This document shows, in pieces, positions 1 to 64,000 of a stretch of 64,000 nt of DNA (position 1 is its first letter; each line of letters begins with the position of its first letter). The DNA is taken from assembly GCF_014695375.1 (NCBI RefSeq), contig NZ_JACJOG010000002.1, positions 1 to 64,000 on the forward strand, given 5' to 3'. The notes under the pieces are model-generated. The model was given only the letters and a program-made list of their open reading frames with translations. It made no database searches and had not been told where the DNA came from. A program made the translations under genes and the position numbers. The stretch is from Coleofasciculus sp. FACHB-T130 (GTDB lineage: Bacteria > Cyanobacteriota > Cyanobacteriia > Cyanobacteriales > FACHB-T130).

Positions 1-92
1 GGTCTTGGCTCAAGAGCCGCATCCGCAAACAACTCGACCAGTTTAATTGTTTGCGAGATGCAATCGAGCATGTCTTATGCTTGTCGTCCTAA
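1..92 (+). CDS. IS630-like transposase, C-terminal end only
   Basis: Frame 3 reads without a stop from the window edge to TAA at 90-92. The peptide contains SWLKSRIRKQLDQFNCLRDA, which fits the C-terminal region that follows the last acidic catalytic residue in IS630/Tc1-type DDE transposases. The reading frame enters from outside the window, so whether the element is intact cannot be judged. A likely terminal repeat, GATTGCTATA, lies at 103-112, about 11 bases after the stop. It matches the ends of the small element at 18285-18397. Family assignment rests on this short segment only. Confidence 0.6.
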   Translation, partial: SWLKSRIRKQLDQFNCLRDAIEHVLCLSS

Positions 93-163
93 TTACCTTG
101 GCGATTGCTATAATTAACAAAAGCAAGCTAGTTAAGGTAAGACTTTGGGACGGAATAATAGAT

Positions 164-193
164 AAAAATTAGCCCTTACATTGAAAGGGCTAA
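164..193 (-). terminator. Intrinsic terminator downstream of the 28-residue ORF
   Basis: Read on the minus strand, a 9-bp perfect stem TTAGCCCTT/AAGGGCTAA with a 7-nt loop is followed directly by TTTTT. It sits about 40 bases after the stop of the small ORF at 236-322. On the plus strand the hairpin is not followed by a T tract, so it points to minus-strand transcription. Confidence 0.65.
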
Positions 194-235
194 ACTGAAC
201 TAACGACTGGCCTTTTGGTTAGAAAAAAACATAAA

Positions 236-322
236 TTAATGAACGTCAATAATGGGTTGGAGAAGAAGGGCGATCGCCCCAACACTGACAAAAGACAAAG
301 TTACCCAAAAGAAAATTCTCAT
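236..322 (-). CDS. Probable 28-residue membrane microprotein
   Basis: An ATG-to-TAA frame of 28 codons encodes MRIFFWVTLSFVSVGAIALL followed by LQPIIDVH, a single hydrophobic helix with one basic residue at the N-terminus. A Shine-Dalgarno-like TAGGA lies 7 bases before the ATG, and an intrinsic terminator follows downstream, so the frame has a full gene architecture despite its size. I compared it from memory with the known photosynthetic small subunits (PetL, PetM, PetN, PsaM, PsbM, PsbT, PsbX, PsbY, Psb30) and recognise none of them. Function is unknown. It could also be a chance frame inside a small RNA gene. Confidence 0.5.
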   Translation of the reverse strand: MRIFFWVTLSFVSVGAIALLLQPIIDVH

Positions 323-550
323 TCTATTTTCCTACCTTGATTTAATTTCTAGTGCTTTATACGGTTCAATTTACTGGGATCGTAGTGAAGAGTTACGAAT
401 TGCCTAATCCACCTAGGGACAGAGAAAGGCTTCAATAAAAAGAGAGAGTTAATAGACTAGGCGCGATCGCCTATCGCCTATCGATTAGGTTCACGAATTT
501 TCCTTTGTCAGCTACCATTTTTCTACTTAAACCCAATCAGCCATCAGCAC

Positions 551-1171
551 TTAAGGAAGCAAGTCCAACACAGATAAAGGGCTGACTATTTGCCCTGCGA
601 TCGCAACAGGTACTTCATCAGACAGTTGATAATCTTGACGACGCTGATAGATGGATTCCTCAGCCACAACCGGCTCGGTGTAGACCTCAATCTGCTTTTC
701 TGGGAGGTTGATAATCCAGTAAATCGGAATCCCAGCACGAGCGTAGAGACGCTGTTTTGAGGTACGGTCGCGCTCTAGGGTAGAATCGGCAACTTCAATA
801 ATCAGAGCGATGTCAGAGGCACCGGGATGACGATCAAGATAATCGCGGGTACTTCCCCGAACGACCACCACATCCGGTTCTGGCTCACTATCGGCTAGGG
901 TGATAGGTTCTTGAGTATCGACGTACCAGCCTTCTGGAATGACCGCTTCTAAGGCATTTAGAGTAAGTTTTGTGGTCGCACGATGGGGCGGATTTTTCGG
1001 CATTTTGTAGACCAACCATCCATCCAGCAGCTCTACCGGATCGTCGTCGCTTAGGATGCCAAGACGAATCATCTGGTGATACTGCTCAACACTCAAACGC
1101 CACACGGGTTCTGTTGGTACTGCCGCAATGGTTTGGGTATTTAGTGTATCAGATGGTATGGATGTGGACAC
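551..1171 (-). CDS. Uma2 family (DUF820) endonuclease-like protein
   Basis: This 206-residue protein has the Uma2/DUF820 layout. An N-terminal segment (EPVWRLSVEQYHQMIRLGIL) precedes LLDGWLVYKMPKNPPH, then the PD-(D/E)XK-like core EPEPDVVVVRG and IALIIEVADSTLERDRTSKQ, and the typical YWIINLPEKQIEVY near the C-terminus. The acidic residues of PEPDVVV and IIEVADST followed by K fit the nuclease-type fold. Uma2 genes occur in many copies in cyanobacteria and have no settled function. The start is GTG, rather than ATG, at 1169-1171. No partner gene is evident. Confidence 0.9.
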   Translation of the reverse strand: MSTSIPSDTLNTQTIAAVPTEPVWRLSVEQYHQMIRLGILSDDDPVELLDGWLVYKMPKNPPHRATTKLTLNALEAVIPEGWYVDTQEPITLADSEPEPDVVVVRGSTRDYLDRHPGASDIALIIEVADSTLERDRTSKQRLYARAGIPIYWIINLPEKQIEVYTEPVVAEESIYQRRQDYQLSDEVPVAIAGQIVSPLSVLDLLP

Positions 1172-1310
1172 TGGGTATGTGAGTTGAGCGCATTTACTGG
1201 CAATCGTAGCACTTGTGAAATTGCCTTTGTATGCGGAGAATGGGGCTGCTTAGGCGAATGCGCGATCGCACCTATCAGAGTAAGTGATGCCATTGAATCG
1301 GATGCCAAAA

Positions 1311-2906
1311 CTATCTGGATGCCGACAATGAATCATCTGGTTGGAAGTCAGGATCGTCAAAGTAGTATTGTCCCTTAGCTTTCGCGATACGTTCAAACAG
1401 TTGCGGAATTCCTTTGGCAATTACCTTTACGTCTTCGGTTGTGAATGCCCAAACTTCTTCCCCAAAAATGGTTCCTTCCCAAACGGGTTTGCCTACAATC
1501 ACCCACCATTCCCAAAGGCGATTTCTACTGTTGAGGCGGCGTACATAACCGTAGGCAATGCAGCGATCGCCCTCAATATCCATGAAACCAGTGAACCGAT
1601 CGCCCTGAATATCGATGAAACCAGTGAACGGTTTGTTAATACCTTTCAACTCGTGATGAGTATAGTCCTGTAATGCCCGAATGTGCCAAGGATATTCGCT
1701 TTGACCAACAATTGTGCCACCGTCGAAATGGCTGTGGAGTTGAGTCAGTTCCTTTGGCATTGCAAGTGGGGGTTGACACTCTGACCAATCAATCGGCAAT
1801 CGCACACCGGGTTTTTGCTTTAGCGTGTTTAGGAACCTGAGAAATCGATTTTGCTCCCGTACTGCCCAGCCGATTTCCGGTTGGAGATAGCCATCTTGTT
1901 GCCGAACTCCAATAAAGCCTGCAACCACTTCTAAATAACCTTCTCCTTGAGAGGTAATGAGTACGATCGGTGCTTTAGAGAGTCCCGTGGGTAATACTGT
2001 TGGTGAGATTCCGTCCTCGACCGTGAGTTCTGCACGAGGGATATCTAGAATCGGATTCTTGTATGTAGGAGCGTGGGTGACGGAGTGATTAATGTAAGGA
2101 AATAGCTCGGCTAACCATCCTGTAATCACCTTTCCACTGTATATCTCCTTTGGTTTGTATATGTGCTGCCAAAATTTCAGTGGAGGTCTACCAGCAACAG
2201 TGTCAATCAAAGCGTCACAAATTGGCAACAGTCGTTCTGTCCACCAACCCAAATCGTAAGCAGCGATCGCTTCAACCCGGTGTCGGATACTGCGCCAGTC
2301 GGCTTCTATTCCGCGCACTGTAATCCAAGGAATGCCGCAAATGCCACGGACTATATAATCAAAATACTGCTGCAATGCATCCATCATCACCACCTGACTT
2401 GCGGTTTGAATGATGGATGTAGTGGTGCTGAAGTTGCACACCATGAGTGAGTGAATATCGGGCTGAACATTGTGACGAATGCGTTCTGACCATTGTTCAA
2501 TCACTTCAGCCCAGTCACTCGGTTGAGCGAGTTTTTGAGTCTCAACCTTTAACTCCAGCTTGCCTGAATGACCCACAAAACGCGATCGCAACTCTTCGGC
2601 ATGATTGTTGATGTGTTGTGCAAACCCTTGGGCAATCGTCAGCCAAATTGCATCTGGAGTCAGCAACAGCGGTCGATGTTCGCTGTGGGCAATATGAACA
2701 GCAGTGACTAGAGGATGATTCCCTGATTCCTGAATGACTTCAAATGAGTTACTGTGGCTGAATGCCAATAATGGAGAACCTAATCGCTCCTCAAATTTAC
2801 TCCAAGCCTCGCTAACAGGAATGATATCTCGACATACCTGGACATCATCAACAAGAAAACTAATTTCTCCGTCCGATTGATGCAAAATCGACGCTACGGT
2901 TTCCAT
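1311..2906 (-). CDS. DUF4419 domain-containing protein
   Basis: This 531-residue soluble protein has the DUF4419 hallmarks: an N-terminal region with HRPLLLTPDAIWLTIAQGFA followed by QHINNHAEELR, then a central segment on WSERIRHNV and FSTTTSIIQTASQVVMMDA. The middle includes the Trp-rich GIPWITVRGIEADWRSIRHR. The C-terminal quarter has a tandem near-repeat, FTGFIDIQGDRFTGFMDIEG, from a short in-frame duplication at about 1575-1625. DUF4419 proteins occur in bacteria and fungi and their biochemical role is unknown to me. There is no signal peptide or membrane segment. The gene stands alone with 139 bp to the Uma2 gene. Confidence 0.85.
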   Translation of the reverse strand: METVASILHQSDGEISFLVDDVQVCRDIIPVSEAWSKFEERLGSPLLAFSHSNSFEVIQESGNHPLVTAVHIAHSEHRPLLLTPDAIWLTIAQGFAQHINNHAEELRSRFVGHSGKLELKVETQKLAQPSDWAEVIEQWSERIRHNVQPDIHSLMVCNFSTTTSIIQTASQVVMMDALQQYFDYIVRGICGIPWITVRGIEADWRSIRHRVEAIAAYDLGWWTERLLPICDALIDTVAGRPPLKFWQHIYKPKEIYSGKVITGWLAELFPYINHSVTHAPTYKNPILDIPRAELTVEDGISPTVLPTGLSKAPIVLITSQGEGYLEVVAGFIGVRQQDGYLQPEIGWAVREQNRFLRFLNTLKQKPGVRLPIDWSECQPPLAMPKELTQLHSHFDGGTIVGQSEYPWHIRALQDYTHHELKGINKPFTGFIDIQGDRFTGFMDIEGDRCIAYGYVRRLNSRNRLWEWWVIVGKPVWEGTIFGEEVWAFTTEDVKVIAKGIPQLFERIAKAKGQYYFDDPDFQPDDSLSASR

Positions 2907-3290
2907 AAAAATTTCTGGTGGTGAGTAAATAGGATGGAGGCTAAGCCTACTTACAAGGGAGTGGCATCCTTCAAGAATATATCTTACGAATCAAGGAACT
3001 AATCGTGTCTTTCTCTATGGTGTCAAGATGGTGTCAAGGTCAGATGCGATCGCCTATCGGTTAGGTGAAAGCACGAAACTCAGCCTAATCCGATTGATGC
3101 CCTAACGGTAATGCCAACAAGTGGCGTTTGAGGTCACAGCACCCACCAAGACTGCCGGATTTAGCGTTAGATTTTGCTTTGGCTAAATCCAACTGACAAG
3201 GTGAAAGTATATCGGTTATTTAATTAGGGCTGCTCACAAACGGTTTTTCAGAATGTAAAAAATGTTTTGCACTGAGCAGTATCGTACCGA
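2907..3290. other. Gene-free stretch upstream of DUF4419
   Basis: No coding frame is supported. A 9-bp perfect inverted repeat (GGATTTAGC at 3157-3165, GCTAAATCC at 3182-3190) with a 16-nt loop is the only structure noted. It has no T tract. The segment next to 2906 should hold the promoter of the DUF4419 gene. Confidence 0.5.
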
Positions 3291-3836
3291 TTACTGATGG
3301 ATTGTACCATCAGGCATCGTGACCTCTTCTAAGCGTGCTTCGCTCAAATCGGTTTCAATTACAGCCGCATTGGTCAAATTTGTCTTCAGCAAAACTGCCC
3401 CAGCTACATTTGCTTTGAGCAGAATCGCTCCTGTTAAAATTGCGCCAAACAGAATGGTTTCACAGAGATTTGCGTACCTTAAATTAGTTTGACTCAGGTT
3501 CGCTCCACCTAATACGGCTCGGTTTAGATTTACCTTTTTCAAATTGGCTCCCGTAAGATTGGCTCCGCTGAGATTTGCTCCCGCTAAATTCGCTCCCTCC
3601 AGGTTGGCTCCCGTTAAATCTGCATCCTTCAAGTTCGCCCTCATCAAGTGTGCTTGTTGGAGGTCTACTCCACGCAGATTTGCACCCCTGAGGTTGATCA
3701 TGCCTAGATTAGCTTGACTGAACTTCGCTCCATCTAGACAAGCAAAGGTGAGTTTTTCTCGGTATAGATTCGCTTGCCGAAAGTCTCTTTGTCCTGCTGC
3801 ATACTTGCTTTTGAGTGTCTCACCATTCATATTCAC
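3291..3836 (-). CDS. Pentapeptide-repeat protein
   Basis: Of the 181 residues, about 20 to 165 are consecutive A(D/N)LXX pentapeptide repeats (for example ANLRGVDLQQAHLMRANLKD), which predict a right-handed quadrilateral beta-helix. There is no signal peptide, so the protein is probably cytoplasmic. Cyanobacteria carry many such proteins and most have no known role; DNA-gyrase protection is known only for the Qnr/MfpA branch. The gene is flanked by non-coding DNA on both sides and gives no operon context. Confidence 0.9.
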   Translation of the reverse strand: MNMNGETLKSKYAAGQRDFRQANLYREKLTFACLDGAKFSQANLGMINLRGANLRGVDLQQAHLMRANLKDADLTGANLEGANLAGANLSGANLTGANLKKVNLNRAVLGGANLSQTNLRYANLCETILFGAILTGAILLKANVAGAVLLKTNLTNAAVIETDLSEARLEEVTMPDGTIHQ

Positions 3837-4499
3837 TACTTCTTCCTAGGTAACACTTAACAATCTTGTTCTTTCCCTATCGAATGTTAATGTCGTGCAA
3901 TAAGTTCCCTAGTTGTTTTTTGCGGGACTCCCAGAAAGCCGTTTTTCAACCACGCAAAGCAAGACAGCAAGCTCATGCTATTTTCTCTCCCTGTAGTATT
4001 TAGTAAATCTTTCATTTTACTTTTACATCTAATTTAGGGAATAAATCGTGAAGATTCTGTGTTGATGCTGAACCAAAAATTTTTAAATCGGACATTAAAC
4101 CTTAAAAAGTTGTTACTTTTTAATAAAAAAACGGCTTAGTCTGCATTTATTTACAGATTAATTGTAACAAAAGTTATTGTATCTGTTTTTTTTAAGGGCA
4201 CGGTACTGCTGGAACCCTGAGAAAATTCACCATTAGCCGCTATAAAGAGTTATGTTTATTTCTCTAAGTTTGCTTAATAAAAAACTATAAAAATCATTAG
4301 CCAAAATATAATAATTTTGGGTTTAAATTAAAGATTTACACAATTCGCTTAGGCACGGGTTTTGTGAAGATGCGTTCGTGCAGCGTGCCGGAGGCATATT
4401 GCCAATACTTCCCGCCAATACTTCCCGCCGTGCCAGCCTAAAGCCGGTTATGACAGGATTGGGACTAGCAACAGACTGCTGTTAAACGGAGATTGATAC
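3837..4499. other. Divergent intergenic region, pentapeptide gene / glgP
   Basis: This is 663 bp of AT-rich DNA between divergent genes that should carry both promoters. A short tandem repeat, CCAATACTTCCCGC twice, lies at about 4400-4430 inside a GC-richer patch close to glgP. I recognise no coding frame, RNA family or defined operator. Confidence 0.45.
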
Positions 4500-7130
4500 A
4501 TGACAGAAAGTAGTCATCAGCCCTCGCAGGGGGGGCGTTTTGAGCCGCCGTATGACGGGCACGCCGACCACTTGGAGACACCCATTGAACCCATTGAACC
4601 CGTTGAAGTTCAGGTGGAAGACGATCGCACTGGGATGACGGTCGTGACCCTGAAACGGGCCTTTGCAGATAATCTGTATTACCTGCTGGCAAAAGATGAG
4701 TATTGGGCGACGCCCCATGATTACTACATGGCTCTCGCTTATACTGTGCGCGATCGCTTGCTGCACCGATGGATTAACACCAGCAGAACCTACATTGACA
4801 AAGATGTCAAAACCGTATACTACCTATCGGCAGAGTTCTTGATGGGTCGTCAGTTGGACAATAACCTACTCAATTTAGGTTTGTACGAACGGGCACGCCA
4901 AGCTCTCCACGAGTCCGGACTCGACATCAACGACCTCAAAGTATTAGAATCAGAACCCGGACTCGGCAATGGGGGTTTAGGACGTCTGGCGGCTTGTTTT
5001 CTCGACTCCCTCGCCACCTTAGAAATTCCGGCAGTTGGCTACGGCATTCGCTACGAATTCGGGATCTTTGATCAATGGATTCAGGATGGCGCTCAAGTCG
5101 AACACCCCGACAAATGGCTCCGGTTTGGCAACCCTTGGGAAGTTCGCCGCTCAGAATTAACCGTTGAAGTGAAGTTCGGCGGATATACAGAAGCTTACAG
5201 CGATGGACAAGGTCGTTATCGAGTGCGTTGGATTCCCGATCGGAAAATCTTAGGGACGCCCTACGATACACCCGTATCTGGGTACAACAACAATACGGTG
5301 AATACGCTGCGTCTCTGGCGGGCGGGGGCTTCTGAAGAGTTCGACTTCCAAGTTTTCGACAGCGGTGACTATGCCGGTGCCGTTACCAACAAGATATTTT
5401 CTGAAAATATCTCAAAAGTTCTCTATCCCAACGACAACACCTCTCAGGGTCGGCAACTGCGCCTAGAACAACAGTATTTCTTCGTCAGTTGTTCTCTCCG
5501 AGACATTATCAATTCGCATCAGCGCATTCACCGGACTTTCGATCGGTTCTACGACAAAGTCGCTATCCAGCTCAACGACACGCACCCATCGATTGGGGTT
5601 GCCGAACTGATGCGGTTGCTGGTGGATGAGTACGAATTAGGCTGGAACCGAGCTTGGTACATCACTCGGCGCGTCTTCGCCTACACGAACCATACACTGC
5701 TCTCTGAGGCTCTAGAACGCTGGCCTGTGAGCTTGTTTGAGCATCTGTTGCCTCGGCACTTAGAGATTATCTATGAAATTAACCGTCACTTTCTCGATGA
5801 GGTACGTGCCAAGTATCCGGGAGATGAGGCGCGGGTGGGGAGATTGTCAATTATTGAGGAAGGTGCCCAGAAGTACGTCCGCATGGCGCATTTAGCTTGC
5901 GTGGGCAGCCATTCCATCAATGGGGTAGCAGCACTGCATACCGATTTGCTCAAAGCAGATGTCTTGCGAGATTTCTACGAATTGTGGCCCGAAAAGTTTA
6001 ATAACAAAACGAACGGGGTGACACCGCGCCGGTGGTTGTTGCTGAGCAATCCCCATCTGTCTGAGCTGATTACCGAGAAAATTGGCAATGATTGGGTAAC
6101 ACAACTCGATCAATTCAAGCAGCTAGAAGCATTTGTTGACGATGCTGAGTTTTGCTCTCGCTTCGCGTCGATTAAGCGCAAAAATAAGCAATCCTTGGCA
6201 GAGTACATTCTGCTCTACAACGACATTGAAGTAAATCCAGATTCTCTGTTTGATATTCAGGTGAAGCGGATTCACGAGTACAAGCGTCAGCTGTTGAATG
6301 TGCTGTACATTATTACGCTGTACAACCGGATCAAAAAAGATCCCAATGTTGATATCTTGCCCCGGACTTTTATTTTTGCAGGCAAGTCCGCTCCTGGCTA
6401 CTACATTGCCAAACTGGTCATTCAGTTGATTAATTCGGTGGCGAAAGTCGTCAATAATGACCCGGATGTGCGCGATCGCATTAAGGTCGTTTTCTTGGCA
6501 AATTTCTCGGTTTCTCTCGGTCAGCGAGTTTATCCAGCCGCCGATCTTTCCGAGCAAATCTCCACGGCGGGCAAAGAAGCTTCCGGGACGGGCAACATGA
6601 AGTTCGCCATGAATGGGGCGCTTACTATCGGAACGCTGGACGGTGCCAACATCGAGATCCGCCAAGAAGTCGGGCCTGAAAACTTTTTCTTATTTGGCTT
6701 GACAACTCAAGAAGTATATGCACTGAAGGCAAGGGGATACAACCCGCGAGACTATTACCATAGCAACGCCGAACTGCGACAAACGATCGACGCGATCGCT
6801 TCCGGCTACTTCTCACCCGACAATCGCGACCTTTTCAAACCAATTGTGGAATCGTTGCTAGACAGGGATGAGTATATGCTCTTTGCCGACTACCAAGCGT
6901 ATATTGACTGCCAGCAAGAAGTCAGCCGAGCTTATCGAGACGCAAAGCACTGGACTCGAATGTCAATTCTCAACGTTGCTCGCACGGGGAAATTTTCCTC
7001 AGATCGCACGATTAAGGAGTATTGCCAAGAAATTTGGAACGTCCAGCCAGTCAAGATCGACTTGAAAGAGTATCAACCGCATACAGCGGGTTTGCAGGTG
7101 AAGGTGCAAGCCAAGCGCCCTGTCCTTTAA
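4500..7130 (+). CDS. glgP: Glycogen phosphorylase
   Basis: An 876-residue member of the GT35 phosphorylase family, which releases glucose-1-phosphate from alpha-1,4-glucan using pyridoxal phosphate. Family landmarks include [16 protein letters not shown] near residue 105, [15 protein letters not shown] near 157, [10 protein letters not shown] in the middle, [24 protein letters not shown] and the cofactor site [20 protein letters not shown]. In that site the PLP-binding lysine falls at residue 701. The first 50 residues are acidic and proline-rich and lie outside the catalytic core. GGAG lies about 8 bases before the ATG. The enzyme would mobilise glycogen at night or under carbon limitation. 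It is convergent with a DUF924 gene. Confidence 0.97.
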
Positions 7131-7191
7131 CGAGCAACTCGTAAGTAGGGGACAGCGCGACAAGACAGTCAATGCAGTTGCATCTTAATCG

Positions 7192-7767
7192 TTAAAATGA
7201 CGACCCAGGCTGCTGAAGAAACTCTGCCTCCTGGGTCGTTGTCTCTCGACCGAGAATCTGATTGCGATGGGGAAATCGCCCAAAGCGTTCAATTACCTCG
7301 AAGTGTCGAACTGCGTAGGAAATGTAATCAATACAGTCAGGATCGTCGCCCAATTGCTGAAATAACTCCACTGACTGACGCTGATGTTCGAGATTTTCAC
7401 TATGTTCAAAAGGTAAATAAATAAAGCATCGCTGGACTGGCAGCAATTCTCGATCGAAGCCATTGGCAACTGCGTGCTGTGCCACAGACAGAGCAAGGCT
7501 ATCGGTAGCGAAGGCTTGGGCACTCCCGCGAAACAAATTGCGTGGAAATTGATCTAATAGCAGTATCAGTGCTAAACAGCTTTGGGGCGATTCCTTCCAG
7601 GGATTTAACTGACCCGCTGCGGCTAGTTCGTAGTCTCCTAAGAAGCGGGTTCGGATCTCCTCATCAAACTGCGGTTTTTTGGTAAACCAGACTTTACGGG
7701 GTTTCCCATAACCCGCCTCATCGGGTTTGCCAAACCAAAAATTCAAAATTTCATGGACTTGTGACAT
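7192..7767 (-). CDS. DUF924 family protein
   Basis: Starting at MSQVHEILNFWFG gives 191 residues, close to the usual DUF924 length. The upstream in-frame ATG at 7804-7806 would add 13 residues that do not resemble the family. Family features include LNFWFGKPDEAGYGKPRKVWF, LILLLDQFPRNLFRGSAQAF, LPVQRCFIYLPFEHSENLE and HFEVIERFGRFPHRNQILGR. The fold is predicted to be TPR-like all-alpha. Function is unknown; some annotations tentatively call it a transmembrane protein, but no membrane helix is visible here. An inverted repeat ACGACCCAGG/CCTGGGTCGT (7200-7209, 7230-7239) lies inside the last codons and may help end transcription from glgP. Confidence 0.88.
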   Translation of the reverse strand: MSQVHEILNFWFGKPDEAGYGKPRKVWFTKKPQFDEEIRTRFLGDYELAAAGQLNPWKESPQSCLALILLLDQFPRNLFRGSAQAFATDSLALSVAQHAVANGFDRELLPVQRCFIYLPFEHSENLEHQRQSVELFQQLGDDPDCIDYISYAVRHFEVIERFGRFPHRNQILGRETTTQEAEFLQQPGSSF

Positions 7768-7996
7768 GAGTTTTGGCTCCAACGCCCTCAATTTCGATCT
7801 CCCCAATCCTCCAATCTAATTCCCGCTTAAAAAAGGGGCTAAGGAGGGATCGGTTCCTGCACTGAGCCGGATTGTCAGCGCCCGGAAGCAGCGATTTGGT
7901 GATGCCGATGATAGCTAAAGATTGCATTTGGGCACCCTTGGAATAGAAGTGTTTAGCTGCGTCACTTTAACTTCCCGCTCACCCCCAGCCTGACTC

Positions 7997-10900
7997 ATGA
8001 ATTACACCGATAACCAAGAGTTGCTTCAACTGTTTATCCAGCAAGCGCCAGCAGCCGTTGCCATGTTCGACCGCAAGATGCGTTACCTGCTGTTCAGTCA
8101 TCGATGGCTGACGGAGCAAAATCTTGGTGAGGATATTATCGGGCGCTCTTACTATGAAATTGAGCGTGGAGTAGCAGACCGTTGGCAGGCAATTCATCAG
8201 CGTTGTTTAGCGGGAAGCATCGAGAAGGTTGAAGAATCTTTACCCCGTACTGATGGAACTGTGGAGTGGGTAAGGTGGGAAGTACAGCCGTGGCGCACTG
8301 GCACAGGTGAAATCGGCGGATTGATCGTGTCGAGAGATGCGATCGCCGAGCGCCATCCATCACAGGAACACCTACACCTGTTGGAGAAGGCGATCGCTGC
8401 TAGCAATAACGGCATCGTGATTAGCGACGCGAGCTTGCCAGACAATCCCTTGATTTATATCAATCCCAGTTTCCAGGAAATGACCGGGTACTCCGAGAGC
8501 GAAGTTTTAGGGCACAACTGCCGCTTCTTGCAAGGAATCGATACAGAGCAACCGGCGATCGCTCAATTGCGAACGGCAATCCGGGACGGAAAAGAGTGCA
8601 ATGTCACCTTGCGGAATTACCGCAAAGATGGGACGCTTTTCTGGAACGAACTGCGAGTTGCGCCAGTAAAGAATCCCCAAGGAAAACTCACAAACTTTGT
8701 GGGTGTCCAAACTGACATCACCGACCGAGTGGAAGCCCAAGAACATCTGATTCGGATTAGCAAAGCCGTTGAAAATGCGAGTGATGCCATCATCATTACG
8801 AACGCCAAAGGGCAGTCCCTCTATCACAATCCGGCGTTTGTGGAATTGTTTGAATACACCACAGACGAAATAAATGCGGCTGGGGGGCCAGCTATCCGCT
8901 ACTGCGATCCGAATGTCGCTCGTGAAGTCATCAGCACGATCAAACAAGGCAACTCCTGTTGGAGTGGTGAAGTCGAGATGCGTACTCGTAGCGATCGCAC
9001 TATATCGATTTTGCTTCGGGCTGATGCCATCGCCGATGACAATGGTAATGTAGTCGGGTTGATTGGGATTCACACCGACATTACCGCCCGCAAGCAGGCT
9101 GAAGCCGTTTTACGGCAGCTTCTGCGACGGGAGCAGCTCTTAGGAGCGATGCAAGAGCGTATCCGCCAATCCTTGAAGCTGGAGGATGTTCTCAACACTG
9201 CCGTGGAGGAAGTGCGGCAGTTTCTTCAGACAGACCGAACGATCTTGTACCGCTTTGAGCCGGATGGAAGTGGCACCGTCGTTGTAGAGTCCGTGAGTGC
9301 CCAGTGGTTGGCGGTGCTGGGAAGCAATATCAAAGATCCGTGCTTTGGCAAAACCTACGCTGCGGCTTATCAACAAGGTCGTATCCGTGTCATTGAAGAT
9401 ATCTACACGGCTCAGCTCAACCCCTGCCATATTGAATTGTTAGAGCAATTTCAGGTGCGAGCGAATCTAGTCGTACCGATTTTGCAAGGAGACCACTTGT
9501 GGGGGTTGCTAATTGCCCATCACTGTCGCTCGTCGCGGCAGTGGCAATATGAGGAAGTCGAACTGCTAGAGGCACTGAGCGTGCAAATCGCGATCGCCAT
9601 TCAACAAGCCGCTTTGTTCGAGCAAGTAGAAGCGGAACTAGCGCGATCGCAAGCCGCTCAGACTGCATTGCGCGATAGCGAGGAACGTCTGCGGACTGTG
9701 GTGAAAAGTGCGCCCATCGTTCTATTTGCCTTAGACGATCGGGGTGTCATTACCTTTTCCGAAGGGAGCGGTCTGGATACTTTGGGACTGGAAGCGGGTA
9801 AGGTGGTTGGTCAATCCATCTTTGAGGTGTACCGCCGCTTCCCACAGATTCTCGAAGAGGTTCGGCAAGCGCTATCCGGCAAAGCCTTAACATCCCTGGT
9901 AAAAATGGGCAAATTGACCTTCGAGGTTCGCTATTCGCCCCTGCGAAACGCCAACAACGAAGTCATGGGCGCAATTGGCGTCGCCACCGACATCACCGAA
10001 CGCATCCAAGTAGAGGAAACCCTCCGCCAAAGCGAAGTGTTGCGCCAAAGTGAAGCCAAAACTCGCGCCCTCCTCGACGCGATCCCAGATTCGATGTTTC
10101 GCATCCGTGAAGATGGCACCTTTCTAGACTTCAGAGCCGCTAAAAATGACGTTCGGGCGATCGCTCCCGCTCGAGTCATCGGTCAAACTGTGCAGGAGCT
10201 TTTGCCAACCGAGGTAGCGCAGCAAATGCTGCATTATGTAGCCAAAGCGCTGTCTGCTAACGAGATCCAAGTTTTTGAATATCAACTGCTCGCTCCCTTG
10301 AATCCCGCTTACCCAACCGGAGAGATAGGCTCTGTGCGCGATTATGAAGCTCGCGTTGTTGTCAACGGAGCGGATGAAGTGCTGGCAATCGTGCGCGATA
10401 TTACCGAGCGCAAGGAGATGGAGCGACTGAAAAACGAATTTGTCTCCATCGTCAGCCATGAATTGAGGACGCCGCTCACTTCGGTGCGAGGCTCCTTGAG
10501 TTTAATTGCTGGAGGTGTGACGGGTGAAATTCCCAATGAGGCAAAGGCGCTAGTGAATATTGCTTATAAAAATACCGAGCGTCTGATTCTCCTGATTAAC
10601 GACATTTTAGATATTGAAAAGATTGAATCCGGCAAAATGGATTTTCATCTCCAGCCGCTGGAACTAATGCCACTCGTAGAGCAGGCGCTGGAGGCGAACC
10701 GGGGCTATGGCGAACAGTTTGGGGTGCAGTTGGTACTGGAGTCTGAGTTGTCCGGTGTTCAGGTAAATGTCGATCGCGACCGCCTGATGCAGGTACTAAC
10801 GAATCTACTCTCCAACGCCGCCAAATTCTCTCCCCCCAATGGTACCGTCACCCTCTCCGTTTCCCGTCCAACTCAATCGCCAAATACCATCCGCGTTGCC

Positions 10901-11902
10901 GTTACCGACTGCGGTTGTGGGATTCCCGAAGACTTTCGCCCTCGGATTTTTCAGAAATTTGCTCAAGCAGATTCCTCAGATACCCGTCAAAAGGGAGGAA
11001 CTGGCTTAGGTTTAAGTATCTGCAAAGCGATCGTAGAAAAACTCGGAGGACACATTAGTTTTGAAACTCAAACGAATGTCGGGACGACTTTCTACTTCGA
11101 TTTACCAGAATGGCAAGAAGCACGGATCTCAAAGATTATGACTTCCCACTCGCCGGAAAGTCTCCCCATCCTTATCTGTGAAGACGATCCCGATATTGCC
11201 ACGCTGCTGTCGCTGATGCTGAAACAAGAAGGTTTAAGTGCAGATATCGCCTACAATGCAGCCCAAGCCAAGCAGCTTTTGTCAGAAAATTGCTATGCAG
11301 CGATGACTGTAGATTTGGCGCTACCCGGTCAAGATGGCATCTCTTTGATCCGCGAACTGCGGGAAGATGAAAATACTCAGAGTCTCCCGATTGTGGTCGT
11401 TTCTGCCAAAGCCCAACAGGGGCGCGAACAACTCAGTGGCGGTGGATTGCCGGTGATAGACTGGCTGGATAAACCAATAGATCAGGCGCGATTGATGGCA
11501 TCTGTCCGCCAAGCAGTTCGGCAGAACTCAGACAGTAAGCCTCATATTTTGTATGTTGAGGACGATCCGGATTTAACTCAGGTGGTCTCAACAATTTTGC
11601 AGAATATCGCCGAAATTGATTCAGCTAAAAATCTTCATGAGGCAAGACACAAGCTGTCTTCTAAAACTTTTGACTTAGTGATTCTTGACCTCAGTTTACC
11701 GGATGGTTCTGGTCTAGAATTGCTAGCGGATCTCAACAATCAGATTTTTTCCTCCATCCCCGCAGTCATTTTCTCCGCCAATACCGTTGGCATGGAGGCG
11801 GCACATCACGTAGCTGCGGCACTCGTCAAGTCCCGCACCTCCAATCAGCAGTTGCTGGAAACGATTAAATCCCTAATTGGACGCGGTAATTCCGCTTCTT
11901 AA
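7997..11902 (+). CDS. Hybrid histidine kinase with LOV and DXCF cyanobacteriochrome sensor domains
   Basis: A 1301-residue soluble sensor. Domains in order: PAS (about 5-115), LOV (125-245), PAS (250-370), GAF (385-545), PAS (565-680), PAS (690-805), HisKA with H821 in SHELRTPL, HATPase, then two receiver domains with D1106 and D1231. The second sensor has the full set of flavin-binding LOV residues: NCRFLQ with adduct Cys175, N207 in NYRKDG, N217 in FWN and Q238 in GVQ. The GAF domain has DPCF (Cys449) and CH (Cys477), 28 residues apart. This is the arrangement of DXCF cyanobacteriochromes such as TePixJ. Blue-light sensing through flavin is therefore well supported, and bilin binding is likely. 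Output probably passes through the following regulator and GGDEF genes. No membrane segment is visible. Confidence 0.9.
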   Translation: MNYTDNQELLQLFIQQAPAAVAMFDRKMRYLLFSHRWLTEQNLGEDIIGRSYYEIERGVADRWQAIHQRCLAGSIEKVEESLPRTDGTVEWVRWEVQPWRTGTGEIGGLIVSRDAIAERHPSQEHLHLLEKAIAASNNGIVISDASLPDNPLIYINPSFQEMTGYSESEVLGHNCRFLQGIDTEQPAIAQLRTAIRDGKECNVTLRNYRKDGTLFWNELRVAPVKNPQGKLTNFVGVQTDITDRVEAQEHLIRISKAVENASDAIIITNAKGQSLYHNPAFVELFEYTTDEINAAGGPAIRYCDPNVAREVISTIKQGNSCWSGEVEMRTRSDRTISILLRADAIADDNGNVVGLIGIHTDITARKQAEAVLRQLLRREQLLGAMQERIRQSLKLEDVLNTAVEEVRQFLQTDRTILYRFEPDGSGTVVVESVSAQWLAVLGSNIKDPCFGKTYAAAYQQGRIRVIEDIYTAQLNPCHIELLEQFQVRANLVVPILQGDHLWGLLIAHHCRSSRQWQYEEVELLEALSVQIAIAIQQAALFEQVEAELARSQAAQTALRDSEERLRTVVKSAPIVLFALDDRGVITFSEGSGLDTLGLEAGKVVGQSIFEVYRRFPQILEEVRQALSGKALTSLVKMGKLTFEVRYSPLRNANNEVMGAIGVATDITERIQVEETLRQSEVLRQSEAKTRALLDAIPDSMFRIREDGTFLDFRAAKNDVRAIAPARVIGQTVQELLPTEVAQQMLHYVAKALSANEIQVFEYQLLAPLNPAYPTGEIGSVRDYEARVVVNGADEVLAIVRDITERKEMERLKNEFVSIVSHELRTPLTSVRGSLSLIAGGVTGEIPNEAKALVNIAYKNTERLILLINDILDIEKIESGKMDFHLQPLELMPLVEQALEANRGYGEQFGVQLVLESELSGVQVNVDRDRLMQVLTNLLSNAAKFSPPNGTVTLSVSRPTQSPNTIRVAVTDCGCGIPEDFRPRIFQKFAQADSSDTRQKGGTGLGLSICKAIVEKLGGHISFETQTNVGTTFYFDLPEWQEARISKIMTSHSPESLPILICEDDPDIATLLSLMLKQEGLSADIAYNAAQAKQLLSENCYAAMTVDLALPGQDGISLIRELREDENTQSLPIVVVSAKAQQGREQLSGGGLPVIDWLDKPIDQARLMASVRQAVRQNSDSKPHILYVEDDPDLTQVVSTILQNIAEIDSAKNLHEARHKLSSKTFDLVILDLSLPDGSGLELLADLNNQIFSSIPAVIFSANTVGMEAAHHVAAALVKSRTSNQQLLETIKSLIGRGNSAS

Positions 11903-11911
11903 TTCTGTTTT

Positions 11912-11950
11912 TTTAAGTTTCAATAAATTAAACGTTTATTGAAACTTAAA
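11912..11950 (+). terminator. Hairpin after the hybrid kinase gene
   Basis: A perfect 16-bp inverted repeat with a 7-nt loop (TTAAACG) starts ten bases after the kinase stop codon and is followed by TTTAAT. It is AT-rich with a short T tract, so termination may be partial. Confidence 0.6.
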
Positions 11951-12203
11951 TTTAATGGAGTTTAAATAGTTGTTATTAAATTTTTAATTTATAAACTAAA
12001 AATCAAAATATTTAGTAGGATGACCGAATTAAACCATGTCATATTGTAAACTGGGGAGCCATTCCCATCCTGCTTGGTTCTCCGCGTTGAGAGGCGTGGA
12101 GTTTGAGGTAAGGAACTCAACATGGCAAGGGTAAGACGGGGAGTAAAAAGCGCTTTTCCGAGCTTACTAATAATTTAGTCTGACTACTTTCTGGAGATAG
12201 GGA
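11951..12203. other. Intergenic segment with possible structured RNA
   Basis: Most of this gap is AT-rich, but 12050-12165 is GC-richer and holds several short potential stems: GGGGAGCCA with TGGTTCTCC, GAGTT with AACTC, and GTAA...TTAC enclosing AAAGCGCTTT. I could not match it to a known riboswitch or cyanobacterial small RNA. No coding frame is supported here. Confidence 0.3.
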
Positions 12204-12350
12204 ATGAGTTCGTTATTCGTAGAGGGAATAACAATAAACCCTAAACTATCGCAATCCCAAATGAATTGTAGAATCTTCTCTTTTTTTATAGATATGCTTT
12301 TTCTTCCGACTCAGTTTAAATTAATGAGTAATCAATCAAAAGCAATATGA
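12204..12350 (+). CDS. Possible 48-residue leader ORF coupled to the response regulator
   Basis: An ATG frame of 48 codons starts 7 bases after GGAG (12193-12196). It ends at TGA 12348-12350, overlapping the response-regulator ATG by four bases (ATGA). This is the geometry of translational coupling. The peptide (MSSLFVEGITINPKLSQSQM and onwards) has no recognisable domain and an unremarkable composition. It may be a real small protein, a leader that tunes regulator translation, or a chance frame. Confidence 0.25.
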   Translation: MSSLFVEGITINPKLSQSQMNCRIFSFFIDMLFLPTQFKLMSNQSKAI

Positions 12351-12739
12351 CAACTCCATCTTTAACTCGTATCTTGTTGGTGGAAGATGATCCGGACATT
12401 CAGACCGTTGCCTGCTTGGGTTTGAAAGTAGTCGGCGGTTTCACGGTAGAAGTCTGTAGTTCTGGGAGCGAAGCGATTCAGAAAGCGCCGATATTTGCCC
12501 CAGATTTGATTTTGCTGGATGTGATGATGCCTGGGATGGATGGGATGACCACCCTAAAGGCACTGCGGGAACTCCCGCAAACTTTAAGCACTCCGGTAAT
12601 TTTCTTGACAGCCAAAGTGCAAACCCATGAAGTAGCTTATTATAAGCAACTTGGTGTATTGGATGTGATTGCGAAGCCGTTCGATCCCATGACCCTTTCT
12701 GCAACTCTCAATCGTATGTGGTTCCAGTACCATGATTGA
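12347..12739 (+). CDS. Single-domain response regulator
   Basis: A 130-residue CheY-like receiver and nothing else. The acidic pocket is VEDDPDIQ, the phosphoacceptor lies in [13 protein letters not shown], the conserved Thr/Ser is in VIFLTAK and the Lys-Pro switch is IAKPFDP. With no output domain, it should act through protein contact or as a phosphate relay. It overlaps the next gene by 8 bp and lies 444 bp after the hybrid kinase, so it is probably part of the same phosphorelay. The ATG is also the last codon overlap of a possible leader ORF. Confidence 0.93.
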
Positions 12740-14528
12740 TGCGCTTCAAGATCCGCAAGAACAACTCAATGCCCTACGCCTTGCCTATAGGCAACAACTG
12801 CCGAGTCGAATTGAGCAGATTGAAACAATTTGGAATCAGCTGCTGGGAAGCCTTGAGGAAAGAGGGACCGTAGCTGGGGAGTCAGGATGTAGGGGCGGGG
12901 AAACCCTGCCCGGAGCAGGAGAGAATCAAGAACATCAACCCCTCAGCACCTCAAAGGTTCAGCCCCTTTCGTCTTCTCAAAATCCGCCTCAGTCCCTGCT
13001 AGAAGCCGCTGCCTCACCTTTGGAAACGCTACACCACCTGATGCACCGTTTGGCGGGTTCTAGTGCCACGTTTGGGTTGCTGGGGTTAGGGAATGCGGCA
13101 CGAACCTTGGAACTGGTGTTCAAGGCGATTTTGGATAGTGGAAAGTTGCCAACCGCAGAAGAGCAAGCACAAATCTGCGTGCTGGTAGGAGGATTGAAAC
13201 AGGCGATCGCAGTGGAGGACACTTGTGTACTGGATCTAAACCTCCCCCCGTTGCAGTCTCAAGAGCCTTGGACAGAGAATCGGCTGATTTTTTTGGTGGA
13301 AGACGATCCGCATCTATCGCAGGATTTGGCGTTGCAAATCAGTTGTTTTGGTTATCAGGTTCGCACTTTTGACAAAATTGCTGAACTGGAGGAGGCGATC
13401 GCGCAAACACCACCTGCCGCTGCAATTGTAGATGTTGTTTTCCCCCAAGACAGTCTCGCTGGCCCCAAAACAATTACTGCCATCCAGCAGCACCGAGAGC
13501 AACCGCTGCCAGTTTTGTTTATTTCTGCCAGAAACGATCTCATGGCTCGTTTACAGGCGGTGAGAGCGGGTGGAAAGGCGTATTTTCCCAAGCCAATTAA
13601 TATTGGAGAATTGATTGATGCGCTGGATTTGCTGACAGTGCCGCAAGCACCAGAGCCGTATCGCATTTTAATTGTTGACGATGATGCGCCTTTGGCATCC
13701 TTCTATGGTTGGACTTTGGAACAGGCGGGAATGACGGCGCTGGTGGTGACAGATCCGTTGCAGGTGATGCCGCCGTTAATTGAGTTCAGACCGGATCTAA
13801 TTTTGATGGATATGTATATGCCGGGATGCGATGGAGTGGAACTGGCAGCGGTGATCCGTCAGCAACCGGCTTATGTGGGCATTCCGATTGTGTTTCTGTC
13901 GATGGAGACGGATCTGAATAAGCAGCTAGCGGCGATTCAGCTAGGCGGGGATGATTTTTTAACCAAGCCGATTCAGCCAAATCATCTGATTGCGTCGGTG
14001 ATGCCGCGAGTGCAGCGATCGCGTCTTTTACGTTCGGTGATGGTGCGCGATAGTCTGACTGGGCTGCTCAATCATACGACGATTAAAGAGCAACTCAGTA
14101 TTGAGGTGCAACGAGGTCGGCGGGAAAAGACGAACCTTGCCTTTGCCATGATTGATATTGATGATTTTAAGTCAGTCAACGATACTTATGGTCATCTCAC
14201 AGGCGATCGCGTACTGAAAAGTTTATCCCGTCTGTTACAGCAGCGTTTGCGAAAAACTGATATCACGGGTCGTTATGGCGGGGAAGAGTTTGCGGCTATC
14301 CTCCCGAATACAGATGGTGCAACAGCCGTGCAAGTTCTCAACCGAATCCGCGAAGGTTTTGCACAAGTTCGGCAGCAGTCTGACGGCGCTGAGTTTTCGG
14401 TTACTTTTAGCTGTGGCATCGCTGTCTTTCCCAACGTAGATGAAGCGACCCAACTCAATGAAGCCGCAGATAAAGCTCTCTATGAAGCCAAACGACGCGG
14501 ACGCAATCAGGTGGTTCTGTCTACGTGA
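12732..14528 (+). CDS. Hpt-REC-REC-GGDEF diguanylate cyclase
   Basis: A 598-residue response regulator. An N-terminal Hpt domain carries H105 in HRLAGSS. Receiver 1 (about 185-300) has LVEDDPH and AAIVDVVFP. Receiver 2 (about 308-425) has IVDDDAP and LILMDMYMPGCDG. A C-terminal GGDEF domain has GGEEF at 516-520, so the active-site loop is intact, and an inhibitory-site motif RKTD at 507-510. It should make cyclic di-GMP on phosphorylation and feed back at high product levels. The Hpt domain lets it accept phosphate from the two-receiver hybrid kinase upstream. Residues about 45-85 are a low-complexity insert in which the DNA contains a GC-rich hairpin. Confidence 0.93.
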   Translation: MIDALQDPQEQLNALRLAYRQQLPSRIEQIETIWNQLLGSLEERGTVAGESGCRGGETLPGAGENQEHQPLSTSKVQPLSSSQNPPQSLLEAAASPLETLHHLMHRLAGSSATFGLLGLGNAARTLELVFKAILDSGKLPTAEEQAQICVLVGGLKQAIAVEDTCVLDLNLPPLQSQEPWTENRLIFLVEDDPHLSQDLALQISCFGYQVRTFDKIAELEEAIAQTPPAAAIVDVVFPQDSLAGPKTITAIQQHREQPLPVLFISARNDLMARLQAVRAGGKAYFPKPINIGELIDALDLLTVPQAPEPYRILIVDDDAPLASFYGWTLEQAGMTALVVTDPLQVMPPLIEFRPDLILMDMYMPGCDGVELAAVIRQQPAYVGIPIVFLSMETDLNKQLAAIQLGGDDFLTKPIQPNHLIASVMPRVQRSRLLRSVMVRDSLTGLLNHTTIKEQLSIEVQRGRREKTNLAFAMIDIDDFKSVNDTYGHLTGDRVLKSLSRLLQQRLRKTDITGRYGGEEFAAILPNTDGATAVQVLNRIREGFAQVRQQSDGAEFSVTFSCGIAVFPNVDEATQLNEAADKALYEAKRRGRNQVVLST

Positions 14529-14676
14529 ACAAATCTCTGCGATCAAGAGATTACAACTGCTTTTAACGAACATTAAAGATTTAAAGCGATCGCAAATAGC
14601 CAATCCAATAATATTGGCAAGGCTCACCCTACACTGTTATCAGAGCTTTTCCATACAATCTATTAAGTGAGAACAG

Positions 14677-15078
14677 ATGGCTGACATTGTTGATATTGCC
14701 GTTGGTGCGGGTTCTTTCAAAACTTTAGTAACTGCTGTCCAAGCGGCAGGGTTGGTGGACACGCTGAAAAGTCCTGGCCCTTTTACTGTCTTTGCACCGA
14801 ATGATGATGCCTTTGCCAAACTTCCACCCGGAACGATTCAAACCTTGGTGCAAAATATTCCCCAGCTTGCCAGAATTCTCACCTATCATGTCGTTCCTGG
14901 CAAGTTAATGAAAGCCGATTTAGAGAAAGTAAGTTCTGTCACCTCAGTTGAAGGTTCACCCATCAGAATTGATTGTTCTGATGGTTTTGAGGTGAAAAAT
15001 GCTACAGTTCTCGCACCAGATATCGAAGCGGATAATGGCGTGATTCACGTTATCGACACGGTAATTTTAATGGGTTAA
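14677..15078 (+). CDS. cupS: Fasciclin-fold protein, probable CupS subunit of NDH-1MS
   Basis: 133 residues form one fasciclin/FAS1 domain ([58 protein letters not shown]) with no signal peptide. It is therefore cytoplasmic, unlike secreted fasciclin proteins. CupS, the small subunit of the CO2-uptake NDH-1 complex, is a cytoplasmic fasciclin-like protein usually encoded directly after cupA. Here the gene lies directly past cupA but on the opposite strand, so the two converge. Name and role rest on fold, size, location and neighbourhood. An unrelated cytoplasmic FAS1 protein remains possible. Confidence 0.72.
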
Positions 15079-15080
15079 AT

Positions 15081-15109
15081 AAAAAAAAGGGAGCGCTCGC
15101 TCCCTTTTT
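15081..15109. terminator. Bidirectional intrinsic terminator between cupS and cupA
   Basis: A run of A precedes GGGAGC-GCTC-GCTCCC, which is followed by TTTTT. The A and T tracts on either side let it serve both converging genes. A second GAGCGCTCC motif lies at about 15148-15156, and a repeat-derived GC hairpin lies close to the cupA stop. Confidence 0.75.
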
Positions 15110-15219
15110 AAAAACCCTATTTGAGGTGTGTTGGAGGAATCAGAGTGCGAGCGCTCCTTTTAAAAGCCCCCCTTTTTTCTAGCGAAGCGGCGCGTTAGCG
15201 CGGGGTTTGGGGGGATCTC

Positions 15220-16521
15220 CTATCGATAATCCGACTGCTGAATATCCCGCAAACGAGCTTCAGGACGCTTAAAGCGATCCATCTGAGCTTCAAAAAACTC
15301 CCGATTTGCTTGTAAATGCTTCGGATTGGAGTCATCTAAAGGATAGAGAAGTGCCGTCCGCAATGCTTGGATAACAGCAGAAGTAACGCAGTACATCGAG
15401 CGTTGGAAAGTAATCCCTAATTGGATTAACATATCATCTTCACCGCGGCAGTGTTGGCGATAGTAATCCACGAGATAGGGTGGGAGGAAATGCAGCATAT
15501 CCTGCATTAACAATGTCGGCGGAATGCCAGCAGTTCCCACCGGAAATACATCAGCATAGAGAATTCCATAGTGGAAATCTTTCTGATTTTCCGGAACTTG
15601 CTTTGCCTGAGCATTGTAAGATTTTGTACCCCGGAAGGGAGCCGTGCGGTAGAATACAGCTTCCACATACGGTAATGCTGCTTCGTACAGCCATGTGAAA
15701 CCGCAAGATTTGGGGATAATTTCATACTTTTCACCCCGAATGTAAACGTGATGATAAATTGGACGACCCGCGATCGCAAAAATTCCATTTACCAGAAAAT
15801 TCATCGCTTCCGGCACACTGGTAATTTTCCCCTCATCGTAGAGGTCGGACATCTCAAAGAAAACTGGAGCCATCACTTCCCAGAACAAGCCTAAATTACT
15901 GTAGTAAGACAGTTGGCGCACCTGTTCTAAGAACATATCAGGGAACAGTTTATACAATCCCAGCATCGCCGGATTGCCTTGGAAGTAAGCCTTAATTGCT
16001 CTATCTGCATTCGCTTTATATTCATCGGTATCCAGATAGGCATCGAATTTACCCCAGCCCATATCTCTGCCGTGCCAAAGCATTGCTTGCATACAAGCTT
16101 CGGCAAATTCCATATTAATTCGGTCATGCCCTAAGTGATGGAATAACTTGGGCATTTTAGAAGTTTCGCCCTTCTCCATAAACTCTAGAAGTTCGGGATG
16201 AGCAGTGGCTTCTCCACGCCAGATTCGCAAATCTGCATCATCTCCAGCGTAATGATTATGTAACTCTAAATACTCCTTGGGCAGGAAGTATTTAAAGAAG
16301 GGAAAGGGATTTAAAAAGACATGCTCGGCAATATAAAGCAGGTCGCGCCAGTAGAAATCCATCGGTACTGCATACGCTTTATAAATACCGATAATTTGCA
16401 TGAGATTTTCCGGCGTATCTGGCAGCATGGCACCACCAGCTTCTAAGCGGTGAATAATTTCGGCAAATTCATGGTTAGAAGGAGGTAATTTTGTTGAAGG
16501 CTTAGATGGAGTTTGTACCAT
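15220..16521 (-). CDS. cupA: CO2 hydration protein CupA (ChpY)
   Basis: A 433-residue member of the CO2 hydration protein family. It is the hydrophilic subunit that converts CO2 to bicarbonate when bound to the NdhD3/NdhF3 arm of NDH-1 on the thylakoid. Family-typical stretches include YAVPMDFYWRDLLYIAEHVF, HNHYAGDDADLRIWRGEATA, FHHLGHDRINMEFAEACMQA and FPVGTAGIPPTLLMQDMLHF. Several His, Asp and Arg residues in these could line a metal site. It is the last gene of the minus-strand order ndhF3, carbonic anhydrase, ndhD3, cupA. CupA is chosen over CupB because of the adjacent ndhF3-ndhD3 genes and the fasciclin gene. Confidence 0.93.
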   Translation of the reverse strand: MVQTPSKPSTKLPPSNHEFAEIIHRLEAGGAMLPDTPENLMQIIGIYKAYAVPMDFYWRDLLYIAEHVFLNPFPFFKYFLPKEYLELHNHYAGDDADLRIWRGEATAHPELLEFMEKGETSKMPKLFHHLGHDRINMEFAEACMQAMLWHGRDMGWGKFDAYLDTDEYKANADRAIKAYFQGNPAMLGLYKLFPDMFLEQVRQLSYYSNLGLFWEVMAPVFFEMSDLYDEGKITSVPEAMNFLVNGIFAIAGRPIYHHVYIRGEKYEIIPKSCGFTWLYEAALPYVEAVFYRTAPFRGTKSYNAQAKQVPENQKDFHYGILYADVFPVGTAGIPPTLLMQDMLHFLPPYLVDYYRQHCRGEDDMLIQLGITFQRSMYCVTSAVIQALRTALLYPLDDSNPKHLQANREFFEAQMDRFKRPEARLRDIQQSDYR

Positions 16522-16598
16522 TTTTAGTTCTTTTAGGTGAATTGCTGAATGTTTTTTAATGAGTCGTTATTTTGTTGTGAGGACGGTATTTTTAGCTG

Positions 16599-16638
16599 TC
16601 CCCCAACCCCTTCCCTAGCGCTTAAGGGAGCTGGGGGC
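16599..16638. repeat. GC-rich palindromic repeat
   Basis: CCCCCAACCCC...AGCTGGGGGC forms an imperfect hairpin of the kind scattered between cyanobacterial genes. It lies in the 172-bp gap between ndhD3 and cupA and could process or stabilise the operon mRNA. Confidence 0.5.
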
Positions 16639-16693
16639 TTAGGTTTCTCGTTTCCAGGCTGAGCGCCGTAACGAGAGGAATGAAAGTAATTTT

Positions 16694-18205
16694 CTATTGC
16701 TGAACTGAAGACTGGTAGTGGATAGCAACTTGCTGAGTAGTAGTCGCGGGCATGGTAGCAACCATTGCAGCTGTTGTCGGTTCACTCCAACGCACCAGCC
16801 AATTGGGGAAGATTCCCAAGAAGAAGATTAAGGCTGCTAAAACTAAAGCTGGGGTACGCTCAACCCATTCAACTTTGGGATAGTAGGCTGCGGCATTGTT
16901 CAGTTTGCCAAAACAGGTGCGGTTAATGAGGATCACAAAATAAACTGCCGTTAAACCGCTACAAACCACACAAACTAGGGTTGGAATTGGAAATACGATG
17001 AAACTACCTTGCAGCACTAAAAATTCAGCGATAAAGCCTACCATACCGGGGATACCAGCACTCGCCATTCCGCCTAGAACTAGCAAAGCAGTGGTAAGCG
17101 GTAAGCCGCGTTGGGGACTCAACAAACCATTCAAGACATCTAAATCGCGGGTGCCAACTTTGCTTTCGATAACACCCACCAAATGGAAAAGGATGGCTAA
17201 GATGATGCCGTGACTAACCATTTGCATGACGGCACCGAGTAAACTAAGCGGTGTAGCGGCGGCGGCGGCTAACAGAACATAGCCCATGTGACCAATAGAG
17301 CTATAAGCGACCATGCGCTTGATATCTTTTTGAGCGATCGCACTCAGCGCCCCGTAAGCGGCACTAAACGCTCCGATAATCGCTAACCCTGGTGCCACAA
17401 TTGTCCAGGTTTCGGGAAACATTCCTAGACCAAACCGTACTAAACCATAGGTTCCTAACTTTGCCAGGATGCCACCTAAAAGAATGGCTACGGGTGGTGA
17501 AGCCTCGACATAAGCATCTGGCAACCAAGTATGCAACGGAACTAGGGGAATTTTGATTCCGAAACCCACTACCAGCATTGTTAGCAGGATTAGCTGCGCT
17601 TGTAACGGTAAACCTTGAGCAATGTTGGCATTGTAATCAAAATTAGGAGCGTTACCCAGCCAAGTTATACCCAAAAATGCCGCCAGAATTAAAATTCCAG
17701 AAAGCGCTGTATAAATGAGAAACTTCATCGCTGCGTAGCCACGCTTTTCAGTTCCGCCCCAGATGGCAATTAACAAGTACAGCGGAATCAGTTCTAGTTC
17801 GTAGAACAACACAAACAGCATCAAATTCTGCGACAGGAAGGCACCCGCAATTCCAGCATTGACCAGCAGCACTAAAGAATAGTAAAGCTGAGGACGAGTA
17901 ATCTGCTTTGAGGTGCTGTAAATAACAATCCATGTCAGCAGGCTATTCAAAGCCAACAGCGGTAAAGACAAACCATCAACACCAAGGCTGTAATTCAATC
18001 CCAATTTTTCAATCCAGGGCATAAATTCAGAGAATTGCATCCCGGCATTGTTCAGGTCGAATTGGGTTAAAAGAAATCCTGTCTCTAATAAAATTCCACT
18101 GATAATCGCTAATGCAAGTAAACGGAGCTGACTAGCAGATAAGTTAGGTAAGAATCCGACGAGAGCGGCACCTAAAAAGGGTAGCCAAATAAAAGTGCTG
18201 AGCAT
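16694..18205 (-). CDS. ndhD3: NDH-1 subunit NdhD3 (CO2-uptake type)
   Basis: A 503-residue polytopic antiporter-like subunit with about 14 transmembrane helices, belonging to the NuoM/NdhD family. Typical features are LNYSLGVDGLSLPLLALNSL, FVLFYELELIPLYLLIAIWG (with the conserved glutamate), LVPLHTWLPDAYVEASPPVA and IKRMVAYSSIGHMGYVLLA. NdhD proteins sit in the proton-pumping membrane arm. The D3 assignment rests on gene order with ndhF3 and cupA rather than on sequence comparison. A 113-bp miniature element lies directly upstream, between it and the carbonic anhydrase gene. Confidence 0.92.
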   Translation of the reverse strand: MLSTFIWLPFLGAALVGFLPNLSASQLRLLALAIISGILLETGFLLTQFDLNNAGMQFSEFMPWIEKLGLNYSLGVDGLSLPLLALNSLLTWIVIYSTSKQITRPQLYYSLVLLVNAGIAGAFLSQNLMLFVLFYELELIPLYLLIAIWGGTEKRGYAAMKFLIYTALSGILILAAFLGITWLGNAPNFDYNANIAQGLPLQAQLILLTMLVVGFGIKIPLVPLHTWLPDAYVEASPPVAILLGGILAKLGTYGLVRFGLGMFPETWTIVAPGLAIIGAFSAAYGALSAIAQKDIKRMVAYSSIGHMGYVLLAAAAATPLSLLGAVMQMVSHGIILAILFHLVGVIESKVGTRDLDVLNGLLSPQRGLPLTTALLVLGGMASAGIPGMVGFIAEFLVLQGSFIVFPIPTLVCVVCSGLTAVYFVILINRTCFGKLNNAAAYYPKVEWVERTPALVLAALIFFLGIFPNWLVRWSEPTTAAMVATMPATTTQQVAIHYQSSVQQ

Positions 18206-18284
18206 GGTTTGTTATTTGCTGATTCCTGATTGCTGATTTCTGTTGACCGGCTGAATGAGAATCATAGAAACGGCGGTTTGGCTA

Positions 18285-18397
18285 TATAGCAATCCCAATT
18301 TATGTAGGAGATATTCTTCTCTCTTTTTTCCCTCCGTTAACACGCGATCGCGCTTCGTTAATCGAAGACATCTCACCACTTAAATAGGATTGCTATA
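18285..18397. mobile_element. MITE-like element with IS630-type ends
   Basis: The 113-bp element is bounded by TATAGCAATCC and its inverted copy GGATTGCTATA, with imperfect similarity continuing about 30 bases inward. Its ends begin and finish in TA, the target used by IS630/Tc1 elements, and match the sequence next to the transposase tail at 103-112. It carries no coding frame. It lies in the ndhF3-cupA gene order, just upstream of ndhD3. Confidence 0.6.
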
Positions 18398-18404
18398 GCT
18401 CTAC

Positions 18405-19118
18405 CTAACTCAGTAAGGTGACTTTGCCAGTGTCCAAATCGTAATAACCACCTACAACTTTCAGTTTATTTTCCTGAATTAACTGAGAAATAACAGGAGA
18501 GGTTTTCAATCTTTCTACTTGAACCAAAACATTCGCTTTGCTAGCATTCTCTAGCCGATCGCCGGGTTTGCCTTTTGAATTTTCTACACCTGGTTTTATT
18601 GCCTCAATTAAGCTACCAATTTGACCGGGCACTTGGGCACCTTTAATGGTGGCATCTACCGCCCCACATCTTTTGTGCCCCATGACCATGATTACCTTGG
18701 TTCCTAATATTAAACCCCCAAATTCTAGGCTCCCGGTTTCCTCCGGAGTTGCGATATTTCCTGCCACGCGGCATACAAACAAATCTCCAAATCCCCGGTC
18801 AAAGATAATCTCAGAAGGAACCCGCGAATCCGCGCAACTGAGAATCGCCGCAAATGGCTTCTGAGTTTTCGCAACGGCGGTCAAACGTTGAAAATCTCGG
18901 TTGATATTTTTAGTTTTTCTGGTAATAAACCGTTGATTCCCCTCCATTAAACTTTGCAGCGCTTGATCGGGGGTCATGTCATTCTCTGCAACGGCTTGGT
19001 CGGGGAAAACCAACTTGGTTCCGAGTCCGGCAGTTACGACCCCTGCTCCTACTGCGCCTGCGCTAAATTTCAGCAAATTCCGTCTGGAGAATTGTCCTTT
19101 CTGCTTTTTTGAATTCAT
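18405..19118 (-). CDS. Tat-exported beta-class carbonic anhydrase
   Basis: 237 residues. The N-terminus has a twin-arginine signal, FSRRNLLKFSAGAVGAG (residues 10-26), so the mature protein should reach the thylakoid lumen or periplasm. The beta-carbonic anhydrase core keeps the zinc and catalytic residues: C95, D97 and R99 in SCADSRVP, then H148 and C151 in GHKRCGAV. It interconverts CO2 and bicarbonate. The gene lies between ndhF3 and ndhD3 on the same strand. An exported beta-CA (EcaB) is reported to work with the CupA/CupB complexes in Synechocystis 6803; this may be a functional equivalent, but orthology is not tested. A 13-bp inverted repeat (19166-19178, 19205-19217) lies just upstream. 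Confidence 0.93.
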   Translation of the reverse strand: MNSKKQKGQFSRRNLLKFSAGAVGAGVVTAGLGTKLVFPDQAVAENDMTPDQALQSLMEGNQRFITRKTKNINRDFQRLTAVAKTQKPFAAILSCADSRVPSEIIFDRGFGDLFVCRVAGNIATPEETGSLEFGGLILGTKVIMVMGHKRCGAVDATIKGAQVPGQIGSLIEAIKPGVENSKGKPGDRLENASKANVLVQVERLKTSPVISQLIQENKLKVVGGYYDLDTGKVTLLS

Positions 19119-19277
19119 TGGTTCGTAGCTTCCTTCCTAAGGGTTAAAGACTTGCTCTCTTTGTATTTTGTCATTAGTTATGTATCCTTTGCAATTTAAA
19201 AAGGACTAATGACAAAAAGTTCTCAACCAACCGGGTTTTCAGTTAGTTTGGTAGGGCAGCGATCGCCCACTCTCGAC

Positions 19278-21149
19278 CTATTGAGCGAGTGCTACAAAGA
19301 GTGGTGAAGCGGCATGAAAGAAGCGCCAATATAATAGCATTCCTAAGACAATTATTCCCATTACTATCGTCATCGCATAAGCTTGGGATTGTCCGGAAGT
19401 GCTGTATTTCAAACTTTGTCCGCCGAAAAGGGAAGCAACTCCGACAAAATTAACGAAGCCATCCACTAAGTAGCGGTCAAAGGCAGAGATGAAGCGGGAA
19501 ACTAAAGCAACGCTGAAAACAATACTCACGCGGTAAATTTTGGCGGTGTAAAAGTCATAAGCCAACAAATCTTGCAGGGGTTTCCAAGGAAGTTGGACGG
19601 GTTTTTTCCACATTTTATTCAGATAAATTATCCCGCCAAGGCTGCAACCAAAGATGCTAGACCAAATCAACAGCAGCGCCATATCTTTATTGAGAGTTGC
19701 CCAACTCGGCAGTAGCGACAAGCTTTGTAACACTAAGGGGAGGTGGAGGGTGAAGGCGGCCAAAACTATCATGGGGAAAGTTAAAGGCCAAAATGCTTCT
19801 GGCGATCGTACAGTCATTGGCTTGGGTTCTCCGCCAAAAATCAGCCCAAACACTCTCGTTAAACTGAAGGCTGTCAAACCATTGACCACCAGCAATAACC
19901 CGACTAGCCAAGGTTGAGTTGCCCACAAACCATCTGCCAATTTCAGCAATGCCCAGAAGCTGCCTAAAGGCGGAAAAGCGATTAACCCCAGCGTCCCAAC
20001 CAGAAAGGCTAACCCGGATATGGGACGGCGCGACCATAAACCGCCGAGTTGGGTTAAGTCTTGGGTGATGTTGTTCCAAATAATTCCACCAACACTCATT
20101 ACCAACAGCGCCATTGCGATCGCATGAGTCAAGATCAACAACAAAGCTGCATCATCTTGCTGAGTGCCTACGGCGATAAATACCAATCCCATGTAGGCGC
20201 TGACGGAATAGGATAAAGCGCGTTTGATATCAATTTGGGCGATCGCAATCAAGGAAGCGCCAACCGCCGTCACACCACCGATCGATATCAGCGCCAGCGA
20301 CACTATCGGAGAAAGCGCTAACACAGGTTGCAACTTAATCAACACCCAGGCACCTGTTGCCACGACGACCGAGTTCCGCAAAATCGTGCTGGGAAGCGGC
20401 CCTTCCATTGCCTCATCCAACCATAAATGCAACGGAAATTGAGCGCATTTACCCATCGGGCCAGCAATTAAACCTAAACCTAATAGCGCGGCTAGTGTAG
20501 GGTCTAAATCAGCGGTTTTTGCCCATTCTGCTAGATCGTTAAAATTCCAACTTCCTGCCAGGGGATACAAGGCAATGACTGGCATCAGCATGATTAAATC
20601 CCCAACCCGCTTGGTTAAGAAAGCATCCCGCGCCCCCGTCACCACTAGCGGCTGGCTAAACCAAAGCCCTACCAGCAAATAAGTCCCCAAGGTGAGGATT
20701 TCCAGGATTACGTAGCTAAAGAACAAGGAGTTGCACAAAGCTAAAGCACACATCCCTGCCTCAAAAAGCCCCAGCAAGGCATAAAAGCGTGCCCAGCCCC
20801 AGTCCATCTCCATGTAGCCGATCGCGTATATCTGGGCTAGCAGGTTTAACCCGGTTACTAAAGCGATCGCTGCAACGTTAATTACTGAGATTTCTAGGGG
20901 GAAATTTAAATCCAAACCCGCTGCCGACAGCCATGTAAACGTTATTTCTTGAGACGGCTGGTTCCAAATCGCTTGCAGAGTCACTAAGCTATGAACGAAT
21001 GCCAAAAAGGTCATCAGCAAGTTAATGTAACCAGCGGGGCGCGGCCCTGTGCGGCGGATGACACCGGGCGACCATAATAGCCCGGAAATAGCACCAATTA
21101 AGGCATAGCAAGGGACTAACCAAATAGTATCGATGAGAGCCTGAACCAC
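19278..21149 (-). CDS. ndhF3: NDH-1 subunit NdhF3 (CO2-uptake type)
   Basis: A 623-residue NuoL/NdhF family membrane subunit with about 16 helices, probably ending in the lateral helix region typical of this subunit. Features include LFFSYVILEILTLGTYLLVG, KCAQFPLHLWLDEAMEGPLP, and KRALSYSVSAYMGLVFIAVG. It forms the distal end of the NDH-1MS membrane arm, where CupA docks. It is first in the minus-strand order ndhF3, carbonic anhydrase, ndhD3, cupA. The 625-bp upstream region holds two related palindromes and a long hairpin. In model strains this operon is induced by low CO2 through the LysR-type repressor NdhR/CcmR. The F3 name rests on context. Confidence 0.92.
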   Translation of the reverse strand: MVQALIDTIWLVPCYALIGAISGLLWSPGVIRRTGPRPAGYINLLMTFLAFVHSLVTLQAIWNQPSQEITFTWLSAAGLDLNFPLEISVINVAAIALVTGLNLLAQIYAIGYMEMDWGWARFYALLGLFEAGMCALALCNSLFFSYVILEILTLGTYLLVGLWFSQPLVVTGARDAFLTKRVGDLIMLMPVIALYPLAGSWNFNDLAEWAKTADLDPTLAALLGLGLIAGPMGKCAQFPLHLWLDEAMEGPLPSTILRNSVVVATGAWVLIKLQPVLALSPIVSLALISIGGVTAVGASLIAIAQIDIKRALSYSVSAYMGLVFIAVGTQQDDAALLLILTHAIAMALLVMSVGGIIWNNITQDLTQLGGLWSRRPISGLAFLVGTLGLIAFPPLGSFWALLKLADGLWATQPWLVGLLLVVNGLTAFSLTRVFGLIFGGEPKPMTVRSPEAFWPLTFPMIVLAAFTLHLPLVLQSLSLLPSWATLNKDMALLLIWSSIFGCSLGGIIYLNKMWKKPVQLPWKPLQDLLAYDFYTAKIYRVSIVFSVALVSRFISAFDRYLVDGFVNFVGVASLFGGQSLKYSTSGQSQAYAMTIVMGIIVLGMLLYWRFFHAASPLFVALAQ

Positions 21150-21387
21150 TGAATTCCCTCCAAACTTGCAGCAAAGCTAGGGTTGCTTTCAGCCAACCCG
21201 TAATTTCCCTAACCAACCTATGCAGTAAGGCGAATGCCGAATTAATAATTTCTTAAGCGTTCTGCTTATCTTAATGGTTCAAGTAACCAAAAGGGAATAA
21301 TTGATTTAAAGAATTAAGCGATAAATCATCTAAAAAAAACTTATATAACTCTTTGCTATCATAGGTTTTTATGCCTAGAGCAGTTGT

Positions 21388-21529
21388 CATCAAGAATTTA
21401 TATGGTACTGATAGATAAATGTCTATAGGTAAAAATATTTTTTAACAAATAAGTTTTTTGATTTTTAAGTGTATTTTAGAAATTACCATCAAGGCTTTAT
21501 ATGGCATCTATAGATAAACATCTATAAGC
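21388..21529. promoter_or_regulatory. Two 42-bp direct repeats with embedded palindromes upstream of ndhF3
   Basis: A 42-bp unit starting CATCAAG occurs at 21388 and again at 21487, offset 99 bp, with about 33 of 42 positions identical. Each ends in a dyad. The second is perfect, TATAGAT-AAAC-ATCTATA (21509-21526); the first is a degraded version with the same core ATAGAT...TCTATA. Paired dyads in the ndhF3/dehydratase divergent region fit regulator sites, possibly of LysR type. No binding protein can be named from sequence alone, and they may instead be dispersed repeats. Confidence 0.4.
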
Positions 21530-21566
21530 AATTCTACTTAGGCTACTATAACAGTTCTATTTGAGT

Positions 21567-21616
21567 TGAAGGCAAGATATCCAATTTCGAGAGAGAAATT
21601 GGATATCTTGCCTTCA
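21567..21616. repeat. Perfect 22-bp inverted repeat with 6-nt loop
   Basis: Two 22-nt arms (21567-21588 and 21595-21616) are exact reverse complements around the loop GAGAGA. The left arm begins TGAAGGCAAGATATCC. There is no T tract on either side, so it is not a typical intrinsic terminator. It separates the ndhF3 promoter region from the dehydratase gene. Confidence 0.85.
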
Positions 21617-21774
21617 CGAATCAAAGAGAACGCTCCAGAGACACAAGGGAGAGAGTTTTACAATCCATTTAGGATTGGTATCGGTGGGATGCAAGGATGT
21701 TGGATGATGCAAAGTGTTTAGCGAATCCAATGAAGACTATCCTGAAGCATCTTTACAGGCGATAGGATTTTGTT

Positions 21775-22761
21775 ATGGCAGAACACAACCCGTCTGCGAT
21801 TCATTTCAGTGCCCTACCTGTTACGAGCGCCGATGTGGAAGCTGCGGCGGTGCGGTTGGCTGGAATTGCCCGTTGCACGCCGGTTTTGACCTCCAGAACG
21901 GTCAACGAGCGCACCAATGCTCAAGTATTCTTGAAGTGCGAAAACTTTCAACGCACGGGTTCGTTTAAGTTTCGGGGTGCTTACAATGCACTGGCACAGC
22001 TATCTGAAGAACAAGCATCACGCGGGGTTCTGACGTATTCATCAGGGAATCATGCTCAAGCGATCGCACTCTCCGGACAATTGCTGGGCATCCACACCAC
22101 GATTATCATGCCGGATGATGCCCCAGGCGTGAAGCAAGCGGCAACTCGTGGTTATGGTGCTGAGGTGATTTTGTACAATCGTCAGGAAACCACGCGGGAA
22201 GCTTTGGCGCAAAGTCTGGTAGATCGGCGCGGTTTAACTTTAATTCCCCCTTACGATCATCCTCATGTCATCGCCGGACAAGGTACATCTGCTTTAGAAC
22301 TCTTTCAAGAAGTCGGTTCCCTCAATTTACTTCTCGTTTGCTGCGGAGGCGGTGGTTTACTATCAGGATGCGCCCTCGCTGCCAAAACCCTTTCACCGAA
22401 TTGCCGAGTGATTGGGGTAGAACCAGAACGCGCCGACGATGCGACACGCTCTTTTCACAGTAAAACGCTGCATACTACGAACAATCCTGACACGATTGCT
22501 GATGGGGCACGCACTCCTTGCCTGGGAAACATCACCTTCCCACTCGTATTGCACTACGTCGATGATATGGTGACGGTATCGGAAGAAGCCATCCGCACCA
22601 CGATGTTTTTCTTGTGGGAACGTCTGAAAATCGTAGTGGAACCGACGGGTGCCTTAGCCGCCGCCGCTTTGCTGTCGGAAGTGGTGAAAGAACCGGGTGC
22701 CCGAATTGGGGTGATGATCACCGGGGGAAATGTAGATATTCGGCAAATCTGTAAATTGTGA
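21775..22761 (+). CDS. PLP-dependent threonine/serine dehydratase
   Basis: A 328-residue fold-type II PLP enzyme. The cofactor lysine is in the motif GSFKFRGAYNAL near residue 64, the phosphate-binding loop is CCGGGGLLSG near 185, and SSGNHAQAIALSG matches the substrate loop. The C-terminal ACT-like regulatory domain of biosynthetic IlvA (about 500 residues) is absent. It is therefore of the short catabolic or serine-racemase-like type, which deaminates threonine or serine to 2-oxo acids. The start at 21775 is chosen because the sequence from MAEHNPSA aligns with the family N-terminus. It is divergent from ndhF3 and has no functional link evident. Confidence 0.9.
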   Translation: MAEHNPSAIHFSALPVTSADVEAAAVRLAGIARCTPVLTSRTVNERTNAQVFLKCENFQRTGSFKFRGAYNALAQLSEEQASRGVLTYSSGNHAQAIALSGQLLGIHTTIIMPDDAPGVKQAATRGYGAEVILYNRQETTREALAQSLVDRRGLTLIPPYDHPHVIAGQGTSALELFQEVGSLNLLLVCCGGGGLLSGCALAAKTLSPNCRVIGVEPERADDATRSFHSKTLHTTNNPDTIADGARTPCLGNITFPLVLHYVDDMVTVSEEAIRTTMFFLWERLKIVVEPTGALAAAALLSEVVKEPGARIGVMITGGNVDIRQICKL

Positions 22762-22831
22762 ATGCGATCGCTTAACCTGGTACAACTCTAAATTGGCTAT
22801 CATCGCATGAGAACGATTTTCAGGCACAATT

Positions 22832-23377
22832 ATGAGTGGATCTGCGTTTACAGTTCCAGAAAAAGTAAGCTTTGAGAGTGCGATCGCGCTGACTCAATCT
22901 TTGCTTTCCCAGATGCAAGCGGGGGAATTATCCGAAGCAGAAATAGAAACAGCCATTGCAGAATTAGTGAAAACTGAAAATGGTGCAAGAGGCTTTTTCG
23001 TCACCTACCTGACATCAGAGGGGACAATCGCAGATAATCCCTCTGCTGCTGTTATACGGGCATTGCAGTCAAATCCAGACACCGTTGCAGAATTATTAGT
23101 CAAAAATGTAGCCATGTCTGCGGTGATGGCAGTTGCCCATCATCGCAATGGTAACGAAGAGATGGCGCAATCATCCCAAAGAGTGCGATCGCGTACCACT
23201 CGAATTATCGAACAGGTGGAACTTCCTTCTGTCTACGAAGTGTCTCAAAAGTTATTGGAAAGTGCCGTTACTGGCGAAGGTAGCTACAAAGCATTTTTAG
23301 AACGCCGCGGTTACGATTCCGAACAACGACAGGTGCTCTCTGAAGCATTAGAACAACTTATCAAGCGTAATGGTTAA
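22832..23377 (+). CDS. Conserved-looking hypothetical protein, all-alpha
   Basis: This 181-residue protein is not recognised as any named family. It is predicted to be largely helical and soluble: an acidic N-terminal half (AGELSEAEIETAIAELVKTE), a central segment around GFFVTYLTSEGTIADNPSAA, and a basic helix RSRTTRIIEQVELPSVYEVS. It has no signal peptide, cysteines or membrane helix. It lies 70 bp after the dehydratase on the same strand and could be cotranscribed. Codon use and HIP1 content match its neighbours, so it is likely a resident cyanobacterial gene. Confidence 0.75.
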   Translation: MSGSAFTVPEKVSFESAIALTQSLLSQMQAGELSEAEIETAIAELVKTENGARGFFVTYLTSEGTIADNPSAAVIRALQSNPDTVAELLVKNVAMSAVMAVAHHRNGNEEMAQSSQRVRSRTTRIIEQVELPSVYEVSQKLLESAVTGEGSYKAFLERRGYDSEQRQVLSEALEQLIKRNG

Positions 23378-23414
23378 TCGTCAGTAGTCCTGAATCCTTG
23401 GTTTGTTGCTAGTG

Positions 23415-23449
23415 ACCAATTACCAATTACCAATTACCAATTACCAATT
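23415..23449 (+). repeat. Heptamer tandem repeat, five copies of ACCAATT
   Basis: Five perfect head-to-tail copies of ACCAATT. Such short tandem heptamers are a known feature of filamentous cyanobacterial genomes. They stay open in the frame ahead of the next gene and would add a spurious TNYQLP-type N-terminus, so the repeat argues for the start at 23460. Confidence 0.9.
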
Positions 23450-23459
23450 ACCAACAACT

Positions 23460-25478
23460 ATGGTAAATTCCCCTACTCAGTTTTCTGATATTCAAACTCA
23501 TTGGGCACGCTTATTCATTCAAGCTTTAGCCCAGCGTCGCATTATTAACGGATTTCCAGATGGGACTTTTCGCCCAAATCAATCCATCACCCGCACTGAA
23601 TTTGCAGCCCTAATTGCCACAGCATTTTCCAGACCTGTAAAACGACAGTATGTCCCCTTTATTGATGTTCCTTCTACTTTCTGGGCGGCGAGTGCGATTA
23701 AAAAAGCTTACGAAACACTATTTATTAGTGGTTTTCCCGATAACAGCTTCCGTCCAGCAGAGAGGATTACCCGAACGCAAGTTTTGGTTTCTCTAGTCAG
23801 CGGCTTGCAAATTGCTGCAAACGTAAAATCTGATTTAAAAACGGCACTTCCACAGATATATCAAGATGTCGCTGGAATTCCTAGCTATGCCACCGACGAC
23901 ATCGCAGTCGCGACGAAAGCAGGGCTGGTAGCGAACTACCCGAATGTAAAATTATTCAATCCCAATCTGGCAGCGACTCGTGGCGATGTTGCGGCTTTTA
24001 TTTATCAAGCTTTAGTGTATCTCGACGAAGCTTCTCGGATTGAATCTCCCTACCTCGTAGTGCCTCCAAAAACCATTCCACCTAGTCAGATTCCAACCGT
24101 CAAAGTCAGCCATCAACGGGAGTTTCGGGGTGCGTGGGTGACAACGGTGTGGAACAGTGATTGGCCTTCCAAACCGGGACTAACGGCTGCACAACAGCAA
24201 GCCGAACTTATCGGTATCCTTGACCGGATGCAAGCGATGAAAATGAATGCGCTGGTCTTGCAGGTACGACCGGAAGGGGATGCTTTTTATGCTTCGCAAT
24301 TAGAACCTTGGAGTTATTGGCTGACTGGAAGCCAGGGAAAAGCACCAGAGCCATTTTACGATCCGCTGGAGTATGCGATCGCTCAATGCCACAAGCGCAA
24401 TATTGAACTTCATGCTTGGTTCAACCCTTACCGCGCCAGAGTCTCTATCAACAATTCCCCGCCAGCCCGTCCTCACATCGCCGTCACTAACCCCGAAGCA
24501 GTTTATGTATGGGGTAATCAGATGTGGATGGACCCCGGATTGAAAGTGGTTCAGGACAGGGCATACAATGTCATTCTCGATGTGGTGCGTCGCTATGACG
24601 TAGATGGCATTCATTTGGATGACTATTTCTATCCCTATCCCATCGAAGGCAAATCTTTTCCCGACAATAAAACCTACGCCGCTTATACGGCGGCTGGCGG
24701 GAAACTTTCTTTAGGTGAGTGGCGGCGGGACAATGTAAATCAAATGGTTCAGCGCCTATCGCGGGGAATTCAGGCAACCAAGCCACACGTCAAGTTTGGC
24801 ATTAGTCCTTTTGGCATTTATCGTCCCGGACAACCATCTCAAATTCGGGGACTAGATGCCTACAGCGTACTTTATGCCGATTCCAAAAAATGGCTAGAGC
24901 AAGGCTGGGTTGATTATCTCGCCCCGCAACTCTACTGGCGCATCGACCAAACTGCACAAAGTTACCCCGTGTTGCTGAAGTGGTGGACGGAGAATAACCC
25001 CAAAGATCGACATATTTACGCCGGTAATAATCTGGGGCAGTTGGATGGCAAGGCTTGGACTCTTACGGAGATAGAAAAGCAAGTTGACATTACTCGCAAC
25101 TTGAGCGGGAATTTGTCTTTAGGGAATATCTTCTTCAGTATGGAAGCCTTCGTTGAAAATCGTCAGGGCATCTATGAAAAATTCAAAACCTCGACTTATA
25201 CTAAACCCGCACTAGCACCCCCGATGCCCTGGCGAGATACGACACCACCCCCGCCCCCAACAGCACTGGGGTTGAGAAATGGCAAGCTGACATGGAATCT
25301 TGCTAGCACTCCCGATATTCGTTCTTGGACGCTTTATAAGCAAACTGGTACAACTTGGACGCTGCAAAGAATCCTTTCAAGAGAGGCCACGTTTGCCACA
25401 GTTGAGCCGGGAACTTATGCTGTGTGCGCGGTAGATAAGATGGCAAATGAAAGTGGGGGAGTCGTCGTCACCGTCTAA
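23460..25478 (+). CDS. SLH-domain GHL10-type glycosyl hydrolase-like protein
   Basis: 672 residues from the chosen ATG. The N-terminal 190 residues hold three S-layer homology repeats (FSDIQTHWARLFIQALAQR and INGFPDGTFRPNQSITRTEF are in the first). Residues about 215-560 form a GHL10/DUF187-type TIM barrel with FRGAWVTTVWNSDWPSKPGL, RYDVDGIHLDDYFYPYP and KFGISPFGIYRPGQP; the acidic DGIHLDDYF segment is the presumed active site. A C-terminal beta-sandwich resembling fibronectin III ends the protein. It probably acts on cell-envelope polysaccharide, anchored by SLH domains. No clear signal peptide is visible, which is odd for an SLH protein. The upstream ATG at 23403 lies before tandem repeats and is rejected. 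Confidence 0.9.
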   Translation: MVNSPTQFSDIQTHWARLFIQALAQRRIINGFPDGTFRPNQSITRTEFAALIATAFSRPVKRQYVPFIDVPSTFWAASAIKKAYETLFISGFPDNSFRPAERITRTQVLVSLVSGLQIAANVKSDLKTALPQIYQDVAGIPSYATDDIAVATKAGLVANYPNVKLFNPNLAATRGDVAAFIYQALVYLDEASRIESPYLVVPPKTIPPSQIPTVKVSHQREFRGAWVTTVWNSDWPSKPGLTAAQQQAELIGILDRMQAMKMNALVLQVRPEGDAFYASQLEPWSYWLTGSQGKAPEPFYDPLEYAIAQCHKRNIELHAWFNPYRARVSINNSPPARPHIAVTNPEAVYVWGNQMWMDPGLKVVQDRAYNVILDVVRRYDVDGIHLDDYFYPYPIEGKSFPDNKTYAAYTAAGGKLSLGEWRRDNVNQMVQRLSRGIQATKPHVKFGISPFGIYRPGQPSQIRGLDAYSVLYADSKKWLEQGWVDYLAPQLYWRIDQTAQSYPVLLKWWTENNPKDRHIYAGNNLGQLDGKAWTLTEIEKQVDITRNLSGNLSLGNIFFSMEAFVENRQGIYEKFKTSTYTKPALAPPMPWRDTTPPPPPTALGLRNGKLTWNLASTPDIRSWTLYKQTGTTWTLQRILSREATFATVEPGTYAVCAVDKMANESGGVVVTV

Positions 25479-25517
25479 CTTGTCATCGTCTAGGTATCCG
25501 TGGAAAGCACTTTTTTG

Positions 25518-25583
25518 AACCATAAAGACACTAAGGGAAATAACAGGGAAGTAACTTTGTGTTTCCTTAGTGCCTTTGTGGTT
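25518..25583. repeat. Imperfect inverted repeat between convergent genes
   Basis: AACCATAAAGACACTAAGG and its near-complement CCTTAGTGCCTTTGTGGTT face each other across about 28 bases. The motif resembles dispersed AAC/CACAAAGRCAC repeats common in cyanobacteria. Its position suggests a role in ending both converging transcripts. Confidence 0.6.
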
Positions 25584-25634
25584 AATCCGGCATGTTTTAA
25601 ACCACCCAATTCAATAAGTTTGTGTTTCCAGTCC

Positions 25635-25895
25635 TTATAAGTCTAAAGACTCGGTTTTAGAGTTCAGGCGCTTGGAGATTTGGCTAATTATCCCACTCAA
25701 AATTGCCCCTCCCATGAGAACTCCAAGCGCTGGGGTAAACAAGGGTTGCCAGAGTTTGTACCACAAATCGAGACCGAGGGGAATGCCGACCGAGTGACCG
25801 ACAACAGCGATCGCTAGCCACCCAAAACTGAGCAAAACTAGGAACACATCTGCGACTAAAATCAGATTGAGCCAATTGAGGAGTTTATCTTTCAT
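25635..25895 (-). CDS. Small two-helix membrane protein
   Basis: 86 residues with two hydrophobic segments, ILVADVFLVLLSFGWLAIAV (about 12-31) and TPALGVLMGGAILSGIISQI (about 54-73), and a charged C-terminus. Family not recognised. Its start overlaps the 3' end of the upstream SRPBCC gene by 11 bp on the same strand, so the two are probably translationally coupled. Confidence 0.75.
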   Translation of the reverse strand: MKDKLLNWLNLILVADVFLVLLSFGWLAIAVVGHSVGIPLGLDLWYKLWQPLFTPALGVLMGGAILSGIISQISKRLNSKTESLDL

Positions 25896-26361
25896 CAGAA
25901 TTCTTCAAATTTCTCCGAAAATTTTCATTTAACAACGTTTGTTTGAGGTTGTTCATCCGCATCTGAAACATTGTCTCTAAACCCCAGCGGATCGCGGTAC
26001 TGTCCAGAAACGGGTTCAGTTCAAAATTAATGACATCAACTAGGCGTGTCTCTGTGTCAGAAATGGGAATGAACTGATGGATATGTTCCCAGAATTGGAA
26101 TGGGCCGCGCAATTGTTTATCAATAAATCTTCTCGGAGGTTCCCAGCGAGTAATTTGCACTTGCCAGTCGATTCCTATCTGCTCGAAAAGTTCTACCCGG
26201 ATTGTAAAGCGCGTCCCTAAACCACAAATAATGTTTGAATCCAATACCCTGACGACTGGAAACGGTGGAGAGATGCGTTCTAGCAGATGTACATCCTCGT
26301 GAGCTTCCCAGACGGTTTCTATGGGGAGGAAGACGGTTTCGCTAACCTCAAAGTGTTCCAA
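25885..26361 (-). CDS. SRPBCC/START-like protein
   Basis: 158 residues with the helix-grip pattern: VSETVFLPIETVWEAHEDVH at the N-terminus, an edge strand region with FTIRVELFEQIGIDWQVQIT, then FQFWEHIHQFIPISDTETRL and a long C-terminal helix with LETMFQMRMNNLKQTL. The family binds hydrophobic ligands in a central cavity (cyclase/dehydrase and polyketide-cyclase-like proteins). The ligand here is unknown. It overlaps the downstream membrane-protein gene, suggesting a two-gene unit. Confidence 0.85.
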   Translation of the reverse strand: MEHFEVSETVFLPIETVWEAHEDVHLLERISPPFPVVRVLDSNIICGLGTRFTIRVELFEQIGIDWQVQITRWEPPRRFIDKQLRGPFQFWEHIHQFIPISDTETRLVDVINFELNPFLDSTAIRWGLETMFQMRMNNLKQTLLNENFRRNLKNSDER

Positions 26362-26562
26362 TTCTCTTCACCACCCAAGTCATTTGCTCGTTGGTAAATT
26401 TTTTTTCGCAATTGACGCTTCGGAATCTGCTTGCTTTGAAATTTTATCAATTACAAGACGTTTTTGATGATTTTTACTAGAAAATTAAAATTAAAGAGAT
26501 TTTTTTAAGAGTTTATATTACTCTGGGAATTTCTTAAGTTGAATATCAAATCGCTTCCTATA

Positions 26563-26623
26563 TAGCCTGAGTGCGGATTGTGGAATCGCACTCAGGCTAA
26601 CAGATGAAGCCTACAGGCTTCAT
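26563..26623 (-). terminator. Two tandem hairpins after the ferritin-like gene
   Basis: The first, TAGCCTGAGTGC...GCACTCAGGCTA (26563-26599), can be extended by GATT/AATC around a bulged G to a GTGG loop. The second, ATGAAGCC-TACA-GGCTTCAT (26604-26623), is perfect. Both lie downstream of the minus-strand ferritin-like gene. Neither has a clear T tract, so they may protect the 3' end rather than terminate. Confidence 0.5.
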
Positions 26624-26638
26624 GAGGCTACCGTTGAA

Positions 26639-27304
26639 TTAGACTTTCAGCACCCAGTCTTTGCGAGTATCAGCACTGACGAAGGATGCGGGAACGATTT
26701 CGATATCAACGCCCAGTGACTTGAAAGCGGCGCGAATTGCTGTCGCGTGGGCAGATTCATCGGAACCAATGCTTGCGCCTGCGGTAATTAAGGCTGGGGT
26801 TTTTAGCTTTGCAATTTCCCTGGTATAAGCGATCGCTGCGTCAGTCTCCAGAGCGAGTGCTAGCTTGGCAATATTCACATCTGAGTCGATGTTGCCTTCT
26901 CCTGCCTTGATGTAGGACGAGAGATCGTAGCTAGATTTTGCCGTCACCGGGGTAGCTCCCAAACTTTTCACCACCGATGCCAGAGTATCCCGATGCGTTT
27001 TGTGATCGGCTTGGTTGCGGAGTGCCAACGCCAAAACAGCTTTGCCTACATCGGTGTCACTCAGCTTTGTTGCCGCAAAACCATACGCCCAAATCGCTTG
27101 ATGCTCGAAAAACAAAGCTTTATTGAGGATGGCAGCATCATTTCTTTTATCCTCTCTAGAGGCAGCACTGGCACCGTCTGCGATCGCGGTCAGCCCTAAA
27201 GCACTCGCTACGCCAGTCACAGTCCCCGCCACCATAATCCCACGCCGTGAGAATGTTTTGCTGGGACGCAAGAATCTTTTGGCAAAGGTATTTTCCCTCT
27301 CCAT
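26639..27304 (-). CDS. Tat-signal ferritin-like domain protein
   Basis: 221 residues. The N-terminus TFSRRGIMVAGTVTGVAS (about 17-34) is a twin-arginine signal followed by an ADGASAAS cleavage region, so it is exported folded. The mature part is a four-helix ferritin-like bundle with acidic and His candidates for a diiron site: FFEHQAIWAYG, NQADHKTHRDTL, LETDAAIAYTREI and SDESAHATAIRAAF. It resembles the DUF4439 and related ferritin-like families. Its role (iron binding, oxidative protection or other) is unproved. It stands alone, with tandem hairpins after the stop. Confidence 0.85.
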   Translation of the reverse strand: MERENTFAKRFLRPSKTFSRRGIMVAGTVTGVASALGLTAIADGASAASREDKRNDAAILNKALFFEHQAIWAYGFAATKLSDTDVGKAVLALALRNQADHKTHRDTLASVVKSLGATPVTAKSSYDLSSYIKAGEGNIDSDVNIAKLALALETDAAIAYTREIAKLKTPALITAGASIGSDESAHATAIRAAFKSLGVDIEIVPASFVSADTRKDWVLKV

Positions 27305-27512
27305 GTTGGTGTCTCCTCATTCATAAATCAGTAACTTACAGTTAATACGCGCACCTCATCCGATTGGATTTCAGTAGGATTACGGATGAGAAAATTATTT
27401 ACAGGACTTACGCTCTGAAAGCTTGAAACTTAGAGATTCACTAACCCTTCATTTATCGGGGAGTGAGTGGGATCTCTGCGTCAGTCCTAACTTAAAAGCT
27501 TTCAAAATTTGA

Positions 27513-27670
27513 GAGGAAAATCATCGGACGGTCTAGGCGCAGCGCTAACCCTGTAGCCGTGGCTAAGGAACCGTAAGGGATTCCGGCAATGCGGACAAAG
27601 TGCAAATCTTTGAGAATCTCGGCGTAAACACTCAAGATTTGATAGAAGATTTGCGGTTGGGAGATGAAGT
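27513..27670 (-). pseudogene. Decayed fragment of the pyrE part of pyrFE
   Basis: About 158 bp are close to 90% identical by eye to 29163-29320 in the intact pyrFE gene, same strand. The translated segment SQPQIFYQILSVYAEILKDL, then AGIPYGSLATATGLALRL, differs from the intact copy at only a few residues. The fragment is abruptly joined to unrelated sequence on both sides and lacks the PRPP-binding loop and the decarboxylase domain, so it cannot be functional. The two copies flank the deacetylase gene as direct repeats about 1.65 kb apart. Confidence 0.85.
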
Positions 27671-27915
27671 CTATTCTTGTAGGAGTCTCGAAAGTTGTTC
27701 CATGTGCATACCGCAAGAAAGGTGGAGTACAAGTCAAAGAGAAAGTTTGGGAGACGGTGAGCTTGACTGAGCCTCAACACCGGGTATAACCAGTCGTGTA
27801 TAACAAGTAGTGGGATTGCCAATCAGCTACCTTCTCATAGATTTCGTATGCAGGCGGTCGTTCAACCCCAACCTGAAGGGTCTAGCGGTAATTTCAAAAT
27901 TGTGGAAACAACTGA

Positions 27916-28830
27916 ATGATTACCATCTTCTATTCAGATAAATTTCTTCAGCATGAAACAGGATATATGCATCCTGAACAGCCAGAGCGACTCACTGCTA
28001 TTGTCGATAAATTGCGAAGCTCAACTGTAGCTGATCAAATCCGATGGCTGAATCCTTCTAACTCAAGAAATGTTATCGCTGCGATCGAACAAATTCATTC
28101 CTCTGATTACATTCAGGAAGTTCGTAGTTATTCTGAGCGGGGTTGGGGGTGTTTTGAATCAACTCAAATCTCGCCTCAAAGCTTTGATGTTGCTTGCCTT
28201 GCAGTCAGTGCTTGGTTAGATGGTATTGATGTGGTTTCGCAGTTAAAACGTCCAGCTTTTGTTCTGGCAAGACCACCTGGACATCATGCCCTCAAAGATG
28301 AAGGAATGGGTTTTTGTATTTTCTGCAATGCAGCGATCGCTGCCATTTACGCTCAATCCATCGGAATTCAGCGAGTTGGAATTCTTGATTGGGATGTACA
28401 TCATGGGAATGGAACCCAAACAGCCGTAGAAAATATCCCTAACATGGCTTTCTGTTCCATTCATCAATCCCCTGGCTATCCCCGTACTGGAAAGCCTGAT
28501 GAACGGGGTAAGTATAACAATGTGTTGAATCTTCCGATTGCTCCAGGCAGTAATATACAGGATTACTGTAAGTTATTCGAGGAGAGCGTCATTCCCTTTT
28601 TCAAAGATTTTTGTCCTGATATATTAATCATCAGTGCTGGGTATGATGCGAATCAAACAGACTTGCTTTCTAAAATCAATTTACAGCCCCAAGATTACAG
28701 CATCATCACTGATTATTGTTTAGAGATTACACCCAAAATATTATTTGGTTTAGAAGGCGGCTATGAATTGGAGAGCCTTTCTTCATCGGTACTTGAGACT
28801 GTTAAACGATGCGTAGACGCATTTGTATGA
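27916..28830 (+). CDS. Histone deacetylase/AcuC-like family protein
   Basis: A 304-residue arginase-fold deacetylase. Key motifs are HPEQPERL near residue 19, RPPGHHA with the catalytic His pair 123-124, and LDWDVHHGNGTQ with zinc-ligand candidates D160 and H162. The third acidic ligand is expected in ISAGYDANQTD, and LEGGYELESLS closes the site. Bacterial members remove acetyl groups from lysines, polyamines or small amides; the substrate cannot be told from sequence. The gene lies between the intact pyrFE and a decayed pyrE fragment and converges on pyrFE with a 19-bp gap. Confidence 0.93.
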   Translation: MITIFYSDKFLQHETGYMHPEQPERLTAIVDKLRSSTVADQIRWLNPSNSRNVIAAIEQIHSSDYIQEVRSYSERGWGCFESTQISPQSFDVACLAVSAWLDGIDVVSQLKRPAFVLARPPGHHALKDEGMGFCIFCNAAIAAIYAQSIGIQRVGILDWDVHHGNGTQTAVENIPNMAFCSIHQSPGYPRTGKPDERGKYNNVLNLPIAPGSNIQDYCKLFEESVIPFFKDFCPDILIISAGYDANQTDLLSKINLQPQDYSIITDYCLEITPKILFGLEGGYELESLSSSVLETVKRCVDAFV

Positions 28831-28849
28831 TGACCTCCAATGGGCGGGG

Positions 28850-30292
28850 CTAATGGCTCAAAATTTGGAATTGCTCGGAATTGATCCGCCCCGCCTCGTA
28901 CAGCGTTTCGGCAACTTCCCCCATCCTCAGCACAGAATGACCCCGATAGCCGTTTTCCTGAAGCCGATCTTTGACTCCTTTTTCATGGTCGATCAACACC
29001 ACAATATCTTCGACATTTAATCCAGCATCTTTGAGTTTCATTGCCCCTTGCATAGCGCTCTTGCCGCTGATGAGAATATCATCGACAACGACAATGGTTT
29101 CTCCCGGTTGGAAATGACCCTCGATGACTCGTTGGGTGCCGTGAGATTTTACCTCCTTGCGCGGAAAAATCATCGGACGGTCTAGGCGTAGCGCTAACCC
29201 TGTAGCGGTGGGTAAGGAACCGTAAGGGATTCCAGCTATTCGGTCAAAGTGCAAATTTTTGAGAATCTCGGCGTAAGCACTCAAGATTTGATGGAAGATT
29301 TGCGGTTGGGAGATGATGACGCGCAGGTCGATGTAGTAGGGAAAAATCGCTCCAGAGGCTTGCACGCGATCGCCAAACATAATGCAACCCAGGTCGTAAA
29401 GTTGCAAAATCAAATCTCGGTTGGGAGAATGTTGCAAGAAGCAGACATCCGGAAGCCACAAGTCACAGGTGGGGCTTTCCTGGACAATTCTGAGCCGTTC
29501 TTCATTAACACTGTCGCGTAAGGCTTGGACAGCCTCAGCGGGGTGTTCGGCAGTTAATAAATCTAGAGGAACTGGCAGGAGTAGCCCTTCTCCATAGCTA
29601 TTTAAGCCAGCCGCTAGAATTTCACTTAAGTTTTGGTTTTCTGACCATCCCTGCACGAATATGAGGCGTTCTGGTGCAATATTGCGGATGCGAGTCAGAG
29701 TTTCCGGCATTGCAGCGCCCACTTCTAGCCCTAGTTGTTCTTGGGTGCCCCAAGTTTGCGCTTCTTTTATCAAATGGATGTAAAAGGGTAGCCCGGTGTC
29801 TGGATATTCTTGCAACACGGCGGCTGATGGGTTGTCAGTCGTACAGACCACAAAGACGGCTTTGCCAGGATAGACCAAAAAGGGAGCCGCTAAGTCAAGT
29901 CCTGGGTAAGGATTCAAGGTGACAGCATCCACTTTCCAGTCTTCAAAGACGGTTTGGGCAAACAGGGTGCTGGTGTTGAGGTCGCTGTGCTTGGCGTCTA
30001 AAATTACTGGAATGTCGGCGGGGATAGCTGCTAGGGTTTGCTGAAGGAGTTCTAAACCTGTTGCCCCCAGTGCTTGATAAAAGCCAAGCGTGAGTTTATA
30101 GGCGCAGACTAAATCGGCGGTTTGAGCGATCGCAAATTGTAGGCGATCGCTATGAAGAATGCGATCGACTGAAGAGAGAATGGTGCTAGCCCCATCGCGT
30201 TTAGCGAGATTCTCGATGTCTGGGTCGAGTCCTGCGTACAGTAAGCTTTGATTGCGCTCGATTGCTTTAAGTAGCTTATCGAAGAAGTTCAT
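28850..30292 (-). CDS. pyrFE: Bifunctional OMP decarboxylase / orotate phosphoribosyltransferase
   Basis: A 480-residue fusion that performs the last two steps of UMP synthesis. Residues about 1-270 are a type 2 OMP decarboxylase (LLYAGLDPDIENL, then the active-site region VILDAKHSDLNTS). Residues about 290-480 are orotate phosphoribosyltransferase (GIPYGSLPTATGLALRLDRP, then the PRPP loop TIVVVDDILISGKSAM). This fused gene is normal for cyanobacteria. A copy of part of the second domain lies decayed at 27513-27670. A 43-bp dispersed repeat sits just upstream of the start, between it and the TPR gene. Confidence 0.94.
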   Translation of the reverse strand: MNFFDKLLKAIERNQSLLYAGLDPDIENLAKRDGASTILSSVDRILHSDRLQFAIAQTADLVCAYKLTLGFYQALGATGLELLQQTLAAIPADIPVILDAKHSDLNTSTLFAQTVFEDWKVDAVTLNPYPGLDLAAPFLVYPGKAVFVVCTTDNPSAAVLQEYPDTGLPFYIHLIKEAQTWGTQEQLGLEVGAAMPETLTRIRNIAPERLIFVQGWSENQNLSEILAAGLNSYGEGLLLPVPLDLLTAEHPAEAVQALRDSVNEERLRIVQESPTCDLWLPDVCFLQHSPNRDLILQLYDLGCIMFGDRVQASGAIFPYYIDLRVIISQPQIFHQILSAYAEILKNLHFDRIAGIPYGSLPTATGLALRLDRPMIFPRKEVKSHGTQRVIEGHFQPGETIVVVDDILISGKSAMQGAMKLKDAGLNVEDIVVLIDHEKGVKDRLQENGYRGHSVLRMGEVAETLYEAGRINSEQFQILSH

Positions 30293-30304
30293 AGGTGTTT
30301 TTTA

Positions 30305-30347
30305 AACGCAAAGGTACGCAAAGGTTAGCGCAGAGGTACGCAAAGGA
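30305..30347. repeat. Dispersed 43-bp repeat, copy 1
   Basis: Built from AACGCAAAGGTACGCAAAGG plus a degenerate second half. It matches 33395-33437 with one difference. It lies in the gap between pyrFE and the TPR gene. Confidence 0.9.
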
Positions 30348-30362
30348 AGATAGGGGAGATGA

Positions 30363-32234
30363 TTACATGGATTGTTTGTATTGTTCTAAAATTTGGGGAA
30401 TATAATCGTAGCCATCGACGCCGATGAGAGCGATGATTTGTGGGCGCGATTGTTGCAATTTTTTCTGGAAGGCTTCTGCTCCCAGTTGTCCCTGTAAGAT
30501 GGTGAGTAAGCCTGCGGTTTTCCGCCACTCTTCAGCAGCAATCTGCTCTAAAAGATACATTCCTAGGCTACCTGTAAGGATTGTTTTATCGATGTTTTGC
30601 AGACTATGATGAGCTTCGGATAAGTAAGCTAAGTTCCGTCCTTGCAGGTATAAATCGCCGGAAAATTGGGCGGCTTGTAAGCCAGATTCTAGGTATTTAA
30701 TCGCTTCTTGCGGTTGTTCTACTATCAACAAAGCAATTCCCAAACTGCTGCAACAAAGGGCTTTACTTTGACCGTCGCCTAATCGTTCTGATAACTGTAA
30801 TCCTTGTTGTAAATAGTTGATGGCTGTCTCGTAAATTTCCGGTTCTATTTGTTCTAATTGTTGAGCTTGAAAGACTTCACTGTAGCCGAGATTGGCGAGG
30901 GCATTGGCTTCCCCTAATCTATCTCCCGTCTGACGAGAGAGAATTAATGCCCGTTGGCTATAGCTGATAGCTTCGGCATAGTTTTTTTGCGCGACGCAGG
31001 TGCGGCTGAGGTGGTTGAAATTGGCAATTTCACAAGGGCGATCGCCTGCATTTCTGGCGATTTCTAGGGCTTGCTCATGAAATGCGATCGCGTCTGCATA
31101 TCGACCTTGCGCCCGTTGGGAATAACCCATTAATGTCAAAATCCGAGCTTTTTCTTGCGTACCTTCGACTTGTCGCAGCGGTGCATCTAGATAGTCAAGG
31201 GTCGTGCGGAGATATGCGCCGGAAAATGAGGCGAAAATGCCACCGTAGAGGGGGAAGTATTGCCGCTGGGAAAAGGTTCTAAGGATTTGTAGGGTAATTT
31301 GAAAACAGCCATTCACTAAGCGATCGCGCGAAGTAGAATTGAGAATCGTCGCCTGATTCAACCCATTCGCTAACTGCGACCAAATCACGGCAAAAGTCAG
31401 AAAAGTGGAAATCGACAGCCTTGCGCCCACTTTGGAGTCGTAAACCAGTTTGTCAAACCAGTTCACTAGCCCCCGCTGCAAGTATTGCAAAATTACTGCT
31501 AACTCAACGAAGGAAATCAAGTCAGGCGGTTGTTTTGCGACCAATTCGGTTACTGATTCGTTGAGGGCAAGCGCGTGGAATAATGCCTGAGGATAAGGGC
31601 TATTGACTTGTTTTTCCCAAACTCCCCAAGGGCCACTTTGCGCCGGTGTGCCTTCAAATCCTAAGGAGCGATTTTGGTCGTAGATCCAGCTTACCAGGTG
31701 CCCTTCCAGACGTTGCCAAGATTCCAAGCCACGGGCAAGACCTTCAGCAAGTTGCTGCACATCTCGATCTTGTTCGGGATGGGTAATTTCCGGCGCTTGT
31801 TGCTTCAGTGCAGATGCCAGCTGCGGTAAGTTCAAAGCTTGCGCTAAATTAGGGTCGATAACCCGTAATAAAGCTGCTAGCTTCTCGTCTGATGGGGAAG
31901 CGATAATTTGTTGAACAGCTGTCGCGATCGCATCCGTCGCCCGATTCTTTTCCTGCGCCCGTTCCCATTCTCCCCGAATCGTTTGCATCGCCCTCAAGGT
32001 ACGAGTCGCTTTGGCAAGCTTCATTTCATCCTTTTGCGTGTCCACCTGTTGCTGGGTAGCGCTTAAGGTTTCTTCCAAAACTCGCTCGAAAATTTCGCCC
32101 GTACCCGGAGTCACATCCTTGACGAGCATTTTGTACACCTGTTCTTTCGAGCGAATCTGCCCTTTGAGGGTGGTTTGTACAATTTGGTCGATTAATTGTA
32201 GATAGCGATCGCGCAAAGGCAGAGAGTCTGTCAT
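30363..32234 (-). CDS. Tetratricopeptide-repeat protein
   Basis: A 623-residue soluble protein. The N-terminal 150 residues are helical (LRDRYLQLIDQIVQTTLKGQ, then a region on VDTQKDEMKLAKATRTLRAM) and the middle is unassigned. From about residue 365 there are at least five TPR units, for example LMGYSQRAQGRYADAIAFHE, LSRTCVAQKNYAEAISYSQR and LANLGYSEVFQAQQLEQIEP. TPR units scaffold protein complexes, and no enzyme domain is attached. The N-terminal module is one I have seen in other cyanobacterial TPR proteins, but I cannot name it. The start overlaps no neighbour. Confidence 0.85.
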   Translation of the reverse strand: MTDSLPLRDRYLQLIDQIVQTTLKGQIRSKEQVYKMLVKDVTPGTGEIFERVLEETLSATQQQVDTQKDEMKLAKATRTLRAMQTIRGEWERAQEKNRATDAIATAVQQIIASPSDEKLAALLRVIDPNLAQALNLPQLASALKQQAPEITHPEQDRDVQQLAEGLARGLESWQRLEGHLVSWIYDQNRSLGFEGTPAQSGPWGVWEKQVNSPYPQALFHALALNESVTELVAKQPPDLISFVELAVILQYLQRGLVNWFDKLVYDSKVGARLSISTFLTFAVIWSQLANGLNQATILNSTSRDRLVNGCFQITLQILRTFSQRQYFPLYGGIFASFSGAYLRTTLDYLDAPLRQVEGTQEKARILTLMGYSQRAQGRYADAIAFHEQALEIARNAGDRPCEIANFNHLSRTCVAQKNYAEAISYSQRALILSRQTGDRLGEANALANLGYSEVFQAQQLEQIEPEIYETAINYLQQGLQLSERLGDGQSKALCCSSLGIALLIVEQPQEAIKYLESGLQAAQFSGDLYLQGRNLAYLSEAHHSLQNIDKTILTGSLGMYLLEQIAAEEWRKTAGLLTILQGQLGAEAFQKKLQQSRPQIIALIGVDGYDYIPQILEQYKQSM

Positions 32235-32287
32235 GGAAACAAGGGGAGAGAGGACTAAAATCCTGCACCTGGTGAGTATAAGTCCCG

Positions 32288-32390
32288 GCTATACAGGCAA
32301 AACCTAACGACAGCAGGTTTCAAATTTATTTGTAGAAACGCGGAATTTCGCATCTCTACAGCCCGGGCAGGCGGACTTTGTTTGTATAGC
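32288..32390. mobile_element. MITE-like repeat element
   Basis: A 103-bp non-coding segment bounded by GCTATACA and its inverted copy TGTATAGC, with imperfect complementarity continuing inward (AGGCAAAACC against GGACTTTGTT). Its right part, GGCGGACTTTGTTTGTATAG, resembles a repeat I associate with many cyanobacterial genomes. It lies between divergent TPR and hydrolase genes. Confidence 0.55.
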
Positions 32391-32495
32391 TGCGATTTCC
32401 ATCGCCAAGTCTAGATGTTCGCACATTTACTTTGCAGTGTACTGAATAATTTACTGAGTTCGCATACTACAAAGCGTGGAGAAACACTAACGCTG

Positions 32496-33377
32496 ATGTT
32501 TGCCGATTTTCTGCCCTCCCAAGTTCAGCAGTTGCGCGAGTCCGCATCCATCGCCCTTGCTCAAAAAATTGAACGTCAGGCGATTAAAACTCCTCTCTCG
32601 CCACAACCGATAGCTACAGCTTACGTCCACCAGGGGAACGGTGGCACCCCAATTCTGTTACTACCCGGTTTTGATAGTTCGGTGCTAGAGTTCCGCTGCT
32701 TGCTACCACTACTCGCCGCCCAAAATGAAACGTGGACGGTAGATTTGTTGGGATTTGGCTTTACAGATCGAGTGCAGGGAATTTTGTATAACCCCGACGC
32801 CATCAAGACACACCTGTATTACTTCTGGAAAACTTACATCCAAGTGCCAGTTATGTTGGTAGGCGCTTCGATGGGAGGTGCAGCAGCAATTGACTTCACC
32901 CTCACTTACCCGCACGCTGTCAAAAAGCTGGTGTTAATTGACAGTGTAGGTTTCAGCGGTAGCTTCCCGCTTGCCTCCTATCTCTTTCCTCCCTTAGACT
33001 TTCTGGCAGTCGAATATTGGCGTCAGCGCAAACTCCAAGCGCTGTTATGGGGCAGCACTTTTGGCAACTTGGAACCGACTGCAATTGAGGCGATTCGGTG
33101 TGCAGCGCTGCACATGGAAATGCCCGGTTGGCACGAAGCAATCATCGCGTTTATGAAAAGTGGCGGTTACTGGAATTTGGCAGATAAAATTCCGCAAATC
33201 AATAAGCGGACGCTGATTCTGTGGGGAGAGTCTGATGATATGTTGGGTACGGATGATGCCCAGAAGTTTAAGAGAGCGATCGCTCATTCTCAACTCATTT
33301 GGATCGAGAATTGCGGGCACGTTCCTCAATTTGAACAGCCAGAGATTACCGCTAAGCATATTTTGGCTTTTAGGTAA
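32496..33377 (+). CDS. Alpha/beta hydrolase
   Basis: 293 residues from the chosen ATG, which begins MFADFLPSQVQQL. An upstream in-frame ATG at 32415 would add 27 residues without family resemblance, and GGAG at 32478 better suits the later start. Features of the fold: ILLLPGFDSSVLEFRCLLPL (oxyanion region), the nucleophile elbow VGASMGGAAAIDFTL with Ser in GASMG, LILWGESDDMLGTDDAQKFK (acid) and ENCGHVPQFEQPE (His). The catalytic triad is therefore complete. The substrate is unknown. The 43-bp repeat lies after its stop. Confidence 0.9.
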   Translation: MFADFLPSQVQQLRESASIALAQKIERQAIKTPLSPQPIATAYVHQGNGGTPILLLPGFDSSVLEFRCLLPLLAAQNETWTVDLLGFGFTDRVQGILYNPDAIKTHLYYFWKTYIQVPVMLVGASMGGAAAIDFTLTYPHAVKKLVLIDSVGFSGSFPLASYLFPPLDFLAVEYWRQRKLQALLWGSTFGNLEPTAIEAIRCAALHMEMPGWHEAIIAFMKSGGYWNLADKIPQINKRTLILWGESDDMLGTDDAQKFKRAIAHSQLIWIENCGHVPQFEQPEITAKHILAFR

Positions 33378-33394
33378 TTGTAGGATTTATTGTT

Positions 33395-33437
33395 AACGCA
33401 AAGGTACGCAAAGGTTAGCGCAAAGGTACGCAAAGGA
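33395..33437. repeat. Dispersed 43-bp repeat, copy 2
   Basis: Same unit as 30305-30347, one base different, same orientation. It lies between the hydrolase and sulfurtransferase genes. Confidence 0.9.
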
Positions 33438-33460
33438 GTTTTCAGGGTAGCGTTAAAGTT

Positions 33461-34315
33461 ATGAATCAGGATTCTCTTGCCCATCGATGGGTAGTCAGTG
33501 CAGAAGAAGCGAAGGAATTGATTAAGCTGGATGCGACACTTCTGGATGTTCGCAATTCAATTTCCTGGTTGCTTGGGCATATTTCTGGTGCTGTTCATGT
33601 CACTTGGCAGCAATTCTCGCAACAACAATCTCCGAATAAGGGAAAGTTGATTGAGAATACAGAAATTTTGCAAGAAAAACTTCGCGCTGTCGGCATTTGT
33701 AACAATCAACCTGTCGTTGTCCTTGGCAATCCAGCGCACAATTTTGGTGAAGAAGGGCGCATTGTTTGGATGTTACGCACGCTAGGACATTCACAAGCAG
33801 TCTTTGTCGATGGGGGACATTCAGCACTTGTTAAAGCAGGTGTCCCGATTGTTTGGGGAGTGACTCAACCCAAACCTGGTGATTTTCTTGTACAGCGAAC
33901 TTCCTTATGGGAAATTCAGCGCGATGAACTCAAAGCCAATCTTTCCGCTAAAGAGATATCCCAAGATTTGATTGTCATTGATACCCGCGAAGCGAGGGAA
34001 TATGCAGGAACTCCCGCTTACGGCGAACATCGGGGAGGACATCTCCCTGGTGCGGTGCATTTCTACTTCCAAGATTTGAAAGATGCCAAGGGGAACTTGC
34101 TGCCTCGTGACCAGATTATTGATAAGTTGGAAAGATTAGGAATTCAGCATCATACTCCCATTATTACTTATTGTACAGGCGGCATCCGCTCAGCTTTCTT
34201 CACGGCTGTACTTGTTGATTTAGGATTTAATCATGTAAAAAACTATGCAGGTTCGATGTGGGAATGGTCAGCTTCGCCAGAAAATCATTATCCTCTAGAA
34301 TCTGAACCTAAGTAG
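33461..34315 (+). CDS. Tandem-rhodanese sulfurtransferase
   Basis: 284 residues made of two rhodanese domains. The N-terminal domain (about 10-130) has LLDVRNSISWLLGHISGAVH but GNPAHNFGEEGR where the active loop would be, so it lacks the catalytic cysteine. The C-terminal domain (about 150-280) has IVIDTREAREYAG and the active loop TYCTGGIRSAF with the persulfide-forming cysteine. This split of an inactive first and active second domain is the normal plan for thiosulfate or 3-mercaptopyruvate sulfurtransferases. The donor cannot be chosen from sequence. A 43-bp repeat precedes the gene. Confidence 0.92.
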   Translation: MNQDSLAHRWVVSAEEAKELIKLDATLLDVRNSISWLLGHISGAVHVTWQQFSQQQSPNKGKLIENTEILQEKLRAVGICNNQPVVVLGNPAHNFGEEGRIVWMLRTLGHSQAVFVDGGHSALVKAGVPIVWGVTQPKPGDFLVQRTSLWEIQRDELKANLSAKEISQDLIVIDTREAREYAGTPAYGEHRGGHLPGAVHFYFQDLKDAKGNLLPRDQIIDKLERLGIQHHTPIITYCTGGIRSAFFTAVLVDLGFNHVKNYAGSMWEWSASPENHYPLESEPK

Positions 34316-34400
34316 GAAAATAAATTAAACAAAATCAGTAACTATTTTACAAACAATCAAGCTTCTTTTAATTGCTCATGAATTCAATAATAAACAGTAA

Positions 34401-35156
34401 TTATTTAGGCGATTTTATTGCTTTACCAATATACATAACTGAAGTATTGTTACTAATTCCTACTTGAAATTTGCCCGTTTTTTTGTAGTGAATATAAGCA
34501 AGCACGTTTTGGTAAATGCTTTCACCAAATATATTAAACCCTTTAATTTCTATACTGTTAAATCCCTGGCTATGCATTAAGCTTGTTAATTCTTGCGGCT
34601 CAATAAACTTATTCCAATCGTGAATACCACGAGGAATTTCCTGCAAAATATTTTCTAATAGCCAAATCATTATTAATTTGGAGGCGAAAGTTTTATTAAT
34701 TGTGTCAAATAGAAACAAGCCGTTTGGCTTTAAAATTCTATAAATTTCAGAAAGTGTCTGACGTAAATCTGCAATATGCTCTAAAACATCAACACAAACG
34801 ACAATATCAAAAGTATTAGCTTGATAAGGGAGGTTTTCAGAATATCCGTGTTGATAGTCAATCTGAAGTCCGCTTAGAGATGCGTGATCTTGAGCTTGTT
34901 GAATACATTTAGCCGATTGATCGATTCCTGAGACTTTTACTCCTCTTTTCGCCATAAATTCGCAGGTAAATCCGCCGCCACATCCAACATCTAAGGCTTG
35001 CAATCCCTGCCAATTTGAAACATAGCGATCGAAAAAATCAAATCGGGGTTGATTGAGATGATAGAGAGCATAGATTTTCTCATCTTCCTGCCACCATCTA
35101 TCTGCACTCAAATCATAAAATTTTAAGTCGTTTTTTTTCAAGTGTTTGTTTTGCAT
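34401..35156 (-). CDS. UbiG-like SAM-dependent O-methyltransferase
   Basis: 251 residues. Class I methyltransferase motifs are ALDVGCGGGFTCEFMAKRG (SAM-binding motif I near residue 54), VSGIDQSA (motif II) and DIVVCVDVLEHI (motif post-II). The later segment IPRGIHDWNKFIEPQELTSL matches the UbiG family closely, as does the N-terminal YDLSADRWWQEDEKIYALYH. UbiG makes ubiquinone in proteobacteria, but cyanobacteria use plastoquinone, so the real substrate is likely another hydroxylated ring. The gene is AT-richer than its neighbours and has few HIP1 sites, which could mean recent transfer. Confidence 0.85.
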   Translation of the reverse strand: MQNKHLKKNDLKFYDLSADRWWQEDEKIYALYHLNQPRFDFFDRYVSNWQGLQALDVGCGGGFTCEFMAKRGVKVSGIDQSAKCIQQAQDHASLSGLQIDYQHGYSENLPYQANTFDIVVCVDVLEHIADLRQTLSEIYRILKPNGLFLFDTINKTFASKLIMIWLLENILQEIPRGIHDWNKFIEPQELTSLMHSQGFNSIEIKGFNIFGESIYQNVLAYIHYKKTGKFQVGISNNTSVMYIGKAIKSPK

Positions 35157-35479
35157 CCTGTATCTGGGAAGGTTGATAGGACAAACGCATCTAAGGTAAT
35201 TTTAGTCGCTGCTTCAGTGGGAAAATTATGCTGACATTGCGAACTCAATCATTCCACTTCTAGCCTATCGGCATCTAGTAGGATGTCCTTTATGAAAGGT
35301 AGCGATCGCTATCTTCGCTGCATCTGAGCGATAATAGCTAGCGTATACTGCCCGCAGCCACGCTTCTCGCTTTGTCTCCAGAAGCATAAATCTTATAATC
35401 TAAAATCAAAAATATTATCACAAGCCTCGTACAATGAAATATTGCTGGGAATATTGCTGGGACTCAAGGAGCTGATTTT
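35157..35479. promoter_or_regulatory. Divergent region upstream of ccmK3
   Basis: 323 bp between the methyltransferase and ccmK3, expected to hold the ccmK promoter. It contains a HIP1-centred palindrome at about 35320 and an exact tandem 12-mer, ATATTGCTGGGA twice, shortly before ccmK3. AAGGAG lies about 8 bases before the ccmK3 ATG. No regulator site can be named. Confidence 0.45.
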
Positions 35480-35791
35480 ATGCCACAGGCAGTGGGAACG
35501 ATTGAAACGTTAGGGTTCCCAGCTGTACTAGCAGCAGCAGACGCAATGGTTAAAGCTGGTGCAGTCACGCTGGTTCATTATGCACTTGTAGAAAAAGGGA
35601 ACTTTATGGTCTCCGTTCGGGGAAAAGTTTCTGAAGTCAACATCGCTGTTGAGGCAGGGATTAAAGCCGCAGAGACAGTCTACGGAGGTCAAGTGATCTC
35701 CCACTACATCATCCCCAATCCTACGGAAAATGTTGAAACTGTTATGCCCATTCATTTCACCCAAAAAGTTGAACAGTTCCGTATGTCGTAG
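35480..35791 (+). CDS. ccmK3: Carboxysome shell protein CcmK3
   Basis: A 103-residue single BMC domain, with [20 protein letters not shown] at the N-terminus. It differs from CcmK1/K2/K4 at the pore: the usual RxGSxR-type loop (residues 36-41) is LVEKGN, and Arg28 of K4 is Ala. This is the hallmark of CcmK3, which is reported not to form stable homohexamers but to mix with CcmK4 in the beta-carboxysome shell. It is followed by ccmK4 in the usual satellite-locus order, away from any main ccm operon in this window. Confidence 0.92.
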   Translation: MPQAVGTIETLGFPAVLAAADAMVKAGAVTLVHYALVEKGNFMVSVRGKVSEVNIAVEAGIKAAETVYGGQVISHYIIPNPTENVETVMPIHFTQKVEQFRMS

Positions 35792-36005
35792 TTGGTTAAC
35801 AATCGGAACTTAATTGCGAGTAGACATTGCCAGCTATCCCAGCAATTATTGGGATTTTGTTTACTCGATTGTTTGGTCTTTTGTCAAGTCAAAAAGTGGG
35901 AAAGTAAAGGCAAGGGGCATTTCGATCCAAAGGTGCATCGAAAATTCGTACAATTAGTTCTTAGCTCTACGTAACTCAATTAAATTCAAATTCAGGAGAT
36001 AGCCA

Positions 36006-36341
36006 ATGCCACAGGCAGTTGGATCGATAGAAACGAAAGGCTTTCCTGCTGTCCTAGCAGCGGCAGATGCGATGGTTAAAGCTGGAAGAGTTACCCTAGT
36101 CGGATATATCCGAGTTGGTAGCGCCCGTTTTAATGTCAATATTCGGGGCGATGTTTCAGAAGTGAAAACCTCAATGGAGGCGGGAATTGCCGCAGTAGAA
36201 AAAGTTTATGGTGGCGTTGTAGAATCCTGGGTGATCATTCCCCGTCCCCATGAAAATGTCGTGAGTGTACTGCCAATTGGCTTCACTGAAGACGTGCAAC
36301 AGTTCCGAGATGCTGTCGAACAGCCGATAGTACGCAGGTAG
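36006..36341 (+). CDS. ccmK4: Carboxysome shell protein CcmK4
   Basis: A 111-residue BMC-domain hexamer subunit. It starts [20 protein letters not shown] and keeps the pore loop RVGSAR (36-41), then [20 protein letters not shown] and a short C-terminal extension. It forms facets of the beta-carboxysome shell and probably admits bicarbonate and RuBP. AGGAG lies about 7 bases before the ATG. Spacing to ccmK3 is 214 bp, enough for its own promoter. A terminator hairpin lies 95 bp after the stop. Confidence 0.94.
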
Positions 36342-36435
36342 TGGAAACATCTGTTAGCGAAAGGCGCGTAAGCAGCGCCTGCTGAGTAGAAAGACTGCCT
36401 GCAAGAGAGCGTCCAAAATCATAGCTGCTGTTACA

Positions 36436-36467
36436 ACCCGTTTTCTTCAAGAAAATGGGTTTTTTTA
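36436..36467 (+). terminator. Intrinsic terminator after ccmK4
   Basis: A 10-bp stem ACCCGTTTTC/GAAAATGGGT (one G-T pair) with a 5-nt loop is followed by a run of T. It lies in the 460-bp gap that separates the ccmK pair from the nucleotidyltransferase gene; the rest of that gap is AT-rich with no supported gene. Confidence 0.85.
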
Positions 36468-36801
36468 GCAATATTTTTTGAATAAGACTCACTTTCCCTT
36501 TAAACCGGAGAAAACCTCTCTCTTACAAGTGGTTAATGGTGTTCGTTTTTCACCTCACCCTAAAGGTAATTTCTTAAACCCTTGATTCGTCAGGGTTCTA
36601 AAATTTGGAGTTTCTCGTCTCGTGAAAATTTCGTGACGCTAGCATCGTACAAATACTGACAAAAACTAGAAATTACTAAATCTTTACTAAAATTCCCTAT
36701 ATTTTTATCAGAACTATACAAATAATGCCGTAGTTGTATATAAAAATTGATGAATTGTGAATATTACTACCAGACTTAGCTAAATTTAGTGGAGCCAGAT
36801 A

Positions 36802-38049
36802 TTGCAAACATTACTTGCTAAAGCTTCATCGGTAGGTACTCGCCCTGAAATCGAAGTGCTGCTAATCTGTGCCAGCACTCGGATGGAATTGGAAAGAGTT
36901 GAGCGGCTAGTCACTTTACTCCAGGAAAATCATATAGATTGGGCAGAACTGATGCAAATGGCGACTGAGCATAGGGTGATGCCACTTTTGTATTCGAACC
37001 TAAACAGCACCTGTCCGGAAGCGGTTCCGAAGAATATTCTGGCTAAGTTGCGGGCTGATTTTCAAACCCTCACGCGACGCAGCCTATTTTTGAGCGGCGA
37101 ACTGGTTAGACTTGTGAATCTATTTGAAGCACAAGGAATTCCGGTTCTACCTTTCAAAGGTCCAGTATTAGCCGCTTCTGCCTACGGTAATTTGTTGAGA
37201 AGACAGTTCTGGGATTTAGACATTCTGGTGCAAGAAAGAGACATCGAAAGGGCAAAGGCGCTGTTTTTGTCTCAAGGATACCAGATGAAAATCGAGCGCA
37301 TCGAAGTGACTCAAGAACAGGAAGCGGCTTTTGTGCGATCGCCTCATATTCATCAATTTGTACGCGAAGCCGCCTATCCATTTAGAAACCACCAGAAAGG
37401 AGTGTTGGTGGAACTGCACTGGGGAGTAATGCCAAAGTATTTTTCTTTTCCCATCGATTCTAAAGAATTGTGGGATGACCTAGAGCCAGTCTCCATTGCT
37501 GGAACGACAGTTCCCAACCTCTCGCCAGAGAATTCGTTGCTAACCATCTGCGGACACGGAACCAAAGACTGTTGGACGCAACTGGCAAGAATCTGCGACG
37601 TAGCCGAACTTATCCGCAGCCATCCGCAGCTAGATTGGGTCAAACTGATGCAGCAAGCTAGCGCTAAGGGCGGTCAGCGAATGTTGTTTCTAGGTTTAAT
37701 GCTGGCACATCGTCTTCAGGGAACTGCCCTGCCAGATGATGTTTGGCAAAAGATTCAGGCTGACCCAGCGGTAGAATTGCTGGCGGCTGAAGTATGCGAA
37801 CAGCTTTTCCGTTCGTCGGACGGATTTGTTAAAGACGGGACAACCACCCGCTTCCATTTAAAAGCCAGAGAACGCCTGATTGACAGGCTGCGGTACTCTC
37901 TGAAATTAGCAATCACTCCGACTACTACCGACTGGTTGCTACTACCTTTGGCGGAATTTCCAGCTTTCCTTTACTATTTGCTGCGACCACTCAGGCTAAT
38001 AGGAGAGCAAATATTAAAAAGATTCAAGCTGAGTAAAAAAAACTTATGA
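36802..38049 (+). CDS. PF14907-type nucleotidyltransferase-like protein
   Basis: 415 residues. The start codon is TTG, supported by GGAG 7 bases upstream. Features of this family: HRVMPLLYSNL near residue 57, then LVNLFEAQGIPVLPFKGPVL and FWDLDILVQERDIERAKALF, in which WDLD carries the predicted metal-binding acidic pair. ELHWGVMPKYFSFPIDSKEL and ELIRSHPQLDWVKL follow. The family resembles nucleotide-transfer enzymes and appears in lasso-peptide tailoring loci, where one member is reported to add a sugar to the peptide. It opens the 36.8-44.6 kb cluster; a second member closes it. Terminator-like hairpins separate it from the PqqD gene. Confidence 0.8.
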   Translation: MQTLLAKASSVGTRPEIEVLLICASTRMELERVERLVTLLQENHIDWAELMQMATEHRVMPLLYSNLNSTCPEAVPKNILAKLRADFQTLTRRSLFLSGELVRLVNLFEAQGIPVLPFKGPVLAASAYGNLLRRQFWDLDILVQERDIERAKALFLSQGYQMKIERIEVTQEQEAAFVRSPHIHQFVREAAYPFRNHQKGVLVELHWGVMPKYFSFPIDSKELWDDLEPVSIAGTTVPNLSPENSLLTICGHGTKDCWTQLARICDVAELIRSHPQLDWVKLMQQASAKGGQRMLFLGLMLAHRLQGTALPDDVWQKIQADPAVELLAAEVCEQLFRSSDGFVKDGTTTRFHLKARERLIDRLRYSLKLAITPTTTDWLLLPLAEFPAFLYYLLRPLRLIGEQILKRFKLSKKNL

Positions 38050-38070
38050 TTTTCATGCTTAAACTATAAA

Positions 38071-38117
38071 ATTTATTCCTTAATCAAAATGGTAGTAAGT
38101 AAGGAATAAATCTTTTT
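38071..38117 (+). terminator. Terminator hairpin after the first nucleotidyltransferase gene
   Basis: Perfect 12-bp stem ATTTATTCCTTA/TAAGGAATAAAT with a 17-nt loop, followed by CTTTTT. It starts 21 bases after the stop codon. Confidence 0.65.
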
Positions 38118-38131
38118 CAATTTTAAACCGG

Positions 38132-38184
38132 ATACATATTATGAGCTTTAAATTTAAACTAAATCAAAAGCTCATAATATGTAT
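38132..38184. repeat. Perfect 18-bp AT-rich inverted repeat
   Basis: Arms 38132-38149 and 38167-38184 are exact complements (left arm begins ATACATATTATGAGC) around a 17-nt AT-only spacer. It lies between the first nucleotidyltransferase gene and the PqqD gene, close to where the PqqD promoter should be. The surrounding 309-bp gap holds no gene. Confidence 0.8.
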
Positions 38185-38358
38185 TGTTTGATAATTAATA
38201 TTATTTAAAAGCGTTAGTTTATAATATAAGCGGAATCATTATAAAGTCTATAAATTTAGTAATAAACCTAATTGGTTATACCTTGACATTAGAATATCTC
38301 AAGGTTAGCTTAGGGTTAAGAAAAGCGAAACAAAGCTTGATAGTATAGCAAAAAAATC

Positions 38359-38820
38359 ATGAATCATTCAGAGATATTTAAGGCGAATGCTCCTAAAGTT
38401 GTCCACGAAACGATTGATGGTGAAGTTGTAATCGTCAACTTGGATAAGGGAGATTATTATAGCTTAGTAAAAGTTGGGGCTGATATTTGGGAAGAAATTA
38501 TTAAAGGTACTTCCAAAAGCAATATTATCCAAAAAATAATCCAGTGCTACGATGGCGATCGCCAAAATATTGAAAATACTGTCAATGATTTTATTGCCAG
38601 ATTGCAGCAAGAAGAACTCATTACTCTTGATGGCACCGAAGATCCTAAAAATTTAAATATAGACAGCGCACCAAGCACCACAAACGACAATCCTGAAAAG
38701 CTGAGTTTTTCACCCCCAACTTTAGAAAAATATACAGATATGGAAGAATTGCTAGCTTTAGACCCCATTCACGAAGTGAATGAGGTGGTGGGCTGGCCTA
38801 ATGTTAAAGTTGAAGCCTGA
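38359..38820 (+). CDS. PqqD/RRE-like protein with leader-like C-terminal tail
   Basis: 153 residues in three parts. Residues 1-92 are a PqqD-type winged-helix fold (GEVVIVNLDKGDYYSLVKVG, then a helical part ending LQQEELITL); this fold is the RiPP recognition element that binds precursor leaders. Residues 93-115 are a Pro/Ser/Asn-rich linker. Residues 116-153 are a tail with FSPPTL, matching the [YF]xxPxL docking motif of lasso leaders, then YTDMEELLALDPIHEV and GWPNVKVEA. The tail reads like a precursor peptide attached to its own recognition domain. It precedes the HPr-kinase-like gene by 107 bp. Fold is confident; the precursor idea is inference. Confidence 0.85.
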   Translation: MNHSEIFKANAPKVVHETIDGEVVIVNLDKGDYYSLVKVGADIWEEIIKGTSKSNIIQKIIQCYDGDRQNIENTVNDFIARLQQEELITLDGTEDPKNLNIDSAPSTTNDNPEKLSFSPPTLEKYTDMEELLALDPIHEVNEVVGWPNVKVEA

Positions 38821-38927
38821 TTGAATCAGCATTTGGCATCATTATCAGCAGCTTCAAGGTGTATTGGGAAGGGGCAGTCGTCAGGATTTGCCCCTAGGTT
38901 TCAGCTAATTCCTTAAGTTTTTTCAAC

Positions 38928-40010
38928 ATGATGACTAACGAGTTGGCATCTGAGATTGCCACTAAAACAGAAGCGAAAGACCCTTTAGCCTTTTTTAATA
39001 CGGTTTATGAATTATACGAAAAAGCTGAAGCTGCATCTGGTTCTATTGACCGTTTTTATTGCTTAGGCGGGTTTAAAATTCGGTTGCGTTTTGCTGGTTC
39101 AGCTTTAATTTCCTACATGACACCTGCTTTAGGACATTTAGCTACAGAACCCGTTTCAGATCCAGCGCTGACAGTTTGTTTGTGGGATAGCGCCTCGACA
39201 AACACCGTAATGCCACCTCCACCTTGGCAAATAAATCATCATCATCCAAAGCGTGGGGAAATTATCGGGTTTACTAATGAGCGCATTCATACCAGTTTCC
39301 AATGGGGAGCGTTTGCGTTAAGTATTTTAGATAGCGATCGCAACCTGGGAATATATTGGGTTGAGACAACCGAACAACTTCCTTACTGGGAAGCAGGTTC
39401 TCCGCTACGGACAATTTTTAACGTCTGGATGAGTAAGCGGGGACTGCAACTGGTTCATGCGGGTGCAGTTGGAATGCCCAGTGGCGGCGTGTTGCTAGTC
39501 GGAAAAGGGGGGTCTGGTAAATCAACTACAGCTTTAACCTGCCTTAACTCTGAGCTTTTCTATGCCAGCGACGACTATAGTTTGATTACTTCCGACCCCA
39601 CTCCAACTGTTTTTAGCATTTACAGCACTGGCAAAAAAAATGCCGATGATGTTCAAAGATTGCCGTTTCTCGCTAAGGCAATTAGCAATAGCGATCGCTT
39701 AGATTCGGAAAAAGCGCTTTATTTCATCAACGACCATTTTCCCGAAAAAATCTTGCCCAGTTTTCCGCTTCAAGCTATCTTAATCCCCCGCATTACTGGG
39801 GGAAGCAATACCACGTTGAAAGCTACCTCATCAGCGGCAGGATTGGCAGCACTTGTTCCTAGTACAATCCTGCAATTGCCCGGTGCAGGTAAGGAAGCTT
39901 GTGAGCTGATGACAAAAACTGTTAGCCAGCTACCTTGTTATTATCTAGAACTCGGCACTGACCTGAAGCAAATTCCTGAAGTCATTTTAAGCTTACTTTC
40001 AAAGCAATAG
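38928..40010 (+). CDS. HPr-kinase-like serine kinase
   Basis: 360 residues. The C-terminal half is an HPr kinase/phosphorylase-like ATPase core: a P-loop GKGGSGKST at 192-200, preceded by VHAGAVGMPSGGVLLV and followed by the acidic loop YASDDYSLI. The N-terminal half is a separate unnamed domain. Relatives in lasso-peptide clusters phosphorylate the C-terminal residue of the peptide. There is no classical PTS gene nearby, so control of HPr is unlikely. It is 3 bp from the following glycosyltransferase and 107 bp from the PqqD gene, so all three probably form one transcript. Confidence 0.85.
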   Translation: MMTNELASEIATKTEAKDPLAFFNTVYELYEKAEAASGSIDRFYCLGGFKIRLRFAGSALISYMTPALGHLATEPVSDPALTVCLWDSASTNTVMPPPPWQINHHHPKRGEIIGFTNERIHTSFQWGAFALSILDSDRNLGIYWVETTEQLPYWEAGSPLRTIFNVWMSKRGLQLVHAGAVGMPSGGVLLVGKGGSGKSTTALTCLNSELFYASDDYSLITSDPTPTVFSIYSTGKKNADDVQRLPFLAKAISNSDRLDSEKALYFINDHFPEKILPSFPLQAILIPRITGGSNTTLKATSSAAGLAALVPSTILQLPGAGKEACELMTKTVSQLPCYYLELGTDLKQIPEVILSLLSKQ

Positions 40011-40013
40011 CCC

Positions 40014-40784
40014 ATGAATAATAAGGAATTCTTCGTTAGTGCGATCGTCCCTGTCTATAACGGAGAACAGTTTCTAGCAGAAGCTATTCAAAATATCCTC
40101 AATCAAAACTATCAGCCTCTAGAAATCATTGTTGTTGACGATGGCTCAACAGATAAAACGGCGGAAGTTGCTGCTCGCTATAAAGATAGTATTCACTATG
40201 TTTATCAGCCTAATAGCGGGCCATCAGCAGCTCGTAACCGTGGTTTAAGGATGGCAAAAGGGGATGCGATCGCTTTTCTAGATGTCGACGACTTGTGGTC
40301 TGAAAATAACCTAAAATTGCAAACAGATTACTTAGTATATAACCCATCAGTAGAGATTGTTCAAGGATTAATCCAAAACCTGAAAATTTCTCAGTTGACA
40401 CCAGAAGGTGCAATCTTTGAAAAACATTATCAGCCTTATAATTACATCAACTTGGGAAGTGCCCTTTATCGAAAATCCGTTTTTGATAAAATTGGCTTAT
40501 TTGATGAAAGTTTAAGTTTTGCTGAAGATGTTGATTGGTTTGTAAGAGCCTGGGAAAATAGGGTGTCAAAGGTGGTGCTGGAACAGGTGACGCTTTTTTA
40601 TCGAAGACACCAAGACAATATGACTGTGGGAAAAAATTTAATTGAATTGGGGTTTATTAAAATTTACAAGAAACATCTCGATCGGTGCAGGCAAAAAGGG
40701 CACTTTGCTAATAGTTCGCTACCAGGAATGCCTAAGATAAACGAATATCTGGGCGCGCCTCCGAATACGCCCAAATTTTTTTGA
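40014..40784 (+). CDS. GT2 family glycosyltransferase
   Basis: 256 residues with the GT-A layout: SAIVPVYNGEQFLAEAIQNI, the nucleotide-binding VVDDGSTDKTAEVA, NSGPSAARNRGLRMAKGD and the metal-binding DVDD in IAFLDVDDLW. A C-terminal acceptor region has SFAEDVDWFVRAWE and RRHQDNMT. No membrane helix is seen. It transfers a sugar from a nucleotide donor to an unknown acceptor. It is 3 bp after the kinase gene and about 40% similar by eye to the next glycosyltransferase, suggesting an old duplication. Confidence 0.93.
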   Translation: MNNKEFFVSAIVPVYNGEQFLAEAIQNILNQNYQPLEIIVVDDGSTDKTAEVAARYKDSIHYVYQPNSGPSAARNRGLRMAKGDAIAFLDVDDLWSENNLKLQTDYLVYNPSVEIVQGLIQNLKISQLTPEGAIFEKHYQPYNYINLGSALYRKSVFDKIGLFDESLSFAEDVDWFVRAWENRVSKVVLEQVTLFYRRHQDNMTVGKNLIELGFIKIYKKHLDRCRQKGHFANSSLPGMPKINEYLGAPPNTPKFF

Positions 40785-40839
40785 TGAAGAGCTAATTAGA
40801 CAGCAAATTTTAAAAAATCAAGTAGAAGGAGGTATCGGA

Positions 40840-41547
40840 ATGGAAAATCATCTACTAATCAGTGTCATCATCCCAGTATATAACTGCGAGCGCTATTTAG
40901 CTGAAGCGATTGAAAGCGTACTAGCTCAAACCTATCAATCCATAGAAATTATTGTCGTAGACGATGGTTCAACCGATGGTAGTGCAGAAGTCGCAAAACG
41001 CTTTGGCTCATTAGTGCGATACTATTTTCAAACTAACAGTGGTAGTGCTGCTGCCCGCAATCACGGCATAGAATTATCACAAGGTAACTTCTTTGCTTTT
41101 CTCGATGCTGATGATTTGTGGGTAGAAGATAAACTGGCAAGTCAAATGACAGCTTTTGAAAGCGAACCTGAACTAGATCTAGTATTCGGATTAGTCGAAC
41201 AGTTTTATAGCCCAGACTTAGAGGAGAGTATGAGGGCAAAAATCCACTGTCCTACTGAGTTAGTACCGGGACATATCCCCTCAGCCTTACTGATAAAACG
41301 AGATGCTTTTTTCCGTGTAGGCTCTTTTGAACCTAACTGGACTATAGCAGAATTTGCCAGTTGGTATGTGCGTGCTGTTGAGTTAAAACTTCGGATGAAG
41401 GTTTTACCATATTTGGTTGCAAAGCGACGTATTCATAAAAAAAATAAGGGAATTACAGAGCGCCAATTCCAAACTGAATATATTAAAATTCTTAAAGCTT
41501 CTCTTGACCGACGACGCGCCGCAGGTGATCGGGTAAACAACTCATAG
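40840..41547 (+). CDS. GT2 family glycosyltransferase
   Basis: 235 residues, the paralogue-like neighbour of the preceding gene: SVIIPVYNCERYLAEAIESV, VVDDGSTDGSAEVAKRFGSL, NSGSAAARNHGIELSQGN and DADD in AFLDADDLW. A strong Shine-Dalgarno, AAGGAGGT, precedes the ATG. The C-terminal half keeps GSFEPNWTIAEFASWYVRAV but has Ala-Glu-Phe where its neighbour has the acidic EDVDW, so acceptor handling may differ. It is 8 bp ahead of the SDR gene. Confidence 0.93.
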   Translation: MENHLLISVIIPVYNCERYLAEAIESVLAQTYQSIEIIVVDDGSTDGSAEVAKRFGSLVRYYFQTNSGSAAARNHGIELSQGNFFAFLDADDLWVEDKLASQMTAFESEPELDLVFGLVEQFYSPDLEESMRAKIHCPTELVPGHIPSALLIKRDAFFRVGSFEPNWTIAEFASWYVRAVELKLRMKVLPYLVAKRRIHKKNKGITERQFQTEYIKILKASLDRRRAAGDRVNNS

Positions 41548-41555
41548 TTATTGCC

Positions 41556-42446
41556 ATGAAAATCAATTTTAAAATTCGTTTAAAAGCCGCCTTAAAATCC
41601 TTCATTAATCCATCTCTATCTATCCCTCCAAAGCCAATTATTCAGCTTCAAGAAGTAGAGCCTTCTAGGGTAATAGATAATCAACTGTTAGCAGGGAAAA
41701 ATGTTTTGATAACTGGGGCTGGTAAAAATATTGGCAGAAGCATTGCCCTAGAGATGGCTAAACAAGGTGCAAATGTTTTTTTCACTGAAATTGATCGGGA
41801 AAGATGTGAAAAATTAGAACAAGAATTAACTAGCTATTCAGTTCAAGTTAAAAGTTTTCTTTCAAATATTACAAACAATGAAGATGTAGATGCTTTAAAA
41901 ACTTTTTTTGTGCAGAGCAATATTACTATTGATATACTGATTAACAATGCAGGTATTCAATTTGAAACAATAGGCATAAAAAATCTAAATTTAGATGAAT
42001 GGCATAAAACTTTTAATACAAATGTTTTCGGTCCCATGTATCTAACGAAGCTGATCTCAATCATGATGATAGATAAGCAAATTCAGGGAACTATTATATT
42101 TATTACTTCTTTACACCAAGAGACACTTGTACGTTGGCTTAGTTATAGTTCTTCAAAAGCTGCCTTAAAAATGATTATAGAAGAATTGGCTATCGACTTA
42201 GCAGCCTATGGGATCAGAGTGAACGGAATAGCTCCCGGTTGGGTAGCGGAAGATGACCAGGGAATTCCCCTCCCTCATAAATATACGCCGCTGCATCAAA
42301 GTTCAATAAGTCCTCGTTATATTGGTCGAGCGGCTGTTTATTTAGCCTCAGACTATTTTTCTAAATTTACTACGGGAACAGTGTTAAAGATTGATGCAGG
42401 ACTATCATTATATAATTATCGTGTTAGCCAACATCCATCTCAGTAG
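41556..42446 (+). CDS. Short-chain dehydrogenase/reductase
   Basis: 296 residues. A 45-residue extension precedes the Rossmann fold, which opens with VLITGAGKNIGRSIALEMAK, followed by the acidic cofactor residue in FFTEIDRERC. NNAGIQF and the catalytic Ser-Tyr-Lys set (FITSLHQE, then YSSSK) follow, as does GIRVNGIAPGWVAEDDQGIP. It therefore keeps an intact SDR active site and probably uses NAD. The glucose-dehydrogenase-like branch is closest by motif. The 3' end overlaps the next frame. The gene is AT-rich compared with the rest of the window. Confidence 0.9.
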   Translation: MKINFKIRLKAALKSFINPSLSIPPKPIIQLQEVEPSRVIDNQLLAGKNVLITGAGKNIGRSIALEMAKQGANVFFTEIDRERCEKLEQELTSYSVQVKSFLSNITNNEDVDALKTFFVQSNITIDILINNAGIQFETIGIKNLNLDEWHKTFNTNVFGPMYLTKLISIMMIDKQIQGTIIFITSLHQETLVRWLSYSSSKAALKMIIEELAIDLAAYGIRVNGIAPGWVAEDDQGIPLPHKYTPLHQSSISPRYIGRAAVYLASDYFSKFTTGTVLKIDAGLSLYNYRVSQHPSQ

Positions 42447-43437
42447 AAGAACCATATTATTTTTTATTTTCTTACTTGGATTTGGCTTTTTCATAAGTGT
42501 ATTCAGTCAAAATAAAAGAAAAATGTTTTTGCTAGAGAAATGGATAAAAACTCTATTAGCTTCTGGTTGTCTAAATGCAAAATCTCAATGTTTTAAAACT
42601 ATTTTCCCTAAAAAAGTAAAGCTCGAACGGGTGGCAACCGGATTTAAATTTACTGAAGGACCCATTTGGTTTGCTGAAGAAAAGTATCTCCTCTTTAGTG
42701 ATATTCCAGCTAACAAAATCTTTAAACTGACTCCCAGTAGTGACGTAACAGTCTTTAGAGAGCCTAGCCATAATTCCAATGGTTTGACTAGAGATAAGCA
42801 AGGACGACTCATTGCTTGTGAACACGGAACGCGCCGTGTCACCCGCATGGAAAAAGATGGTTTGATTACTGTCTTAGCTGAAAAATTTCAAGGTCAGAAA
42901 CTGAATAGTCCCAACGATATTGTCGTGAAAAGTGACGGTGCTATCTACTTCACAGATCCGCCTTATGGCATCAAACCCGAACAGCAGGAACAACCAATCC
43001 AGGGGGTTTACCGCCTCTCTCCTGATGGCAAAGAAATTATTGTCGTAGCCGACGATTTTGATAAACCCAATGGGCTAGCATTTTCACCGGATGAAAAAAA
43101 GCTTTATATCGACGATTCTGAACGCCGTCATATTCGCGTGTTCGATGTTCAAGCTGACGGTAAACTTGCTAATAGCTGCATCTTTTACAATATTAATGGG
43201 AAAAGACCGGGTTTACCTGATGGGATGAAAGTAGACGTGCAAGGACATATCTACTGCACAGGTGCAGGAGGCGTGTGGGTTTTTGATCCAGAAGGGAATC
43301 ATTTGGGAACAATTGTGACTCCGGAGGTGCCAGCGAATTGTGCTTGGGGAGATGATGATTTGCAAAGTCTTTATATTACTGCTGGCACTTCTGTTTACAA
43401 AATTCGAGTAAATGTTCCAGGCATCAAAGTGCCTTAA
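42391..43437 (+). CDS. SMP-30/gluconolactonase-like protein
   Basis: Up to 348 residues. The six-bladed propeller core starts near residue 70: FTEGPIWFAEEKYLLFSDIP, HNSNGLTRDKQGRLIACEHG, LNSPNDIVVKSDGAIYFTDP and NGLAFSPDEKKLYIDDSERR carry the metal-binding Glu, Asn and Asp of the family. It should hydrolyse a lactone or a related ester. The start is uncertain: ATG 42391 and GTG 42421 include a hydrophobic stretch, TILFFIFLLGFGFFISVFS, that would act as a signal or anchor. ATG 42523 gives a soluble form. The first options overlap the SDR gene. With the upstream SDR it suggests an oxidise-then-open-lactone sugar step. Confidence 0.87.
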   Translation: MMQDYHYIIIVLANIHLSRRTILFFIFLLGFGFFISVFSQNKRKMFLLEKWIKTLLASGCLNAKSQCFKTIFPKKVKLERVATGFKFTEGPIWFAEEKYLLFSDIPANKIFKLTPSSDVTVFREPSHNSNGLTRDKQGRLIACEHGTRRVTRMEKDGLITVLAEKFQGQKLNSPNDIVVKSDGAIYFTDPPYGIKPEQQEQPIQGVYRLSPDGKEIIVVADDFDKPNGLAFSPDEKKLYIDDSERRHIRVFDVQADGKLANSCIFYNINGKRPGLPDGMKVDVQGHIYCTGAGGVWVFDPEGNHLGTIVTPEVPANCAWGDDDLQSLYITAGTSVYKIRVNVPGIKVP

Positions 43438-43473
43438 TTGATTACCATCGTTTAAAATTTTCAATTACAAAAG

Positions 43474-44604
43474 ATGCGTAAAATGAATCTATATAATAAG
43501 GATAGCTGTGACTGGCTTAATTCCGAGCAAAAATTGCTTTTGCGGGCAGCACTGTTGCAGGGAGAAGAGGCAATTGATTCTTGGAATCAATGGAAAGCAT
43601 CTGCCGATATTGAGAATCTCGATGTAGAATCCTATCGATTGCTGCCTTTACTTTATCGCAACTTATCCGCACATGGCGTGACGGATCTGCATATGGCAAG
43701 ACTGAAGGGAGTTTACCGACGCACATGGTGTGAAACCCAAGTTTTGTTGCAACAAATCGCAGCTATTATCAGTTGTTTTCAGAATGATGGTATCACAACA
43801 ATGCTGCTCAAGGATGCAGCTTTGAATATACATTATTACAAAGATTATGGCTCCCGAATGATACATAATTTTGATCTTTTAGTTCATCCAACAGATGCTT
43901 TAGCAGCCATAAGTTTGTTACAAAAAATTGGCTGGAGAGCTAAAGAAAAAATACCAGTTAAAATTACGCCTTTCTCTCATAATCTAGGATTTGAGAATGA
44001 ATTAAAACAACAGTTTAATCTTCGCTGGCATCTGTTCGCAGATGGTTTTCAAAAAGATGCTGAAAAATATTTCTGGGATAGTGCGATATTAACCAACCTG
44101 GATGACTTACCAACTTATGTTTTAAATCCTACCGAGCAGCTATTGTACGTTTGTGTATATGGAGGAATGAGTAATTTTGTTTTTCCAATTAGTCGGCTAG
44201 CTGATGCCGCAATACTTCTTAACTCATACCAATCAGAAATTGATTGGAACCGACTGGTAGCTTTAGCCCAAAACTACCGCTTAATTTTGCCCCTACAAAA
44301 TGTATTGACGAAATTACATGAAATCCTAAATACGCCAATCCCTCTGTCGATTTTACAAGAAGTACAAAATATACCAATTTCTAAATTTGAGCGCAGCGAA
44401 TATCAGCTCACGAGTAGACCAGAAAAATCAGTCCACGAGCGTTTGATAAGCAGATATCTACAATATTCAAGAGCAGTAAATACAGATAATTTTAAATTAA
44501 ACTTTTTAGGTTTTCCTAGATATCTACAATATATCTGGGGTTTGGAACACTTATGGGAAGTTCCATTGCAAGCAATGATTCGGGGTATAAAAAGGCTCTG
44601 GTAA
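43474..44604 (+). CDS. PF14907-type nucleotidyltransferase-like protein
   Basis: 376 residues; a second ATG three codons in is equally possible. It shares the layout of the gene at 36802: SYRLLPLLYRNLSAHG, then DGITTMLLKDAALNIHYYKD, SRMIHNFDLLVHPTDALAAI with NFDL in place of WDLD, RWHLFADGFQKDAEKYFWDS and the C-terminal helical part. The replacement of WDLD by NFDL leaves one acid less, so catalysis may be altered. It closes the cluster that began with its relative. No terminator is clear in the 220 bp before htpX. Confidence 0.75.
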   Translation: MRKMNLYNKDSCDWLNSEQKLLLRAALLQGEEAIDSWNQWKASADIENLDVESYRLLPLLYRNLSAHGVTDLHMARLKGVYRRTWCETQVLLQQIAAIISCFQNDGITTMLLKDAALNIHYYKDYGSRMIHNFDLLVHPTDALAAISLLQKIGWRAKEKIPVKITPFSHNLGFENELKQQFNLRWHLFADGFQKDAEKYFWDSAILTNLDDLPTYVLNPTEQLLYVCVYGGMSNFVFPISRLADAAILLNSYQSEIDWNRLVALAQNYRLILPLQNVLTKLHEILNTPIPLSILQEVQNIPISKFERSEYQLTSRPEKSVHERLISRYLQYSRAVNTDNFKLNFLGFPRYLQYIWGLEHLWEVPLQAMIRGIKRLW

Positions 44605-44827
44605 GAGCGATCGCTTTCACCTGAAAAGAGATGAAGAAAACCAGGGTTGGAAGCGATCGCCATCAATGCACTAGCAGATAACTATAAGCGTCTCCTAAAG
44701 CCCTTTACACATTTCCCTACCAGCCGGAAGAGGCAAGTCTCATACATGAGATAGAGCCTAGACACTCCAGAATCTGAGAACTTAAGAACAAATAAAGAAA
44801 ATCTTCAACAACTGCTTTCTAATCATC

Positions 44828-45718
44828 ATGTTTGGAAACCAAATTAAGACAGCAGCGTTGCTGGGACTCCTCAGCGGTCTTCTGGTTCTGGGTGGCTATT
44901 ATCTGGTAGGCAACGAGCAGGGGCTATACCTAGGTCTGGCTTTTGCTGCATTCAGTAGTTTTAGCTCCTGGTACTATTCTGACCAAGCCGCCTTGATGGC
45001 GTATCGCGCCCAACCGCTAGAGCGTCAGGAGGCTCCAGAACTCTACGATATGGTAGCTTCTTTGAGCCAAAGGGCGGGGATTCCCATGCCGAAACTGTTT
45101 TCAGTGCCAACCAAATCCCCCAATGCTTTTGCAACCGGACGAGATCCGGATCATGCTTCTGTGGCAGTGACTCAAGGGATTATAGAATTACTCTCCCGCG
45201 AAGAACTTGAAGGTGTTTTGGCTCACGAACTTACCCACGTCAAAAACCGCGACACTTTAACTCAGGCAGTTGTAGGCACCATCGCTGGAGCGATTACTTT
45301 TGTCGGACGGATTCTCACTTTGGGAGCGCTCTACGGCCCTGTCACCCGCGATGACCGCCGAGGTGGAAACGCTTTGGGTGCCTTGTTTCTAATCGTTTTG
45401 GCTCCTATTACTGCGGCGCTAATCCAGTTTGCGATTTCCCGCACCAGGGAGTATTCTGCTGACTTGGGTTCGGCTGAAATCACGGGGAATCCTTTGGCGC
45501 TTGCCAGTGCGTTGGAGAAGCTTGAGGCAATGGGTCATCAGATTCCGATGAACGGCAATCCCACGATGTCGCCGCTACTGATTGTCAATCCTATCTCGAC
45601 AAAAGGGTTGCAATCTCTTTTCCGTACCCATCCCCCGACTGAGGATCGGATTCGTCGTCTCGTAGAATTGGCTCAGCAACAAAAGCAACAAAAGCAAATG
45701 ACTCCAGCAATCGCATAA
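44828..45718 (+). CDS. htpX: HtpX-type M48 membrane metalloprotease
   Basis: 296 residues. Two N-terminal membrane helices (LLGLLSGLLVLGGYYLVGNE and a second at about 34-50) precede the zinc site HELTH at 133-137 within LAHELTHVKNRD. A glutamate ligand is expected in the later SRTREYSADLGSAE. A further hydrophobic pair follows (AVVGTIAGAITFVGRILTLG, then LFLIVLAPITAALIQFAISR). HtpX degrades misfolded membrane proteins, with its active site on the cytoplasmic face. An intrinsic terminator follows the stop. Confidence 0.95.
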   Translation: MFGNQIKTAALLGLLSGLLVLGGYYLVGNEQGLYLGLAFAAFSSFSSWYYSDQAALMAYRAQPLERQEAPELYDMVASLSQRAGIPMPKLFSVPTKSPNAFATGRDPDHASVAVTQGIIELLSREELEGVLAHELTHVKNRDTLTQAVVGTIAGAITFVGRILTLGALYGPVTRDDRRGGNALGALFLIVLAPITAALIQFAISRTREYSADLGSAEITGNPLALASALEKLEAMGHQIPMNGNPTMSPLLIVNPISTKGLQSLFRTHPPTEDRIRRLVELAQQQKQQKQMTPAIA

Positions 45719-45751
45719 TGTGCAAGCAGTGCTGGTGATGCTTGATTTTAG

Positions 45752-45773
45752 CCGGTGGTAACGCCGGTTTTTT
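45752..45773 (+). terminator. Intrinsic terminator after htpX
   Basis: Six-bp stem CCGGTG-GTAA-CGCCGG, with a GNRA tetraloop, followed by TTTTTT. It lies 33 bases after the htpX stop and inside the extended frame of the next gene, which argues that the next gene starts after it. Confidence 0.88.
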
Positions 45774-45798
45774 ATTGAATGAGGATGCTAAACCGGAG

Positions 45799-46554
45799 AT
45801 GTCTCGCGTTTCGATTATTATTCCCACGCTGAATGAGGCGACGTGCTTGGAACGCACGCTGCGCCAGTTGAATTTGCTAGATCCTCCAGCTTGGGAAGTG
45901 CTGGTGGTAGATGGGGGAAGTGACGATGAGACAGTTGCGATCGCCCAGCGGATCTTACAAGCGATCGCCCCGTCATCTCAAGCGCGTGTCCTCTGTTGTG
46001 ATGTTCGCGGACGTTCAGTGCAGATGAACCGAGGCGCAGAGGCGGCGACGGGAGATATCCTGTGCTTCTTACACGCAGATACTTCGGTTCCAGATGATTT
46101 TGTGGCAGTGGTTGAGCAAACTTTAGCCGATCCATCTGTTGCTGGCGGCGGGTTTATTTCTTTGATGACAGGTTCCCAGACGACGCGCTGGGGAGTTTCG
46201 CTGCATAATTACCTCAAAACTTACTACGCGCCGCTGCTTTTCCGACCTCGTTTGTTTTTTCAGGGGTTGCGATTGTTATTTGGCGATCAGGTGATGTTTT
46301 GTCGTCGCGCCGATTTCTGGAAATGTGGCGGATTTGATCCGGCATTGCCAATTATGGAGGAAGCGGATTTGTGCCTGAAGTTGGTGCAACGAGGTCGGAT
46401 TCGTCAAGTGAATCGAGTTGTGCAAAGTAGCGATCGCCGTGTGGCAAAATGGGGTTCGCTGAAGGCTACCGCGATATATCTCTACATCGGCTTTCTTTGG
46501 GGTATCGGCGTTGAAGCAACTTACCTGAAAAAGTTTTATGAGGAAATTCGCTAA
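45799..46554 (+). CDS. GT2-like glycosyltransferase (TIGR04283 type)
   Basis: 251 residues from the chosen ATG. A start at 45742 would read through a clear intrinsic terminator, so it is rejected. Motifs: VSIIIPTLNEATCLERTLRQ, LVVDGGSDDETVAIAQRIL, GRSVQMNRGAEAATGDILCF and DTSVPDDF after LHA. Lower half: LFFQGLRLLFGDQVMFCRRA, then GFDPALPIMEEADLCLKLVQ and RVAKWGSLKATAIYLYIGFL. The family name comes from arsenosugar-associated enzymes, but no arsenic gene is visible here, so the acceptor is open. Confidence 0.85.
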   Translation: MSRVSIIIPTLNEATCLERTLRQLNLLDPPAWEVLVVDGGSDDETVAIAQRILQAIAPSSQARVLCCDVRGRSVQMNRGAEAATGDILCFLHADTSVPDDFVAVVEQTLADPSVAGGGFISLMTGSQTTRWGVSLHNYLKTYYAPLLFRPRLFFQGLRLLFGDQVMFCRRADFWKCGGFDPALPIMEEADLCLKLVQRGRIRQVNRVVQSSDRRVAKWGSLKATAIYLYIGFLWGIGVEATYLKKFYEEIR

Positions 46555-46600
46555 TTCGTTATTAGTTATAGAATCTGTTTAATTTCCCATAATAAAAGAA

Positions 46601-46675
46601 CCCCACCCCCCAACCCCTCCCCGCTTGCGGGGAGGGGAGCCAGAGCCGCAGGCGTTGGCGGGGTGGGATTCCGGG
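46601..46675. repeat. GC-rich hairpin repeat between convergent genes
   Basis: Perfect 11-bp stem CCCCTCCCCGC/GCGGGGAGGGG (46614-46624, 46627-46637) with a 2-nt loop, embedded in an outer CCCCACCCC/GGGGTGGG pair. This is a repeat type found dispersed in cyanobacteria. It lies between the glycosyltransferase and DUF547 genes and could block both transcripts. Confidence 0.75.
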
Positions 46676-46732
46676 GAGTGGGTAATTACTGAATTTGATA
46701 TCAAAGTGCATCTGCTGTCGCTCAACTAACAA

Positions 46733-47437
46733 CTAATAACTCTTTTTTTCATTCAGATTCCAGTCGTAATAGAGATAGGAAATCGGCGTTGAAGCGTCAA
46801 GAGGCACGTCGGTTTTTAAATACAAGCGGATGTATTCAGGAATTGAAGGTGCGACTTTCAGTAAATCGCTCTTGTACCACTTGAAAATTTTGCTACAGTA
46901 AAGCGTTCCCGTTTGGAAATCGTAGCGAACTTTATCGGGATTATTGATAAAACGGCTGGCGTCATCCTCTAACTGAGTCCGCACCGATTCCGGAAAGTAT
47001 GCACCGTTTCGCAACAACGGACAACCGATGGATGCACAAACAAGGGCGAAGTGGATGAGGGGTTCGTCAAATTCGCGCCGGAGAATGTCATGTTCGATTT
47101 GATTGAGGCTGTAGCGCTTACCTGCAAAGGAATAGACGGGACGGATAAAGAACAACAGGAAGGCAATCCAGTTGGGAATTCCTAAAATCTTCGGTCGGAT
47201 GGAGGGGATGGGATAGCGTTCTAGAACTTGATTGATCGCGATCGCATTATATAAATTCAGCCACAGCGCTAACCGTTCATCTAGGTTGGGATAATCCCCC
47301 AAATCTACTTCCTGCAAGGAATTCAGCCATTGTGAAAGCGCTTGCGATCGCTCTGAAGACCAAGCATGATAATCGACGCGACCTTCTAGATCCACGTATC
47401 GGCGCAGTAGCTCATCCCAAACTGTAAAGTCGATCAT
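46733..47437 (-). CDS. DUF547 domain-containing protein
   Basis: 234 residues. DUF547 hallmarks: VDYHAWSSERSQALSQWLNS, then LWLNLYNAIAINQVLERYPI, and the pattern YSLNQIEHDILRREFDEPLI, HFALVCASIGCPLLRN, which carries the conserved C and H residues of the family (HFALVCAS, GCP). It is soluble with no signal peptide. The activity is undefined; resemblance to papain-like folds has been suggested for the family. It stands alone, convergent to the glycosyltransferase. Confidence 0.88.
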   Translation of the reverse strand: MIDFTVWDELLRRYVDLEGRVDYHAWSSERSQALSQWLNSLQEVDLGDYPNLDERLALWLNLYNAIAINQVLERYPIPSIRPKILGIPNWIAFLLFFIRPVYSFAGKRYSLNQIEHDILRREFDEPLIHFALVCASIGCPLLRNGAYFPESVRTQLEDDASRFINNPDKVRYDFQTGTLYCSKIFKWYKSDLLKVAPSIPEYIRLYLKTDVPLDASTPISYLYYDWNLNEKKSY

Positions 47438-48444
47438 GGCTCAATACTTTCTCCGAGCGGACAAATCTAACCCCATATTAGAGTTACTCCCAAAACCCGC
47501 CAAGAAATAAATTTCTACAGCTTATATCCAAAGTTTTTTTTAATGGACTGAAATCTTTATCTAGTCAGTATGAGACTCCTATGCAAAAGGAATTTGGCTA
47601 TTAGCCAGAGATTTTTATCTCTGGAGGTATTGCGACTGATGCAAGATGTGTGGTTCCCTATAAGTGAAGGAAGAACAACTAACCTTTCCTCTTCTTTTAG
47701 AGGATGTTTTGAAAGGTAGGGTTAGTTGGAAAAAAGCTCACAAAGCGGAAGCTGAAATTGCAAACATTAACACCACGCGCACGCGAATGACTAGCGCATA
47801 TTAAGCGCAATCTAACGTGTGTTTATCTGGCGATTATCAAAGAATACTCGAAACATCGGAGGCTTTTATCTATATAGCTATTACTCGGATTATAACTGCA
47901 TAACAAACATTGTCTTTGACTTATTTAAATTTTAAAGAAACCTTTCTTGGTTTGATGTTTACCAATCGCTTAAGTGTTCAACCCTTTATTTTTGGTAATT
48001 AATCTATAAAAATAGAAATCATAGGCAAACAATAAGTTTTATTATTAACAATTATTTAATTGATTAAAAGCTGATAAAAACATGGGTTAAGCTATCGAAC
48101 AGTAAAAGTATCTCCTTGTAAGGGGTTCAAAATTTGCTCTGCTGCAAGGGACAAAAAAACCTTATAGTGCTTCTCGCTTGAGTGAAGCACACTCAAGCCC
48201 TAACTTCCAATAGAGTTCCTGGAATCGAGAAACGGGCTAATTTCAAAGCCTCTCTCTGATTTTAAAGAAAGAGCAAAACTTTACCGTATATACGTGAGAA
48301 CGGCTATATTATTTTTCTTCTACCTAGAGTGCACCAAAAGAACTACTCACTGTACTTATAGCCTCGTAATAACGTCTCCTAATAACGACAAATAATTCGT
48401 TATCCGGCATCTGGAGAGCGAGAAATAATCAAAGGAAAAAATGC
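47438..48444. other. Long gene-free stretch upstream of the CHAT-STAND gene
   Basis: About 1 kb of AT-rich DNA between divergent genes. I see no coding frame with support. Structures present: a perfect 8-bp hairpin CCAGAGAT-TTTT-ATCTCTGG (47605-47624), an imperfect inverted repeat at 47676-47729 (AACTAACC against GGTTAGTT), and two overlapping hairpins at 48167-48198. The unusual length suggests a long leader, a small RNA, or remains of decayed genes. Confidence 0.5.
48167..48198 (+). promoter_or_regulatory. Two mutually exclusive hairpins upstream of the CHAT-STAND gene
   Basis: Hairpin A pairs GTGCTTC (48167-48173) with GAAGCAC (48184-48190). Hairpin B pairs GCTTGAGTG (48176-48184) with CACTCAAGC (48190-48198). 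They share bases and cannot form together. No T tract follows, so a transcription-attenuator role is not shown; mRNA switching is possible if the promoter lies upstream. Confidence 0.3.
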
Positions 48445-51400
48445 ATGAATGTCTTTGAGTTCGAGATTACCATCCAGAGCAAATCCGGCGATAGTAGCTG
48501 GCCTATTGTTGTCAGGTGTAAGCAACCGGATGGACTAACCATCCATTCAAAAGAGACTCTTGAGCTAAGTCAGGATGACTTTAACGAACTCACTCAACAG
48601 CAAGAAAACGAGAGGGAATACGGCACCCTACTAGGCAAAGCCCTGTTTCGAGGGGCTGTCTATGACACCTTTGTTCGTGCCCTATCCAAGAGCAGTCAGG
48701 ACTGTCGCCTGCGAATTTTGCTATCGATTGAAGCGGCTGACAACGACGAAGTGAAGACCTTGCATTGGGAAAGGCTGTGTGCTCCGATTGATGCCGACGA
48801 GGATTGGGATCTTTTAGCCCGCGACCAGCGCGTTCCCTTTTCCCTGTACATTCCCACTGTTATCGATCGCCGCTTTCCCCCGATTGGGCGGCGGGACTTG
48901 CGGGCACTGGTGCTGGTAGCGAGTCCCTCTAATATCGGTAAGTTTCAATTAGCACCTTTTGACGTTGAAGCTGTCTTATCTGGAGTCAAGGAAGCGCTTG
49001 GTGATATTCCTTACGAAATTTTGGCAAATGATGTTGCAGGTGCTATCGGACCCCCAACGCTACAAGAACTGTCTAAGCAACTGACTAACTCTAAGAAGCC
49101 ATACACCTTGCTGCACTTTGTCGCCCACGGCAAGCTGATGGATAACGGAGAAACTGTTCTGTACTGGGCAAAAGCCGATAACCAAGTTCAGCCAGTGACT
49201 GGGGAAGAATTACTCTCAGAGTTGAAGAATATCGGTAATCATCAGAGGAGCTTACCTCACTTTGCCTTTCTCTGCACTTGCGAAAGTGCCGACCCCAGAG
49301 CAGAAGCAGGATTAGGGGGATTAGGTCAGCGATTGGTCAGAAATTTGGGGATGCCTGCTGTAGTAGCGATGACTCGCAAGGTGAGCGTAGAGACAGGCTT
49401 GGCTCTAGGACAGAGCTTTTATCGACGACTTAGAGAGTCCGGAGAGGTAGATACGGCGCTACAAGAGGCAACAGCCGGACTGGGAAAACGCCACGATATT
49501 GCTGTCCCAGCTCTGTTTAGCCGCTTGGGTGGGCGTCCCTTATTTAGCGATCGCCTTGACGATCGGGATTTAACTGACGAGGAAATCGACTATGGTATTG
49601 GCAAGCTGAGCCAACTCCTTCAAGAACGCGCCCCTCATGCCTCCGTACTCAAGGAGAGCTTTAAAAGGCAGGTAGAGACGCTCAACGGTACCAAAGGAGC
49701 CGAGTCACGCATAGCGAGTGAACAGCGCCAGCAGGCAATAGTAGAGATCGATAACCTGTGCGATCAAGTCCTGGAAATTAGCTTTGATGCTCTGGCAGCT
49801 TTAGGCAAAGAACCACCAGAATACAAGGCTGAGTGTCCTTTTCCGGGTCTATCTTCCTTTGCTGAGGAACAATACCATAAGTTCTTTTTTGGGCGCGATG
49901 AGCTGATTAGAGACTTACAAAAGGAACTGGCGAAGGATAATTTCTTAGCGGTTATCGGTGCTTCGGGCAGCGGCAAGTCATCAGTGGTACTAGCTGGACT
50001 GATTCCTAAGCTTAAACAGGAGCCAAGCCTACAGTCGGTTCGCATCACACCAAGCAACGAGCCGCTCAAACAATTAGAAATACTGTTAAAGGTATCCCAA
50101 CAGCATTCGGTACTGGTGGTAGACCAATTTGAGGAACTGTTCACCCTCTGCGAGGATAAAGCCAATCGCCAAGAATTTATCGACAAGTTGTTACACCTTG
50201 CCTCCCGGCGGAAAGTTGTGATTACGATGCGGGCGGACTTTTTAGGAGAGTGTACCTTCTACCCCGAACTGAGAAAGCGGATTGAAACCCGACAAAAATT
50301 GGTTGGACCGATGGAACCTGCCGAACTAATTACAGCGATGAAGATGCAGGCAGATAGGGGAGGGTTGCGCTTTGAAACTGGCTTGAGCCACTCGATTCTC
50401 AATGATGTGCAAGGAGAGCCTGGGGCAATGCCACTGCTGCAATATGCGTTGCAGGAACTGTGGAAGCGGCGGCGGGGGCGCTGGATGTGCGATGAGGAGT
50501 ACCAATCTATCGGTAGAGTTCACCAGGCGATCGCTAAAACTGCTGATGATTTTTACAATAGCCTCCCAGCTAAGCAACAAGAGCAAGTCCAGAATATTTT
50601 CTTGCGCTTAACTCGCTTGGATAAGAATGCCATCCAGGGAGAGAAGCGACGGGACACCCGCCAGCGAGTGGAACTAGAGGATTTGGTGCCGAGTGGGAGC
50701 AATCTGGCCCAGACGAAGAAGTTGGTACAGCAGCTAGCTGGTGAAGGGGTACGGCTAGTCGTCACCAGTCGGAACCAAACTACCGGGAAGGAAGAAGTAG
50801 AAGTCGCCCATGAAGCTTTAATCCGCTATTGGCCAACATTGAAGGAGTGGTTGAGCCAGAACCGCAGCGATTTGCAACTCCGAGAAACGATATGTCAGGC
50901 GGCAGAAGATTGGCACCAGCACCAAAAGCAACCAGACCAAGACAGCTATTTAATCCATCAGGGCGGAAGATTAGAAGATGCACAAGTGCTGTTGAAACAG
51001 CCCAAATTTGTGCATCTCAACCAAGAAGAAGCTGAATATGTCTTGGCTTGTTTGGAGCGGCGCGATCGCATCCGCAGGCAAGAAAAACAACGCAGACATC
51101 GCCTGCTTTTCGCCGCTGTCAGCTCAGCTTTTGTCTTTGCTGGATTTGCTATCTTTGCTGCATATCAGTGGCGGCAAGCAGACAGTGCGACGCAGGAAGC
51201 AAAAAATGCGAAGCAGCAAACAGAAAGTGCGAAGCAGCAAACAGAAATCGAGCGAATTCAGGCGTTAAGTACTTCCTCAGAAGCTCAGTTAGCAACAAAT
51301 CAATTAGAAACATTGATCGGAAGTTTACAAGCTGCCAAAGGAGTTAAGAAACTGGGGCTGTCACAAACAACCTTAACGAATAAAGTCTTAACGAATAAAG

Positions 51401-53367
51401 TAATAGGCAGCCTGCAAAAAGTAACTTCTGAAGTCAGAGAACGCAATCGCTTAGAAGGACATACAGACTCAGTTATAGATGTCAGTTTTAGCCCAAATGG
51501 TCAAATGCTGGCGAGTACTGGAGATGATGGCACAGTTCGTTTGTCAGATTTACATGGCAATGAACTCTTTAAAAGTGAAGTTAGTAAAGAGCGAGTTAGA
51601 AGTGTCAAGTTTAGTCCTAAGGGTCAGATACTGGCAACTGGTGCTGAGGATGGGATTATAAAATTGTGGGATTTTAACGGAAAACTATTGACGAACTTTT
51701 CTAAGACGAAATTTCCTAAGCAGAAGAAGGGGGTATATAACATCACTTTCAGCCCTGATGGTAAGAAGATCGCTGCTGGTTCTGGGGATGGCATCGTTCT
51801 CTTATGGAGTTTGGAGGGAAATTCTTTGATTACATTTCCCGCTCATAATACTAATAGTAAAGTGTGGGGTATCAGTTTCAGTCCTGATGGTGAGAAGATC
51901 GCTACTAGTTCTGGAGATGGCACTGCCAAGTTGTGGGATTTGAACGGAACACTATTAAAGGAATTTAAAGGGCATAAAAATACGGTGTTTAGTGTCAATT
52001 TTAGTCCTGATGGTCAAAAACTTGCCACTGCCGCTATGGATGGTACTGCCAAGTTGTGGGATTTGAACGGAAAGGATTTGAAAGGAAAAGAGTTGAGAGC
52101 ATTGTCAGGACATGAAGACTGGGTGTTTAGCGTCATTTTCAGTCCCGATGGCAAGCATCTCGCCACTGGTTCCAAGGACGGTGTTGTTCGCTACTGGGGT
52201 TTGAATGGAAAACTCTTGAAAGAATTTAAAGGGCATAAAAACTCAGTTAGAAGTGTTGTTTTCCGCCCAGATGGAAAGCTTTTAGCTACGGCTGGATACG
52301 ACAACACTGTACGCTTGTGGGATTTGCAAGACCACCAGCAGTCCACTGATCTCAAAGGGCACGAAGGCACAGTCTGGAGCGTCAGTTTTAGCCCGGATGA
52401 CGAAATCTTAGCGACTGCTGGAGCTGATGGCACTGTCCGCCTGTGGGATTATTTATCAGGCGAGCAGTTAGGGGAATTTAAAGGTCATAAAGGTGTAATT
52501 TGGAAGGTTACTTTTAGCCCGAAGGGCAAACTTTTAGCTACATCAGGAGAGGATAAGACCGCCCGCTTGTGGAGTGTATTTGGTAAGGAACGGAGACAAT
52601 TCCAAGGCCATGAAGATGAAGTCTTAGGTTTGAACTTTAGCCCGGATGGTAAGTTTTTAGCAACCTCAGGAAAGGATGACACCGCCCGTTTGTGGGATTT
52701 GTCTGTTAAAAAAGAACTGCGAAAATTCAAAGGTCATATAGGTGACGTCCTAAGTGTCAGTTTTAGCCCGAAGGGCAAACTTTTAGCTACCGCAGGAAAG
52801 GATGGCATGGTACTAGCTACCGCAGGAGTGGATGGCATGGTTCGCTTGTGGAATTCATCAGGTCAGGAGATAGAAAAATTCCAAGCGCATCCAGAACCTA
52901 TCACTAGCGTCATTTGGAGTAATGACGGACAAAAACTGGCTACAGGTAGTGGCGATGGCACTATTCGTTTGTGGGATTTGTCTGGTAAACAATTAAAGGA
53001 ATTCAAAGGTCATATAGGTCCAGTACAGAAACTCCGTTGGAGTAAGGATGATAAGCTGCTAGCGACTGCTGGATCTGACTCAACCGCTCGTCTATGGGAT
53101 GTATCCGGTCCACAGGTAGCCGTATTCAAAGGTCATAAAGGGGAGGTCAAGAGTATCGATTTTAGTCTCGATGGCAAGCTTCTAGCTACGAGTGGTCAAG
53201 ATGGAACGGTTAAGTTGTGGCGAATTGAAGGATTAGATGAGCTGATGGTGCGGGGTTGCGCTTGGGTACACGACTATCTCAATAATCAAGATTCCAAACT
53301 TACGCTTAAAGAACGTCAGGTTTGTCATGGTATTAGCTCTGCTAATAATCCACCTAAACCTAACTGA
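48445..53367 (+). CDS. CHAT-STAND NTPase-WD40 protein
   Basis: 1640 residues. A beta-rich N-terminal domain is followed by a CHAT caspase-like protease domain with H228 (FVAHGK) and C279 (TCESAD). A STAND-type NTPase follows, with a P-loop at 505-512 (GASGSGKS, K511) and Walker B D560 in VLVVDQFEEL. Next come a likely winged-helix region, a single transmembrane helix at about 887-909, a helical linker (QQTESAKQQTEIER), and 14 WD40 blades from about 1003 to 1594, enough for two seven-bladed propellers. Such proteins sense a signal through WD40, oligomerise with NTP and trigger the protease. A conflict or cell-death role is inferred. Repeat 11 holds a 30-bp tandem duplication. It is convergent to the peptidase gene. 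Confidence 0.95.
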   Translation: MNVFEFEITIQSKSGDSSWPIVVRCKQPDGLTIHSKETLELSQDDFNELTQQQENEREYGTLLGKALFRGAVYDTFVRALSKSSQDCRLRILLSIEAADNDEVKTLHWERLCAPIDADEDWDLLARDQRVPFSLYIPTVIDRRFPPIGRRDLRALVLVASPSNIGKFQLAPFDVEAVLSGVKEALGDIPYEILANDVAGAIGPPTLQELSKQLTNSKKPYTLLHFVAHGKLMDNGETVLYWAKADNQVQPVTGEELLSELKNIGNHQRSLPHFAFLCTCESADPRAEAGLGGLGQRLVRNLGMPAVVAMTRKVSVETGLALGQSFYRRLRESGEVDTALQEATAGLGKRHDIAVPALFSRLGGRPLFSDRLDDRDLTDEEIDYGIGKLSQLLQERAPHASVLKESFKRQVETLNGTKGAESRIASEQRQQAIVEIDNLCDQVLEISFDALAALGKEPPEYKAECPFPGLSSFAEEQYHKFFFGRDELIRDLQKELAKDNFLAVIGASGSGKSSVVLAGLIPKLKQEPSLQSVRITPSNEPLKQLEILLKVSQQHSVLVVDQFEELFTLCEDKANRQEFIDKLLHLASRRKVVITMRADFLGECTFYPELRKRIETRQKLVGPMEPAELITAMKMQADRGGLRFETGLSHSILNDVQGEPGAMPLLQYALQELWKRRRGRWMCDEEYQSIGRVHQAIAKTADDFYNSLPAKQQEQVQNIFLRLTRLDKNAIQGEKRRDTRQRVELEDLVPSGSNLAQTKKLVQQLAGEGVRLVVTSRNQTTGKEEVEVAHEALIRYWPTLKEWLSQNRSDLQLRETICQAAEDWHQHQKQPDQDSYLIHQGGRLEDAQVLLKQPKFVHLNQEEAEYVLACLERRDRIRRQEKQRRHRLLFAAVSSAFVFAGFAIFAAYQWRQADSATQEAKNAKQQTESAKQQTEIERIQALSTSSEAQLATNQLETLIGSLQAAKGVKKLGLSQTTLTNKVLTNKVIGSLQKVTSEVRERNRLEGHTDSVIDVSFSPNGQMLASTGDDGTVRLSDLHGNELFKSEVSKERVRSVKFSPKGQILATGAEDGIIKLWDFNGKLLTNFSKTKFPKQKKGVYNITFSPDGKKIAAGSGDGIVLLWSLEGNSLITFPAHNTNSKVWGISFSPDGEKIATSSGDGTAKLWDLNGTLLKEFKGHKNTVFSVNFSPDGQKLATAAMDGTAKLWDLNGKDLKGKELRALSGHEDWVFSVIFSPDGKHLATGSKDGVVRYWGLNGKLLKEFKGHKNSVRSVVFRPDGKLLATAGYDNTVRLWDLQDHQQSTDLKGHEGTVWSVSFSPDDEILATAGADGTVRLWDYLSGEQLGEFKGHKGVIWKVTFSPKGKLLATSGEDKTARLWSVFGKERRQFQGHEDEVLGLNFSPDGKFLATSGKDDTARLWDLSVKKELRKFKGHIGDVLSVSFSPKGKLLATAGKDGMVLATAGVDGMVRLWNSSGQEIEKFQAHPEPITSVIWSNDGQKLATGSGDGTIRLWDLSGKQLKEFKGHIGPVQKLRWSKDDKLLATAGSDSTARLWDVSGPQVAVFKGHKGEVKSIDFSLDGKLLATSGQDGTVKLWRIEGLDELMVRGCAWVHDYLNNQDSKLTLKERQVCHGISSANNPPKPN

Positions 53368-53396
53368 GACATTGGCTACTGCCTAAAAATTTAAAA

Positions 53397-53422
53397 GCTG
53401 TGCGGGAGTTGTCCCACACAGC
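53397..53422. terminator. Hairpin between convergent CHAT and peptidase genes
   Basis: Stem GCTGTGCGGGA/TCCCACACAGC with one C-A mismatch and a GTTG loop, placed midway between the two converging stop codons. No strong T tract. It is followed by three copies of ATAGTTGCG (53430-53456). Confidence 0.6.
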
Positions 53423-53429
53423 CGTTTAC

Positions 53430-53456
53430 ATAGTTGCGATAGTTGCGATAGTTGCG
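53430..53456. repeat. Three tandem copies of ATAGTTGCG
   Basis: Perfect 9-bp unit repeated three times, running into GCGATCGCG next to the peptidase stop codon. Confidence 0.9.
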
Positions 53457-53463
53457 ATCGCGA

Positions 53464-55191
53464 TTAACTCAATCCCTTCAACACATTCAATAGATTGGTG
53501 GCTATTGACGTTGCTGTTTGCAAGCTTTCTGCACTGTCAGCCGGAGCTTTTTGTACGGTATTGACAAATTGCTCTAATGATGAAATCAGTTGCGTCTGAG
53601 CTTGCTTAAGGGCAGCTTCATCAGCCACTTGCTCTGGAGTTTCCTGAGCCAACCCCTGTCCGGACTGGTTGGAAGGCAAATGCACAGTTTCAATCGTGGG
53701 GCGCTCGGCGATCGCATCTTTACTACTACTGACCACGAGGCGGACTGCGGGGTCGCCAATAATCGCATAGTTGCGGGCGTCATTGTTAGCCGTCCACATC
53801 CCAGCCAAACTCTGATTATTGGGAACCGCACCAAACTTAATCTCTTCTAGCTCAGAGCTGAGGTCGGAGGAGATTTCCGCATAGCGCTCATCAAAATACT
53901 CCACTGCCGATCCGACTGGATGACCTTCCAACAGGCGCTTCACGCTACTTTGAAAAACTGCTATCTGCCTGCGATCTGCACTAGAACCGCGAATATCTGA
54001 ACTAGAGAAAGAACAACCCCAAGCTCGATCGACATGACCGATGACAGCCAGGGCACCTCCCTTGGGATGGCTTAGGAGTTTCTGCGGCAAGCGGGCAAGA
54101 AACGGGTACGGCGCAATGTCTGGTCGTTCGGAAAGAAATTTAGAGTGACCGTCGAATTCATCCTTTTGGGGGCAACCAGCACCATAGCAGGCAAAGTGAA
54201 AAGCAATCATCCCTAACAGCCGTGCTTGTTCGCTAATATCATCCCCAGAAAAGTAAAAATCTTCCGGAATCGGTTTTCGTCCCCATTCACGACCCGGCCA
54301 GTCTTGGCACAGCAATGCGCCTTGGTGGGGTATCTGTCGCGGATCGCCGTTGGGAAAACCCATACCGTGACTGGCAGTGAACAGCAAACTAGGCGTTTCG
54401 CTGCCTCCTAGCAGCTGTCCCAGACGCGCTTTGGTTGCTTCTTCTTTTATAATCGTTTTCACATCCCAGTTGGAATGTTCCTCAACAACCCATTCAGATA
54501 ACGGCTGAATTAGGTCTTGAGTGCTGAGATTAGTGGCAGCATCTCCTGGGTTGCACACACCGAAAAAGGCAGCACTAGGGGATAGGGATAGATTGCTAGT
54601 TTCTGCTTCTACTACGCTGCGAGCGTACTGCGCGTACTCCTGTGGCGTATCAAAATAAATGCGACCTACTGCGTACTGAACGCTAAGCTGGGACTGAAAG
54701 CGATAGGGAATTGTTACTGGATCTCCAACAATCAGCAGGTAGTAGGGCATTTTATCTGGATCGGCAGGACCTGGCCCTACTCCCTGACGCGACAGAAACT
54801 TATTTTTTGACTCGTACTGATTTTTTGCCTTGTCGTAACGATAACCTTTAGCACCGCTATATTCCTGGTAGTAATGCTCGTGCTGCTGAGTTGCTTGCTT
54901 TTTGCGATGATCTAACAGTTCGCTAAGTGCCTCTCGGATTGCCGGATCGGCATCGTAAGCGAAGATTACTCCCCAACCTGTTTCTGCGAGGTTTTTGGGG
55001 TCTACTCCCTCTATAGGAGCAAAATCAGGCTCTTCTTTTTGTCGCTTTTTGAGCTGGATATCTTCTAAACTTTCTGGATCGAATTCTTCGCCTTGGGCAA
55101 ACTTAGATACTTGCTCTGCGCTCAAAGGAGGTAGCAAATAATCGCCGCTTGCTCCATCAATTCCATTGAAGAATAGCAGGTCTTCAGACAT
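53464..55191 (-). CDS. Caspase-like (clan CD, C25-type) peptidase
   Basis: 575 residues from the chosen ATG, which has AGGA 9 bases upstream; ATG 55243-55245 would add 18 residues without such support. The middle has a caspase-like dyad: H275 in [11 protein letters not shown] and C335 in [11 protein letters not shown], about 60 residues apart and each at the end of a hydrophobic strand. [17 protein letters not shown] and [20 protein letters not shown] match the region before the active site of C25-like peptidases. The C-terminus (about 520-575) is a helical tail. It has no signal peptide, so it acts inside the cell. It is probably cotranscribed with the hydrolase upstream and faces the CHAT-STAND gene. 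Confidence 0.82.
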
Positions 55192-55336
55192 CTCTTTGGT
55201 TCCTGGTTGGTTGGGCGAATAATAACAATTTAATTTTTGAGTCAAACAGATAAAAACTCCAAAAACCTTTAAAACAGGGACTTTCTGAGTTTCTATCCGT
55301 TCTCGCAGGCAAATAAATTTGGTCTAACCCTAGCGG

Positions 55337-56671
55337 TTACATGGGATAAGCTGCCGACCATACGGCATGAGCGACCTCCGGCTTGGCAATGTCGCAATGG
55401 GCACCACTGGTTGGTCCTCCCAGCTCTACGTTACAAATAAACTTGCCGCTTTCTAGGTTGTAGATTTTGCCCGGTTTAAAATCATAAGAGGCATCGTAGG
55501 GGAGCATATCCGTGTTTTCCGCTCCCAGGTCATCTCCGCCTAGACCAAAGCTGCCAATTCCGCCATATTTAGGCAATTGACCGGGGGCAAAGTCCACACT
55601 ACTAAAGACAATCTTTCCAGCCAGGGGGTACATCTTGCCGACTGCATAGTCGAACTCAGATTGGGTCGTAACGATCGGACCAGCGACTTTACCTTGAGCG
55701 ATGATTGAGTGAAAGTAACCAGGATGATTACGTTCGTATGAAATCTTTGAACAGTAAGACCAGAGCGATACAGCTCCTTGTACCAACACCAAAGAATCCA
55801 CTGGGCGGACTAACGTGCCCTTTCCTTGCGAACCGTTCAGGATGGCAGAGACAACAACGCATCCGAAGCTGTGACCCATCAGGTGGAACCTCACAGTTGA
55901 AGCAGCCTTCTCTTGAAGTGCTTTTAACAAGTTGAACCCGGCGCTTTCACCGATTTGGCGAGCGCGATCTTTCATTTTCCAATAAGACAGTAACCTCAGG
56001 GGGTTTAAAACCTTATCCAAGACCGAACTACTGTCGATGCTGAAACTTACTGGTTCATCTTTACTCGCTTCATAGATGGCTTCTGGATCGAAACCTTCCC
56101 AATCCGAACCCGGTGCCCCACCCTCACCTTCGCTACCCAAACCAGCCTCTTGGTTCAACACTTGGTAGGCGCTCAGTACCTCTGGCGGTAAGGTATCGGG
56201 TGCGCTGTCTTCCATCGCCGACCTGAGAATTGTTTGTAGGGCTTGCCGCGCTTCCTCAGTGTTAGCAATGCGATCGGCATACTCATCGACTAACCGATCA
56301 ACTGGATCTTCGTCGTTTACGTCAAAGGACACCGAAGAACTTGTCAATTCTTCATCACCCCAAGGCTTGCTGGGCCAGTGCAGTCCGATGAGTAAGGGAC
56401 GAAATTCTGGTCGCGCCTGTTTGATTTTTTCAATATCAGCCGTTTGCCCTGCCATTGCGCCAATCCAGTCGTTGTACTGAGATCGGGCTGCGGGAACATC
56501 ACCCAACCACCCGTGGCTCATGATGAATACATCTGTGATTGGTTCGCTAGCCAGCGCTTCCAAGATTTTTTGGCTCATCAACCCGCCAGATTCATCGCGT
56601 TCTTTGCCTGCGGCATCAAAGGATAGCAGGTAATACTTTAAAGAAGTTCCGGCTACTGTTTCGATTGGCAT
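55337..56671 (-). CDS. Alpha/beta hydrolase (lipase/esterase-like)
   Basis: 444 residues. The N-terminal strand DVFIMSHGWLGDVPAARSQY resembles the start of an alpha/beta-hydrolase core; the nucleophile elbow is HLMGHSFGCVVVSAIL with S268. A long acidic insertion of about 120 residues (around 110-230) separates the two. The C-terminal part has SEFDYAVGKMYPLAGKIVFS and an unassigned end with Cys and His residues. No signal peptide. Substrate unknown; a membrane lipid would fit if it serves as an effector. It lies 145 bp upstream of the caspase-like peptidase on the same strand, so the two are probably one unit. Confidence 0.8.
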   Translation of the reverse strand: MPIETVAGTSLKYYLLSFDAAGKERDESGGLMSQKILEALASEPITDVFIMSHGWLGDVPAARSQYNDWIGAMAGQTADIEKIKQARPEFRPLLIGLHWPSKPWGDEELTSSSVSFDVNDEDPVDRLVDEYADRIANTEEARQALQTILRSAMEDSAPDTLPPEVLSAYQVLNQEAGLGSEGEGGAPGSDWEGFDPEAIYEASKDEPVSFSIDSSSVLDKVLNPLRLLSYWKMKDRARQIGESAGFNLLKALQEKAASTVRFHLMGHSFGCVVVSAILNGSQGKGTLVRPVDSLVLVQGAVSLWSYCSKISYERNHPGYFHSIIAQGKVAGPIVTTQSEFDYAVGKMYPLAGKIVFSSVDFAPGQLPKYGGIGSFGLGGDDLGAENTDMLPYDASYDFKPGKIYNLESGKFICNVELGGPTSGAHCDIAKPEVAHAVWSAAYPM

Positions 56672-57020
56672 CTATAAATTCCATTCATCAAATATTTCTA
56701 TCCAAAGCTTGATGTCAATAGCCAATAACGAACACCGCTTGTAAAAAAACTTTGCAAAGCCTTGCTCAGGTAGTACCTATTTCAGTTAGGGTCAGTTCAC
56801 TTGGAAAGTGGTTTTTCAACTGACTGATAATGCGACTTGCCCCAACCCACCTCCGCTTAGGGCAGGTGACTCAACAAGAATGTGGTATCGCTAACCTATG
56901 TCGTTAGTTTATGTCTGACACATATCCATCTATTGCCCCCTTTTTAACCGGATTGGGGACTCGTAAATGTGGCATCAAAGCAGTGAATTGGTATTATTCA
57001 ACAATCCAAGTTCTTGACGG
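56672..57020. other. Gene-free stretch
   Basis: 349 bp with no supported frame. It should contain the promoter of the hydrolase-peptidase pair at its left end. Nothing else stands out. Confidence 0.5.
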
Positions 57021-57329
57021 TTACTGCTGAGGATTACTGGCTGAAGAAGCTCTACAGGGTTTGCCCGCCGAGTCAACAAAGTAGCAATTTCCAGCCCCAA
57101 AATTACTACTTAAAGGAGCATTAGAATTTTCAGGGGCTTGAATGCATAATTTACCAAGATCCACCGTTCTTCCATCTTCGGTTTGTAGATAGCAAACCGG
57201 AATATCTATATTTGAAGCGGGCACGACTGGATAAGGAGAGTCTGCCTGTAAAGGGAGGCTCAAAGCCATTCCAGGAAACAAGGAAATTAGAACGGTAGAT
57301 ACGGTAGCTGTTAAACGAAAACATCTCAA
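57021..57329 (-). CDS. Small secreted protein of unknown function
   Basis: 102 residues. The N-terminus MRCFRLTATVSTVLISLFPG plus MALSLPLQA is a Sec signal with a plausible cleavage after LQA. The mature part is about 70 residues with four cysteines (VCYLQTEDG, LCIQAPE, NCYFVDSAGKPC), which could form two disulfides outside the cytoplasm. Family not recognised. It may be periplasmic. Confidence 0.7.
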   Translation of the reverse strand: MRCFRLTATVSTVLISLFPGMALSLPLQADSPYPVVPASNIDIPVCYLQTEDGRTVDLGKLCIQAPENSNAPLSSNFGAGNCYFVDSAGKPCRASSASNPQQ

Positions 57330-57556
57330 AATTGGTTTTACCTAGGTTTTAATGGTTAATTTGATTGGAAAATTTTTAGATCAAAAACGGCTAAAAAATT
57401 TTTGTTTGATTTTGAATTGGGAATTACTCATTACTGTTGCCAATATTTCATAATTTAATTTCAATTGCCATACCTACTTAGCGGGATAAATGTCAATTTT
57501 TTAGAAAACGGGTTCGGCAAGCGATGCAATAGGAGCGATCGCTAACACGCCACGCT

Positions 57557-58984
57557 TTATAGCCGAACCAACCCGGTTTGCATCAAGGCTTGGGTGGTGA
57601 TGCCTACACCCAGGAGGGCAATCACTAATGCACTCACCGCAGGCAAAATCCTTACGATCCGCATCTGAATCGGTAGCCGATCGAAGAAGCGCTTGCTGTA
57701 AACGAGTAGCAATCCCAACCCCGTTAGCACGCCTGCGAGTCCTAAACTAAATGTCAACACCAGCATCAGTCCAAAGCCGATCCGTCCCAGAGCGATCGCG
57801 CTTAGCAGCAAAACCAAGGCTGAAGGACACGGCACCAAACCGCCTGAAATACCTAGGGCAAGCAGGTTACGCCAGGTAACGGGCGATCCATCCGCACCTG
57901 GGGGTAAGTGCGAGTGGTTGTGGTGAGAATGTTCGCCGTGGTGATGAGGTTCGTGAGGGTGATGGTGGTGATGAGGTTCGTGGTGATGAGAATCGTCGTG
58001 GTGATGATCGTGGTGATGAGGTTCGTGGCTGTGATGACGGTGGGAATGGCTCTGGGAAGCTGAAAAGCTAAGATGCTGATGTGCCGTCGCTAATTTGCCG
58101 ATTTGATGACTCCGCAGGCGGTTGATGAACAAGTTGAGACCAATCGCCACCACCATCAAACCGGAGAGGACACTAAGCCAGGGATATAACTGATCGGGCA
58201 GGATGTACTGTGAGGCAAACAGCGCGATCGCTCCCAAGGCAAACACGCCGGTAGTATGGGCGATTGTCGTCGCTAGCCCTAAAAATAGGGCGTGTTTGGG
58301 GGTAGCATGGGAACCCACCAAGTACGCTCCCACAATCGTCTTGCCGTGACCGGGAGAGAGGGCGTGCATTGCACCCCACGCAAATGAGCCAGCGATCGCA
58401 ATCAGCAAGCTTCCCCCGTTAAGCCACGCCAACCCAGGCGGCATTAATGAAAATGTCTGGTTTTTGGGGCTGAAGATAAAGTTTTGCACCTGTCCGGAAT
58501 GCAGAATCGTTGCAAGGCAAGTGGCGGTTGGCACTCCAGGCAGAAATAGATTGTAGTGGATCTGGAGTCCTTGAACCGGCTGAGACCAGTTGTAGGTGAG
58601 CTGTAAGCTGCTGTGGGTGCCCGTGGTAACTTTCAAGTTTGGCGGTAGGGCGCTGGTCTCTGATGCGTTAATGGTTAGGGTAGCTTTTTGCTTCTGGTTA
58701 TCGCTGAGGCGGATGCGATCGCTTAAGAATGTCTGCAACTGAGTTTGATGAGTCCGGACTTCATCGGGTGAAAGTTGACTATCCTGGTTGTCATCTGCAA
58801 ATGCCATCAACCCTGTGGGAAAGGTAAGCGTCATTTGAGTTTCAGTCTCGCCCACCATAATCTCAGCTACTGACAAATCAGCCCAGTGAGAGTAACTAGG
58901 GGTAGCAGCAGCGAACCAAAGTAATATCGCTCCCAAAAACGACAGCAGGCTCAGCGTGCCGTATCGACGCCACTTTGCGTTCAT
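57557..58984 (-). CDS. NicO/RcnA-type nickel-cobalt transporter with His-rich loop and EF-hand
   Basis: 475 residues. After a signal-like helix (about 8-28), an external domain of about 170 residues carries a canonical EF-hand loop at D64-E75 (DDNQDSQLSPDE). The membrane part has about six helices, with GAMHALSPGHGKTIVGAYLV, then a very His-rich loop (about 305-360), and GGLVPCPSALVLLLSAIALG. These are typical of NicO/HupE-like transporters. It probably exports or moves Ni or Co, with the histidine loop as metal buffer and the EF-hand as a possible calcium sensor. Its ATG overlaps the TPR stop by 4 bp (ATGA), so the two are coupled. Confidence 0.88.
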   Translation of the reverse strand: MNAKWRRYGTLSLLSFLGAILLWFAAATPSYSHWADLSVAEIMVGETETQMTLTFPTGLMAFADDNQDSQLSPDEVRTHQTQLQTFLSDRIRLSDNQKQKATLTINASETSALPPNLKVTTGTHSSLQLTYNWSQPVQGLQIHYNLFLPGVPTATCLATILHSGQVQNFIFSPKNQTFSLMPPGLAWLNGGSLLIAIAGSFAWGAMHALSPGHGKTIVGAYLVGSHATPKHALFLGLATTIAHTTGVFALGAIALFASQYILPDQLYPWLSVLSGLMVVAIGLNLFINRLRSHQIGKLATAHQHLSFSASQSHSHRHHSHEPHHHDHHHDDSHHHEPHHHHHPHEPHHHGEHSHHNHSHLPPGADGSPVTWRNLLALGISGGLVPCPSALVLLLSAIALGRIGFGLMLVLTFSLGLAGVLTGLGLLLVYSKRFFDRLPIQMRIVRILPAVSALVIALLGVGITTQALMQTGLVRL

Positions 58985-60396
58985 TGATTCACCTCGGTTG
59001 CAGAATTTGAGTTAAGTCTTTGCGATCGCTGTGTCTGTTCGTCAAAAGTCGGGTCGATTTCTTCAGCTTTTTGGAAATAAGCGATCGCTTGGGAATTATT
59101 CCCCAATGCCTGCTCGATTGTGCCTGCGCGAGCAAAAATTCCAGCATCACGAGTGCCTCGCCCTAGCGCTTCGGCAACGACCTGCTGAGCTTCCCGCCAG
59201 CGTTCCGAACGGCAAAGCGCCCAAGCTAGAGTATCCAGTGTCTCTGCATCGCGGCGGATAGCGACTTCTGCCTGCATTAGGGAAAGCGCTTCCGCGAAGT
59301 CCTCGGAACGCCCCCGTTCCAGTAACAGGCGTGCCAGTTCGCGCCTATGTCCAAAAGAAGTGATATTTTGATGCTGGCGGATTAACGCTTCGGCTTTGTC
59401 CCATAACTCCTGAGCGCCTGACTGGTCGCCCTGCAAATGCTTCACCCGTGCCATGCCCTGCAAGGCAACGTGATCGAATACATTCTGGTAGGTTGGGGAA
59501 ACAAAGACCTGGGAGTAATGACGCTCCGCGGCTCGATACTGTCCGAGTCGAGTCTCTAATTCTGCCAGATTGACTAATGCCAAGGGATATCGCGGCAGGA
59601 TGCGTAAAACTTCCTGGTAAAGTTCCTTGGCAAGTTGATGGTTGCCCCGCTGGAAGTAAAACCGACCCAGCAATGTCCGCGTCCAAGCCGAACTGCCTGT
59701 CTCGCCCGGTTCTTCAGCTGCTAGAGCTTGCTGGAAATCTTGAATGGCTGCTGCATCTTGACCTTGTGCAACTTTTACCAAAGCCCTAAGTGTCAAGGAG
59801 CCTAACGTGGGGATTTTATCTACTAAAGCATTGGCGACGCGATTGGCTTCATCCACCTTGCCCATTGCCAAGTTTGATGTAACCAGCAGCGAGAGTGCAT
59901 CTTCATTTCCAGACTCGGTTTGCAGTACCTGTTTTGCCAAGCGAATCGCTTCTGTGAAGTCATGTTTCGCTTCCGCAATCCGAGCCAGCACCAAAATAGC
60001 ACCTTGATTATCAAAGGATAAATTAGCGAGCGATCGCTTTGCCGACTGCTCTGCCATGAGATACCAATTAGCATCCCCCGTCGCCCGAGCCATCTTCAGA
60101 TAGGCTTTGGCTAAGGCGGTTCGATCTAATCCGTCCCCTGGATTTCGCCGAATCCGTTCCTGATAGAAAGCGATTTCCCGTCCCAAAGCGGCGGTGATAT
60201 TGTCTGAGGGTGATTGGGAAAAGGGATAACGATAAGGAGCGTCGAGTTCAGCACTGGGATTCCACAAACGCCACCCTACCAAAACTCCGGCAATCGGTAG
60301 CGCCACCAAGAGCGGTATCCACCAACGCTTCAGCACAAGACGCCCACTCAACCCACCTTTCAAGTTTTCGGATTTGTAATACTCAGCACGTTTCAT
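58981..60396 (-). CDS. TPR protein with N-terminal membrane anchor
   Basis: 471 residues from the chosen ATG (MKRAEYYKSENLKGG). An upstream in-frame ATG at 60529-60531 would translate a palindromic repeat element, so it is rejected. After a membrane helix WWIPLLVALPIAGVLVGWRL come at least eight TPR units (for example AKRSLANLSFDNQGAILVLA, ALAAEEPGETGSSAWTRTLL, RAGTIEQALGNNSQAIAYFQ). The repeats probably face the periplasm or lumen and recruit partners. Overlap with the NicO gene and proximity to the DUF4331 gene suggest an accessory role in metal handling or assembly, by inference. Confidence 0.87.
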   Translation of the reverse strand: MKRAEYYKSENLKGGLSGRLVLKRWWIPLLVALPIAGVLVGWRLWNPSAELDAPYRYPFSQSPSDNITAALGREIAFYQERIRRNPGDGLDRTALAKAYLKMARATGDANWYLMAEQSAKRSLANLSFDNQGAILVLARIAEAKHDFTEAIRLAKQVLQTESGNEDALSLLVTSNLAMGKVDEANRVANALVDKIPTLGSLTLRALVKVAQGQDAAAIQDFQQALAAEEPGETGSSAWTRTLLGRFYFQRGNHQLAKELYQEVLRILPRYPLALVNLAELETRLGQYRAAERHYSQVFVSPTYQNVFDHVALQGMARVKHLQGDQSGAQELWDKAEALIRQHQNITSFGHRRELARLLLERGRSEDFAEALSLMQAEVAIRRDAETLDTLAWALCRSERWREAQQVVAEALGRGTRDAGIFARAGTIEQALGNNSQAIAYFQKAEEIDPTFDEQTQRSQRLNSNSATEVNQ

Positions 60397-60416
60397 GCTT
60401 CTGTCTCTAAGCTCGG

Positions 60417-60634
60417 TTAACCTCTCCCCCAACCCCTCCCCATAGACGGTGTAAACACATCTTTCATTAATTGGCAAAACGTTGATTGATCCCCCTAAAT
60501 CCCCCTTAAAAAGGGGGACTTTGACTTGCATTGCCCCCCTTTTTAAGGGGGGTTGGGGGGATCAAAACAGGACTTGCAAGTTCAAGAAGACTTGTGTGTA
60601 CACCGTAGACTAGGGAAGGGGTTCGGGGGTTAGG
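60417..60634. repeat. Nested palindromic repeat element
   Basis: About 218 bp. Outer arms (about 60417-60465 and 60588-60634) are imperfect complements with a shared CTCCCCCAACCCCTCCCC and ACGGTGTA signature. Inner arms (about 60486-60516 and 60535-60566) pair GATCCCCCTAAATCCCCC with GGGGGGTTGGGGGGATC. Such elements are dispersed in cyanobacterial genomes. It separates the TPR and DUF4331 genes and extends the TPR frame artificially. Confidence 0.8.
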
Positions 60635-60675
60635 TCTTCAATCCGCAATACTTTACGCAGTTCATCACTCCTGAC

Positions 60676-62022
60676 CTAGTTGGGGAGAGCCAAATAGGGG
60701 AATGCGGGTTGTAACGGCTTGTGTCCTTGTGCTGGATTACCCGGTGCGCCGTCGTAGGACACGTTATCACTCGTAACCTTCCCCTCGGTGACGACGCTTA
60801 AGGTGATGTCGATGACATCATCTTTTATCAAGCGACCCCGAATCGGGCTACCTTTGGCATTCAGGGCGTTGGCGTATCCGCTGGGTCCCCTAGTGTCGAT
60901 TCGCATCACGTCTGGCAAAAAGGCACCCAATAAGGCGTTCGCTCGTTGCTCGGTATTCCCAAAAGCTAACAGCGTCTTTTTCGCTTCCCCGACGATTGGC
61001 CCAGCGATATTCGCAGCCGGTTGTTGACCCGCCAGAGCAGCAGCTTCAAAACCAGGACTAACGGTGTTTAGGGCGTTCAGGAAGTCGTTTGTGACGACAA
61101 GACCCTCGTTGATCGCCGGTCGAGCCAGCCGCTCAAACTGAGTAAATTTGCCGTTTGCTCCGGGCACTGAAATTGTTTCCCAGACATCAAAAGTGGTTGC
61201 GGAGGTCGAGCCTTGTAAGAATTTAATCGGTACTCGGACTGCGATCGCGTTGACGTTGTATCCTTTGGTAAAATCAATAGCTTGTTCGGGCGGACGGAAC
61301 CCAGAAACTGCGGGACCGATGCCAAGAAAAGCAGCGCGAACCCGGAAATATTGCTCAACGTCGAAGAAGAATGGATCTTCCCGGAGTCCCGCAAATACGG
61401 CTAAGTTAGCGCCACCGCCGGATACCTGATTAACGATTGGCGGCGCACTGGGGTTGGGATTCAGCGGGGTGGTGCGGAGGTTCTTGGTTTGGAGAACAAT
61501 TGCACCGTCCCGGATGGCGGTCATCGTGATGGTTTGTTGGCGATTCGCATCCGGTGGGCTAAAGGTGAATTGTAGAACCACATCTTCCTTACCCGTGGGA
61601 GTGGCGTCATTATTCCCCACCCGCGATACTTTGAACTCGTACTTGGCTCTGGTACTGAAGTAATACTGCTGACGCGCTAGCGATCGCGGGTTCGTATTCA
61701 TAATCAAGACCAGATCGTTTTGAGACGCATTCGGGTTCTGATCTTTTTCCCGGAATACAAACAGGTCAGTTAAATTAAGGTTGCGTCCCTTGGCATCTAC
61801 CTCACCATCATCATGGTCAGAAGCTTTGAGATAGAGAGGTGTCATCCCAGCGATCAAAGCTAATCCTAAAACAAGTACGCCCAAACCGATTGGGTTTCTT
61901 AAACCAAAGCGACGCGAAGGTTTTTTAGGGGAAGTTGCAATTTTGTTGAGAGGAGCCGCAGTTTCTTTCACAGGAACACAAGTTTTTTGCTTCATTTCAG
62001 TTTTTCCTAAAGATGTATCCAT
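60676..62022 (-). CDS. DUF4331 domain-containing protein
   Basis: 448 residues; ATG at 61993-61995 (MKQKTC) is a second possible start. A membrane helix at about 46-66 (IGLGVLVLGLALIAGMTPLY) is followed by SDHDDGEVDAKGRNLNLTDL FVFRE, which opens the DUF4331 domain. Later stretches such as KNLRTTPLNPNPSAP, FAGLREDPFFFDVEQYF and RPAINEGLVVTNDFLNALN fit the domain. The acidic SDHDDGE could bind a metal. The protein is probably anchored and faces the periplasm. Function unknown. It lies upstream of the TPR and NicO genes in the same orientation, though a repeat element intervenes. Confidence 0.87.
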   Translation of the reverse strand: MDTSLGKTEMKQKTCVPVKETAAPLNKIATSPKKPSRRFGLRNPIGLGVLVLGLALIAGMTPLYLKASDHDDGEVDAKGRNLNLTDLFVFREKDQNPNASQNDLVLIMNTNPRSLARQQYYFSTRAKYEFKVSRVGNNDATPTGKEDVVLQFTFSPPDANRQQTITMTAIRDGAIVLQTKNLRTTPLNPNPSAPPIVNQVSGGGANLAVFAGLREDPFFFDVEQYFRVRAAFLGIGPAVSGFRPPEQAIDFTKGYNVNAIAVRVPIKFLQGSTSATTFDVWETISVPGANGKFTQFERLARPAINEGLVVTNDFLNALNTVSPGFEAAALAGQQPAANIAGPIVGEAKKTLLAFGNTEQRANALLGAFLPDVMRIDTRGPSGYANALNAKGSPIRGRLIKDDVIDITLSVVTEGKVTSDNVSYDGAPGNPAQGHKPLQPAFPYLALPN

Positions 62023-62318
62023 TCAGTCACTTATTGGTGCGGAATGGGAATGTTTATCTTCTTTTGAATCGCTAGGCTTAAAAGAAGTACGGCTCAGAGC
62101 TAGTTATGGATTCTTCCGAAAGTTAAAAATCAATCTTTAACTTGTTTTGGCAATTCTATTACCACTAGATTTTCGCTCTTTCCCTAACCTCTGCATTGAG
62201 GAAATCGCAATTATCAAAAATACAGTGATAAAACAAATCCCTGTTGGTTTATTGGCGTCCCACCAACAAAGGCACGATTGCACCTTTCCTCAATAACCAC
62301 CCAGAAAATGCTGGGAAC

Positions 62319-63056
62319 TCAACTAGTGATTTTTTGTTTTTTTCTATTGTTTTTCACATGAGAAACTGCCCCTAAAGTACCCAAAGCTAAAATGCCTAAT
62401 GTTCCAGAGGGTTCGGGAATGCTTGCAGTGCTACTTTCAGCGCTAGTTGTAACTCCGGTTAGTGCGATCGCGTATCTTCCACTGGTAGCGCTCGTACCTG
62501 TAAAGCCGCTCAAGGAAAGGTTTCCGCCCGAACCCATCGGTTCTAGAGTTCCATCCGCTCCAGCCGAGAAAATTTTCCCAGATGCACTTACAGGATCGTA
62601 ACCAGAGCTAGCAATCGCTAAATAGTAAATACCAGATTGAGCGGGAGAAAAACCACCAGAGGATAAAACTGATTGTGAATTTAAGCCAGGGATATCGTCA
62701 TTCCCATAAATGCCCTTACCAGCCGCATCAAACAAGAATAACTGCGGGTCTTCAAGCAGCTCGGTTGGGGTACCTAAAACATTATCAACTGGGAGTCCTA
62801 CCAGCGTATCCAGGCTAATTGTTGTCGCCGAGAATGTCTGTCCTCCGGTCAGAAAAATTTGGAATAAGTCAGCATCATTATCAGAAAGTGTCCCAGTAAT
62901 AAACTCTAGTATTTGCGACCCTGATGGGATAATTTTTGCTGTATTTAGAGTCTTCCCAGCATCACTTTTCTCTGTGAATGTGGCAGCTTGGGCATGAGCT
63001 GATGATAACCCTGTAACCAGTACCGATATGGCGGTTATCTGCGCTAGTTTTTTCAT
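62319..63056 (-). CDS. PEP-CTERM-anchored exported protein
   Basis: 245 residues. A Sec signal (MKKLAQITAISVLVTGLSSA, cleavage likely after AQA) leads to a beta-rich domain with DNDADLFQIFLTGGQTFSAT, YYLAIASSGYDPVSASG and GRYAIALTG, resembling pre-peptidase C-like and DVUA0089-type modules. The C-terminus is the sorting signal: IPEPSGTLGILALGTLGAVS then a basic cluster. Such proteins are processed by exosortase and displayed at the cell surface, often with extracellular polysaccharide. No exosortase gene is in the window. Confidence 0.9.
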   Translation of the reverse strand: MKKLAQITAISVLVTGLSSAHAQAATFTEKSDAGKTLNTAKIIPSGSQILEFITGTLSDNDADLFQIFLTGGQTFSATTISLDTLVGLPVDNVLGTPTELLEDPQLFLFDAAGKGIYGNDDIPGLNSQSVLSSGGFSPAQSGIYYLAIASSGYDPVSASGKIFSAGADGTLEPMGSGGNLSLSGFTGTSATSGRYAIALTGVTTSAESSTASIPEPSGTLGILALGTLGAVSHVKNNRKKQKITS

Positions 63057-63537
63057 TGGCGGCTTCTACCTCAGTGGAATCGGAAGGATTCCCTTTTTGA
63101 TTTCTTGACTAAAAAAGATACGGCGATGGATTGGTTATGGATTGTTTTACAGCTCAATATATGTCTCAAGATAGAGAATGAAACTAGAAGCGCGAGTCAA
63201 AAAAAAGCAAAATCCAGCAGGCATTTCTTGTTCTTGGTTCTGAAAAACGCCTTAGATATTTCTGTTGAGCCTGTAACTTGACTCATCTGTAAATTTGCTT
63301 TAAAAATCTATCTCGTGATAGATACAAACAAATAATTGGGTAGCAAGATTAGTGAAAAATGGGGAACACATTTGCCTAACTCAAGAGAAAGCGATCGCAA
63401 GTGCAACACTCATATCACCCGGCGTTGCATAACACCAATCGGGCGATCGCCCCTGCTATCAGAGAGTCGTGGGATGTCAGATGGATAATTGTTACAGTGG
63501 TTAAAATCTGGTGTAACTATCGTCGCGTACTCTCATT
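63057..63537. other. Intergenic region upstream of the ABC transporter gene
   Basis: 481 bp between divergent genes, holding both promoters. A HIP1 octamer lies in the middle. No gene, terminator or recognised operator was seen. Confidence 0.5.
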
Positions 63538-64000
63538 TTGTCCCGTAAAAAATCCCGCAATCAAATCCAAAGCAGCCAAAAGGCGCATCCCCTCAAGCGT
63601 CTGATTGACTATGGACGCAACTATCGCGTTCAAATTTGGCAGGCAAGTGTTTGTTCAATTCTCAATAAAATCTTTGACTTAGCCCCACCCGCCTTGATCG
63701 GTGCAGCGGTGGATGTGGTGGTGAAGCAACAAGACTCAGCGATCGCTCAATTTGGCGTCAAAGATGTTTTTTGGCAACTCCTGATCCTAAGCTTCCTCAG
63801 CTTCATTATCTGGGGGCTGGAATCTATCTTTGAGTACGCCTATGCCCTGCTTTGGCGCAATCTCGCCCAGGATATTGAACACGACTTGCGCCTGGATGCC
63901 TACAGCCATATCCAAGAACTGGAACTGGCTTATTTTGAAGAGCGCAGCACTGGCGGTTTGATGTCTATCCTGAATGACGATATCAATCAGCTGGAACGCT
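63538..64000 (+). CDS. ABC transporter, fused permease-ATPase type (partial, runs off the end)
   Basis: The frame opens at 63517 after TAA, and the only usable start is TTG at 63538, giving [20 protein letters not shown] and [20 protein letters not shown]. About 154 residues are visible. Two membrane segments are present in the exporter-type transmembrane domain. The helix linker [20 protein letters not shown] and [20 protein letters not shown] is strongly conserved in ABC exporters before the third helix. The ATP-binding domain lies beyond the window. Substrate unknown. No Shine-Dalgarno is obvious, so the start is uncertain. Confidence 0.88.

Follow-up and report, generated by a model that had tools for sequence, protein, structure and literature searches.

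The 64,000-nucleotide stretch of Coleofasciculus sp. FACHB-T130 DNA analysed here (the window) encodes one hybrid histidine kinase in which two complete photosensor sequences, a LOV domain and a DXCF-type cyanobacteriochrome (CBCR) GAF domain, are joined to a kinase core and two receivers. This arrangement had been predicted from the sequence, and both Pfam matches and residue checks bear it out. We consider it probable, with clear room for doubt, that the protein is a dual-photosensor kinase in which a LOV blue-light input is gated by a blue-absorbing CBCR and passed by phosphorelay to cyclic di-GMP (c-di-GMP). The kinase gene and its neighbours are laid out as follows.

7192-7806, minus strand: DUF924 protein, upstream of the kinase and divergent from it
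7997-11902, plus strand: hybrid histidine kinase, 1301 aa, PAS-LOV-PAS-CBCR-PAS-PAS-HisKA-HATPase-REC-REC
7997-8350, plus strand: N-terminal PAS, aa 1-118, for which no chromophore is predicted
8375-8725, plus strand: LOV domain, aa 127-243
8519-8521, plus strand: C175 in NCRFLQ, predicted flavin-adduct cysteine (residue check)
8747-9085, plus strand: PAS between LOV and CBCR, aa 251-363
9137-9631, plus strand: DXCF-type cyanobacteriochrome GAF domain, aa 381-545
9341-9343, plus strand: C449, second cysteine, in DPCF (residue check)
9425-9427, plus strand: C477, canonical predicted bilin-attachment cysteine, in CH (residue check)
9704-10396, plus strand: two more PAS domains, aa 570-800
10430-11110, plus strand: HisKA (H821) and HATPase_c kinase core, aa 812-1038
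11168-11866, plus strand: two receiver domains, with D1106 in TVDLALP and D1231 in ILDLSLP
12347-12739, plus strand: CheY-like single-domain response regulator, overlapping the next gene by 8 nt
12732-14528, plus strand: Hpt(H105)-REC-REC-GGDEF diguanylate cyclase

The kinase reading frame begins with ATG and contains no internal stops, and its Pfam matches comprise five PAS folds, one GAF, HisKA, HATPase_c and two receivers. H821 lies within SHELRTP, the N, G1, F and G2 boxes are all there and both receivers have their phospho-Asp, so that the H-box of HisKA, the N/G boxes of the HATPase and the receiver aspartates of a hybrid histidine kinase are all present. Compared with the orthologue in the related genome G001 (93-94% identical), dN/dS is about 0.14 for the LOV domain, about 0.16 for the CBCR and about 0.1 or below for the receivers and the first PAS; within the sensor part, purifying selection is strongest on this N-terminal PAS (aa 1-118). 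Judged by these ratios, the gene evolves under purifying selection. A chance origin of the two-sensor layout is excluded.

The flavin residues of the LOV domain are exactly those predicted: NCRFLQ occupies positions 174-179, with C175 as the adduct cysteine, and N207, N217 and Q238 provide the flavin contacts that complete the sequence signature of a LOV photoreceptor. Searched against the PDB, the region best matches LOV photoreceptors (E 2e-39). Across 30 LOV+CBCR proteins, N207 is conserved in all 30 and N217 and Q238 in 29 each, none of these residues having been a selection criterion. In an AlphaFold model of the LOV-PAS-CBCR segment (aa 120-560, 24-row alignment, mean pLDDT 84, GAF mostly above 90), the LOV-PAS part matches Brucella LOV-PAS (6pps/6ph4); superpositions of the whole chain gave large rmsd. 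With LOV histidine kinases such as Brucella LOV-HK and the cyanobacterial LOV kinases, the window protein shares the full set of flavin residues followed by PAS and kinase, but it adds a bilin-type CBCR, further PAS domains and two receivers.

The original prediction assigned the GAF domain to the TePixJ type from DPCF at 447-450, CH at 477-478 and the 28 residues between C449 and C477. The positions and the count are exact, and the PDB sequence of TePixJ shows identical spacing between its DPCF and CH; as an argument for TePixJ, however, the spacing is weak and not diagnostic by itself, because CBCRs lacking the cysteine have it too, with the Cys-less miRFP670nano and PPHK domains aligning gap-free to the window GAF across this stretch. 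What is diagnostic is the second cysteine itself, in the same D447-P-C449-F450 motif as in TePixJ and accompanied by C477-H478, together with the absence of the WXDXXL tryptophan: the corresponding residues read I-K-D-P-C-F, with Ile replacing Trp and Phe replacing Leu. DXCF domains show several photocycles. The DXCF type is defined by the second cysteine and the XRG type by WXDXXL, and typical DXCF domains convert phycocyanobilin (PCB) to phycoviolobilin and have a blue/green photocycle (Hoshino et al. 2024, PMC11284453). By these definitions the second cysteine and the Ile at the Trp site make the window GAF DXCF-type, and by analogy a blue/green photocycle would be likeliest. The equivalent of C449, also not a selection criterion, is kept in 27 of the 30 LOV+CBCR proteins.

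In PDB searches the GAF domain best matched bilin-binding CBCRs (E 2e-52), with PPHK at the head (181 bits), then the NpR3784-derived miRFP670nano and others, and TePixJ at 115 bits. Its best hits being Cys-less, the possibility of an XRG domain with a re-acquired cysteine was considered; it was rejected on the missing WXDXXL tryptophan and the position of the domain among DXCF members in the tree. Structure modelling, proposed earlier as a check, gave a CBCR-type GAF fold (Z 24.8 and rmsd 2.1 over 149 residues against TePixJ, 4glq) that also matches miRFP670nano (Z 26.5) and PPHK (Z 25), and there is no PHY among the Pfam matches. With TePixJ-type DXCF CBCRs (PMC11284453) the domain shares D-X-C-F, the canonical Cys-His, the spacing, the fold and the lack of the WXDXXL Trp. 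TePixJ itself is chemotaxis-type, whereas the window GAF, 38-40% identical to it, comes with an added LOV and kinase. The dual-sensor histidine kinase PPHK (6oap), whose GAF is the closest solved sequence (48% identity) and among the closest structures, likewise places several sensors on one kinase spine, but that GAF lacks the DXCF cysteine (DQYF). The window genome has one heme oxygenase and one ferredoxin-dependent bilin reductase, and a supply of PCB is therefore plausible.

The Hpt-bearing diguanylate cyclase said to lie near the kinase is present, and because this neighbourhood is conserved in other genomes, the link to c-di-GMP is strengthened. The GGDEF protein (12732-14528) has a GGEEF active site at 516 and an RxxD I-site, RKTD, at 507, as in cyclases. 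The order kinase, response regulator, Hpt/REC/REC/GGDEF protein recurs in G001, G004 (twice), G002, G005, G008 and G018, and G009 has the kinase and the GGDEF gene. The DUF924 gene also adjoins the cluster, divergent to the kinase, in G001, G002, G004:C58 and G005; we know of no role for DUF924 in light responses or c-di-GMP signalling. Between kinase and regulator lies a gap of 444 nt (11903-12346) in which we found no terminator and one promoter-like match, below the number expected by chance. With this gap, which counts against our main reading, co-transcription of the window kinase with the regulator is putative.

Sensor content varies among the cluster kinases. The LOV-PAS-CBCR order is found in the window, G001 and G004:C22, and the kinase of G008 is LOV-CBCR with both cysteines intact. 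In G002, G004:C58 and G005 the LOV is followed directly by a CBCR-type GAF in which both cysteines are lost, the middle PAS being absent, and the kinases of G018 and G009 have neither LOV nor CBCR. Every LOV found in the cluster retains the equivalent of C175, and these LOV domains group together (SH-aLRT 87). Since the LOV is usually kept and the CBCR cysteines are lost in three genomes, the LOV is the steadier of the two light inputs, and the CBCR is an addition that can be dispensed with. Going by the three relatives with a Cys-less CBCR and the two with neither sensor, the CBCR is inessential to the cluster, which again counts against the main reading. The lost cysteine sites (L218, L219 and L220, the cluster in G004, G002 and G005) read ENY and QPH or QAH. 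Trichocoleus sp. FACHB-40 (L057) has a LOV and a GAF identical to the ones in the G005 kinase.

Rarity of the pairing of LOV with a DXCF-type CBCR is not supported, and the window kinase is not unique: three more proteins in the same genome and about 23 elsewhere have it. We searched 60 relatives and then 386 and 291 genomes, with loci followed up; best matches only were used, so the counts are lower bounds. At least 27 distinct genes, in about 21 genomes, combine a LOV with its cysteine kept and a CBCR with both cysteines. They occur in the window's own family, in at least six others (f4, f14, f20, f21, f26 and f44) and in two records that bear names, those of a Microcoleus vaginatus MAG and of Trichocoleus sp. 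FACHB-40. Four such genes are in the window genome: the window kinase and those on C38 (825 aa), C17 (1214 aa) and C37 (2162 aa). This genome has nine LOV-type domains with the cysteine, and five of the nine proteins also have a CBCR-type GAF with the bilin cysteine; in one of the five, on C23, the LOV motif deviates (NCFFLQ) and the GAF is interrupted. CBCR-like GAF domains number in the dozens in this genome. In the open-licence full texts searched, we found no description of LOV plus CBCR in one chain, and these double sensors apparently form a recurrent, little described class.

Nostocaceae LOV-PAS-GAF proteins (L031-L056, L138, L139, L141 and L152) look alike but have a GAF without the bilin cysteine and were left out of the counts. 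The idea that relatives without LOV were artefacts of locus ends was also discarded: when 18 longer loci were refetched, a LOV with the cysteine appeared only in L206, where it was already known. In the three other paired proteins of the window genome (L111, G000:C38; L112, G000:C37; L115, G000:C17), the middle PAS domains and kinase ends differ from those of the window kinase. Another protein on C38 (L117, G000:C38:193500-201500; 1808 aa) has six CBCR domains in tandem, five of them Cys-containing and DTYF-type, the sixth with DTCL. In L187, L189, L179 and L175, single CBCR cysteines have been lost sporadically (QPH, QAH, DNFF) or the bilin site is gone, which suggests frequent decay or retuning.

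The proposed phylogenetic check was carried out, and LOV-linked CBCRs do not form one clade. On a tree of 95 CBCR domains, LOV linkage needs 11 gains or losses, at least six of them forced by well-supported branches. With the distant f44 group left out, a single clade is still rejected (AU test, p about 6e-70). The pairing therefore arose or was lost several times; as read from the tree, it has been made or broken repeatedly, gains and losses not being separable. On the tree, the window CBCR falls together with the orthologous domains of G001 and G004.

Evidence on coupling between the sensors comes from the linker ahead of the CBCR. In LOV+CBCR proteins with both motifs recognised, the only ones measured, the helix running from DIT in the preceding domain to IRQSL in the CBCR is exactly 28 residues long (four heptads), whether a PAS or a LOV precedes. 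The same length may hold for PAS-GAF chains of cyanobacteria in general. Coiled-coil coupling of consecutive sensors is described for photoreceptor kinases (PMC6798134). Over 30 proteins, CBCR distances rise with LOV distances (Spearman 0.48; none of 2000 permutations as high), a correlation that is partly expected through shared ancestry. Distances from the LOV cysteine to the CBCR cysteine cluster at 273/280 and 274/281, 7 apart, the distant lineage f44 included; with loop indels and related lineages in play, this spacing was set aside as heptad evidence and the linker length was used instead.

Domain order, diagnostic residues, the conserved cluster, the PCB-pathway genes and the linker register are read directly from sequence. 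From there we infer the chromophores, the colours, the sign of the effect, the phosphotransfer and the behaviour controlled. The LOV domain would bind flavin and, in blue light, form a cysteinyl adduct with C175. The CBCR would bind phycocyanobilin at C477, possibly isomerised to phycoviolobilin; C449 would add to C10 to give a blue-absorbing dark state, which blue light would convert to a longer-wave, probably green-absorbing, state. Acting in series on one kinase core through helical coiled-coil linkers of fixed register, the LOV would report blue intensity and the CBCR would gate it by colour. Phosphate would pass from H821 by way of the receivers and the Hpt and reach the neighbouring GGDEF protein at its own receivers, and the resulting c-di-GMP level would probably set the attached-versus-moving state.

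An unlikely alternative, though the strongest of the three we weighed, is that LOV alone drives the kinase and the CBCR binds bilin as a passenger with little effect on output. The cluster LOV is intact wherever it occurs, and the loss of both CBCR cysteines in G002, G004:C58 and G005 fits this view; against it, both are retained over three genomes of the window lineage, the CBCR has a dN/dS of 0.16 and the linker register is preserved. The reverse, in which light enters mainly through the CBCR and the LOV serves in practice as a PAS with a redox or structural role, seems very improbable. Altered LOV motifs do occur beside intact or near-intact CBCRs (L137, without the Cys motif, and the NCFFLQ protein on C23), but the window LOV has all its flavin residues, and of the cluster's sensors LOV is kept best.

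We also give little credence to an origin by ordinary shuffling among the PAS/GAF kinases that crowd this genome, with no selected integration and no specific wiring of the kinase to the neighbouring cyclase. The abundance of CBCR-like GAFs and of LOV-type domains with the cysteine would favour it, as would the 11 changes of the LOV label on the CBCR tree; yet five of nine LOV proteins also have a CBCR-type GAF with the bilin cysteine, cluster and pairing are conserved, and the linker length is invariant. Cross-talk with the many other PAS/GAF kinases of the genome could nonetheless occur, and counts against the main reading. Building on the dual-photosensor kinase that we prefer, LOV and DXCF-CBCR may have been joined independently and repeatedly in cyanobacteria because the pair computes what neither sensor can by itself, blue intensity gated by the blue/green ratio, with the CBCR serving as a filter that can be removed from a c-di-GMP phosphorelay driven by LOV; this extension is tentative, and we hold it to be somewhat doubtful.

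The nearest published idea to a LOV+CBCR chain is that of the algal and fern neochromes and dualchrome, in which a single chain combines flavin and bilin photoreceptors; in neochrome, which arose more than once, a phytochrome is joined to a phototropin-type LOV part (PMC12558739, PMC11879098). Unlike the window kinase these proteins are eukaryotic, have a phytochrome instead of a CBCR and a Ser/Thr kinase or cryptochrome, and sense red/far-red or orange/far-red plus blue. If our reading is true, the window kinase would be a bacterial counterpart of neochrome, viewing one spectral region through two chemistries, that of a flavin adduct which reverts in the dark and that of a bilin which is photoreversible. 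Control of c-di-GMP by colour is known from the CBCRs SesA, SesB and SesC of Thermosynechococcus (PMC5871770), and in Synechococcus elongatus the turnover of c-di-GMP is under the control of a LOV-GGDEF-EAL protein (PMC5812497). The Ses proteins make or degrade c-di-GMP themselves, whereas in the window a kinase and a putative phosphorelay would stand between, with LOV added. With LOV-PAS-CBCR, LOV-CBCR, LOV plus a dead CBCR, or neither in one and the same cluster, these kinases offer a natural matched set for tests of sensor integration, and the constant length of the helix ahead of the CBCR, 28 residues, might serve as a design rule in building two-input optogenetic kinases. Elsewhere in the window, 48445-53367 encodes an nSTAND1 NTPase of 1640 aa whose C-terminal part is a long WD40 array.

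Follow-up and report, generated by a model that had tools for sequence, protein, structure and literature searches.

Which product is made by a cluster that resembles the tailoring part of a lasso-peptide locus and has no cyclase? This question was raised by a group of genes in the first 64,000 nucleotides of contig NZ_JACJOG010000002.1 of the cyanobacterium Coleofasciculus sp. FACHB-T130, a stretch that is called the window below. RRE-dependent pathways are normally recognized by an RRE together with a separate, variable precursor. Its lasso-peptide cousins have a ring-closing enzyme; the operon analyzed here probably yields a modified peptide without one. We consider it close to an even call that this is a RiPP-like, cyclase-free tailoring operon whose recognition element and leader/substrate form one "self-leading" RRE protein.

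A preliminary description of the window had listed eight collinear genes. All eight open reading frames are present on the + strand, and the locus comprises the following features:

36341–44710, no strand: presence/absence island of 8.4 kb; in a same-genus genome, about 495 bp occupy this site instead
36802–38049, + strand: NTP_transf_5 (PF14907) nucleotidyltransferase-like protein 1 (PF14907, 219 bits), motif KGP...DLDILV intact
38068–38114, no strand: inverted repeat with 15-nt arms and T-rich DNA after it, a possible terminator of the first gene
38132–38184, no strand: 25-nt inverted repeat, 92% complementary, with a 3-nt loop, in the spacer that separates gene 1 from the PqqD gene
38359–38820, + strand: PqqD/RRE protein of 153 aa (PF05402, 55 bits) with a conserved C-terminal leader-like tail
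38395–38628, + strand: RRE (PqqD) domain, residues 13–90
38707–38799, + strand: tail motif FSPPTLEKYTDMEELLALDPIHEVNEVVGWP, residues 117–147, based on conservation and on covariation with the RRE
38928–40010, + strand: HprK-like kinase with Walker A GKGGSGKST and conserved H177, D215/D216 and K262
40014–40784, + strand: GT2 glycosyltransferase a, DxDD motif present (Pfam/NCBIfam)
40840–41547, + strand: GT2 glycosyltransferase b, DxDD motif present (Pfam/NCBIfam)
41556–42446, + strand: SDR oxidoreductase, TGxxxxIG and YxxxK present (Pfam/NCBIfam)
42391–43437, + strand: SMP-30/SGL, gluconolactonase-like protein (Pfam/NCBIfam)
43474–44604, + strand: NTP_transf_5 (PF14907) protein 2 (PF14907, 113 bits), active-site motif degenerate (KD...NFDLLV)

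The earlier domain calls agreed with the Pfam and NCBIfam profiles, the PqqD protein reaching 54.9 bits with PF05402 (cut-off 23.4). Only the HprK call stayed below its cut-off (PF07475, 15.6 versus 33.3 bits); it draws support from the relatives, 31 of 66 of which match PF07475 at E ≤ 1e-3, from the P-loop/DD motif and from the PEPCK/HprK superfamily fold (PEPCK fold match, Z 18.6). The kinase adjoins a discrete RRE. HPr-rel-A (TIGR04352/TIGR04353, NCBIfam) likewise combines a PqqD family protein with an HprK-related kinase, but the operon proteins are far under these model cut-offs: for TIGR04352 the kinase scored 18.7 against 200 bits, and TIGR04353 was absent from the profile matches of the PqqD protein. 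A search for TIGR04353 in 20 genomes gave no match even in the controls and is therefore uninformative. In several relatives, too, the first PF14907 gene comes just before the PqqD gene. The annotated start of the SMP-30 gene (TTG at 42391) overlaps the SDR gene and its true start is uncertain. PADLOC returned no defence match.

An AT-rich part at 38–44 kb had been taken as a hint of transfer. GC content is indeed 0.35–0.45 over 38359–44604 compared with about 0.47–0.51 in most neighboring genes; with 0.47, the first gene does not share this AT-richness. Horizontal acquisition of the operon is supported by the empty site in the same-genus genome. As to the island itself, its left part up to about 36470 (ccmK terminator) probably represents ancestral sequence, and HtpX is located outside.

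The reported lack of cyclase and leader peptidase within 9 kb extends well past this distance. PF13471 (Transglut_core3, the B2 leader peptidase) was not found in the whole genome, PF00733 cyclase matches were found only on other contigs, with a 647-aa AsnB-like open reading frame on contig C15 as the best one, and no peptidase family was matched by any of the eight operon genes. The tailoring set recurs without cyclase and peptidase in many genomes, where homologous loci keep the genes together instead of scattering them, and no homologous locus with a tailed PqqD was found to carry the cyclase/peptidase pair. Asn synthase was not among the 25 neighbor families listed in other phyla, a list outside which families of one or two members may fall. 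In genomes with tailed PqqDs, B2 genes adjoin tail-less PqqDs (7/8 within about 2 kb) and none was found within 9 kb of a tailed PqqD; the nearest, about 10 kb off, occurs in a single genome and has a tail-less PqqD of its own. If a lasso-peptide cluster had decayed by losing cyclase and B2 peptidase, it would have the PqqD, HprK-like and PF14907 families in common with this operon. We rejected this explanation, which appears extremely improbable, because the identical cyclase-free set is conserved in many families and phyla and because tailed PqqDs are kept apart from B2 genes.

A separate precursor gene was not convincingly detected within 9 kb of 30 cyanobacterial tailed loci by small-ORF clustering and motif scan, from which short or unusual precursors could escape. 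The identical motif scan picked up obvious lasso precursors beside tail-less PqqDs as positive control. Candidates obtained around the 30 operons turned out to be chance or ordinary matches, one of them a ferredoxin.

The preliminary description had overlooked that the PqqD protein ends in a conserved tail of about 35 residues with the pattern [FY]xxPxLxxYxDMxxLLxLDPIH[DE]Vx(2-4)GWP. This tail is kept in 29 of 29 untruncated cyanobacterial relatives, and tailed PqqDs occur in at least 12 phyla beside genes for HprK-like kinases, GT2/GT4 and NTP_transf_5 proteins. Outside the search pattern, conservation amounts to 2.40 bits per column in the tail versus 1.86 in the PqqD domain. Positions −18, −15 and −13 from DPIH are F/Y, P and L/V/I/F/M, and the complete [YFW]xxPx[LVIFAM] is present in 89 of 129 tails. 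A DNA scan of 84,980 species with the tail only gave at least 118 stretches; among the 118 matches listed, 103 are an in-frame tail at the C-terminus of an ORF of PqqD length, 14 belong to DNA polymerase I and 1 is out of frame. The DNA polymerase I matches illustrate what a false tail match looks like. In 100 shuffles of the window, the tail pattern gave 0 matches, and a free-standing tail was not found in 44,063 open frames. When kinase relatives were searched without regard to the tail, 22 of 24 HprK relatives were near a tailed PqqD and one near a degenerate tail; the tailed neighbor of the second copy in genome G083 was counted via locus L047. This conserved, leader-like tail defines a separate, very widespread family. 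"Lasso-like minus cyclase" is apt for the tailoring set, which resembles the one in phosphorylated lasso clusters, but undersells this family. The tail-bearing bacterial system is apparently undescribed; no account of the tail was found in the literature covered by a partial search.

The RRE has its best fold match in TbiB1–leader complexes (Z 14.3, rmsd 2.6, 88 aligned residues) and retains the groove residues Y34, L36, I43, F78, L82 and L87. Tail and RRE covary, E85–K124 being the strongest covarying pair in the PqqD protein: its charges are acid–base in 68 cases, base–acid in 6 and like-charge in 0, and its same-branch co-changes (9 versus 1.2 expected) are the best of 1672 pairs. The pairs D65–K114 and Y64–F117 rank 3 and 4 of 924 pairs, column 64 having many gaps, and map onto the solved PbaB1–leader contacts E70/K-18 and Y69/W-15 (PMC13381572). 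Among all tail–RRE pairs, enrichment of solved contacts is modest (p 0.02). In the predicted model, strand 123–125 of the tail corresponds to leader residues −9 to −7 and would pair with a putative partner strand. By its pattern, the first half of the tail resembles a lasso/LPP leader. The scores do not establish homology to the lasso leader, as the tail HMM gave the L027 leader only 0.3 bits, with 54 of 2000 shuffles equally good (p about 0.03).

The kept groove residues and the fit of the tail into this groove also bear on the idea of a cell-surface glycan locus, where the PqqD protein would do no more than scaffold the glycosyltransferases and the kinase would phosphorylate a lipid carrier or a sugar. 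In all phyla, the most frequent neighbors are GT2/GT4 genes, and LPP and paeninodin clusters are frequently located within capsule loci (PMC13381572), but the groove speaks against it, as does the fact that the kinase and nucleotidyltransferase families are peptide-tailoring ones; we regard it as improbable. The other-phyla neighbors of tailed PqqDs include GT4, oxidoreductases and others. For the proposed sugar-modifying SDR/lactonase branch, the genes are present, but the SDR/SMP-30 pair belongs to the cyanobacterial accessories and not to the core: SMP-30 was found in 13 of 30 cyanobacterial loci and SDR in 15 of 30, and the pair is almost missing outside cyanobacteria. This distribution cuts both ways for a maturation of the tail to a cofactor-like small peptide for oxidoreductases such as the adjoining SDR (cf. 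PQQ and mycofactocin, which derive from conserved precursors). The SDR adjoins in half of the cyanobacterial loci and DPIHxVxxGWP is strongly conserved across phyla, yet the SDR is unlinked elsewhere and the operon has no radical SAM enzyme or peptidase, which leaves such a cofactor very improbable.

For the self-leading RRE protein, we propose that the PqqD domain acts as a lasso-B1-type recognition element and that the leader-like start of the tail, [FY]xxPx[LVI]xx[YFH]xD[ML], would occupy the leader groove of the RRE itself, either in cis or, within a dimer, in trans, so that the adjoining segment LLxLDPIH[DE]Vx(2-4)GWP could be held out to the operon's enzymes. The HprK-like kinase would probably phosphorylate the tail peptide, the GT2 enzymes and the active NTP_transf_5 protein might next attach or process a sugar or nucleotidyl group, with the SDR/SMP-30 pair joining this processing in cyanobacteria, and some relatives may export the product via an MsbA-like ABC transporter. 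We infer the use of the tail as a substrate rather than as a docking arm only, as well as the modified residue, the order of steps, the product and its role. A narrower version is put forward tentatively: a phospho-glycopeptide system spread over at least a dozen phyla, whose near-invariant DPIHxVxxGWP would be phosphorylated and glycosylated by kinase, GT2 and nucleotidyltransferase, with RRE and leader/substrate in one protein and no variable natural product.

Several observations weigh against the tail as its own substrate. An invariant Ser/Thr that would be an obvious kinase target is missing from it: position 126 is T/S in 78 of 129 and D/E in 38 of 129 tails. RiPP cores usually vary, while the tail hardly does, as would a docking motif. 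The operon lacks a leader peptidase, and the natural fusion L191 (PqqD-tail-PqqD'-HprK) carries the tail internally, with another PqqD-like part and then the kinase downstream of it. The near invariance across phyla, this fusion and the missing peptidase would suit a docking or gating arm, which either remains in the groove until something displaces it or brings in the kinase and transferases, the true substrate being an unlinked peptide or protein. Around the 30 cyanobacterial operons, however, no candidate for a separate substrate was found within 9 kb by a scan that works at true lasso loci, and we consider such an arm rather unlikely. The self-substrate reading is favored by a lasso locus of the same order in which PqqD and a leader/core are fused at the same place.

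In this cyanobacterial lasso locus (L235 / G068:C61), PqqD and a linker are likewise followed by [W/F]xxPxLxxYxxMxxL; it differs from the operon in a true lasso cyclase (NF033535, 583 bits), another core and no HprK gene on its 11 kb contig. Closest among known systems are the LPP (linear polyphosphorylated peptide) clusters of Bacillota, lppA-K-B-S-D-N (Popov et al. 2026, PMC13381572), which likewise have a discrete lasso-type RRE, an HprK-like kinase, glycosyltransferase linkage and no cyclase. They also have an NTP-transferase, LppN, to which the PF14907 proteins present here may correspond. The [Y/W]xxPx[L/V] leader motif is also common to both. An MsbA-like exporter is absent from the operon itself, an ABC transporter of this kind being present in some relatives. 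LPP, reported only from Bacillota, uses a separate precursor gene with variable C-terminus, from which an SpI signal-peptidase-like enzyme removes the leader (PMC13381572), whereas here the leader-like peptide is RRE-fused and nearly invariant, a peptidase is lacking and many phyla are covered. Paeninodin-type phosphorylated lasso clusters have in common the RRE B1, the HprK-like kinase and a PF14907-like NTP-transferase; the operon differs from them by the lack of cyclase and B2 peptidase and, within 9 kb, of a convincing separate precursor.

A family whose RRE bears its own leader would escape precursor-based mining. The near invariance of the tail in distant phyla suggests a conserved physiological product or regulator and not an antibiotic. 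The tailed PqqD may also serve as a simple substrate for asking which role HprK-like kinases and PF14907 "nucleotidyltransferases" have in peptide clusters. Fusion of a core peptide to its handling protein is known from types I–III borosins (OphMA; PMC8429565), in which the fused partner is a catalytic methyltransferase, whereas here it is a non-catalytic RRE.

The preliminary description had proposed eight collinear genes resembling a lasso-peptide locus that lacks cyclase and leader peptidase. Domain searches recovered all eight on a single strand with the assigned domains. The host genome, from a cyanobacterium (6.2 Mb, 100% complete; window on contig C2), also bore out both absences: PF13471 (lasso B2, the leader peptidase) is absent genome-wide, and PF00733 (Asn synthetase/lasso cyclase) occurs solely on contigs other than the window's, the best match being a 647-aa AsnB-like ORF. 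A genome-wide search yielded two PF14907 genes in total, both within the operon. The window features concerned are:

36802-44604, + strand: operon of NTP_transf_5, PqqD, HprK-like, two GT2, SDR, SMP-30 and NTP_transf_5 genes
38068-38114: terminator-like repeat adjoining the following inverted repeat
38132-38184: 25-nt near-perfect inverted repeat (loop of 3 nt) in the gap separating gene 1 from the PqqD gene
38359-38820, + strand: PqqD gene, 153 aa
43474-44604, + strand: second NTP_transf_5 copy

The first reading overlooked the C-terminal tail of the 153-aa PqqD, FSPPTLEKYTDMEELLALDPIHEVNEVVGWPNVKVEA. Full-length relatives of this protein were found in 26/195 genomes sampled from the order, and the tail is present in every untruncated one (29 sequences). 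Its columns carry 2.40 bits of information (search letters excluded) versus 1.86 bits for the PqqD domain. At 30 cyanobacterial loci, the neighbours include HprK-like (27/30), GT2 (29/30), NTP_transf_5 (22/30), SDR (15/30) and SMP-30 (13/30) genes, and in some an MsbA-like ABC transporter. A DNA scan of 84,980 species with the tail alone gave at least 118 stretches; among the 118 listed, the tail is in frame and C-terminal in an ORF of PqqD length in 103, 14 lie in DNA polymerase I and one is out of frame. The matches listed come from Cyanobacteria, alpha-, beta- and deltaproteobacteria, Bacteroidota, Acidobacteria, Chloroflexi, Planctomycetes, Verrucomicrobia, Gemmatimonadota, Actinobacteria, Firmicutes, Chlamydiae, Nitrospirota and Aminicenantes. 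About 102 tailed loci among them (each ≤8 kb) contain HprK-like (70), GT2 (70), NTP_transf_5 (49) and ABC (20) genes, while SDR and SMP-30 are nearly missing. In one tail variant (L229:1198-1662), DPIH...GWP is replaced (FRDMEQLLALDPPMPDAGEIPWELSDD).

The RRE domain was modelled confidently (pLDDT >90), and its best solved fold matches are TbiB1-leader complexes (Z 14.3, rmsd 2.6, 88 aligned). PMC13381572 gives a leader rule, [Y/W]xxPx[L/V/I/F/A], which the first half of the tail fits if Phe is permitted at the first position (motif in 89/129). In the PbaB1-PbaA structure, leader W-15 lies beside Y69 and K-18 bonds to D68/E70; L-10 occupies a pocket of Y39, L41, F83, L87 and L92, and the sheet continues from Y38-N40 into positions -9 to -7 (PMC13381572). 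By ungapped alignment, these PbaB1 residues correspond in the window PqqD to Y64, C63/D65, the pocket Y34/L36/F78/L82/L87 and residues 33-35, and leader K-18, W-15, L-10 and -9 to -7 to K114, F117, L122 and 123-125 of the tail. The AlphaFold model contains a strand at 123-125 and short strands at 115-116 and 64-65 (pLDDT ~82 over 111-130); the tail strand is inferred to pair with the RRE sheet. In a 129-row alignment, E85-K124 is the top covarying pair of the whole protein, with 68 acid-base, 6 base-acid and 0 like-charge combinations. On a tree built without columns 85 and 124, 9/14 changes at 85 fall on a branch also changing at 124 (1.2 expected), the best co-change among 1672 RRE-tail pairs; the P value of 7e-8 is rough because branches were treated as equal. 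D65-K114 and Y64-F117, contacts in the solved complex, rank 3 and 4 of 924 pairs, and enrichment across all solved contacts is modest (p 0.02).

A fused lasso counterpart was found in another genome of the order, on an 11-kb contig (G068:C61, locus L235) that also encodes a true lasso cyclase (583 bits against NF033535, cut-off 525):

L235:5226-5798: fusion of PqqD (B1) with its own lasso-style leader and core, VWTTPALASYGTMATLVHGSGGSG...
L235:9302-11233: second span noted at this locus

Lasso B1-precursor fusion thus does occur in nature, and the leader motif there occupies the place of FSPPTLEKYTDM in the window tail. The resemblance between tail and lasso leader is too short for a score to prove homology (0.3 bits, 54/2000 shuffles equally good). 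The L235 locus also includes sulfotransferase-like genes.

Tailed PqqDs are separate from lasso clusters. A B2 gene is present in 16/28 tailed genomes, on another contig than the tailed PqqD except in G120, where the two are ~10 kb apart and B2 has a short PqqD of its own next to it. Across tailed genomes, 7/8 short tail-less PqqDs recovered by the PqqD search and 0 tailed PqqDs lie within ~2 kb of B2. No convincing separate precursor was found within 9 kb of 30 tailed operons and no free-standing tail among 44,063 open frames; the same motif scan beside tail-less PqqDs returned obvious lasso precursors, e.g. MKSAETKANSQGKLPYKKPTLTPYGSIQNITQGISGS (L226). Beside one tail-less PqqD (L243, G172:C223), two short ORFs encode odd, precursor-like peptides in which long RGG repeats come after a lasso-like WNTPxL leader.

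For a selection independent of the tail, the kinase alone was searched against 292 genomes of the cyanobacterial phylum (E≤1e-6) and neighbours were then read. A tailed PqqD lies near 22/24 kinase relatives (including L047, a second copy in G083), mostly adjacent and otherwise within ~6 kb; of the other two, one has a degenerate tail and one none. The 22 include distant small-genome relatives (kinase identity 22-26%) with the tail YNDAQELLLADPIHEVKEETGWTPEK. Some small-genome relatives (L192-L204, family f47) have an HprK-like kinase with its own C-terminal PqqD-like domain, whose end resembles a decayed tail. In L191:1498-3366 (G406), a single open frame runs from PqqD and its tail through another PqqD-like stretch to an HprK-like kinase, so that the tail is internal. 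This arrangement and the near-invariance of the tail favour a docking or gating arm serving another substrate, the less likely of two readings. The lack of any other substrate found and the apparently leader-like binding favour modification of the tail itself as a self-substrate, which we prefer tentatively: the RRE would hold its own leader-like segment, thereby presenting the conserved DPIHxVxxGWP segment to kinase, glycosyltransferases and nucleotidyltransferase.

PEP carboxykinase and HPr kinase are structural relatives. The HprK-like model (pLDDT 94) matches ATP-dependent PEP carboxykinase over its full length (Z 18.6, 299 aligned), PF07475 is matched by 31/66 kinase relatives, and nearly every cyanobacterial copy retains the P-loop and DD motif. 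The upstream NTP_transf_5 copy is intact, whereas the DxD motif of the downstream copy is degenerate in most cyanobacterial loci, the window copy having likewise lost the first Asp; therefore, judged from these motifs, only one copy is likely active and the second is probably a non-catalytic partner.

The closest known system is the linear polyphosphorylated peptide clusters of Bacillota, which combine HprK, RRE and NTP-transferase without a cyclase and phosphorylate the precursor on a core serine (PMC13381572). In contrast to these, the window system has a near-invariant peptide fused to the RRE, no SpI peptidase and a wider phylum range. No NCBIfam model names a tailed-PqqD system, nor did full-text literature search, of partial coverage, find a description.

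Horizontal transfer of the operon, suggested previously, is well supported. The flanks 34386-36340 and 44711-47603 are colinear with the same-genus genome G039 (identity ~92-95%), where they are only 495 bp apart; the intervening 8.37 kb is therefore a clean presence/absence island containing exactly the operon. Genes at 38359-44604 have a GC content of 0.35-0.45 versus 0.47-0.51 for most neighbours, and in Crinalium epipsammum PCC 9333 one relative is carried by a mobilizable plasmid of 44 kb. The PqqD gene was not found in four further same-family genomes. Farther downstream, 48445-53367 encodes a 1640-aa protein with, by eye, CHAT protease-like, NACHT-like P-loop and WD40 repeat regions, possibly a conflict or cell-death protein.

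Follow-up and report, generated by a model that had tools for sequence, protein, structure and literature searches.

The window analysed here, a stretch of 64,000 nucleotides from Coleofasciculus sp. FACHB-T130 (contig NZ_JACJOG010000002.1), carries on its forward strand an ORF (38359-38820, boundaries matching exactly) that encodes a PqqD-fold (RRE) protein of 153 aa with a conserved C-terminal tail. Four parts can be recognized in this protein. The RRE/PqqD domain (residues 14-92, 38398-38634) is delimited by Pfam PF05402, by profile matches and by superposition of its model on TbiB1, and is followed by a variable linker (residues 93-116, 38635-38706) of low identity and low pLDDT. The tail consists of a leader-type docking segment, FSPPTLEKY (residues 117-125, 38707-38733), assigned from the alignment, from a bridge and strand in the AF2 model and from covariation with RRE position 74, and of a conserved core-like motif, TDMEELLALDPIHEVNEVVGWP (residues 126-147, 38734-38799), assigned from column conservation and pN/pS.

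All genes flanking the tail-bearing ORF from 36802 to 44604 that are described below lie on the forward strand. Immediately upstream, 36802-38049 encodes a nucleotidyltransferase-like protein of the NTP_transf_5 family (PF14907, 8.8e-65), and immediately downstream, 38928-40010 encodes an HprK-like kinase with the residues H177, K198, D215 and D216, matching Hpr_kinase_C weakly (0.012) and HprK_rel_B at 6e-6, below the cut-off. These are followed by two GT2 glycosyltransferases (40014-40784 and 40840-41547; PF00535, 2.6e-34 and 2.4e-36), both of a kind that recurs beside the tail-protein family, and by two recurrent cyanobacterial neighbours, a short-chain dehydrogenase (41556-42446; Pfam), found at six other cyanobacterial loci with 58-70% identity, and an SMP-30/gluconolactonase-like protein (42391-43437; PF08450, 7e-58). 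A second NTP_transf_5 protein (43474-44604, 3.3e-32) has a partly degenerate catalytic motif (HNFDLLV), in which Asn replaces the first Asp of D-x-D and KD stands instead of KG, and it may be catalytically impaired. Just upstream of this group lie two small proteins (35480-35791 and 36006-36341) which we take to be CcmK carboxysome shell proteins, and further away, on the reverse strand (28850-30292), a protein of 480 aa that is presumably an orotidine-5'-phosphate decarboxylase/orotate phosphoribosyltransferase fusion.

The PqqD-like nature of the N-terminal domain, proposed in the initial annotation, was borne out, and this domain can be classed as an RRE of the lasso B1 type. Pfam PqqD (PF05402) matches residues 22-88 (1e-14), and a profile built from nine full-length homologues and run against the whole PDB recovered TbiB1 (1.3e-13), PbaB1 (1.5e-12), TfuB1 (3.8e-4) and, weakly, LppB (0.061), with nothing relevant below. 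All four are lasso or LPP recognition proteins whose structures have been solved with leader peptides. The AF2 model of the window protein superposes on TbiB1 with Z 14.2 (rmsd 2.1 over 88 residues) and on TfuB1 with Z 12.1, and the model of a homologue, L001, again has TbiB1 and TfuB1 as its best structural matches. In the alignment, the PbaB1 groove positions Y39, L41, I44, I48, L65, Y69, F83, L87 and L92 have as counterparts Y34, L36, V39, I43, I60, Y64, F78, L82 and L87, in the same order, and the window RRE thus keeps the leader-binding groove positions.

The FSPPTL motif (residues 117-122), which had first drawn attention to the tail as a match to a leader docking motif, is not evidence when taken alone: the pattern [YWF]xxPx[LVIFA] arises in 14% of shuffles of the whole protein and in 9% of shuffles of residues 93-153 only, so that its occurrence is unremarkable. 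Conservation, in contrast, shows that the tail is real and not a chance motif. Across homologues the C-terminal segment that follows the linker reads FxxPxLxKYTDMxELLxLDPIHEVxExGWP, and pairs drawn from 13 cyanobacterial orthologues are on average 76% identical in the tail, against 51% in the domain and 20% in the linker. The corresponding pN/pS values are 0.18 for the tail (residues 117-147), 0.45 for the domain and 0.80 for the linker, to be read as relative only because synonymous sites are near saturation, and a second family tested gave the same picture (identity 77% in the tail against 55% in the RRE; pN/pS 0.19 for the tail, 0.44 for the RRE and 0.65 for the linker). On these figures the tail is under stronger purifying selection than the RRE domain, and no other part of the protein is as conserved.

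In an alignment of 40 members, D127, L132, D135 and P136 are invariant, as are the LL and DP pairs, and 38 members have H138. As its first aromatic the motif mostly has Phe, in some members Tyr, and Pro120 is mainly kept in cyanobacteria and Chloroflexota and not in a family of small genomes (1.6-2.5 Mb) that belongs to the same phylum as the cyanobacteria. There is no conserved Ser/Thr column in the tail of these 40 members; the T126 column holds 18 T, 12 N, 5 S, 4 D and 1 R.

Models of the full-length protein (residues 1-153) were computed from an input alignment of two rows only, the window protein and L001. Among the five models obtained (74, 65, 49, 46, 41) only the best was confident, with a pLDDT near 90 in the RRE, near 40 in the linker, about 75 over tail residues 111-130 and near 40 at the C-terminus. 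Its tail is predicted to form a bridge (115-116), a strand (123-125) and a helix (128-132) before becoming disordered, and when L001, which is 38% identical, was modelled in turn, the corresponding strand and helix appeared. In both models the strand starts at or right after the motif Leu (Leu122 in the window protein). In the PbaB1-PbaA complex, Y38-N40 of PbaB1 pair with leader residues -9 to -7, located right after the motif Leu (PMC13381572), and the profile alignment places Y33-S35 of the window protein at Y38-N40. From the predicted secondary structure and this homology we infer the placement and contacts of the tail in the groove. In a structural comparison with VIA-align, one match runs along the tail to residue 129, with NisB (4wd9), a chain that has the NisA leader attached C-terminally; at an rmsd of 5.7, and not reproduced with the L001 model, this superposition would be a weak pointer to docking.

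A further line of evidence comes from position 74 of the window RRE, which aligns with D70 of LppB, a residue that hydrogen-bonds the leader Tyr (PMC13381572). This position is Asp in nine of ten lasso B1-like proteins of related genomes and in TbiB1, TfuB1 and LppB, and Gln in the Trp-binding PbaB1. Outside the small-genome family, the three Tyr-tailed proteins L063, L065 and L101 carry Asp, whereas the 18 Phe-tailed members carry Thr, Ser, Ala or Glu and never Asp, the Glu residues belonging to three close Chloroflexota members. For independent rows the chance of such a 3 versus 18 pattern would be 1 in 1330, but these rows are not independent. Read by eye, position 74 is His in Tyr-tailed L093 and L094, Ala in Phe-tailed L089 and Val in L092, and the small-genome family departs from the rule. 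A pattern of this kind is expected if the first aromatic of the tail fills the pocket, whether in its own chain or in that of a like molecule.

The initial annotation had proposed a self-docking design, and that part of it which concerns a fused, conserved, leader-type segment stands, the segment being predicted to be docked. Linkers of 13-36 residues (19-36 in cyanobacteria) suffice for the motif to reach the groove. That the tail docks in the groove of its own RRE has moderate support from the models and the covariation, short of proof, and such docking may occur in cis or in a domain-swapped arrangement.

To define the distribution of the architecture, homologues were searched in 60 relatives, 386 genomes of the Cyanobacteriota phylum and 350 Chloroflexota genomes, and full-length members were found in cyanobacteria, in the small-genome family and in Chloroflexota. 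No viral contig with the tail protein was found, and the only plasmid match is that of Crinalium, where the locus (L114, 5896-14180) resides on the 44-kb mobilizable plasmid pCRI9333.04, a location that fits horizontal spread. Genes annotated at this locus encode a PqqD protein, a nucleotidyltransferase, an HPr kinase, an FkbM methyltransferase and a glycosyltransferase, and an SMP-30/gluconolactonase-like protein also adjoins the homologue.

The same partners recur at most loci. An HprK-like kinase is nearby in 34 of 35 further loci and an NTP_transf_5 protein, mostly with its D-x-D kept, in 31 of the 35; GT2 enzymes also recur, and an MsbA-like ABC transporter adjoins the Chloroflexota members. 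All 37 aligned kinase rows have an intact catalytic His-Lys-Asp-Asp set, which is needed in paeninodin-type kinases (PMC9266682). The functional link to the nearby kinase and nucleotidyltransferase-like proteins suggested from the window alone is thus supported by these counts.

A stand-alone tail peptide next to PqqD genes, as the initial annotation had envisaged, was not found in the 736 genomes of Cyanobacteriota and Chloroflexota: open frames with a tail match at E 0.01 or better are all 146 aa or longer, and a search relaxed to E 10 in seven genomes returned unconvincing matches only. Likewise, no conserved small leader-bearing ORF was found in 36 neighbourhoods and in the 30-50 kb section of the window. 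Clusters of small ORFs near the loci were considered as precursors and rejected, as they look like shadows of the neighbouring genes, read in antisense or out of frame.

Natural fusions give further insight into the tail. In G303, a single protein of 649 aa (L063, 8171-10120) has the order RRE, tail, a partial second RRE recognized by eye, and HprK; the tail is internal in this protein, so a free C-terminus is not required. Besides this fusion, G303 encodes two more copies of the tail protein (L064 and L065). In the small-genome family, a second RRE is fused C-terminally to the kinase in 17 of 18 cases, one checked by BLAST (36% identity) and the rest read by eye (L066 7398-8942 and 16 similar loci among L067-L084, many of them ending in NELC(I/V)K). 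These kinase-fused RREs present a docking-like strand and lack DPIHEV..GW, and comparison of the two kinds of protein suggests that the docking strand and the DPIHEV..GW motif may be separable functions. The L066, L076 and L084 loci also encode an FkbM methyltransferase, a DUF4422 protein, GT8-like and capsule-synthesis-like enzymes, split transketolase-like genes and aldo-keto reductases, a set that suggests an unusual surface glycan.

The nearest described systems are the LPP systems of Bacillota (LppA/K/B/S/D/N), reported in 2026, which comprise an RRE, an HprK-like kinase, an NTP transferase, an archaeal-type signal peptidase, an MsbA-like exporter and a separate precursor with the consensus YxxPxVLxHQxIxFETxxS, and which place multiple phosphates on one Ser and are encoded in glycosyltransferase-rich loci (PMC13381572). 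Both in the window and at most of the further loci, a discrete RRE, an HprK-like kinase and an NTP transferase likewise occur together in polysaccharide-rich surroundings; the MsbA-like transporter of the Chloroflexota loci and a YxxPx[V/L]-type docking segment are also shared. However, the leader-type segment is here fused to the RRE and no separate precursor of the YxxPxVLxHQxIxFETxxS type was found, the tail has no conserved Ser acceptor, and the published LPP consensus does not include DPIHEV..GWP. In addition, a SipW-like archaeal-type signal peptidase (TIGR02228) was over the cut-off in none of 24 genomes, that of the window included.

With the paeninodin and pseudomycoidin lasso systems the tail-bearing loci share the B1-type RRE fold, the His-Lys-Asp-Asp kinase and the NTP_transf_5 partner, yet no separate lasso precursor was found near the loci and the lasso B2 leader peptidase (Transglut_core3, PF13471) is absent from the window genome. 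This family was over the cut-off in seven of 24 genomes searched, away from the tail-protein loci, and no Asn-synthetase-like macrolactam cyclase was found among the Pfam-scanned flanking genes or annotated beside the Crinalium homologue. Tail-bearing RREs are also placed outside the cluster (support 83/86) that lasso B1 proteins of the same order form. Because two LPP-defining features and one lasso-defining feature are missing, the system was filed as neither.

Other precedents are more distant. The NCBIfam families TIGR04352 and TIGR04355 (HprK-related kinase A/B) describe a kinase beside a PqqD-family protein, as is the case here, but the window kinase scores 18.7 and 25.5 bits against a cut-off of 200. 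Borosins and engineered LynD resemble the present proteins in that a leader or substrate is supplied in cis; they differ in that borosin cores are fused to the modifying methyltransferase and not to an RRE, and in that LynD leader-enzyme fusions are artificial. A literature search, with subscription journals mostly outside its scope, returned no description of an RRE with a natural fused leader and no match for the string DPIHEV.

Taking this evidence together, we give roughly even chances to a reading in which the tail-bearing RRE is a permanently self-docked leader-type adaptor for the kinase, nucleotidyltransferase and glycosyltransferase machinery. FxxPxLxxY would sit in the protein's own leader groove by strand addition beside residues 33-35, with Phe117 in pocket 1 and Leu122 in pocket 2, and the docked segment would stabilise the RRE. 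A built-in segment may have this effect, since in the absence of a leader LppB is not soluble and PbaB1 folds only marginally (PMC13381572). The helix and DPIHEV..GWP would then present a permanent docking platform for the kinase, the NTP_transf_5 protein and/or the glycosyltransferase; that DPIHEV..GWP forms the recruiting surface is our inference, and no partner of the motif emerged computationally. The protein would work like the leader-bound RRE of the LPP and paeninodin pathways, except that its leader would never be released and would not be a phospho-acceptor. The most natural guess for the kinase acceptor would be a polysaccharide- or peptide-linked one, made by the surrounding glycan locus.

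The initial annotation had regarded the tail as a possible kinase substrate, and the data do not favour this. Phosphorylation of the tail was rejected as the main reading given the lack of a conserved Ser/Thr column; since, moreover, LppK accepts only Ser (PMC13381572) and the G303 tail is internal, the tail is unlikely to be a phospho-acceptor, and a released phosphopeptide is unlikely. The missing Ser/Thr column and the restriction of LppK to Ser also weigh on the idea of an RRE-fused precursor, in which the tail would be leader and acceptor in one and would be modified in cis by the kinase, the NTP_transf_5 protein and the glycosyltransferases to yield a protein-bound phospho- or glyco-peptide. 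Paeninodin, pseudomycoidin and LPP pathways do use the same enzyme set on a leader-bearing peptide (PMC9266682, PMC13381572), no separate precursor was found near the loci, the window genome has no lasso B2 peptidase, and the constraint on the tail is of the kind shown by a functional core; modification would nevertheless need Asp, His, Trp, Tyr/Phe or non-conserved residues, and we hold this idea to be unlikely. Slightly more doubtful still is its full form, a RiPP-like system in which precursor and RRE form one permanent fusion and a phospho/glycan modification of the tail is made in cis by the HprK-like kinase, NTP_transf_5 and GT2 enzymes; if it were true, the RRE protein itself would be the carrier of a peptide-linked glycan.

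Alternatively, the tail could be unrelated to peptide modification, a plain C-terminal extension through which the PqqD-fold scaffold of a polysaccharide locus is stabilised or oligomerised. The richness of the loci in glycosyltransferases, the existence of RRE-like folds outside RiPPs (MINA53 and NO66 among the structure matches) and the insolubility or instability that discrete RREs can show without leader (PMC13381572) all agree with such an extension, but the closest solved relatives are leader-binding RREs, the kinase and NTP_transf_5 form a known RiPP-tailoring pair, and DPIHEV..GW lies beyond the docked segment and yet is invariant, which leaves it improbable. An autoinhibitory pseudo-leader, blocking the groove until displaced by a precursor encoded elsewhere, agrees with the kept groove positions, the leader mimicry of the tail and the lasso B1/B2 genes present elsewhere in some of these genomes, but has a slim probability, as a blocking peptide would not require a helix and a DPIHEV..GWP this strongly conserved, no conserved leader-bearing small ORF was found near the 35 further loci and the window genome lacks the B2 peptidase.

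Returning to the self-docked adaptor, a leader-type tail fused to an RRE is a widespread architecture of which our literature search found no description. Among PF05402 proteins, 21% exceed discrete-RRE size without another annotated domain (PMC12710340), and the tail-bearing RRE is a concrete case among them. In cyanobacteria and related groups, tail-bearing RREs appear to mark a branch of the systems that modify peptides with phosphate and sugar. Cassettes of HprK, NTP transferase and RRE in polysaccharide loci are newly recognised, and a leader segment built into the RRE would offer a one-protein handle on the recruitment of these enzymes, in which the leader peptide can be a fixed part and not a disposable tag.
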